A stretch of 35,009 nt of DNA from Marinilabiliaceae bacterium (GTDB lineage: Bacteria; Bacteroidota; Bacteroidia; Bacteroidales; Marinilabiliaceae), in the NCBI GenBank assembly GCA_029933425.1, contig JAOZOF010000001.1, forward strand, positions 1-35,009. The letters run 5' to 3'. The notes below the pieces were generated by a model. It made no database searches, was not told the DNA's origin, and was given only the letters and a program-made list of their open reading frames with translations. Made by a program: the position numbers and the translations under genes. Numbering within the stretch: the stretch's first letter is position 1; each line of letters begins with the position of its first letter. Below are positions 1-35,009 of this stretch, piece by piece.

Positions 1-1960
1 CGGCAATGTGAAAAGCGTATCCTTTGCGAATGGTTTTCACTGCTTTGTTCCTGCCTGTTTGCGGCCATCCGTTGGAGTCCATATCTGCCACCGGCTTGTC
101 ATCTGCGGCATACTCTCCTTTTTTCATGATACGTAATTTCGGGACATCTGCATCACTATGTTCGCTTGCCGGCAGTGTTGCCACATTTTCGAGAATAGTA
201 GCAGAAAGCAGTACCTTCATCTTTGCACCGTGCGACCAGTCGGCAGCCCAGTGTTCAAGAAAATCGAGCTGACGGTCCCCCAGCAGTTTTGCTTCGGGAA
301 CATCGCCCTGCGTAACAGCATCCCACTTCAGGTTTTGGGCAAAACCATTTTGCACCTTTGCATCAGGCAACAACGGTTTAGGAGCCGACTTGAACTTACG
401 GTCTTCAACAATTGCAAAACTTATTCCTCCATAGTTGAGGGCAGTGTAGTAAACTTCTATCCCCTGCTCCCCAGGAGTAGGATCGTATGGATCGGGAAGG
501 TTGGCAGTCTGTGTTCGCTGGATCATATTTACCCACCGTGCAGGCATCTTGTAACCTCCTGCATCCTGCGAGCCATACCCCTGCCCCAGAGTCTCAACAG
601 GAGCATGTTTACCCCCGCATCCCCATATATTTCCGTGATACACATCATGATCGTCGGGAATACTGATGGAAGGACGATCACGGAAAAGATCACCGTATTC
701 CCAACCGTACAGATACCATTTACGTAAATAATCGAGCATGGCTTTTTCAACAGGAGCCCTCTGAACGCCATATCCTGCCACCCTTTCGTAGATCTGATCA
801 CCTGAGAAGAACAACATATCCGGATCGATCTTCTTTATCGACTCATAAACATCTTTATTTGGAAATCCCAGATCGTTGTTGCCTGTGAAGGCAGCAAGCA
901 CAAAATCTTCCTTGTTTACAGGATTTTTTCGGATCGTACCGGTAAGGCATGACTTCTTCATTTCATCATTCCCAACACTATACTTATACGCCAGTCTGTA
1001 AGGAACATCTTTAGTATCATCCCAGTTCTCTATTCTGAAAAGTGCAGTTCTCGAATCCTCATCAATGGCCGCTTTCCGGATAGTTATCCATTTGCCGTGT
1101 TCATCCTTTTTTATCTGGAACTCCACATCCCTTCCGTCACTTTCACCAACCGGAGGCATCTGTACATTCATCTTAAGAATATTTCGGCTCAGTGTGTACT
1201 GAGCAAACAAAACAGGCCCGAATTCACGTTCAGGATGATGTTCAAGTTTTGTTCCTTTCATTAGCCAGTCGTCAAACCAAGAACTCGGCAGTTCATTGTT
1301 ACTGCGTTTTATCTCGAAATTACTGACAAGAGCCACACTTCCGTATAAATGTTGTGCAGGAACATCTTCCTCCTCAACCGATGCCAGTACCTTTTTCGTT
1401 TTCGGATCCAAGGCACTTAACCTTAAAAGGTATTTGCCGTCACTATTTTCCAACTCATACTTTAACTCAACACCATTTTTCACATACGGGATAAGTGCTT
1501 TCGCATTGCCGTTCTCCTTCACGGGAATTGAGCCAATGAAAAGATCTCCTTTGGCAGTTATTCCTGCATTCAGCCCTCTACCGTATATAGCATCATCGCG
1601 GTAATCGTTAAAACGGCCCCTTGCTCCTATCCTCATACCCATCCAGCATTTATCGTTATCTGCAAGTTCTTCATTCAGCAATCCGGTTTTAACCGTAAAT
1701 ACAAATGTACCCGGCTCATCCTTCAGCCTCCAGGTTAAGTTGTTTACGTTACGATTAGCCTGTGATGTTATACATTCCAGTCTGCCGTCATTAAGTTCCC
1801 AGTCCTGTAATCTGTTAGCCCAGTATTGGGGGCCGATCCAGGTTCGTGATATTCCGTCAGGAAAATGCTCTGTGAACGACTGATCTTTATTTGATTGTGA
1901 ACAAGAACTAAAATAAGCTAATGCTAAAAGCAGGGTTATGACCTGAAAAGAAATTTTCAT
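1..1960 (-). CDS. PhoD-like metallophosphatase (alkaline phosphatase D family), lipoprotein-like N-terminus; 3'-truncated by window edge
   Basis: Absent from the ORF track because it has no stop in the window. Manual translation from the ATG complement at 1958-1960 gives MKISFQVITLLLALAYFSSCSQSNKDQSF... with lipobox-like SSC, and later FFSGDQIYERV and SIPDDHDVYHGNIWGCGG, typical of PhoD-like phosphatases. Confidence 0.85.
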   Translation of the reverse strand, partial: MKISFQVITLLLALAYFSSCSQSNKDQSFTEHFPDGISRTWIGPQYWANRLQDWELNDGRLECITSQANRNVNNLTWRLKDEPGTFVFTVKTGLLNEELADNDKCWMGMRIGARGRFNDYRDDAIYGRGLNAGITAKGDLFIGSIPVKENGNAKALIPYVKNGVELKYELENSDGKYLLRLSALDPKTKKVLASVEEEDVPAQHLYGSVALVSNFEIKRSNNELPSSWFDDWLMKGTKLEHHPEREFGPVLFAQYTLSRNILKMNVQMPPVGESDGRDVEFQIKKDEHGKWITIRKAAIDEDSRTALFRIENWDDTKDVPYRLAYKYSVGNDEMKKSCLTGTIRKNPVNKEDFVLAAFTGNNDLGFPNKDVYESIKKIDPDMLFFSGDQIYERVAGYGVQRAPVEKAMLDYLRKWYLYGWEYGDLFRDRPSISIPDDHDVYHGNIWGCGGKHAPVETLGQGYGSQDAGGYKMPARWVNMIQRTQTANLPDPYDPTPGEQGIEVYYTALNYGGISFAIVEDRKFKSAPKPLLPDAKVQNGFAQNLKWDAVTQGDVPEAKLLGDRQLDFLEHWAADWSHGAKMKVLLSATILENVATLPASEHSDADVPKLRIMKKGEYAADDKPVADMDSNGWPQTGRNKAVKTIRKGYAFHIA

Positions 1961-2070
1961 TTTTCTAAAGATTTTGTAATTATTACTTTTAAAAATAATT
2001 AAAAGATTGAATATTAGGTTTAAAATCACAACCCTTTTTTATTATCAATTTTCATAATTCAGAAAAAAAA

Positions 2071-2115
2071 GTGACGGGGTGACTCCTGACATCTACCGGT
2101 CAGTCACCCCGTCAC
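2071..2115 (-). terminator. Strong hairpin terminator at end of the FISUMP/T9SS operon
   Basis: 13-bp perfect stem GTGACGGGGTGAC (2071-2083) / GTCACCCCGTCAC (2103-2115), with an inner TGAC/GTCA stem. On the minus strand it is followed by a T8 run (plus-strand AAAAAAAA at 2063-2070). Confidence 0.85.
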
Positions 2116-2142
2116 TATTTTCTTAAGAATATAACCATAAAA

Positions 2143-3969
2143 TTAGTCTTTAACACAACGTACAGATACTCCCATAGATTTTTTGGCTCCTCCTCTGCCA
2201 AGATCAGTATTGTTAGTAGAAACTTCAAACACCCAAGCTTCTAAATGGTCATATTCATACTCTGTACTACTCCACCAACCGGCAGTTGTTCCCAGACCAT
2301 AAAATTCCCCGTCATCCTTACGATGTCCACCGGGCAACGCACTGAACCCGCTTTCATTTGTTGCACCCTCGTTGGGAGCATCCCAAAATGGAGAATTTGC
2401 TTTCATTTTACCACCGGCAATATTCGCACCTCCAAGATAATCTCTTAATGTTATCCACTCTTCATAAGTTGGCAGATGCCAACCATCAGGACAGATCCCC
2501 TGTCCTTCTTTATTATCTTTTTCCCAATTATGAGCAATTGCTGCCGCATAAGTGTATAGTAATCCGTAATAATACTTATTGGTTTTATCTGTATAGTTGT
2601 AACAATAAGCGTCAGCAGTATTATTGCTCTGGAGATAACTCCAAGCTGTATAATCCGGAACATTTAGTATTTCTTCTCCATTAGGATAGTGAGTAACTCT
2701 TAAGTTTTCAGCCATCCAAACCTGATCTCCTATTTTAACAGCTTTATAAGTATTTCCGTCGATATCTTTAAATGTATACAACCCTAAACCAAGAAGTAAG
2801 TTGTCAACATATTCCTTGGTTACGGCATCTTGCGCATCAACAGGCGTGGCTACGTTCGTGATCCTGTTTGAAGCAGCATCTATATTTTCTTCAGGCTGCA
2901 GTTTTATGTCCCCGGCATCAGTCCTGATAGTTCCATTGGTGCCGTCGTGTGTCATCTCAAGGTATTTGCCCCAGCTTTGATCTGCTTTACCAAAAACACG
3001 CAGCTTTGCATCGAATTCTCTCGTATTCGACCAATTAGAATAAAAACCAAAATACTCATCCGAAAGGCCGTCGCCGGAAATGAAATGAGATGTATTGTTC
3101 TTAAACTGAATTCCGGGACGGTCAGGGTTGTTGGTAGTCTTAGACTGGATAATAAGAGCCGGCACAGAATCTGTACTGATATGCAAAGGTGACTCAGGCA
3201 ATTCAGTTCCTATTCCCACATTCCCGTTTGATACAATATCCATAATATGTGTATCACTGCTGTCGCGAAAACTGTATGCAATCTTATCATTAATGGCATG
3301 TGAATTTTTGAACAATAACCCGTCACTTGCCTGGATTACATCAGTATGTCCCAGAGTAGGGTGAGAAATCACCAAAGGATGATTCCATCCTCCGGTGCTT
3401 ATATCCAGCCTGCCTAAAGGTGTATTGGTCCCGATACCGACATTACCTTTTGTGTAAACTGCATCATCGGCATTTGTACCGTCCTTGAATTTAGTATTCG
3501 AGGCATTTTTGGCATACAGGGCATAAGGCACGCTCAACAACTGGCTTACGCCTGTTATGGTGTAATTGGTACCGCCTTCGGGGTCAGTTTCCACTTTTAT
3601 GAAATACGGGCCTTCATCCCAACTGATATCAGAAAATTCACCGTATACTGATACTGCATCATCATCAGGAGCAGAACTTTTCAACTCTGCACCTGCATAA
3701 TAGGGTTGTCCTGAACCGATCACAATTGAAACCAGGCCGTTCTCATTTGTTGTTGTCTGATGTTCTTCGATAAAAACAGAGTTACCGTCAATTTCTCCCT
3801 GTAAAATTGAAATTCGGATCCTCACTTGTTTATCTCTTACGAGATTGCCTGTTGCATCTCTTATCACAGCCTGATAGCTCATCATATCAGGCGACTGGGC
3901 TTTCAGATTTATAAAAGCAAAACTGAAAGCAAAAAGCAATAATACTCTTGCTATTACTGACCGTTTCAT
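2143..3969 (-). CDS. Secreted protein with tail-fibre-like shaft and C-terminal FISUMP (Fib_succ_major) domain
   Basis: Signal peptide; MSYQAVIRDATGNLVRDKQV N-terminal module; NVGIGTNTPLGRLDIS and NVGIGTELPESPLHIS repeats; VDAQDAVTKEYVD; C-terminal IDGNTYKAVKIGDQVWMAENLRVTHYPNG...GICPDGWHLPTYEEW...SVRCVKD typical of FISUMP. Confidence 0.85.
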   Translation of the reverse strand: MKRSVIARVLLLFAFSFAFINLKAQSPDMMSYQAVIRDATGNLVRDKQVRIRISILQGEIDGNSVFIEEHQTTTNENGLVSIVIGSGQPYYAGAELKSSAPDDDAVSVYGEFSDISWDEGPYFIKVETDPEGGTNYTITGVSQLLSVPYALYAKNASNTKFKDGTNADDAVYTKGNVGIGTNTPLGRLDISTGGWNHPLVISHPTLGHTDVIQASDGLLFKNSHAINDKIAYSFRDSSDTHIMDIVSNGNVGIGTELPESPLHISTDSVPALIIQSKTTNNPDRPGIQFKNNTSHFISGDGLSDEYFGFYSNWSNTREFDAKLRVFGKADQSWGKYLEMTHDGTNGTIRTDAGDIKLQPEENIDAASNRITNVATPVDAQDAVTKEYVDNLLLGLGLYTFKDIDGNTYKAVKIGDQVWMAENLRVTHYPNGEEILNVPDYTAWSYLQSNNTADAYCYNYTDKTNKYYYGLLYTYAAAIAHNWEKDNKEGQGICPDGWHLPTYEEWITLRDYLGGANIAGGKMKANSPFWDAPNEGATNESGFSALPGGHRKDDGEFYGLGTTAGWWSSTEYEYDHLEAWVFEVSTNNTDLGRGGAKKSMGVSVRCVKD

Positions 3970-3981
3970 TTTTTGTTCCTC

Positions 3982-4464
3982 CTATCTTTTAATGATCTTG
4001 AATGTTTTAATCTCTTTGTTTTTGTCGATGATCTTTAAAAAGTACACAGCAGGTTTCAGATCCTGCATGATAATTTGCGTTTGCGGATCTGTTACTTTTT
4101 TCATCTTTAAAAGCTTTCCGTTCATATCGAAAAGACGGTAATAAAGATTATCGCTTTCGTATCCGGAGATCTTTAAAGTAAGGTGGTCCTTTACCGGATT
4201 TGGATATGCCGACAATTTCAGGTCGATGCCTGATGCGTCCGGTATCGCAGTTACAACAAATATCTCATAAGGCTGCTGCACACCCTGGTTTACAGAACCA
4301 TTATCTCCGACAATGGTGGTATAAACCACCTGCCCCACTGAATAACTAACCGATCCGGCAGTTGAAGAAACTGTTTTGCCGGATGCAACTACTGCTTCCT
4401 GTGTATAACCTGCTATCAGCATAACAAAAAGCATTACTGCTGAAATTAAAATTCTGCTTCTCAT
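3982..4464 (-). CDS. Small secreted protein consisting mainly of a T9SS type A sorting domain
   Basis: Signal peptide; short region SSTAGSVSYSVGQVVYTTIVGDNGSVNQGVQQPYEIFVV; then LSAYPNPVKDHLTLKI...YYRLFDMNGKLL...VYFLKIIDKNKEIKTFKIIKR. Confidence 0.88.
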   Translation of the reverse strand: MRSRILISAVMLFVMLIAGYTQEAVVASGKTVSSTAGSVSYSVGQVVYTTIVGDNGSVNQGVQQPYEIFVVTAIPDASGIDLKLSAYPNPVKDHLTLKISGYESDNLYYRLFDMNGKLLKMKKVTDPQTQIIMQDLKPAVYFLKIIDKNKEIKTFKIIKR

Positions 4465-4467
4465 TTT

Positions 4468-6378
4468 TTATTTTTTATAAACAACAAAAGAAAACGACAA
4501 AGCTTCATCAGCCCCTGAAAACCGCCCACCATCCTTATTGTAAACATCTATTGTAATATACGAATCATAAGTTAACGCACTTATAAAGCCTATCTTTCCA
4601 TTTAAAGTAGCTACTACAGTGTAATTATCAGTCGCAGCATGATCAAAATCTATAATGTAGTGCCCCAAACCAGACTCTTTCATACTAAACCCGTCCGATG
4701 AAGCTTCATTAACAATTTCAGCATCCGCCCCGTTACCTTTATCATAGATTCTACCATATATGTAGGCTTTCATGTCAGCATCTCCCGAATCTTTACTTTT
4801 AAGTTTGTTCGTGACTTTTACATCTCCGTTGAAATAACCGGCATAACTGCCTGCTTTTTGTGCATCGCCGTAAACAGCGTAATGAGTACCGCCTGCTGTT
4901 TTCCTTATAATATTATAAGTTCCGTATTTGCTTCCCGATCCTGTACCCGACAGATCAGAATAAGAGCCGTATTGCGCTCCGGTACCGCTTCCCCATACAT
5001 CATTAAATACTCCGCAATGTCTGGCATTACCTGAGTTGTTAATATTATTGTAAATTCCATATTGTTGTCCCGTACCATCACCTTTCAAATAGTTTTTTTG
5101 TCCGTAATGATCACCCGAGCCATTGCCTGTCAACTCAGAATAATTTCCCATTTGCACACCATTCCCTGAATTACTTATTTGGGTATATGATCCGTACTGT
5201 GAACCTTCCCCGGTTCCCATTAATGTATTATATGTTCCATAGTGAGAACCTGTACCTGAACCATACAAAGAAGAGTAATTTCCAAAATGAGTGTTGTTCC
5301 CGTTATTTGCAATAACATTTGATATACCGTATTGAGCTCCGGTACCGTCACCTCTCAGAAAATTATACACACCATAATGGATCCCTGAACCGGAACCATA
5401 CAATTCTGAATAATTTGCATAGTGATTTCCATTACCGGAATTGTCGATGTATGACTTAACCCCGGTCTGAGTACCTGATCCATCTCCTGAAAGGCTATTC
5501 AACAAGCCGTAATGAAATGCCGCACCTGATCCATCAACAGTTGTTTTTATCCCCAGGGTCAGGTCATCACTTTTAATCGAATTATAAATATTTAACCGGC
5601 TTGTGCTTTCCCCCGATTGTTTTCCGATCGAAACATTTCCATATTCATTGATCACAACATCAGTATTCGTCGGGCCGCCAACACCAAATTGTATAATATC
5701 ACTTGAGGCGATATGCAGTCTGTCGCTGAACCTGCTGAACCATGCTTTTCTGGCTCCATTCCAACCATACAAATTAATTACTGCATTTGAAGCGGAATTA
5801 AATATTTCCAGATCAGCTGACGGATTATTTGTACCAATGCCTACTTTCCCTTTTGTATAAACAGCATCATTAACATTGTCCCCGGCGGTAAATTTCACAT
5901 TACCCGAGCTATCGGCATATTTTGCATAAGGAACACTTAAAAGCTGACTCGTACCTGTGATACTGTAATTAGTACCTCCGGTCGGGTCGGTTTCAACTTT
6001 AATATAATAAGGCCCGTCTGACCAGTCGATAGAAGAGAAGTCTCCGCCACTTACAACAGTTACTTTTACTGCCTCCGAGCTTTTTAATGATTCAATACTT
6101 GTGGGGCTGTCATCCGAGCCGGAACCGATCGCCAGTGAAACCAGCCCGTTGTCATTGGTAGTTACTGTGTACTCCTCCACATAAACATCCGAACCGTCAG
6201 GAGCACCCTGAACAATACTTATTAGCATTCCTACCTGAGAATTCCGTACAAGATCACCTCCGGCATCCCTTATCACTGCCTGATAGCTCATCAGATCAGG
6301 CGCCTGAGCAAAAAGAGTTAAGAGTCCAAAAACAAAAGTAAAAAGCAGTGTTATTATTAACTTCAATATTTCTTTCAT
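4468..6378 (-). CDS. Secreted protein with conserved N-terminal module and an array of 15-aa Gly/Tyr-rich repeats
   Basis: N-terminus nearly identical to the 6899-8803 product; VGIGTNNPSADLEI; central repeats of SGSGIHYGVYNFLRG type; distinct C-terminal domain. Confidence 0.8.
   Translation of the reverse strand: MKEILKLIITLLFTFVFGLLTLFAQAPDLMSYQAVIRDAGGDLVRNSQVGMLISIVQGAPDGSDVYVEEYTVTTNDNGLVSLAIGSGSDDSPTSIESLKSSEAVKVTVVSGGDFSSIDWSDGPYYIKVETDPTGGTNYSITGTSQLLSVPYAKYADSSGNVKFTAGDNVNDAVYTKGKVGIGTNNPSADLEIFNSASNAVINLYGWNGARKAWFSRFSDRLHIASSDIIQFGVGGPTNTDVVINEYGNVSIGKQSGESTSRLNIYNSIKSDDLTLGIKTTVDGSGAAFHYGLLNSLSGDGSGTQTGVKSYIDNSGNGNHYANYSELYGSGSGIHYGVYNFLRGDGTGAQYGISNVIANNGNNTHFGNYSSLYGSGTGSHYGTYNTLMGTGEGSQYGSYTQISNSGNGVQMGNYSELTGNGSGDHYGQKNYLKGDGTGQQYGIYNNINNSGNARHCGVFNDVWGSGTGAQYGSYSDLSGTGSGSKYGTYNIIRKTAGGTHYAVYGDAQKAGSYAGYFNGDVKVTNKLKSKDSGDADMKAYIYGRIYDKGNGADAEIVNEASSDGFSMKESGLGHYIIDFDHAATDNYTVVATLNGKIGFISALTYDSYITIDVYNKDGGRFSGADEALSFSFVVYKK
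4890..5530 (-). repeat. Array of ~14 coding 15-aa (45-nt) repeats with a three-repeat (45-aa) superperiod
   Basis: Units include SGNGNHYANYSELYG / SGSGIHYGVYNFLRG / DGTGAQYGISNVIAN / NGNNTHFGNYSSLYG / SGTGSHYGTYNTLMG / TGEGSQYGSYTQISN / SGNGVQMGNYSELTG / NGSGDHYGQKNYLKG / DGTGQQYGIYNNINN. Confidence 0.85.
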
Positions 6379-6390
6379 GATTTATTTCCC

Positions 6391-6876
6391 CTATCTTTTT
6401 ATGATCTTAAATACTTTGATCTCTCTGTTCTTATCGACTATTTTTAAGAAATACACAGCAGGCTTCAGGTCCTGCATGATGATCTGCATTTGTGGATCTG
6501 TTACTTTTTTCATCTTTAAAAGCTTTCCGTTCATATCGAAAAGACGGTAATAAAGATTATCGCTTTCGTATCCGGAGATCTTTAAAGTAAGGTGGTCCTT
6601 TACCGGATTTGGATATGCCGACAATTTCAGGTCGATGCCTGATGCGTCCGGTATCGCAGTTACAACAAATATCTCGTAAGGCTGCTGCACGCCCTGGTTT
6701 ACAGAACCATTATCTCCGGCAATGGTGGTATAAACCACTTGTCCCACCGAGTAACTCACCGATCCGGCAGTTGAAGAAACTGTTTTGCCGGATGTAGCTA
6801 CCGCTTCCTGTGCATTAACGCCTGTCAATGCTCCCCAAAGCAATACTAATAAAATTATTATTTGATTTTTCATCAT
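6391..6876 (-). CDS. Small secreted protein consisting mainly of a T9SS type A sorting domain; paralog of 3982-4464
   Basis: Nearly identical protein to 3982-4464, including a 182-nt perfectly identical DNA block (6494-6675 = 4085-4266). Confidence 0.88.
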   Translation of the reverse strand: MMKNQIIILLVLLWGALTGVNAQEAVATSGKTVSSTAGSVSYSVGQVVYTTIAGDNGSVNQGVQQPYEIFVVTAIPDASGIDLKLSAYPNPVKDHLTLKISGYESDNLYYRLFDMNGKLLKMKKVTDPQMQIIMQDLKPAVYFLKIVDKNREIKVFKIIKR

Positions 6877-6898
6877 TATTATTTTTTTAAACTATTGG

Positions 6899-8803
6899 TC
6901 AATCCTTTATGCATCGGACAGAATGCCCATACGACTTATAATTTCTTTTTAAAAAAAAGTTATCATTATTGTAATTCAATGAACAGAAGTAAGCATTGTT
7001 ACTATCATAATTAGTTGCACTCCACACAAAGTAAAATTCGCCCAATAATGAGAAAACACCATCATACTTACGGCTACCATCCGGCAGAGCTGTATAGCCT
7101 GAACTGTTATCAGCACCTTCATTAGGACTTATCCAGTGTATTGTGCCCATTTCTTTCATTTTACCACTGGCTCCGTCTGAACCTCCAAGATAATTTACCA
7201 GACTTGACCAATCATCATTAGTAGGAAGATGCCAACCATCAGGACAAATACCTTGCCCATCCTTATTATCTCGAACCCAGTTATCTCCAATTGCAGCAGC
7301 ATAAGTATATAAAGCACCATAATCAATGTTATTATAGTTATTATAAAAGCAATATGCATCTTCATAATCGTTATCCCCCAATGAATTCCAGTCATCATTG
7401 TAAATAACATTAGGAACAGGATCGCCATTGGGATAATGCGTAACCTCAAGGTCTTTTGCCATCCAAATTTGATTTCCGATTCGAATAGTAGGATATTTAT
7501 TCCCATCAATATCTTCTACAATACCATTTAACCCCACATTTAAAAGGTCTTCATATATTAACTCTTTTATTTCATCCACATATTCTTTCGTAGCCGCATC
7601 CTTTGCGCTAACCGGAGCTGCCAGGTTCGTTATTTTATTGTCATTTGCATTTATATCGCCTTGAGGCATCAAGTTAATATCACCAACATCAGTACTTATT
7701 CTTCCATTAGTTCCGTCATGAGTGAGTTCAATATATGTCCCCCAGCTGCCGGCCGTTTTTCCATATACCCTCAGTTTGGCATCATAAGTTCTTTTGTTTG
7801 CCCAGATGGAATAGAAGCCGAACAGTTCGTCAGACAGGTCATCACCTGAAATAAAATGTGAGGTATTGTTCGTAAACTGTATTCCCGGTCTTGCAGGATC
7901 ATTTGTAATTGATGAGCTTATAATAAGAGCAGGTATTGATCTTGTATTAATATGCAAAGGCGCCTGAGGTTTCGAAGTGCCTATTCCCACATTTCCATTT
8001 GATAAAATATCCATAATGTGGATATCGCTGCTGTTTCTGAAACCATAAGCAACAGTATCTCCTGTTGCATGTATATTACGAAATAACAGCCCATCTCCTG
8101 CTTGTATAATATTTGTATGACCATAGGTGCTGTTAGAAACAACAAAAGGATTTGACCATCCTGATGTTGCTACATCAAGCCTGCCGAGCGGAGATGTTGT
8201 ACCTACCCCGACATCCCCTTTTGTATAAACAGCATCATCCGAATTGTCCCCGTCTGTAAATTTCACATTAGACGCTTTATCGGCATATTTTGCATAAGGA
8301 ACGCTTAACAGCTGACTTGTACCGGTGATAGTGTAGTTAGTACCTCCGGTTGGGTCGGTTTCAACTTTTATAAAGTATGGCCCGTCTGACCAGTCGATAG
8401 ATGAGAAGTCTCCGCCACTTACAAAAGTTACCTCTACTGCCTCCGAGCTTTTTAATGTTTCGACACTTGTAGGACTGTCATCCGAGCCGGAACCGATCGC
8501 CAGTGAAACCAGCCCGTTGTCATTGGTAGTTACTGTGTACTCCTCCACATAAACATCCGAACCGTCAGGAGCACCCTGAACAATACTTATTAGCATTCCT
8601 ACCTGAGAATTCCGTACAAGATCACCTCCGGCATCCCTTATCACTGCCTGATAGCTCATCAGATCGGGAGCCTGGGCAAATAATGAAGTTAAAAACAGAA
8701 AATTAATAAATGTAACAGCTATTGCAGCTTTGAGTCCTGGTAATTCATTTTTCATATTCAAGGATTTGTTGGTTAATATTATTTTCGAATAGTTACAGAT
8801 CAT
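6899..8803 (-). CDS. Secreted protein with tail-fibre-like shaft and C-terminal FISUMP domain
   Basis: QAPDLMSYQAVIRDAGGDLVRNSQVGM N-terminus; VGVGTTSPLGRLDVA; AKDAATKEYVDEI; C-terminal IDGNKYPTIRIGNQIWMAKDLEVTHYPNG...GICPDGWHLPTNDDW...SVRCIKD. Confidence 0.85.
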   Translation of the reverse strand: MICNYSKIILTNKSLNMKNELPGLKAAIAVTFINFLFLTSLFAQAPDLMSYQAVIRDAGGDLVRNSQVGMLISIVQGAPDGSDVYVEEYTVTTNDNGLVSLAIGSGSDDSPTSVETLKSSEAVEVTFVSGGDFSSIDWSDGPYFIKVETDPTGGTNYTITGTSQLLSVPYAKYADKASNVKFTDGDNSDDAVYTKGDVGVGTTSPLGRLDVATSGWSNPFVVSNSTYGHTNIIQAGDGLLFRNIHATGDTVAYGFRNSSDIHIMDILSNGNVGIGTSKPQAPLHINTRSIPALIISSSITNDPARPGIQFTNNTSHFISGDDLSDELFGFYSIWANKRTYDAKLRVYGKTAGSWGTYIELTHDGTNGRISTDVGDINLMPQGDINANDNKITNLAAPVSAKDAATKEYVDEIKELIYEDLLNVGLNGIVEDIDGNKYPTIRIGNQIWMAKDLEVTHYPNGDPVPNVIYNDDWNSLGDNDYEDAYCFYNNYNNIDYGALYTYAAAIGDNWVRDNKDGQGICPDGWHLPTNDDWSSLVNYLGGSDGASGKMKEMGTIHWISPNEGADNSSGYTALPDGSRKYDGVFSLLGEFYFVWSATNYDSNNAYFCSLNYNNDNFFLKRNYKSYGHSVRCIKD

Positions 8804-8809
8804 ATTTTT

Positions 8810-9031
8810 TTATAATGAAATTTCTTTTCTTACCGTCCTGGTCCCTGAACTAACTTCTACTTCAATATCTTTAGGCCAATCAGGTTTTGTTTTGATCGAA
8901 ACAAAGCTTTCACTTGAAATATCTATTGCCCTCAAAATATGTTTCTGCTTATCCATGACCCTGATATGCCCTGACAGCATTACATTGGAATGGATAATTA
9001 AATTGGGTTTCATATATGTGATTATCAGCAT
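8810..9031 (-). CDS. Small hypothetical protein, possible first gene of the FISUMP operon
   Basis: 73-aa ORF immediately upstream (6-nt gap) of the 634-aa gene on the same strand; no recognisable domain; start may be internal (MKPNLIIHS...). Confidence 0.45.
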   Translation of the reverse strand: MLIITYMKPNLIIHSNVMLSGHIRVMDKQKHILRAIDISSESFVSIKTKPDWPKDIEVEVSSGTRTVRKEISL

Positions 9032-9191
9032 ACCGGTAATTTTTTAATCAATATAATGCTATAAGCAGCATTATGTCAAAAAAAGCAGGTAAGGTTTTGG
9101 TAAGGTGATTAAAGAAAAAAGAAAAAAAAAGGTAAAGTCTCAAAATGCTTAAACATTGATATTCAACATTAAGAGTAAAAAAAAAGGTAAA

Positions 9192-9222
9192 TTGTAATAA
9201 ATTCTTAAAATTTGTAACTTTG
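9192..9222 (+). promoter_or_regulatory. Putative Bacteroidetes-type promoter for the TPR-HTH regulator
   Basis: TTG at 9192-9194, 20-nt spacer, TAACTTTG at 9215-9222, matching the TAnnTTTG -7 element; ~50 nt upstream of the ATG at 9273. Confidence 0.55.
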
Positions 9223-9272
9223 ATAGAGTAAAATATGTATATATTTGATAATACCTAACCTTACATTTTAAT

Positions 9273-11015
9273 ATGAAACATCATCACGTCATATTATTTC
9301 TCATATTTTTCATTCTCTCAGGATTTGCAGTTCAGGGACAAAACGGTAAGGACAGTTTACTTCAACGTTTAACAGTTGCCAAAGGTGAAGACCGTTTGCA
9401 TACCATCGACCGACTGCTGGTTTATACCATTTACAATGATCTCGATACTTCGTATTACTATGCTACTACCTTACTGAAAGAGGCAAAGGAACAGGAAAGT
9501 ATTTTGTACGAATCACTGGCATACAGCTGGCTGACCGTTTACAGCTTTTTCAAAGGTGAGTATTACAAAGGCGAGGATTACATTAAAAGAGCTATCAAGA
9601 TACAGGAACAGTTAAAGGATACCATGGACCTCGGCAACTCATACATCAACTTAGTGATGATATATGCCGAAACAGGCAGATACAAACAAGCCATAGAATC
9701 GGCATTTAAAGCTCTTCATCTGTTCAAATCGATAAACCACGAACACGGCATCATTGTAGCCAACGGCAACATAGGTATAATGTACAATAAGCTGCAGGAT
9801 TATGAGAATGCAGTAAAATATCTGAAAAAAACCGCCGGTCTGATGATAAAATACAAGGAGTTCAGCAATCTCGGCGAACTATACAACAACATGGGGATAT
9901 CGTACTACCACATGAACAATAATGACAGTGCTATCGCCTATTATCAGAGATCGATAAAAGAGTACAACAAAAACAAAGAGATAAAAGGAACTGCAAGAGC
10001 CTATCTCAACCTCGGTAATGTTTATGCATATAACATCAAAAATTACGACTCTGCATTCCACTATTACGATAAGGCACTTGCCTCGTCGAAAGGGGTTATC
10101 GATGCTCTTAAAACAAAAGTAAACAGCAATAAAGGTAAAGTGTATACACAGATCGGAGATTACAAAAATGCAGAGAAACACCTTACACTTGCACTAAAAC
10201 AGGCGAAGGAAAGCAATGATCTGACAGAACAGATGGACAGCTACGAAGAACTGTTCAACCTTTACAAAAAAAGAAATAACTACCCGAAAGCAATGGAGTA
10301 TTTTGAAAAATACAATGAGATAAAAGACTCCATAAATGTTGCCAACGCCCGGGTTACAATAGCCAATCTTGAAGCAAAGTTCGAGAATGAAAAGAACCTG
10401 TTGAAAATAAAAGAACTAAATATTCAGCGCGAAGCAGACAGGAAAATAAAGAAACTTCTTTTCATCGGTATGGTACTGCTTGTATTGGTTATGATACTTA
10501 TCATATTGATATTCATCCAGAAAAGGAAAAAAGCACGGTTAAGAAGAGAGTTACTGAAAGCTGAAAAAGAAAAACTTGAAAAAGACGTCCAATACAAAAG
10601 CCGTCAGCTTACCTCACAGGCACTGATGATGATGCAGAAGAACAATATCCTCGATGAGATGTTAGGATCACTGAAAGAACTGAAATGCATCAAGGAGGAC
10701 TCAAAACAGATGTTGCAAAAGATAACACGGCAACTGAAGAACAGTATTAATTCAGAAGAGGACTGGGATACTTTCAAACATTATTTTGAGGAAGTGAACC
10801 CTGATTTTTATTCAAAACTTTTAAATATCAATAACAAAATAACCCCTTCGGAGCTTAAACTCGGCGCATTGATAAAACTTAACTTTAACATTAAAGAGGC
10901 TGCTTCACTGCTCAACATCTCGCCCGACAGCGTTAAAACCACACGACATATTCTGCGAACAAAGCTCGGCCTGAGCACTAATGAGAATATCCATGAGTTT
11001 ATGAATAACCTGTAA
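9273..11015 (+). CDS. Signal peptide / TPR repeats / transmembrane helix / C-terminal LuxR-type HTH regulator
   Basis: TPR-like units (YKQAIESAFKALHLFKSINHEHGIIVANGNIGIMY etc.), TM helix LLFIGMVLLVLVMILIILIFIQ, then coiled coil, then ITPSELKLGALIKLNFNIKEAASLLNISPDSVKTTRHILRTKLGL. Confidence 0.88.
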   Translation: MKHHHVILFLIFFILSGFAVQGQNGKDSLLQRLTVAKGEDRLHTIDRLLVYTIYNDLDTSYYYATTLLKEAKEQESILYESLAYSWLTVYSFFKGEYYKGEDYIKRAIKIQEQLKDTMDLGNSYINLVMIYAETGRYKQAIESAFKALHLFKSINHEHGIIVANGNIGIMYNKLQDYENAVKYLKKTAGLMIKYKEFSNLGELYNNMGISYYHMNNNDSAIAYYQRSIKEYNKNKEIKGTARAYLNLGNVYAYNIKNYDSAFHYYDKALASSKGVIDALKTKVNSNKGKVYTQIGDYKNAEKHLTLALKQAKESNDLTEQMDSYEELFNLYKKRNNYPKAMEYFEKYNEIKDSINVANARVTIANLEAKFENEKNLLKIKELNIQREADRKIKKLLFIGMVLLVLVMILIILIFIQKRKKARLRRELLKAEKEKLEKDVQYKSRQLTSQALMMMQKNNILDEMLGSLKELKCIKEDSKQMLQKITRQLKNSINSEEDWDTFKHYFEEVNPDFYSKLLNINNKITPSELKLGALIKLNFNIKEAASLLNISPDSVKTTRHILRTKLGLSTNENIHEFMNNL

Positions 11016-11034
11016 ATTCCTTAACATTAATAAG

Positions 11035-11063
11035 CGAGGGCATGGTTATTAGCCATACCCTCG
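11035..11063. terminator. Bidirectional hairpin terminator between convergent genes
   Basis: CGAGGGcATGG...CCATaCCCTCG, located in the 74-nt gap between 11015 (+) and 11090 (-). Confidence 0.75.
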
Positions 11064-11089
11064 TTACACATGTATGTTTAAAGTGATTC

Positions 11090-14000
11090 TTACTTAACCA
11101 ACAATTTTCTGTTGATCACTTTCTCATCAGTTTCTATCTGCACAACGTAAATCCCTTTACGCAGGCTTCCGATCCTGATGGTCTGTGTCTCATCACCGTT
11201 CCACTCTCTGCTGATCAGTACAGCACCCGACATATCCACAAGTTTTATCGACTTCACTTTGTTGTTGCCGAAATAAGCCGTGAAGAATGTTGTACACGGA
11301 TTCGGGTATATCACAAGGTTATCCTCTGCTATCTCAAGTTCCGTATTTGTGGAGATTGAGTAGAAAATGTTAACCTTGGCCGTTGCTGTTGCTTTTCCAT
11401 CGCTTACCAGCAAAACAAAGGTCAGAACAGTATCCTTGTTGATGACCGGTGCCGTGAATACCGGGCTCATGCTATACTCATCATCAAGTGTAATTCCGTC
11501 AGGCGGAAACCAGTGATAGGTCAGGTCATCGCCGTCGGGATCAGTTGAACCTGAAGCATCAAGTGAATACTGCTTACCTGATTCCACGTAGAAGCTGCTG
11601 CCAGCCTTGGCAACCGGAGCAGAATTATCCTTGTCGATGGTCCATGTTACCGAAACAGTGTGTGTACCCGAAAGTCCGCTGCTGTACTTGTGCAGGCCTG
11701 TGAGGTCGAGCGACAATGTGTAATCACCCGATTCGCTTGTCATGCCATCCAGTCCGGTAACTTTGTAAACAAGATCGGATACCTTCTGAATTGTTACACT
11801 GCCCGGGAGAACCTCTTCGTTGCCGTTGTGAACAAGTTTCAGCAGAGAAACATCAGGAGTTCCCTCCATCAGTTTTTCGGAAACTGTGAACTCAATGTCT
11901 GAAGGATGATCAGGATATGTACCTGAAAGATCCTGCCATACGGCATCAAAGGCTGTCTGATCGACAAATGCATCGATCTGAGCAGTACTGTAATTACCTT
12001 CTGAGTTCACAATATGAACTTCGATAACAAAGTTACCCGGAGACGTAATGGTTACGGGAACAGACACTTCACCAGACTGAACTTTGTCTAATGCTCCAAG
12101 CAGGGTAAGTGTTCCGAAATCGTTCCTGTAAACTTCTACCTTGACATTGTCATCCGCAACATCCATCACCACATCGAATGATGTAACCGAGGTAATGTTA
12201 TCAGTATTGGAATAGCCAAGGTCAGGAGTGATCCTCAGACCAGCAGCTTCAACAGGTACTGACCTGTCGACAACCCAGTTGAACTCCTCAACTCCCGAAC
12301 CTCTGTGACCTGCCTTGTCAACCACATTCTCCATATTCACTTTCAGGGAGTAACTGCCCTCATAGTAAGTAAGAAGCCTGAATTGTGTCAGGTACCATAT
12401 GTTATTGCCGATAGAGTCAAAGTGTACCTGTGACATAGGCTGCTGCATTCCGTCTTTCCACAGATCGATAGAACTGATGTCAACGCCTGATACAGGCTCA
12501 CTGAATTCTATGGCAATGCCGGAGTAGTGATGGCCATCGTAACCGCCCTTGCTGTCAGGGGTGAATGAAACAACCGATGGCGGCGTAGTATCCATTGTCC
12601 AGGTCACAGTCTGCTCTGTCAGGCCTTTCTCTCCGTCGAGGTTGGCAATACCCGGCATGTCAACAACCAGAGTATATTCACCGTCCTCAGCCATCGAAGC
12701 ACCTATTCCGGATACTTTGAACAACTGCGACTCTACATCCATTTTAGTAACTGTCAACGAACTGCTGACAACCGTTCCATTGTGTTTAAGAGTGAATCTT
12801 TCAGGAACAACGGTATATTCATCAACAGGCATGTTGAAATGGACCATAACATAATCGAACGATGATGTTATCAATGTGTCGTCTGCCACACCAATGAAAT
12901 CATCAACGGCAGGAACTGTCAGGAACTGTGTCCATCCCACATGTTCGCCATACTTACCTTTGTTGCCGCCCATATCGGATATCTCGGCTGTTTCAACAGT
13001 AAGTACGTAGTAGCCGTTTCCAGTGGTAAGGGCAGACAGATCGAGATCATATGTAAAGTCATCGATCTTAGTTATTACTACAGCTGAACTCATGATATCA
13101 TCACCGCCCTGCAGTCTCAGTGTCATATCTTCCCAGGTGAATGTAGCAGGATCGATCTTACAGTTGAATTTAACCGTAATGTTGCTCACCTGTTGTGTTA
13201 CAAAATTCTTGGGTGCTCCGTCGATGGAAACTACATAAACAGGATTGTCATCCTTCAGCTTCCATACAACGGTATACTCATGATCACCAACTTCCTGCAG
13301 ATCGTCAACAAAATGGAACTTGTTCTCGTAAATCGGCTCTTTGCCGTCGGGCAGAGTAACGAATGTAAGCCACGCATTGTCGGGAGGAATGACCTGCCCG
13401 TCACTGTTGCGTGTAATGCTTGCTATCTCGTATCTGCCGTTGCCCGGATCGTCCAGCACTACATAGTTCCAGCCCCTTAACTTGTTAACCACTTTAAGAG
13501 TGTTAGTGTAATCGGGGTACCTGATGTTACCGTCAAACGCAGCGGCCTCGGCACCAAACACATCGTAAACAACGCTGCCCTGAGACAGGTAGATGGCATC
13601 AGGCTGCTCTTTGATGTCCTGAACCTCATTTACAAGGAAGTCATTGATACCGTCATCGTTGGCTCCGTACACTTTAATACTCCTTATCAACTCGTGCAGC
13701 TTGGCTCCGCTGACTAAGCTCAGGTCAGGATTTCCCCGGCTGTCGAGATGTGTTACCTCAGTCTTGTAATCCACAAAGTGACCAAGCAGATCGCTTGTGA
13801 ACCACCACTGACCTATGGCAGTTGACTTAGGTGCAATGTTGCCGAAATCGATATTCGTCAATCCAAGCTGACGCGGCTGTCCGTTAAGGTTAGAACCTAT
13901 AAGTGCAAAGTGAATGGCAAGTCCTTTTTTGTTATCAACTATCTCGGGCTGTGCCGATTCTATCCTGACTTTTCTGGCTTCGCCATAACCGTTGTTCTCT

Positions 14001-17000
14001 ATCATCACTGCAAGTTCAGCAGGAACAACAGGTTCTACAACATTTTCCGTCAGTGCATCATCACCGAGAATGTCGCGCTGCATGAAGTAATGCAGGAACA
14101 GATCAGGCGACGGATCAACTTCAAGAGTTACCGGCATCAGTTGCTTTGTAACAACCAGATTGGTGAACGGATCGAGATAAGAGAATGAACCACCGAAAGA
14201 ATAACTTTCAGGAACCGTCGGGGCAGCTCCTTTCTCAGGTATGAACAGAATGGTAGCACTACCTTTCTTTCCTGCATCAAGAACACCGGTACTGTCTATT
14301 CCGGTAAGAATATCCAAAGCTTTTGTCTCGATCTGGAACAGGTCATTACTGATAGCTCCTTCCGAATTCCTCACCTCAAGGTTAAGCTTGATATTCCGCA
14401 TTGGTATTGAATCATGGCCGTTGTAAATGGTCAGAGTTCCTTCGAATGCTTCACGTGTCATCACAAGCTTTTGTGAGATCTTAATGGTAACAGACGCACA
14501 GACTGATGAACCTCCGCCTTCTGACGCCTCTTTCATCGTTTCCATTGCTTTCATCTGCATATCACCAACCGATTCATATCCTCGATTCAGGGCATACAAG
14601 GTGATAGCATCCATTCCTGCCCTTTTCGCATCAATTATTGTTTTATCAATAATATCAGGATATTCAGATGTCGGTGAGTATATACCTTTACCCCACGCTT
14701 CCATTGTTCTGTTCCATCTGTTCACAACATAATCTATCTCTTCATTCGAGATATCTGTTCCATACATATGTAACTTAATGGAATCTGTTTTTGCCGGGCT
14801 GAAAGTCGATCTGTCTCTGAATATCTGGATGGTTTCATCGAAGAAGTCAAAGAAACTCTCTTTAGTTCCCCATTCAAAAGTGCCAAAATATTCGGCCATT
14901 TCTTCACGTGCCAGGGTGTCGTTTTTAGCCACATATTTCAGATCTTTAATAGCCTGCACCATAATTGGAGACAGCTTACTGTAGTAACTTGTGTCTTCCT
15001 GTGTCACCATTGCACTCTTAAACGGAAACTCTCTCGCAACTCCGCCAGAGCCCGGAGGTCCTCCACCGCCACCGGCTCCACCTCCACCTGCGCCTCCTGA
15101 ACCTAAACAAACCTCAATAGTACCGATAACACCTAATACACATCCCAGATAAGGTACACATCCTGCAACATCGGAAGCACTAATACCATCCATAGCACCG
15201 GAAGCACAACCTGCAACGCTAAGAGCTGCTCCTACAGGACCTGACAGCAAATCTCCAAGACATCCGATTATAGAAAGTAATCCTTTGATCTTACAAGGAT
15301 CACAGTCTTCTGTAGAAGCTGTGACAGATGGTTCGGTTGAGTAAACTTCGTAATCACCACCAGTATCTCCTATCGCTGGCCCGATACCGCCGCCACCGCA
15401 GCAGCCTCCCCAGCCGTCACCTCCACCGCCGTCTCCCGGACAATATCTTCCTGAAAAAGAAAAGATAACTCCTGCCCTGTGCCATTTATGATCTGCACCA
15501 CACTCAAATCCATAAATTGTAACTGCATAATCAGAACAATTTCCGTCTGAAGTAATGCTTGATGCAGATTTCAATTTATCATTGCTACCATTCTTTTCCG
15601 GTTGAGCCGAAGAGGCATCTTTGCGCCGCATTGTCACAGGAACCTGAACTGCCTGTTGTGCAAGAATATCTATTTTCGGGAAGTTAAAGATCCATTCATA
15701 TTCAGGATCGTTATCTGGAAATTTCAACTCAGTATCCTCAGCTGTGATCAGCCCTTTGTTAGTAAGAGTAACCATGAAAGTATACGTTTCATCTCCCTGA
15801 AGCTGAGGCATTACTTTGGGCATCTCCATTACAACCACAGGCGCGGGAACATTGGTCTCGAACTTCATTATCAGATCTATCTGATACTCATCCTCAATAT
15901 CGGTTTCGATCACATCCCAGGTATATGTGATTGCCTGGAAGTCGAGGAAAACCGACTTATTCAATGTCCTTCCCGGATCGATCACGATCGGATTTCTGTA
16001 GCCTTCATGTTTATCGGCTTCAACGGTTAAGATGTAATTACCTTCAGGAATGCTGTCGACAGTGAACACTCCTGTTGAATCGGTGAAACCGTCTCCTATT
16101 ATCTTACCCGAATACGGATGACGCAATACCACATGCGCACCCGAAACATGCGGAGCACTGTCGGTGTTGTATGTGTAAACATCCACAACATCCACCTTCA
16201 GGTTTCCTTTGTCCTCAGAAACAGCTTCGATGATATAAGGAACTGAAAGGTCGTCTCCGTTGGATACATGCAGAGCCATGTTACCTTTGAACGGCAGGTT
16301 CAGAGGTGCATCCTCGCCGGGAAGCAGCATCAGTGTGATCACTGTGGTGTCACCCGGCAGAATGTTATCAATGGTATCGGGAGAAACAAGCGACATGAAA
16401 TCAACATCAGGCAACTCTACGGCTACTTTACCTGTTTCGCCTATACCGTTGTTGTTTATCCTCAACTCAAGGTATCTCGTCTTACCTTTTGTCATGGTAG
16501 TGTTGATACTTGAGGGATAGCTCTCAAGATGTCCCTGAAGAGCCTGACAGAAGTAGTATCCGTCAAATTCAAACGACACATCTTCATCCGATGTCGCTTT
16601 AAGCGGGAACTGAATGTAGTTCACACCCGGTGTTACCTTTGTCCCTGTAACCACATAGTGCAGTTCGGCAGTAGCCCCGCCTGCAAGAGTTGCAATGGTA
16701 TCTATCTTGAGCTCACAACCTTCAGGAAATTCATCAGACCCGAGAGTAACATTTGTAAGCGGAATATTGCTCCTGTTACGAATTGCAATGACTCCCGTAT
16801 CGGGAATACTGCGTTTGATGTTCCAGACAAAATAGTCTTTCGAAACGCGTTCCATTCCCATTATGTCAAAAGCATCCTGCTCATCGGTAAGTCCCTGGCC
16901 GGGATAACATGCCCCGATAATGTAATGTCCCGTTTCGTAATCGAACGGTTCAAATGTTGTGCTGTAATCACCTGTAGCATCGGTTGTAACATTTATAACC

Positions 17001-20000
17001 CTGCGCAGGTTTTCTGAGATAACATACACATCAACGTCGGCATTTGCAGCAGGCGAACCGTCATACATTACAGCCTTTCCACTGATATCCACCGGCCCTG
17101 CTTTTTTAAGTATTTCGGTATCCGTTGAGGCAGTTGCCGAGTAAGACGGAAGGATCGTAAGGTCTCCCGAAGAAGCATTGTTGTTTTCATAAACAAGTTC
17201 TGACACCTTAAACTCAGGATTTACCTTTGCAAGAACCTTGTAAGTTCCTGTGTAATCAGGTATGGGAAGTATCTCAATGAACGGGACCGTTGAACCCGAA
17301 GGTATCGGATCAGGCAATGCAGCTTCAAAGATCAGCGAATCACTTTCTTCGAGCACATCATTCTCCGACAGGTAGAATTTAACTGCAATGCCGGACGGAG
17401 CCGTTCCGAAACCATTGTTCATCACATTGGACTGTACCCGCAGGAACCCTCCTGCAATTACAGAATCTTCACTCAGCTCAATGTCGGTAAGCTCAAGGTC
17501 TGCTTTGTTAATATCGGTAACATAGGCATACACAATCCCGGGAGAAAAACCCGGTGCTTCAGCCTTGATGGCTACCATCTGGTTCCCATCCTCAACTCCG
17601 TCGTCCTTGGTCTTAACGGGTACACGCAATGTTGTTTCTCCCGCAGGAATAGTTACCGTTGCAGGGAGCCACATTTCGCTGGTATCGTTCACCGAAAGTG
17701 AAACCTCAAGATCGGAACCGGCAGCAGTATTCCTGAATACCGACAATGTTCCTGCTTTGTCAAGCCCCTCTTTGAACGAGGCCTGATCAACAGTAAGGGT
17801 GAAAGCAGGACCGTCGTTGTCGATTATGGTCATCGTTTTGCTTACAACGCCTCCGCTTGCGGCAGGGGCACTGCAACCGCATGAGGAAATGTAAACCGCT
17901 GCTGATACTTTGATGTCTCTGAAGCCGTCAACAAGGGCATTGTCGATAACCCCGATATTGATCTTCTTCGACATCTCATTTGGAGAAAGAGTGATAGACG
18001 TCGGAAAATATACCGCATTCGGCACATCAACCGAAATGTTGATCCTGAGTGTTCCCTCTCCGGAACCAGTTCTGCGGATTATGCCCCAGGTTGCGTAAGG
18101 CCCGGCTCCTTCAGAAACTGTATCGTTGGCTATCTCCAGCTCTATCACCGGTATATCATCATCAGTGATCACCGTAAAAGCCTCAGCAGTTACCAGTCCT
18201 TTGGAACTTGCCATTAGCTTAACGCGCTGATCGATCTCGGGTGAAATGTCATCCGTAACAACGATCTTTGCGGTAACCGAATTCTCATTGCCGGGTATCG
18301 TGACTGACACCGGGAACGACCATTGTGATGATCTGTCGGTGGCAAGGTAAACCACGGTTGGATCAGGTATTGTGAGATCCCGTGATATGTCAACTGTTAC
18401 CGTATCCCCTTCATGCAATGTATCAGGAAGTAAGGTTACAGAAAGTGATGGTACCTCATCGTCAAGTATAGTGATCTCTTTCGACAAGGGATCAAAACCG
18501 GCTGCCGAAGCGGTCAGTGTGACCGTCCTTGACCCGTCAAGTTCTGAATTATCGATAACACCAAGATCAAATATGCCTGATGCGCTGCGGGCAGGTATGG
18601 TTACCGATGACGGCAGGTCAAGCTGTCCTGCCTGAGAAGCTGTCAGCGTAAGACTCAGATCATTCACTGTGTTACCGCTGCGAGATACGTAGCAGCGGAC
18701 TGTTCCTGAATAATCCTCTTTGATATCGGTTACGGGAACGGTAAGGTAGATCTTCTCATTGAAAAGGATCCGGTTAGGAGTACTCGCTTTGTTGTTGTCT
18801 GTACTGCCCGGCTCCTCGATAAGTTGTGATGACGGGTAAAGGTTTACTTCGATGTATGCCTCTCCTGAAAAGTTAAGTATTTCTGGAACAACAAACGAAA
18901 AACTCCTTTGCCTTGTGCTGTCCTGTTTCAGGACACCGGAGAACCCGGGAGAACCTGTCAGGTTAACCCTGAGGCCTGAAAGCGAGATGAGTGATACCTT
19001 CTCAGTCCATCCTCCCACAGCATCAGCACCGCCTGTATTCTTCACATCCCAGCTCACAACGATAGTATCGCCCGGATCATAAGTTGTATGATCGGTCATT
19101 ACATTCTGCACAAGCATATCGGGCATTGGCTTAGCAGTAACAACAAGCTTTTGTTGCTGTGTGCTCACGTTGTTATCGTTATCGGTCTCTGGAATGTTGT
19201 TGTAGTTATCAACCTTTACCAGGAGGTAGTAATCTCCGGCATTACCGGCAGGCACACTCACTGTTATTTTCTGAGTGTACGAACTGTCACTCTTCAAGGT
19301 GTAATTACATACGATCCTCCCGATCATCATATCATCGGATGATAGCTTGTCATCGGCAGAGATATAAACCGTGTTATACCACGACCTGCCCGAACGGGTT
19401 GAGCCCGCTCCCTGATTCTTAATGGTAAATTCAACATCAAACGGATCAGTTGTCAACACACTGTCATTTGCCGTTACTGAAGTTATGACAAGGTCGGGCA
19501 GGTTACGAACGGTAAACATCTGCACATCCGTTGAGTCGTATCCGCACTGATTGAACGATTTCACATACCACCGGTAAGTACTTCCGTACTCCAGGGCGTT
19601 CACATAGGTTGATGTACCGTAGATGTTTTTTCGGTAAGCTGTAGCCGGCACAGCATCCCCGTCTTTCCAGATGTACACACTGTAACTGATGGCATTTTCT
19701 GCAGGCTGCCAGTAAAGGCTGAACGCATTATCCAGATCTGCTGCATTATCGGCAGGAACAAGTGTTCCCGCTTTTCCCACAGGACCGCAATAGGCATTGA
19801 GGATGTCTGGATTGCTGTAATCCGGAACATGATCGGCCACAAAAGTCTGCGTTTCGGTGATGTCATAGATCTTGTTGTTATTCACGTCGTAATACCTGAA
19901 GGTAATGACCTCGCCCGAGGCAGAGTTACTGAACAGACGGATCTTGAACACCATGGTATTAGTAGGCGTAAACTTTACGGAAGCAGTCTGTGCCCCTCTG

Positions 20001-20266
20001 ATCTTACCGTCAACATAGGCTATGAGAGCACCGTCTTCAAGCCAGCTGCCGTTCAGATTGACACGGTAGATGTATTCGGCATCATACTCGTAGCTGTTTG
20101 ACAGCTGAGTGTTCGAGGGGATCGAAGGAAGCCGGACCTGCGCGTTTACCGGAGAAAAGCCGGACAACGTACTTGCTAAAATAAATGCCGCAAGCATTAA
20201 CAGTACTTTGAATGGAACAGTGCTGTTTGCTTCCCTGTATATGTTATGTTTATCAATTTTTTTCAT
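11090..20266 (-). CDS. Giant (3058 aa) T9SS-exported multidomain surface protein (CARDB, Calx-beta, Ig/fn3-like and PKD-like domains, Cys/Gly-rich central insert)
   Basis: CARDB-like LPDLVITSVTANDSVLTTDPFDVEFTIKNQG...; several Calx-beta-like EGDTVTVDISRD... modules; PKD-like APVAKAGSSFYVESGKQYSLDASGSTDPDGDDLTYHW; T9SS end IYPNPCTTFFTAYF...KGIYVVQIETDEKVINRKLLVK. Confidence 0.88.
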   Translation of the reverse strand: MKKIDKHNIYREANSTVPFKVLLMLAAFILASTLSGFSPVNAQVRLPSIPSNTQLSNSYEYDAEYIYRVNLNGSWLEDGALIAYVDGKIRGAQTASVKFTPTNTMVFKIRLFSNSASGEVITFRYYDVNNNKIYDITETQTFVADHVPDYSNPDILNAYCGPVGKAGTLVPADNAADLDNAFSLYWQPAENAISYSVYIWKDGDAVPATAYRKNIYGTSTYVNALEYGSTYRWYVKSFNQCGYDSTDVQMFTVRNLPDLVITSVTANDSVLTTDPFDVEFTIKNQGAGSTRSGRSWYNTVYISADDKLSSDDMMIGRIVCNYTLKSDSSYTQKITVSVPAGNAGDYYLLVKVDNYNNIPETDNDNNVSTQQQKLVVTAKPMPDMLVQNVMTDHTTYDPGDTIVVSWDVKNTGGADAVGGWTEKVSLISLSGLRVNLTGSPGFSGVLKQDSTRQRSFSFVVPEILNFSGEAYIEVNLYPSSQLIEEPGSTDNNKASTPNRILFNEKIYLTVPVTDIKEDYSGTVRCYVSRSGNTVNDLSLTLTASQAGQLDLPSSVTIPARSASGIFDLGVIDNSELDGSRTVTLTASAAGFDPLSKEITILDDEVPSLSVTLLPDTLHEGDTVTVDISRDLTIPDPTVVYLATDRSSQWSFPVSVTIPGNENSVTAKIVVTDDISPEIDQRVKLMASSKGLVTAEAFTVITDDDIPVIELEIANDTVSEGAGPYATWGIIRRTGSGEGTLRINISVDVPNAVYFPTSITLSPNEMSKKINIGVIDNALVDGFRDIKVSAAVYISSCGCSAPAASGGVVSKTMTIIDNDGPAFTLTVDQASFKEGLDKAGTLSVFRNTAAGSDLEVSLSVNDTSEMWLPATVTIPAGETTLRVPVKTKDDGVEDGNQMVAIKAEAPGFSPGIVYAYVTDINKADLELTDIELSEDSVIAGGFLRVQSNVMNNGFGTAPSGIAVKFYLSENDVLEESDSLIFEAALPDPIPSGSTVPFIEILPIPDYTGTYKVLAKVNPEFKVSELVYENNNASSGDLTILPSYSATASTDTEILKKAGPVDISGKAVMYDGSPAANADVDVYVISENLRRVINVTTDATGDYSTTFEPFDYETGHYIIGACYPGQGLTDEQDAFDIMGMERVSKDYFVWNIKRSIPDTGVIAIRNRSNIPLTNVTLGSDEFPEGCELKIDTIATLAGGATAELHYVVTGTKVTPGVNYIQFPLKATSDEDVSFEFDGYYFCQALQGHLESYPSSINTTMTKGKTRYLELRINNNGIGETGKVAVELPDVDFMSLVSPDTIDNILPGDTTVITLMLLPGEDAPLNLPFKGNMALHVSNGDDLSVPYIIEAVSEDKGNLKVDVVDVYTYNTDSAPHVSGAHVVLRHPYSGKIIGDGFTDSTGVFTVDSIPEGNYILTVEADKHEGYRNPIVIDPGRTLNKSVFLDFQAITYTWDVIETDIEDEYQIDLIMKFETNVPAPVVVMEMPKVMPQLQGDETYTFMVTLTNKGLITAEDTELKFPDNDPEYEWIFNFPKIDILAQQAVQVPVTMRRKDASSAQPEKNGSNDKLKSASSITSDGNCSDYAVTIYGFECGADHKWHRAGVIFSFSGRYCPGDGGGGDGWGGCCGGGGIGPAIGDTGGDYEVYSTEPSVTASTEDCDPCKIKGLLSIIGCLGDLLSGPVGAALSVAGCASGAMDGISASDVAGCVPYLGCVLGVIGTIEVCLGSGGAGGGGAGGGGGPPGSGGVAREFPFKSAMVTQEDTSYYSKLSPIMVQAIKDLKYVAKNDTLAREEMAEYFGTFEWGTKESFFDFFDETIQIFRDRSTFSPAKTDSIKLHMYGTDISNEEIDYVVNRWNRTMEAWGKGIYSPTSEYPDIIDKTIIDAKRAGMDAITLYALNRGYESVGDMQMKAMETMKEASEGGGSSVCASVTIKISQKLVMTREAFEGTLTIYNGHDSIPMRNIKLNLEVRNSEGAISNDLFQIETKALDILTGIDSTGVLDAGKKGSATILFIPEKGAAPTVPESYSFGGSFSYLDPFTNLVVTKQLMPVTLEVDPSPDLFLHYFMQRDILGDDALTENVVEPVVPAELAVMIENNGYGEARKVRIESAQPEIVDNKKGLAIHFALIGSNLNGQPRQLGLTNIDFGNIAPKSTAIGQWWFTSDLLGHFVDYKTEVTHLDSRGNPDLSLVSGAKLHELIRSIKVYGANDDGINDFLVNEVQDIKEQPDAIYLSQGSVVYDVFGAEAAAFDGNIRYPDYTNTLKVVNKLRGWNYVVLDDPGNGRYEIASITRNSDGQVIPPDNAWLTFVTLPDGKEPIYENKFHFVDDLQEVGDHEYTVVWKLKDDNPVYVVSIDGAPKNFVTQQVSNITVKFNCKIDPATFTWEDMTLRLQGGDDIMSSAVVITKIDDFTYDLDLSALTTGNGYYVLTVETAEISDMGGNKGKYGEHVGWTQFLTVPAVDDFIGVADDTLITSSFDYVMVHFNMPVDEYTVVPERFTLKHNGTVVSSSLTVTKMDVESQLFKVSGIGASMAEDGEYTLVVDMPGIANLDGEKGLTEQTVTWTMDTTPPSVVSFTPDSKGGYDGHHYSGIAIEFSEPVSGVDISSIDLWKDGMQQPMSQVHFDSIGNNIWYLTQFRLLTYYEGSYSLKVNMENVVDKAGHRGSGVEEFNWVVDRSVPVEAAGLRITPDLGYSNTDNITSVTSFDVVMDVADDNVKVEVYRNDFGTLTLLGALDKVQSGEVSVPVTITSPGNFVIEVHIVNSEGNYSTAQIDAFVDQTAFDAVWQDLSGTYPDHPSDIEFTVSEKLMEGTPDVSLLKLVHNGNEEVLPGSVTIQKVSDLVYKVTGLDGMTSESGDYTLSLDLTGLHKYSSGLSGTHTVSVTWTIDKDNSAPVAKAGSSFYVESGKQYSLDASGSTDPDGDDLTYHWFPPDGITLDDEYSMSPVFTAPVINKDTVLTFVLLVSDGKATATAKVNIFYSISTNTELEIAEDNLVIYPNPCTTFFTAYFGNNKVKSIKLVDMSGAVLISREWNGDETQTIRIGSLRKGIYVVQIETDEKVINRKLLVK

Positions 20267-20274
20267 AGCAGGAT

Positions 20275-23200
20275 TTATTTAGATGTCTTAACTATCTTCC
20301 GGTTCACAACAACATTTCCGACCTTTATGCGGACCGTGTAAATTCCCTCTGCGAGCCCCTGAACAGGTATGCTGACTTTCTCACTGTTGGGTATAAGTTC
20401 AACAACCTTGGCCCCCATGGAATTGAAAACCGAAACTCTTTCAACCGGCCCGGAAGCCGAGATCCTCAAAACATCAAAAACAGGATTTGGCCAGATCATC
20501 ACATCCGTCATTCCCGGCGTTTCATCAATTGATGTTGCCTCGTCGACGAACAGCGGCCTCGGTGTTACGGCCTGACCGATGATCTCATCAGGACTGAAGC
20601 TTACCGTGAAACCGGTCACATACTCATTGTCCCCGGTATCCTGTTTGAGTTTAAAAATGATGTCTTCACCGGCGGCATTGGAGTAGTATGTAAGTACAAA
20701 AATATACTTGCCGGAAGCATCAACATATCTTGCCTCCGATACTCCGCAAACTTCATTGCCATGCATGGCGATGAGCAGATCTCCTGCCCGGACAATATTG
20801 TCGCCGTTATCCGACATCACTTCTGCTATCAGGGTTGAAGAGTAACTGTATCCTGCGGGGTTTAGCCCGTACAGATCAAGAAGCTCCTCCCTTCCGTACC
20901 TGGCCACCGATATGCTTTTCTTAGCACCTGCGGCACTGTAAAGCAGATCTCCGGCATCTTCAACATTTATCTTGTATCCTTCAAGAATTCTCAGGGTATC
21001 TATCTCACCACTCCATCCTGTACCCGGGAAATAAACCGATGAACCGTTCAGCCCTTTCAGCACCACATTTCCTGCTGGTATCGACGAGGTAACTATGGCG
21101 TCGTTGAGGGCGGCATCACTCCTTAACAGATAGGCAATGCTGTTCCATCCCGGAACCATTGATACGGATGTTATTGTCGGATTTATCTCCTCTCCCGTGA
21201 CACTCAGCTGACCTGAAGCTCCCTTCTTCATCCTTACCGTGCGGTTTTCAGGGAATGAAACCAGATCACCAAACCAACCTGTAGAGGCATAGTAAGTAGC
21301 CGAATACTCCGTTGATTTCACATAGTCAAGCTCCTGAAATGTCATTCCTCCGAATATCGAAGTTATGTCCATATCGGCAGGCCTGACATTGAGCGAGATC
21401 CAGTTCCAGCCTGCACTGATACCCCGCTGCATAGTGCTGACGGGTGAGTTGACAACAACCTTCCATGTACGAACTGTGGTGCCGTCCTCGGCTGTTACGG
21501 TGTAGTAAACAGGCATTGAAAGATCCTGAACACTTCCCGAAGCAGGATTTACAGAAGCCTGATACGACAGCTTAAACTCAGGTGCTAAAGCCCTTACATC
21601 GTATCCGTACGGCATGTTAAGACTAACAACACTGTTCGCATCGTCGATAGTGAATGATTCCATACCGGGAAGCATTACACTGTCTATCTTTGCCTCTGTA
21701 CTCAGAATGTCAATATTCTTAACTGTTACAAGAACCTCATCGGGATCCGAGTCTTTGTTACCGTCGTTCACAACAAGAATGAATGAGAGTATCGAATCGC
21801 GGTGAACGGCAGGAGCCGTAAAGGTTGGTTTTGCAACAGTGTTCGAAGAAAGGGTAACCTCAGGCGGGGCTGTCCACAGATATGTGATCGGATCGTTATC
21901 GTCATCATACGACAGCGAGCCGTCGAGCGAGGCAGGATCGCCTTCGCTGACCTCAAAATCACCTCCGGCAAAAGCAACAGGTTTTTTATTCTCCTGAAGT
22001 GCCGTGATAACAACCGTATCGGCAGCAGAATAGACTGCACCGTCGTTTACCACAAGTGTAAACCTGTATTCAGTGTTCTGATCGACCTGAGGAAGAATGA
22101 ACGATGGTGAAACGCCTGTACTGTTGAACAGTACAATTCCGTCAAGTGACTTCCAGTTGTACGACAGCTGGTCGCCGTCGGGGTCGAATGAGTTGCTGCC
22201 GTCAAGTGAAACAGAACTGCCTTCGAGGTAACTCTTATCCTCCCCTGCATCGGCAACAGGCGGCTGATTAAGCTGCAGAACCGTTACCGTAACCTGATCG
22301 GGGTCTGAGTCATCAGAACCGTCATTGACCACGAGGGTGAATGTTAAAGGAGTATCCTCGCTCACCCACGGAGCAACAAAAACCGGAGTTTCCGAAGTTG
22401 GATCATCAAGAGTTACTCCGGAAGGTGCCGTCCACTGATAAGTCAACTGATCGTTATCGTAGTCATACGAAGCAGAAGCATTAAGCTGTACCGTATCACC
22501 TTCCTGAACTGAAAAGTCGGCACCCGCATTTGCGACCGGGCGATAGCTGACCTGCTCTACCCTTGTTATAAAACCGCTTGTAAGAGATGTGTAGATCGTA
22601 TTTTCATTTGCAGAGAAAGATGTCAGGTTAACAGCTGCTGTTGCGTTCAACGGAAGAGTGTTCCTGATCCTGAAAACAACATAACCGATAACACCTGACT
22701 TGATACCGTCACCCGAAGCACCCGACACGGAAATGGTATTACCCGACAAAGTTCCTTCGAGCAGTATCGACGACAAAGCATCGACCCTGACATATTCCAG
22801 ATCAGCATCATCAAAAGTAAGTTCGGCCTTAAAACCGAAGATATCCCTTCCATCGGGAAGTTGTGATACCGTGATCGGTACCCTTGTGTCTACATCGAGT
22901 ACCCCGTCGGTATTATTGACCTTCACATTGCAGTCGTAAACGGTGAATTCACCGCTTGTTCCCTCAGCACCGTGCGCATCCTCTGCCGAGACTCTGATTT
23001 TCCCTCCCGAAACAGCTTTCAGGTTACCCTGTACATCAATAGTTGCTACAGAAGGGTCGGATGTTGAGTATGTGTATGGAGCAGTACCTCCCGTTGCAGT
23101 TATCTGTATCTGATCGCCCCACATCAATGCTCCTGATGATGGAGAGAAATTCAAGGAAGGAAGGTAATCCACATTTATGTAGTATGTGGATTTTACCGGC

Positions 23201-24270
23201 CAGGCAAGCAGCGACTCGTTGAATGTCACCTCCCCGAATCTCATCCAATGGTATCCGCTTGCATTTGCCCTGAAGCCAAGATAACACAAAACACCACTGC
23301 CGGTTACAGGCACTGATGACGCGAATGAGACAGAAAGCACCCCCGAAGTCTCACGACTTTGGATAACAGCCTGATAATCGCCGGGCACAATTACATTTGT
23401 CAGGCCGGAAACAGCTGTATTGTGCTGCAGCTCAATTTTTCCGGAATAGATCTCAGTTCCGGGTGCAACCTCGATCTTAACAGGAATATAAAATGTATCT
23501 TTCGGCCAGACCGATTGCTCCTCGATGTCCATCCTGACACTTCTTACATCGAAAACACCTGATGTGTACGATTTTTCGCCGTTTGCATCGGTAACATAAA
23601 CCTTTGTAGTACCGGCATTTATCGCCTGTACCTTGGTTTGTTCCGTGATAACTGCAACATCGGTGTTAACTACCGAATAAGTATATGGTGCAACACCGCC
23701 TGAAACGGACATCTGCACAATATCACCGATGAACATGTTGTAGCTGTCGGGATAGATATTCGGATACGACCTTGCAGCCATATAAACATATCCGTTATCG
23801 TAAGTCGATGAAGGATTTCGTTCATTCAGGTAACTCTCAGTTGTATTAAAAGAGATGTAAGTTCCACCTGTTCGCAGAGATACAAATTTCAACAATATCA
23901 TATGACCTGCTCCTTCGAGAGGCGAACTGCCTGCTCCTGCCAACCGTATTGTTCCCGGATTAGAACTGTTAACTGTAGGCAATCCCCAGGCATCAAGCAC
24001 CGGACCTGTTTCGTCAACACCGATAAATTCAACGTACGAAGGATTGTACGTCAGGTAAAACCTGTAGGAATAGACTTCACGTCCTGTAAGAACGGAATCG
24101 GCGGTAATGGTTACCGTAAAGGTATCCTTTTCCGTTACCGAAACATCAGGGATACTGAAGCCGATCGGTGTTGTTTGTGCAGCAACTTTACCCCCTCCCG
24201 ATAAAAGTATCGCGAGCAGGATAAAGGCAACCGCTTTATATCTATGAATATTTATCGTTAGCATGACCAA
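20275..24270 (-). CDS. Large T9SS-exported protein with three cohesin-like domains, Big2-like domains and three PKD domains
   Basis: Cohesin-like segments VTEKDTFTVTITADSVLTGREVYSYRFYLTYNPSYVEFIGV..., MDIEEQSVWPKDTFYIPVKIEVAPGTEIYSGKIELQHN..., VDTRVPITVSQLPDGRDIFGFKAELTFDDADLEYVRV...; PKD modules PVANAGADFSVQEGDTVQLNAS, PVADAGEDKSYLEGSSVSLDGS, PVAFAGGDFEVSEGDPASLDGS; T9SS end IWPNPVFDVLRIS...VVNRKIVKTSK. Confidence 0.85.
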   Translation of the reverse strand: MVMLTINIHRYKAVAFILLAILLSGGGKVAAQTTPIGFSIPDVSVTEKDTFTVTITADSVLTGREVYSYRFYLTYNPSYVEFIGVDETGPVLDAWGLPTVNSSNPGTIRLAGAGSSPLEGAGHMILLKFVSLRTGGTYISFNTTESYLNERNPSSTYDNGYVYMAARSYPNIYPDSYNMFIGDIVQMSVSGGVAPYTYSVVNTDVAVITEQTKVQAINAGTTKVYVTDANGEKSYTSGVFDVRSVRMDIEEQSVWPKDTFYIPVKIEVAPGTEIYSGKIELQHNTAVSGLTNVIVPGDYQAVIQSRETSGVLSVSFASSVPVTGSGVLCYLGFRANASGYHWMRFGEVTFNESLLAWPVKSTYYINVDYLPSLNFSPSSGALMWGDQIQITATGGTAPYTYSTSDPSVATIDVQGNLKAVSGGKIRVSAEDAHGAEGTSGEFTVYDCNVKVNNTDGVLDVDTRVPITVSQLPDGRDIFGFKAELTFDDADLEYVRVDALSSILLEGTLSGNTISVSGASGDGIKSGVIGYVVFRIRNTLPLNATAAVNLTSFSANENTIYTSLTSGFITRVEQVSYRPVANAGADFSVQEGDTVQLNASASYDYDNDQLTYQWTAPSGVTLDDPTSETPVFVAPWVSEDTPLTFTLVVNDGSDDSDPDQVTVTVLQLNQPPVADAGEDKSYLEGSSVSLDGSNSFDPDGDQLSYNWKSLDGIVLFNSTGVSPSFILPQVDQNTEYRFTLVVNDGAVYSAADTVVITALQENKKPVAFAGGDFEVSEGDPASLDGSLSYDDDNDPITYLWTAPPEVTLSSNTVAKPTFTAPAVHRDSILSFILVVNDGNKDSDPDEVLVTVKNIDILSTEAKIDSVMLPGMESFTIDDANSVVSLNMPYGYDVRALAPEFKLSYQASVNPASGSVQDLSMPVYYTVTAEDGTTVRTWKVVVNSPVSTMQRGISAGWNWISLNVRPADMDITSIFGGMTFQELDYVKSTEYSATYYASTGWFGDLVSFPENRTVRMKKGASGQLSVTGEEINPTITSVSMVPGWNSIAYLLRSDAALNDAIVTSSIPAGNVVLKGLNGSSVYFPGTGWSGEIDTLRILEGYKINVEDAGDLLYSAAGAKKSISVARYGREELLDLYGLNPAGYSYSSTLIAEVMSDNGDNIVRAGDLLIAMHGNEVCGVSEARYVDASGKYIFVLTYYSNAAGEDIIFKLKQDTGDNEYVTGFTVSFSPDEIIGQAVTPRPLFVDEATSIDETPGMTDVMIWPNPVFDVLRISASGPVERVSVFNSMGAKVVELIPNSEKVSIPVQGLAEGIYTVRIKVGNVVVNRKIVKTSK

Positions 24271-24274
24271 TGAA

Positions 24275-27200
24275 TTATTTTACAACAACTTTTCGTGTAA
24301 CAGCAAAGTCATCTCCTCTTACAGTAATAATGTACATGCCTGATGATCGGCCTGTTCCTGAGGCTTCCGGCATAAATGTGAATCTTTGATGTCCTGCCGG
24401 AACATTACTGTAAATTATTTCATTGGTTTTCCGGCCTGTAATATCGTATACCGAAATTATAAGTTTTGACTGTGCAGCTTCTGATTCTATCTCGGCATAA
24501 CATTTTCCGCCTGAAGTGTACACCTTGATTCCGTCACTGTCCGACAGGTTACCGACATCGGTAGCTACCTGGTTACTTCCAACAAACACAGTGAAGTCAT
24601 CATCGGTATCAGGTGTTTCGTTGGCAACAAGATTGACCAGTTCAACTTTTGATTCCGGTATTGAAGCATCAATGATATCGAATGTCAACAAAATGCTGTT
24701 TCCATTCAGTTCAAGGTCATAAGCTGACGCAACGGATATTTTCACTAAACCTGTTGTCTCGTCATATCCCGTTACAGTCATTATATCTGATGGGATATCT
24801 CCGGTATTAAGCTCTATGAATTTCAGGTGCTGAGGATCTGTTGCAATGCCAATATCCATTGATTTGACACTCTCTCCGGTGGTGAGATCAACCTCGATCT
24901 CAAACCGTGCTGTCTCCGGCTCCAACCTGTCGTAAGGTACAGATACTGAAACTTCCGGTACAACATCCGCAGATTTAAGCTGTGCCGTTCCACCGGCAGG
25001 TTCAAATCCCGTGATCAGTCCTATGGTGTATTGCAGTATCAGTGAAGCGTCAAAGCTTGTAACAGAACCGTTGAAGCTCACATCGGCAACCTCCTGCTGA
25101 ACAGATGTAAGAGTTATGTTACCCACACTGCTTTGCAGTACCAGCGACGCATCGTACGGCATAACCTCACCGTTCAAACTCACATCACCCATTACAGGCT
25201 GCGAGGGCTGTGTTATCCAGGGATCAAAGTCCACATTATTGGAAACCCTGACCCCCTCCCCCGAAGGATTCGAGGTAGCATTGTACGGTCCGGTGTCATC
25301 ATCCCACCAGCAATTCTCTGCCACAACTGTTACAGTACCCGTCTCATTCCAGACACCATACCCTGTTGACGGGTCTATTCCTATAAAGTCACAACTGTTG
25401 ATCACCGGAAGGCTTGTATTCCTTGCAAGAATACCCCACCTGTCTTCCTCAAACCTTGTATTAGTAATTGTAGGAGAAGAGTTGTCAAGGGTCACAGCTC
25501 CTTTGTTATAGCTATGTACATTGCTTGAGTAGTAGTAGGTGGCATTTTTAACAACACAATTGTCAAGCAGGCACTCATCGTCTATCGACTCTCCGGAGAA
25601 GAAGATCCCTCTCCACCACCGGTCGTTTGCAACATTAGCATCACCATCGCCATAAGTGTCGCCCCCATAAAAATCATCACGGTCGGATGTGAACACAATA
25701 GTACTGTCAACACTACTGCCTCCGTTTGCGATCAGCCCCTTGCGTACAGTAAGGTAGCCTCCCTGTTTAAATTTACAAATAACACCGGGTTCAATTGTAA
25801 GCACTGCACTTGTACCAATTGTATAGTGATAAAATACATAAGGAATATTTGTTATTCCTGCAAAATCATGTTTGGCAAGTGTTGCATCTTCTGTAAGTGT
25901 TACATTGTCGTATATCTGGATAGCTTTTGCAGTTGAACCCGATAAAGTATTCCCCGACATTGATGAAGGAAATGCGGGAGGAGCAATTGTTAAAGGAAAC
26001 GGTACATTATCAAATGTACAATCGGTTATTACCGGAGCACTGCTTCCGCTTATGACTATTCCATCATATCTGTTGTGCTGGAATGTACAGTGGGATACAG
26101 TGGGTGATGCATCAATTGCACGAAGCCCGTGGTAATAGGAATAGCGAAAAATGGTATTGTTAACAACACTGTTGTCATCTGACGTTCCCCTGAATACGAT
26201 CCTGGGCCCGTTAACTGATACCGATGTTGCTCCGTTAGCCTGTGTATCATTCGGATTACCATATGCGTCATCAGTAAGCGAAGTGAACACTACCGGCTCA
26301 GTTTCCGTTCCGTTTACAGTTAATTTTCCGTAAACATCGATGTAACGATCGGCCGAAGCCTTAAAAGTAACTCCGGCAGGAATTGTGAGTTCTGCATCAA
26401 CCCTTAAATTACCGTCAAGGATATATGTTATCTTGTCATAGCCGGCAAAGTTTCGTACCGGCACGGTGCCGCTTATTGTGCCCGGGCGGATAGTTATTGC
26501 CGCATAGCCGACATTTGCCATGCTGTTGCCGGAAAATGAAGGATCAGCAAACATATCCATGTAAAGCGGCGAATATTGAATATTGTTGAACTGACTGTTG
26601 GTTATTGAAGGCGCCGCATTCCCGTACATTGAAATACCGTAATTATCGGAGAAATTAATGATCGTAGAATCCACAGCGGCATTGCAATTATCAAACAAAA
26701 CAGCTTCATGCATGTACCTTACCTCTACATTTTTCAATGAATTAAAAGTATCATTCGAGGAATTTGCAAAAGTCAGCTTTGTAAATTTATTACTCACCGG
26801 ATCTACACCGCTGCTGAAATTTGTATTGCCGGCAACCGAATTATCATAAATAGAAGTAAATATGATCTTTTTAGTAGCAGTACCTTCAGCCTTTAGACCG
26901 CCTTTAACTGTAAGTCTTGAGCTCCAGTATCCATTAAATTTGAATACTGTGCCGGGCAGGATCGTTACATTTGCACCTTCGGGAATATCCCTGTTCTCAT
27001 CCTGAATAATGTATGCCACGTTAGTATTTCCGGCAAAATCCAATCCTCCTATGGAATAATCGCCTGGAGCAAAACCATGAACAAGGATCCCGTTATATCC
27101 TACATTTGAAATGGTATTACCGATCAGGACCGGAGAACCGTCATTGAAGTATCTTGCAACAGGATACCAATCTATGTTTTCAAAAGTGTTATTCAACACC

Positions 27201-28822
27201 TCTGCATCGCCCCAAAACAGCAACCCTCTGTGACTGTACATTATTGTACAATTCTCAACAATACTGTTACTGCCCACTTTTATAGCATAATAACCGGAAC
27301 TTGTAGATCGTCCTGCATAAAGGATCTTCCAGTATTTCAGATGAGAAGCTCCCGGATCGTTAAGATAAATACTTCCTGTACTGGTATGCGATATAGAACT
27401 TGTTGTTCCGTCGTTATATGTATCAGCAGGATTGCCGTAATTATCATCATTGATATGGGTAAATACGATGGGATCGGTTTCTGTTCCTATTCCTTCAAGT
27501 TTACCATACGAATATATATAGTTACTTGTGGCCGTACTCTTTATCACAATACCAGGATCAACTGTAAGAGAAGCAGTATCTGCAATTGTGACCACTCCAT
27601 TAAGAGCATATGTAATGTTATCGTAACCGTTGAATGAAACCTGTTTGAGGTGTGAATCCGTATAAACAGTTGAAGCAAAAAGACCGATCGCCCTTCCCTC
27701 CTGTTCGTTAAATGCTATATCACAATTATTGAATGACGGCTCAGATGTTGCATCGATATTAATATTTTTCAGCGTGTGAGAAACCCGTGTTGATTGACCG
27801 AAGTAACAATTATTGAACACGGGCAGACTTCGGCCTGATATTTTCAGATTGTAATGATTATTTCTGAATACGCAATTCGAAAATACAGGAGAACTTTTTT
27901 CGATGTAAAGAGTATTGTCCCCGTCATCATAATAGATCCTTGAAACGTTGGAAAAGAGTGTGTAATTAAAGATACAAGCTGTGTCAACGGCAGAATCGTA
28001 TATCCTTAATCCTCTCCAGTAATCGTTACCCGGAGCATTCGAGAATTTAACACTGTCAGCAGCTGTTCCGTTCGATTTTATTTTACCATAAACGTTGATA
28101 TATGCATTCGTATTTCCCAAAAGCTCTACTCCGGCATCTATCAGTAAAGCCCCTGCCGAGTTGACTCTAAGCTCAGAATCGTAGTAGTAAGGAATGCCTG
28201 GATCAGGAAGCGGGAAGACAGAATTAACATCCCTGAAATTAATGAAAACATAATCATTGGTATTGCCTGTAAGATCAACCCCTGCACCAACACTCCAACT
28301 GCCATCGCCTCTGAAATAAACGGGATACGGGCAATTTTGGATCGTTGTTTGCTCAATATCAACTGTTCCCGCAGTATAAATATCAAGCCCTCTGCTGCTG
28401 AAATGATGTAACAAACAGTTATTTGTCATTGTCAGATCACCCATCCTGACATACAGTGCTTGTGCATATTCTACTGTTGTTCCGTTCAAAACTACTGTTC
28501 CGTTTAAAGAACCATATTCATATCCCACATAAATACCTTGCCAGAAACCGGGTGTTGTACTGCCATTAGCTGTTAATGTTGCTCCTGTGGCATTCAATGT
28601 TCCGTATACAACAATGTATGTTCCGGAGTTGAACTGAACTACGGTTCCCGTTTCAATGGTAAGTGTAACTCCATCGTTGACAGTAATATTTCCTGTTACT
28701 GTGTATGGACTGCCTGATGCTGTCCATGTAGCATTGTTAGCTATCGTCCCGCTAACATTAGTTTGTGCTATCGATGTAAGAGAAAAGACAGCAGTAATCA
28801 ATAAAAGTAAAAGATTTTTCAT
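24275..28822 (-). CDS. Large T9SS-exported right-handed parallel beta-helix protein with dockerin-like and cohesin-like C-terminal modules
   Basis: Repeated beta-helix text (SSPVFSNCVFRNNHYNLKISGRSLPVFNNCYFGQS; SAPVITDCTFDNVPF); GDVSLNGEVMPYDASLVLQSSVG...ADVSFNGSVTSFDASLILQYTIGLI; cohesin-like SVPYDRLEPETARFEIEVDLTTGESVKSMDIGIATDPQHLKFIEL...; T9SS end ending AVTRKVVVK. Confidence 0.88.
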   Translation of the reverse strand: MKNLLLLLITAVFSLTSIAQTNVSGTIANNATWTASGSPYTVTGNITVNDGVTLTIETGTVVQFNSGTYIVVYGTLNATGATLTANGSTTPGFWQGIYVGYEYGSLNGTVVLNGTTVEYAQALYVRMGDLTMTNNCLLHHFSSRGLDIYTAGTVDIEQTTIQNCPYPVYFRGDGSWSVGAGVDLTGNTNDYVFINFRDVNSVFPLPDPGIPYYYDSELRVNSAGALLIDAGVELLGNTNAYINVYGKIKSNGTAADSVKFSNAPGNDYWRGLRIYDSAVDTACIFNYTLFSNVSRIYYDDGDNTLYIEKSSPVFSNCVFRNNHYNLKISGRSLPVFNNCYFGQSTRVSHTLKNINIDATSEPSFNNCDIAFNEQEGRAIGLFASTVYTDSHLKQVSFNGYDNITYALNGVVTIADTASLTVDPGIVIKSTATSNYIYSYGKLEGIGTETDPIVFTHINDDNYGNPADTYNDGTTSSISHTSTGSIYLNDPGASHLKYWKILYAGRSTSSGYYAIKVGSNSIVENCTIMYSHRGLLFWGDAEVLNNTFENIDWYPVARYFNDGSPVLIGNTISNVGYNGILVHGFAPGDYSIGGLDFAGNTNVAYIIQDENRDIPEGANVTILPGTVFKFNGYWSSRLTVKGGLKAEGTATKKIIFTSIYDNSVAGNTNFSSGVDPVSNKFTKLTFANSSNDTFNSLKNVEVRYMHEAVLFDNCNAAVDSTIINFSDNYGISMYGNAAPSITNSQFNNIQYSPLYMDMFADPSFSGNSMANVGYAAITIRPGTISGTVPVRNFAGYDKITYILDGNLRVDAELTIPAGVTFKASADRYIDVYGKLTVNGTETEPVVFTSLTDDAYGNPNDTQANGATSVSVNGPRIVFRGTSDDNSVVNNTIFRYSYYHGLRAIDASPTVSHCTFQHNRYDGIVISGSSAPVITDCTFDNVPFPLTIAPPAFPSSMSGNTLSGSTAKAIQIYDNVTLTEDATLAKHDFAGITNIPYVFYHYTIGTSAVLTIEPGVICKFKQGGYLTVRKGLIANGGSSVDSTIVFTSDRDDFYGGDTYGDGDANVANDRWWRGIFFSGESIDDECLLDNCVVKNATYYYSSNVHSYNKGAVTLDNSSPTITNTRFEEDRWGILARNTSLPVINSCDFIGIDPSTGYGVWNETGTVTVVAENCWWDDDTGPYNATSNPSGEGVRVSNNVDFDPWITQPSQPVMGDVSLNGEVMPYDASLVLQSSVGNITLTSVQQEVADVSFNGSVTSFDASLILQYTIGLITGFEPAGGTAQLKSADVVPEVSVSVPYDRLEPETARFEIEVDLTTGESVKSMDIGIATDPQHLKFIELNTGDIPSDIMTVTGYDETTGLVKISVASAYDLELNGNSILLTFDIIDASIPESKVELVNLVANETPDTDDDFTVFVGSNQVATDVGNLSDSDGIKVYTSGGKCYAEIESEAAQSKLIISVYDITGRKTNEIIYSNVPAGHQRFTFMPEASGTGRSSGMYIITVRGDDFAVTRKVVVK
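24575..24960 (-). other. Cohesin-like domain encoded within the 24275-28822 gene
   Basis: EVSVSVPYDRLEPETARFEIEVDLTTGESVKSMDIGIATDPQHLKFIELNTGDIPSDIMTVTGYDETTGLVKISVASAYDLELNGNSILLTFDIIDASIPESKVELVNLVANETPDTDDDFTVFVGS resembles cohesin fold (Y/D..L.F..., G.L..L.F). Confidence 0.65.
25010..25195 (-). other. Dockerin-like duplicated F-hand module encoded within the 24275-28822 gene
   Basis: Two matched units DVSLNGEVMPYDASLVLQ and DVSFNGSVTSFDASLILQ fit the DxNxDGxxxxxD...L dockerin type I pattern, with degenerate calcium ligands. Confidence 0.75.
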
Positions 28823-29079
28823 GAGATTGGTTTTTTAGTTATTAACACATGTTTCTGTCTAATTCGTATCAATCCTATTGAATCAAAATCCCTCAGAAGT
28901 GATATAGAATGGTTTTCTAACTAAATTACCATAATTAAAGGAAATTGTCAATTAAAACAGTATGGTTTTTGACAGATATGAAATAATATTAGATTAAAAC
29001 AACCAACCATAAAACAAGTGGTAAACAGTTAGTTAAATTCAATATTCATTCAACAACTTAAGGTTTCAGACAAAAAATA

Positions 29080-29262
29080 CGGATAACGGCAAGTGAAGAA
29101 AAGCAACAGCCTGCATAACAATTCAGCAGTTAACACTTCTGCACCGGTAAGATCAACAATAAAATTTCCCCCGACAGCGTGAAAACCACAAGACATGTAC
29201 TAAGAACTAAACTTGGGTTGGGAAAAAATGAGAATATTTATGAGTTCCTGAACAATATCTAA
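29080..29262 (+). pseudogene. Decayed C-terminal remnant of a TPR/LuxR-HTH regulator paralogous to 9273-11015
   Basis: 29164-29262 translates to ISPDSVKTTRHVLRTKLGLGKNENIYEFLNNI*, 26/32 identical to the end of the intact regulator. Upstream fragments INNKI and (another frame) RQVKKSNS also match, with frameshifts and an apparent deletion. No start codon or complete ORF. Confidence 0.82.
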
Positions 29263-29268
29263 CAGACC

Positions 29269-30042
29269 TTATAGAACGATCTCCAACCCGTCGTACCCCA
29301 GCTCCATACCTGCAGGTAAAGTTTTGTTCACTTCGCTGTGCAGTCCTATCTGATGGCTCATGTGGGTAAAAATACCTCTTTCAGGATTGATCCGCCGCAT
29401 AACTTCAACAGCCTGTTCGAGATTGAAATGGGAGATATGAGGCTCAACTCTTAAAGCATTAAGTACAAAGACCTTTACCCCTTTAAGTTTCTCAAATGTC
29501 TCCTGCGGAATAAAATTGGTATCGGTAATGTAGGCAAAATCACCTGTACGAAAACCGAGAACAGGCAGTTGGTGATGCAGGGTTCTCAGAGGGGTAAACT
29601 CCATATCTCTAACATAAAAGTTATCATGTTCATTTATTTCTATCATCTCGATAGAAGGCAGACCCGGGAATTTTCTGTCGCCTAATGCATAGTCCAATTC
29701 CTGTTCAACCCGGTTCAGAACCAGCCTTTCAGCAAAGACATCCATCGGACTTTTCCTAATCCGGTTAAAAGCCCTTATATCGTCCAACCCGGCAAGATGG
29801 TCGTAATGTTCATGAGTGATCAGAACGCCATCAAGGTTCCTCACTCCGGCCCTCAGCATCTGATACCTGAAATCAGGACCTGTATCTATCACCACCGAAG
29901 TGCCGTTATGTTCTATCAGAACCGATGAGCGCAAACGCTTGTCCTTTTTATCTTTTGACCAGCACACAATGCAATCGCATCCTATCATAGGAACGCCCTG
30001 AGAGGTACCGGTACCGAGAAGTGTTATTTTCACCTGTTTCAA
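29269..30042 (-). CDS. MBL-fold metallo-hydrolase (PhnP-like)
   Basis: LLGTGTSQGVPMIGCDCIVCWSKDKKDKRLRSS...VIDTGPDFRYQML...LITHEHYDHLAGLDDIR...; standard MBL HxHxDH-like motif. Confidence 0.9.
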   Translation of the reverse strand: MKQVKITLLGTGTSQGVPMIGCDCIVCWSKDKKDKRLRSSVLIEHNGTSVVIDTGPDFRYQMLRAGVRNLDGVLITHEHYDHLAGLDDIRAFNRIRKSPMDVFAERLVLNRVEQELDYALGDRKFPGLPSIEMIEINEHDNFYVRDMEFTPLRTLHHQLPVLGFRTGDFAYITDTNFIPQETFEKLKGVKVFVLNALRVEPHISHFNLEQAVEVMRRINPERGIFTHMSHQIGLHSEVNKTLPAGMELGYDGLEIVL

Positions 30043-30111
30043 GTTCTGTTAAACGGAAACAAATATAACTGTTTTGATGTAAATGGGATATTACGGTAAG
30101 CGTAAATTAAA

Positions 30112-30144
30112 AAAGCCCACAAACGCTAAAACATTGCGGGCTTT
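30112..30144. terminator. Hairpin terminator downstream of 30179-30676
   Basis: AAAGCCC (30112-30118) ... GGGCTTT (30138-30144) with flanking A/T runs. Confidence 0.65.
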
Positions 30145-30178
30145 AATAATAGCAATCAAGTGAGAGGCATAATTTAAA

Positions 30179-30676
30179 TTATCTTTTACATGCAAATGCA
30201 TTTTCATAATCTTTAATTAATAAGGGATAATAACAAGCAATCAAACCAAGGCAATCTCTTTTATCGGGATCAGAGCATGTCAGGATCTTTTGATGAAAGT
30301 ATTCACCGTTATTAAGGTTATCGATGGAATTAGTAATTCCTGCTTTTACATATTCTTTATCTAACTTCTTAGCTCCAAAATGATACAATTGACAAGTATA
30401 TTGGAGGTTAAGATCATCACCAAGAACAATGTAGTTTTTAGTTTTACTTTTTTTGTTTATATCCACAGCAACACGAATAACCTTATCAGAATTCTGATAA
30501 GTAATAATATAAGTAGGCAGGGCAACTCCGTTTATTTCAACAAAATCGGATGTTTTTTCAATAACAAATTTTCCTAAGGGGCCCTGTGTATCACCTTTAC
30601 TGACAACATTCTTTTCTGCCAGCATTGTAAAACCTGTAAAGACACTTAATAGTGCTAATAATAATAACTTTTTCAT
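30179..30676 (-). CDS. Hypothetical secreted protein
   Basis: 165-aa ORF with signal peptide MKKLLLLALLSVFTGFTMLA; followed by terminator hairpin; no recognised domain. Confidence 0.65.
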   Translation of the reverse strand: MKKLLLLALLSVFTGFTMLAEKNVVSKGDTQGPLGKFVIEKTSDFVEINGVALPTYIITYQNSDKVIRVAVDINKKSKTKNYIVLGDDLNLQYTCQLYHFGAKKLDKEYVKAGITNSIDNLNNGEYFHQKILTCSDPDKRDCLGLIACYYPLLIKDYENAFACKR

Positions 30677-30909
30677 GGCTCTAAATTTTAATTGATCATA
30701 CCTCGTTCACTCAATTACTATTAACACACAAATAAAGCATAACATCATTCATTTTTTATCTTGATTTCAATGCAAGTTACGACACAAAATGAAGTTATAT
30801 TTTGTTCTGAATCCCAAAACTTTTGTTGTATGTACAAAATTTCAATAGCTGACAGGGAATTAGACTTATTATTACACTTCCAACGACAGATTCAACAAAC
30901 AAAATAAAA

Positions 30910-30937
30910 ACCCGCCAATCAAAAATATCCGGCGGGT
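30910..30937 (-). terminator. Hairpin terminator downstream of the 31020-31565 lipoprotein gene
   Basis: ACCCGCC (30910-30916) / GGCGGGT (30931-30937), followed on the minus strand by TTTTATTTT. Confidence 0.7.
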
Positions 30938-31019
30938 CTTACATAGGTGTTTACTATAAAAGTGGCATAGTAAAAAGCGATACTCCTGAATTATACAGTA
31001 ATAAATAGTAATTGAATGA

Positions 31020-31565
31020 TCATTTAACAATATAACCTTCAGAGTAATAGATATCTCCTTTCGAAAGGTCCATTGTGTATGTCCAATGCCCAACCATGCC
31101 TTCCACATTGCCCGATACTCCTGTTCCACATGCCTCACCCTTGATTATTCCCTCAGAAAAAGTGCCTGTTTCCGGGTCAAAGACACCTCCAGTTAACGTT
31201 GCTTTCCATATCAGTTCCCATTTTCCGAGAACAGGGTCGCCTTCTTTTTTAACACCCACATTTATAACTGCGGTTCCCCAAGAGTCTGCGCTGCTGAAGT
31301 CAGCCTCCATTATGCGGTTGCTATACCAGAAAGATTGTCCTGTAACCTGAGCAATACTTGTCGAATCATACCATTCGTCACTTGTGCCAGTAACCAGTAT
31401 CTTACCACTTTCTAATACGTCTACTGTACCCGGACTGATTTCTTTTACCATTGTACATGTGCCCGTAAATTCTGTTTTTTGCGGAGTTGTGCCTTCTTCA
31501 TTTTTACATCCGAATGAGACGAATATTATTGTCAGAACCAAAAACAATAAGTTTGTCCTTTTCAT
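31020..31565 (-). CDS. Hypothetical lipoprotein
   Basis: Signal peptide with lipobox-like VSFGC (MKRTNLLFLVLTIIFVSFGCKNEEG); own terminator. Confidence 0.7.
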   Translation of the reverse strand: MKRTNLLFLVLTIIFVSFGCKNEEGTTPQKTEFTGTCTMVKEISPGTVDVLESGKILVTGTSDEWYDSTSIAQVTGQSFWYSNRIMEADFSSADSWGTAVINVGVKKEGDPVLGKWELIWKATLTGGVFDPETGTFSEGIIKGEACGTGVSGNVEGMVGHWTYTMDLSKGDIYYSEGYIVK

Positions 31566-31631
31566 GATTTTGTCCTTTTCTTAGTTTATAATTAAGTCAT
31601 TGATAGAATCATTCTATATTTTTAAATTTCA

Positions 31632-31877
31632 TTATTTGCAAACGGTTTTACCTATTATAAACTCTCTTGTGTAATAGTTGTAAGAAAGTATGCCAATGTA
31701 ATGATTTCCCATATCCCTGATAAGGTTATAGTGCCAGACTAAAATTCCGGCAACCCGCTTCCAATACCCCATGGATTCAACCCAATACTGTTCAGTATGG
31801 TTTTTCTGTGCTGTTACATGAGTCAATGTAATACCCCAAAAGAAGCATATTCCGATAAAAAAACTTTTTGTTTTCAT
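31632..31877 (-). CDS. Small hypothetical secreted protein
   Basis: 81-aa ORF with signal peptide MKTKSFFIGICFFWGITLTHVTAQ; aromatic-rich mature part. Confidence 0.5.
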   Translation of the reverse strand: MKTKSFFIGICFFWGITLTHVTAQKNHTEQYWVESMGYWKRVAGILVWHYNLIRDMGNHYIGILSYNYYTREFIIGKTVCK

Positions 31878-31971
31878 ACCAATAATTTTTTTGTCTTTAA
31901 CAGGGTTTATAAAATCACAAGTATTGAGTAAAAAGTTTTCAATATTTCAATCTTTAAAATATTGCTTAATA

Positions 31972-32010
31972 AAAACAGCATCAGCCCACTTGCAGAGCTG
32001 ATACTGTTTT
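31972..32010 (-). terminator. Hairpin terminator downstream of the hydrolase gene
   Basis: AAAACAGcATCAGC ... GCTGATaCTGTTTT inverted repeat 24 nt past the stop of the 32034-33710 gene. Confidence 0.65.
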
Positions 32011-32033
32011 GTTTAGTTTTGTTTATAGAGTCA

Positions 32034-33710
32034 TTACCATCCCCATCTTCTTTTTCGTTTGGAGTGGTCGATAAGCCAATCTTCCAGTACAGCCCAAACC
32101 ATCAGGTCGGCATCGTAGGCCATCCACAGGTCGGCGTGGCCGAAATCTTCAGGGGGATCAACACCCTTTGTGGCTACATAATCAGTAATATCAGTACTTG
32201 CCGTAAGGGTGGAAGCGTAAGAAGTGTTACTTTCGGAGGCACCGGCTTTAATATTCAGAATAGGAACAGATATCCTATCCAGGTAGTCATCAAAGCTTAC
32301 ATCCTCTTCGTTGCAGCCACAGGCATTCCCCTCATAAAATGTTTGAAGCGGCATATACGGGGCAAGTTTGACACCAAGATTAACAAACCTTATAGAATCA
32401 GAGTAGAAGAATTCATTGAAATTGCCTCCGAAAAAGTGCCATCCGGCTGAATGGTCGGTACCTGCAGCCATTAACGCCTGCATGTTCGTTAATCCATAAT
32501 CGCTGAATGGCGGTATTGGTGAGATTTCATCGGGTAGTGTCAATGCCAGATTCGACATATAAATAAAGCCGACTCCCCAATCGCTGTAATACACGCCTGC
32601 ATCCAGTCCTGCTTTAATGTCTACTGCCTGGCTGCATTCGCCCTGTCTGTATGCTTCATCCTCCGGGCCATATTTAAATGAAGCATCCACCGGAATAAGC
32701 CCTTTGACATCACGACAGAACCGGTGTTGTTGGGTTTCGCGGCTTGCAGCGCCATAAGCAATGTAAACTCCGTAACTGAATCCCAGCAGGTTCATACGGC
32801 AAAAGCCCTGCCGGGTAAGTCCGCGTATCAACCTGGCAATGGACATAGCTTTGAGTGTATGATCGATATCTTTTTCCACTCCCCAGCCTTTCATAAAGGA
32901 AAAATCGGTGGTTTCCATGGGTACCATGTTCCAGGCGAGGTCAATTCCCCAAACATCGATATTATTTGCCGCAAGATAAAACGGTGCTGATGTTTTTTTA
33001 TTAATTACTTCTGCGCCGGCTGTAAGAAATATGTCATCAAAATCCTGTATGGCACCATGAACCATGAAGACATCACCTTTGGTGCGAACAGGCTTGTATT
33101 TACGATTTTCACGCACAACGCGGTGAATGCGTACCAAGTCGAACACACCGTTGCCCATAACCACTTCAAATTCGTAGTGGGCAATTCCGCTGCCAAGGTC
33201 TTCTCTTGTCCATTTTTTAAGATGAATTATGTTTCTTCTCTTTTTTGAAGATTTAAGTTCGCTGTTTTCAGGTAGCTTACGGTCAAAACCTTTCAATTGA
33301 ATATTTTCAAATCTTACATTTTCACCGGTAATACTAATAATTCTGCCTCCCGGATTTTCAAACAATACCGGTTCCCCAAGTTCACTTTTCAAACCGATAA
33401 GTTGAATATCAGATTTGCTGATAGTTAGTCCCTCCTTATATACACCGTATTCGATATAGACAGCACTGCCCGGCTCTGCCGCATCAATAGCAGCCTGAAT
33501 GGATTCATCCTCCTGTACAAGAATCATCTCCCTATTCAGATCTATCTGTTCAAGAATATCGTACCAGGGTATTAAAGCCTCTGTTTTGGCTGTATCCGGA
33601 GATACTGGATCTTCCATAACGGAATCATAACATCCCGAAATAAACATTAGCATCAATGTTAAAAAAAATGCTGCCAAGTAATTTTGATGAAATAATTTTA
33701 CTTTTTTCAT
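32034..33710 (-). CDS. Lipoprotein alpha/beta-hydrolase with short N-terminal pectin-lyase-like segment
   Basis: Lipobox-like ISGC; SIQAAIDAAEPGSAVYIEYGVYKEGLTISKSDIQLIGLKSE (beta-helix start); hydrolase nucleophile elbow NLLGFSYGVYIAYG, later NIKAGASESN and DFGHADLW consistent with the acid/His region. Confidence 0.8.
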   Translation of the reverse strand: MKKVKLFHQNYLAAFFLTLMLMFISGCYDSVMEDPVSPDTAKTEALIPWYDILEQIDLNREMILVQEDESIQAAIDAAEPGSAVYIEYGVYKEGLTISKSDIQLIGLKSELGEPVLFENPGGRIISITGENVRFENIQLKGFDRKLPENSELKSSKKRRNIIHLKKWTREDLGSGIAHYEFEVVMGNGVFDLVRIHRVVRENRKYKPVRTKGDVFMVHGAIQDFDDIFLTAGAEVINKKTSAPFYLAANNIDVWGIDLAWNMVPMETTDFSFMKGWGVEKDIDHTLKAMSIARLIRGLTRQGFCRMNLLGFSYGVYIAYGAASRETQQHRFCRDVKGLIPVDASFKYGPEDEAYRQGECSQAVDIKAGLDAGVYYSDWGVGFIYMSNLALTLPDEISPIPPFSDYGLTNMQALMAAGTDHSAGWHFFGGNFNEFFYSDSIRFVNLGVKLAPYMPLQTFYEGNACGCNEEDVSFDDYLDRISVPILNIKAGASESNTSYASTLTASTDITDYVATKGVDPPEDFGHADLWMAYDADLMVWAVLEDWLIDHSKRKRRWGW

Positions 33711-33766
33711 AGTACATTTATTTATAATACAAGTTAAAGTGCTATGTTGAATATGATTTTGTTTTG

Positions 33767-33793
33767 AGTCCGGAAGGTTTTGTTATTAGTCCG
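33767..33793. promoter_or_regulatory. Candidate direct-repeat operator upstream of the hydrolase gene
   Basis: AGTCCGGAAGGTTTTGTTATTAGTCCG: two AGTCCG half-sites with starts 21 bp apart; 56 nt upstream of the ATG. Confidence 0.6.
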
Positions 33794-33943
33794 CGAATAG
33801 ACTGGATTGCACAGGTCGTACAGCCTTTCAATAAAATATTAAGGAATACAATCCTTGCTTTCCGGTGATAAGCTCGACTTGAAGGTTATTTTATTAGTGG
33901 CCGGTGAAAATGGGGGATACCTGATCAGATCACTACTCAAATT

Positions 33944-34387
33944 TTATTCATTCATTACTTTTGCATTTTTACTAATTGCCCAAATCACAATAAATAATAT
34001 GGCAGTAGCCGGATAAATATAAAGCAAGGAAAATTGCCATATAGACGGATTTACTATACCCAACACAATAAAAGCAGCCAATGCAATAATACCTCCCGTT
34101 AATTCCCATTTCCATGCAAGTCCAAGGCCTGTCATACTTATTCCCATCAATAATAATTGAATAATACTATTAATGCTCATCGGTTCTGCATTCCCTGATT
34201 CAGGTTTGAAAAAAGTTTCACCTATAAACATGAACAAGAAAAATACAATGAAGAGTCCGCTTAACACCCGAAGTGTCCATCGAATAATTTTGATTAATTT
34301 GGTTTCCATTTTTCCAGTTATTTGAGTTATTTTATTACTTCTGATATTTATCTGGTAATTACATTTCTTCTTAATGATAATTTGCAA
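33944..34387 (-). CDS. Small integral membrane protein, unknown function
   Basis: 147-aa ORF with about four hydrophobic segments (VLSGLFIVFFLFMFIGETFF, IIQLLLMGISMTGLGLAW, GIIALAAFIVLGIV, SLLYIYPATAILFIVIWAI). The start may be the internal METKLIK. Confidence 0.75.
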   Translation of the reverse strand: MQIIIKKKCNYQINIRSNKITQITGKMETKLIKIIRWTLRVLSGLFIVFFLFMFIGETFFKPESGNAEPMSINSIIQLLLMGISMTGLGLAWKWELTGGIIALAAFIVLGIVNPSIWQFSLLYIYPATAILFIVIWAISKNAKVMNE

Positions 34388-34428
34388 TTCAAAAGTTAAT
34401 AAATAAGCACAAAAACAGTTTGATTCGT

Positions 34429-34455
34429 AGTCCGGAAAGTTTTGCTTAGCGTCCG
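34429..34455. promoter_or_regulatory. Candidate direct-repeat operator upstream of the membrane protein gene
   Basis: AGTCCGGAAAGTTTTGCTTAGCGTCCG: half-sites AGTCCG/CGTCCG with starts 21 bp apart; shares the core with 33767-33793. Confidence 0.6.
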
Positions 34456-34508
34456 GACTGTACTATTTATTGTACCGCACATTATTTAGAAACTGATGAA
34501 TAAATGGG

Positions 34509-35009
34509 TCAGGAAGGTAAATTCAGATCGAGAATCTTACTGGGATTTACACCAAATTCCTTTGTAAACACTTTACTGAAATGAGACAGATTCTTAAAGC
34601 CTGTACGAAAAGCTGCTTCAGATACATTGGCACGGGAATTTAAAAGTAGCTCTTTTGCCTTATGTAATCTGAGGGATTGAAAATATTCGAACAGAGTTCT
34701 GTTAGTTACTGATTTGAATTTGGCATATAACTGAGAACGTCCCATTGTCACCGAATAGCATAGTTCACTAACATTAAGATCACCTTCGATAATATTTTTC
34801 AGCATGAATTCACGAATTTTCAGGATAAAAGAATCTTCACTTTTGAAATTCTTGTCACCGGCTGTAACATTAATATCCATATCCGCATATCTGTCGTGCA
34901 ATTTTTTGCGTAGAAGTATCAGTTTGTTCAGCCGTATCCTTAACTCATCTTTATTAAAAGGTTTTGCAATGTATGCATCAGCACCTCTGTCAAGGCCGGC
35001 AAGTCTGGA
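34509..35009 (-). CDS. Partial receiver + AraC-type HTH regulator (probable hybrid two-component system C-terminus)
   Basis: The ORF track starts at an internal Met, but the frame stays open to the window edge: SRLAGLDRGADAYIAKPFNKDELRIRLNKLILLRKKLHDRY... (receiver C-terminus), then AraC HTH ...MGRSQLYAKFKSVTNRTLFEYFQSLRLHKAKELLLNSRANVSEAAFRTGFKNLSHFSKVFTKEFGVNPSKIL. Confidence 0.88.
   Translation of the reverse strand, partial: SRLAGLDRGADAYIAKPFNKDELRIRLNKLILLRKKLHDRYADMDINVTAGDKNFKSEDSFILKIREFMLKNIIEGDLNVSELCYSVTMGRSQLYAKFKSVTNRTLFEYFQSLRLHKAKELLLNSRANVSEAAFRTGFKNLSHFSKVFTKEFGVNPSKILDLNLPS

Follow-up and report, generated by a model that had tools for sequence, protein, structure and literature searches.

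Two neighboring genes, A and B, in a 35,009-nucleotide stretch of DNA from a Marinilabiliaceae bacterium (assembly GCA_029933425.1, contig JAOZOF010000001.1; the whole stretch is called the window) encode a dockerin-bearing β-helix protein and a protein with three cohesins, and the pairing of A with B is near-obligate. In the best explanation, A and B, joined in close relatives by the product of gene C, probably form a non-cellulosomal, Ca2+-dependent dockerin-cohesin surface assembly of type IX secretion system (T9SS) proteins; we infer the binding, the partner, the Ca2+ dependence, the surface location and the role. Dockerin and cohesin modules are best known from cellulose-degrading complexes. 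Ca2+-loaded dockerin binds a face of the cohesin with nanomolar or better affinity, and this contact, among the strongest known between proteins, is nearly always discussed with cellulosomes.

Domain architecture of A, B and C

Genes A, B and C are consecutive on the minus strand (Table 1) with stop-to-start gaps of 10 nt (A-B) and 8 nt (B-C), and the N-termini of all three products read as signal peptides, that of A as a Sec signal peptide. A preliminary description of this DNA had proposed two adjacent, tightly packed genes with dockerin and cohesin modules; both open reading frames are present where it placed them, and the modules were confirmed by Pfam and by profiles searched against the PDB. 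The start codon of B is likelier the ATG at 24264, 10 nt past the stop codon of A.

Table 1. Features of the A-B-C locus (positions in the window)
Feature	Position	Strand	Description	Evidence
Gene A	24275..28822	-	1515 aa, secreted β-helix protein with dockerin, cohesin and T9SS tail	ORF, Pfam, homologues
Right-handed parallel β-helix region of A	25238..28735	-	Seven stretches	PF13229 5.5e-27
Type I dockerin of A	25028..25189	-	Residues 1212-1265; two F-hand Ca2+ loops, DVSLNGEVMPYD and DVSFNGSVTSFD	PF00404
Cohesin-fold domain of A	24584..24949	-	Class A-Coh	PF00963 matches of orthologues, PDB profile, AF2 and Foldseek
T9SS C-terminal sorting domain of A	24281..24484	-	Degenerate	PF18962 E=0.1; TIGR04183 8.1e-5
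Gene B	20275..24264	-	Cohesin protein, 1329 aa	ORF, junction sequence, synteny
Cohesin B1	23848..24159	-		PF00963
Cohesin B2	23236..23529	-		PF00963 stretch; best PDB profile match 2xdh 1.2e-9
Big_2 domain between B2 and B3	22951..23154	-	Two stretches	PF02368 1.1e-7
Cohesin B3	22633..22908	-		HMM made in this analysis; best PDB profile match 2xdh 1.9e-9
Three PKD domains of B	21721..22527	-	Three stretches	PF22352 2.8e-31
T9SS type A sorting domain of B	20290..20496	-		PF18962 2.3e-9; TIGR04183 2.6e-10
Gene C	11090..20266	-	3058-aa T9SS protein with CARDB, CarboxypepD_reg, Big_5 and PKD	Pfam

Full-length homologues of A (1488-1555 aa) share 39-63% identity, and the β-helix region has a weak match to NosD in Pfam. 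The dockerin of A (Dockerin_1) scored 25.8 bits, above the curated cut-off of 22.9; by Pfam alone this is weak, which is one weak point of the best explanation. With an HMM built without the window's family it scored 52.9 bits, and the family profile matched solved dockerins in the PDB (e.g., 4uyq_B, 1.5e-9, and 1ohz_B, 4.4e-7). Among 52 homologues, D1, S3, N5 and D12 of Ca2+ loop 1 are invariant, and in loop 2 the counts are 51/52 (D1), 48/52 (S3), 45/52 (N or D5) and 51/52 (D12). On the F-hand helices, as in the loops, the motif is near invariant, and the two F-hands are about 61% identical to each other, which would suggest a dual-binding mode. The near-invariant Ca2+ ligands and the similarity of the F-hands in these homologues argue that cohesin binding has probably been retained.

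The cohesin-like domain that the preliminary description placed after the dockerin of the 1515-aa protein is borne out by its family. The window's own copy was missed by PF00963 when searched alone, and 13 of 25 orthologues match (best 5e-18). The A-Coh profile retrieved mostly solved cohesins from the PDB, the best being 2xdh (2.4e-8), which we take to be the structure of an A. fulgidus cohesin. A-Coh was modeled by AF2 with pLDDT about 90 and the A tail with pLDDT 78.7 and pTM 0.62; the best Foldseek match of the tail model was a C. perfringens cohesin construct, and the nine-stranded jelly-roll β-sandwich of cohesins was recovered by AF2 and Foldseek (2vo8, TM-score 0.67 of target, rmsd 3.5). 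A further HMM, covering the post-dockerin region (cohesin and T9SS), gave 36 bits for the A tail.

Three cohesin-like domains had likewise been proposed for B, with a length of 1331 aa; PF00963 matches the protein in three stretches (63.9 bits, cut-off 24.1), and the length is likelier 1329 aa. HMMs built without the window's family scored B1, B2 and B3 at 43, 22 and 17 bits; E-values of later HMMs are partly circular, as these were built with the window included, and the PDB and Pfam profile searches are not. All PDB matches of the B1 profile are cohesins or a cohesin-bearing O-GlcNAcase. The profiles of A-Coh, B1, B2 and B3 match almost only cohesins, with 2xdh, 3ul4 or 6kgc among the top and 2xdh the best match for three of the four classes (A-Coh, B2 and B3). 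A generic Ig-like or invasin reading of these segments was rejected on this near-exclusive match. A Big_2-like domain similar to that in Table 1 also lies between B1 and B2. The AF2 model of the B1-B3 segment (pLDDT 93.4, pTM 0.61) has cohesins, including the cohesin dyad 3l8q, among its top Foldseek matches, and NUP210 at the very top. NUP210 aligns with this model (window 22591-24159, Coh-Big-Coh-Big-Coh) as a tandem of β-sandwiches, so Foldseek alone does not prove cohesins in B. Weak Pfam matches of B to TMEM132 and NUP210 Ig were also seen.

That both proteins end in a T9SS domain, as first claimed, is clear for B. The tail of A is degenerate and marginal (TIGR04183 22.5 bits versus a cut-off of 23), a further weak point of the best explanation, with stronger scores in A orthologues.

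The original two-gene set stands insofar as A and B belong together; it overlooked gene C, 8 nt downstream of B, which probably also takes part in the assembly. The T9SS tail of C is clear. In close relatives C lies directly downstream of B, sharing 40-60% identity along the roughly 2000 aa available before the loci end, and in four loci (L076, L143, L145 and L146) it is fused to the first two cohesins of B, a Rosetta-stone pattern that suggests B and C act in one complex. No C homologues were seen in the second clade of the A tree (Balneolota, Ignavibacteriota and others).

Linkage of A and B

In 295 genomes of the window's order, a dockerin was detected in 104 and a cohesin in 83 at E<=0.001. 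The first 20 loci were picked mostly for having both domains on one contig, so the A-B pattern is only suggested by them. When the best dockerin match per genome was taken (38 genomes), a cohesin gene was directly downstream in 29, a single-ORF fusion was found in 4 and other arrangements in 5; about half of these loci overlap the 20-locus set, from which the dockerin profile was built. When named genomes were searched with the A tail only, blind to B, 50 loci emerged: B was directly downstream in 47, fused into a single gene in 1, and 2 loci were cut at a contig end. The reverse search, with the B cohesin region only and blind to A, found B in 14/295 genomes of the order, and A was directly upstream at 15/15 assessable loci, the window included; contig C165 of genome G282 begins inside B and its upstream side is absent. 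Single-ORF Coh-Doc-Coh proteins are encoded at L081, L082, L103 and L172.

Conserved flanking genes were looked for around the pair across relatives and none were found; the nearby MBL-fold, TPR and Fib_succ_major genes are not conserved with it. The A-B linkage is thus specific. Synteny in both directions and the Coh-Doc-Coh fusions are independent evidence that A and B belong together, and such co-location could also stem from joint function without dockerin-cohesin contact, another weak point of the best explanation.

Spread of the pair and cohesin slots

The A-B pair also occurs in Balneolota, Ignavibacteriota, Calditrichota and Neomarinimicrobiota. A phylum survey detected this dockerin type in 49/396 genomes at E<=1e-10 (up to about 12%); 20 of the survey loci were inspected, of which the nine strongest (L174-L182) all have the pair and the weaker ones are mixed, with Coh-Doc-Coh fusions and some loci lacking B. 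The architecture, described at first as unusual, is recurrent in Bacteroidota and neighboring phyla, and noncellulosomal adjacent pairs are known in A. fulgidus. That the pair stays adjacent across so many bacterial groups suggests a widespread, undescribed cell-surface assembly.

The A tree separates a Bacteroidales/Marinilabiliales clade, which includes the window, from a second clade of Balneolota, Ignavibacteriota, Calditrichota, Neomarinimicrobiota and some Bacteroidota. Balneolota and Ignavibacteriota each form one group, so vertical descent and some transfer are both possible. The four cohesins fall into four complete clades by position (support 0.97, 0.82, 0.53 and 0.87), from which it follows that the slots B1, B2, B3 and A-Coh had become distinct before any split of these lineages or exchange of the locus between them. 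B1 is the best conserved, with a mean identity of 40% versus 36, 31 and 26% for the others, the lowest value being that of A-Coh.

Several variants were noted beside the pair. Many other A-type dockerins of the order (L070-L079, WGGVNSTDALL type) are missing the first part of Ca2+ loop 1 and have a CFGDVNASY motif some tens of residues past the second F-hand, giving them the look of permuted or split dockerins. Large dockerin expansions are present in G094, G196, G116, G215, G052 and G095 (at least 20 A-type dockerin matches each, 39-116 first-look candidates), in contrast to the single pair in the window's genome. At L095 and L190 the pair has longer counterparts with more components, in which T9SS genes carrying cohesins, dockerins or both follow one another, and the single-ORF cohesin-dockerin-cohesin protein of L172 belongs to Acidobacteriota, beyond the usual phyla.

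Proposed assembly and alternatives

A, B and C would each be exported by the Sec pathway and then moved by the T9SS to the outer surface. There, the Ca2+-loaded dockerin on the C-terminal side of A would plug into a cohesin of B, most likely B1, which we favor as the partner since it is always N-terminal and conserved more than any other cohesin. This contact would tie the β-helix protein to the PKD/Ig-rich stalk of B, and the array might be extended through further copies of A or through A's own cohesin. Rather than an enzyme complex, the outcome would be a layer or fibre on the cell surface with a structural or adhesive function. A structural or adhesive assembly is the simplest reading that we infer from domain content.

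One of the four candidate cohesins, A-Coh, lies in cis to the dockerin, which is a weak point of the best explanation. The dockerin might instead bind this adjoining cohesin, either folding back or building a head-to-tail fibre of A, with B as an anchor that uses its cohesins differently. Such an arrangement would fit the adjacency of dockerin and A-Coh in essentially all A proteins, divergent families included, and the separate, conserved A-Coh clade; it is nevertheless unlikely, as the near-obligate linkage to a cohesin gene is better explained by A-B binding and A-Coh is the class with the lowest mean identity (26%).

The absence of a glycoside hydrolase from the operon, as first reported, was upheld: Pfam found no GH/PL catalytic domain or CAZyme catalytic family in A, B or C, and the scanned relatives had no match to CAZyme families either. 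The genome-wide check for further dockerin proteins that had been proposed found no other dockerin or cohesin over cut-off in the window's genome. Since this genome is an 86%-complete MAG, a dockerin-bearing enzyme could be missing from the assembly; two near-complete relatives of the same family (G143 and G238, 99%) have one significant dockerin match and one significant cohesin match each, both at this locus. SprA, part of the T9SS translocon, is encoded in the window's genome (SprA_N 9.5e-71). A cellulosome, which requires several dockerin-bearing enzymes, was rejected on the single dockerin gene in the window's genome, G143 and G238, and B has no CBM of the kind expected of a CBM scaffoldin, its Sde0182_C match overlapping better-scoring PKD domains. 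The earlier label of B, scaffoldin-like, is a loose one, as there is no sign that B recruits enzymes. Lyases commonly contain β-helices, and A might be an unrecognised polysaccharide lyase or hydrolase docked on B in a small cellulosome-like complex. Clostridial cellulosomes include dockerin-bearing β-helix proteins (Cthe_2159 type), and in rumen Bacteroidetes GHs with dockerins have been found (PMC7480376). The lack of any CAZyme family match in A, B, C or the scanned relatives and the one dockerin per genome in near-complete same-family relatives make this improbable, and the lack of dockerin enzymes makes an enzyme scaffold unlikely.

Generic Ig-like spacers are frequent in surface proteins and Foldseek also returns many Ig-like proteins, but that the F-hand and cohesin-like segments are mere Ca2+-stabilised or Ig-like spacers with no docking function is very unlikely given the PDB specificity of all four cohesin profiles, the near-invariant dockerin motif on helices and loops, and the way dockerin and cohesin genes travel together in both search directions.

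On a broader reading, which we hold only tentatively, Bacteroidota, Balneolota, Ignavibacteriota, Calditrichota and Neomarinimicrobiota could share an undescribed surface machine. One dockerin and four slot-specific cohesins would hold the giant T9SS proteins A and B (and C) together in a fibre or coat that depends on Ca2+ and whose role is structural or adhesive, not enzymatic.

Comparison with known systems

The A. fulgidus pair AF2375/AF2376 is, by analogy of gene order and modules, the closest apparent precedent for A-B. These are consecutively numbered neighbor genes with a dockerin near residues 432-506 of 2375 and a cohesin at residues 29-162 of 2376, for which strong, specific dockerin-cohesin binding was measured (PMC9705933). 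Matching modules in neighbor genes and the lack of a cellulosome are shared, and the A. fulgidus cohesin lies close to the N-terminus; here, by contrast, three cohesins are present in B, a β-helix in A and T9SS tails in both, a third giant protein follows, the host is bacterial and binding is predicted.

A PF00404 dockerin and a multi-cohesin surface protein are also found in the clostridial cellulosome (CipA-type scaffoldin, type I dockerin enzymes), from which the present set differs: it lacks a CBM and dockerin-bearing enzymes, its genome encodes one dockerin, T9SS takes the place of SLH or sortase anchoring, and its cohesins fall into four distinct classes. Candidatus Stygibacter (Cloacimonadota) likewise attaches dockerin and cohesin proteins via a conserved T9SS-kind C-terminal domain, but there a 3755-aa CBM scaffoldin carries peptidases and glycoside hydrolases that bear dockerins, none of which are seen here (PMC8542988). 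The dockerin/cohesin proteins of ANME archaea are similarly noncellulosomal and multi-cohesin, with cell-surface attachment proposed; their domain content is variable, whereas here the gene pair and the cohesin slots are fixed (PMC9012536). In TMEM132 a cohesin domain is joined to BIG-like domains (PMC6030884), but TMEM132 and NUP210 are eukaryotic and without dockerins, and resemble B only in their tandem β-sandwich folds.

A rumen study stated that cohesin/dockerin parts are absent from Bacteroidetes genomes (PMC5831590), and no report of the T9SS A-B(-C) set was found in a literature search that was thin on subscription journals. The new element is the near-obligate A-B pairing. A fixed dockerin/cohesin pair, or at least its dockerin type, is present in up to about 12% of sampled phylum genomes, and also in neighboring phyla, with no sign of enzymes. 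What dockerins and cohesins do outside cellulosomes can be tested directly in cultured hosts, among them Plebeiobacterium marinum and Balneola sp. EhC07, and the two modules may offer a new orthogonal binding pair that suits T9SS display.

A repeated gene cassette occupies 2143-8803 of the window. In it, two Fib_succ_major proteins and one further protein are interleaved with two small proteins that have T9SS tails; the further protein (4468-6378) has no Pfam match and is similar to the same relative as the Fib_succ_major proteins.
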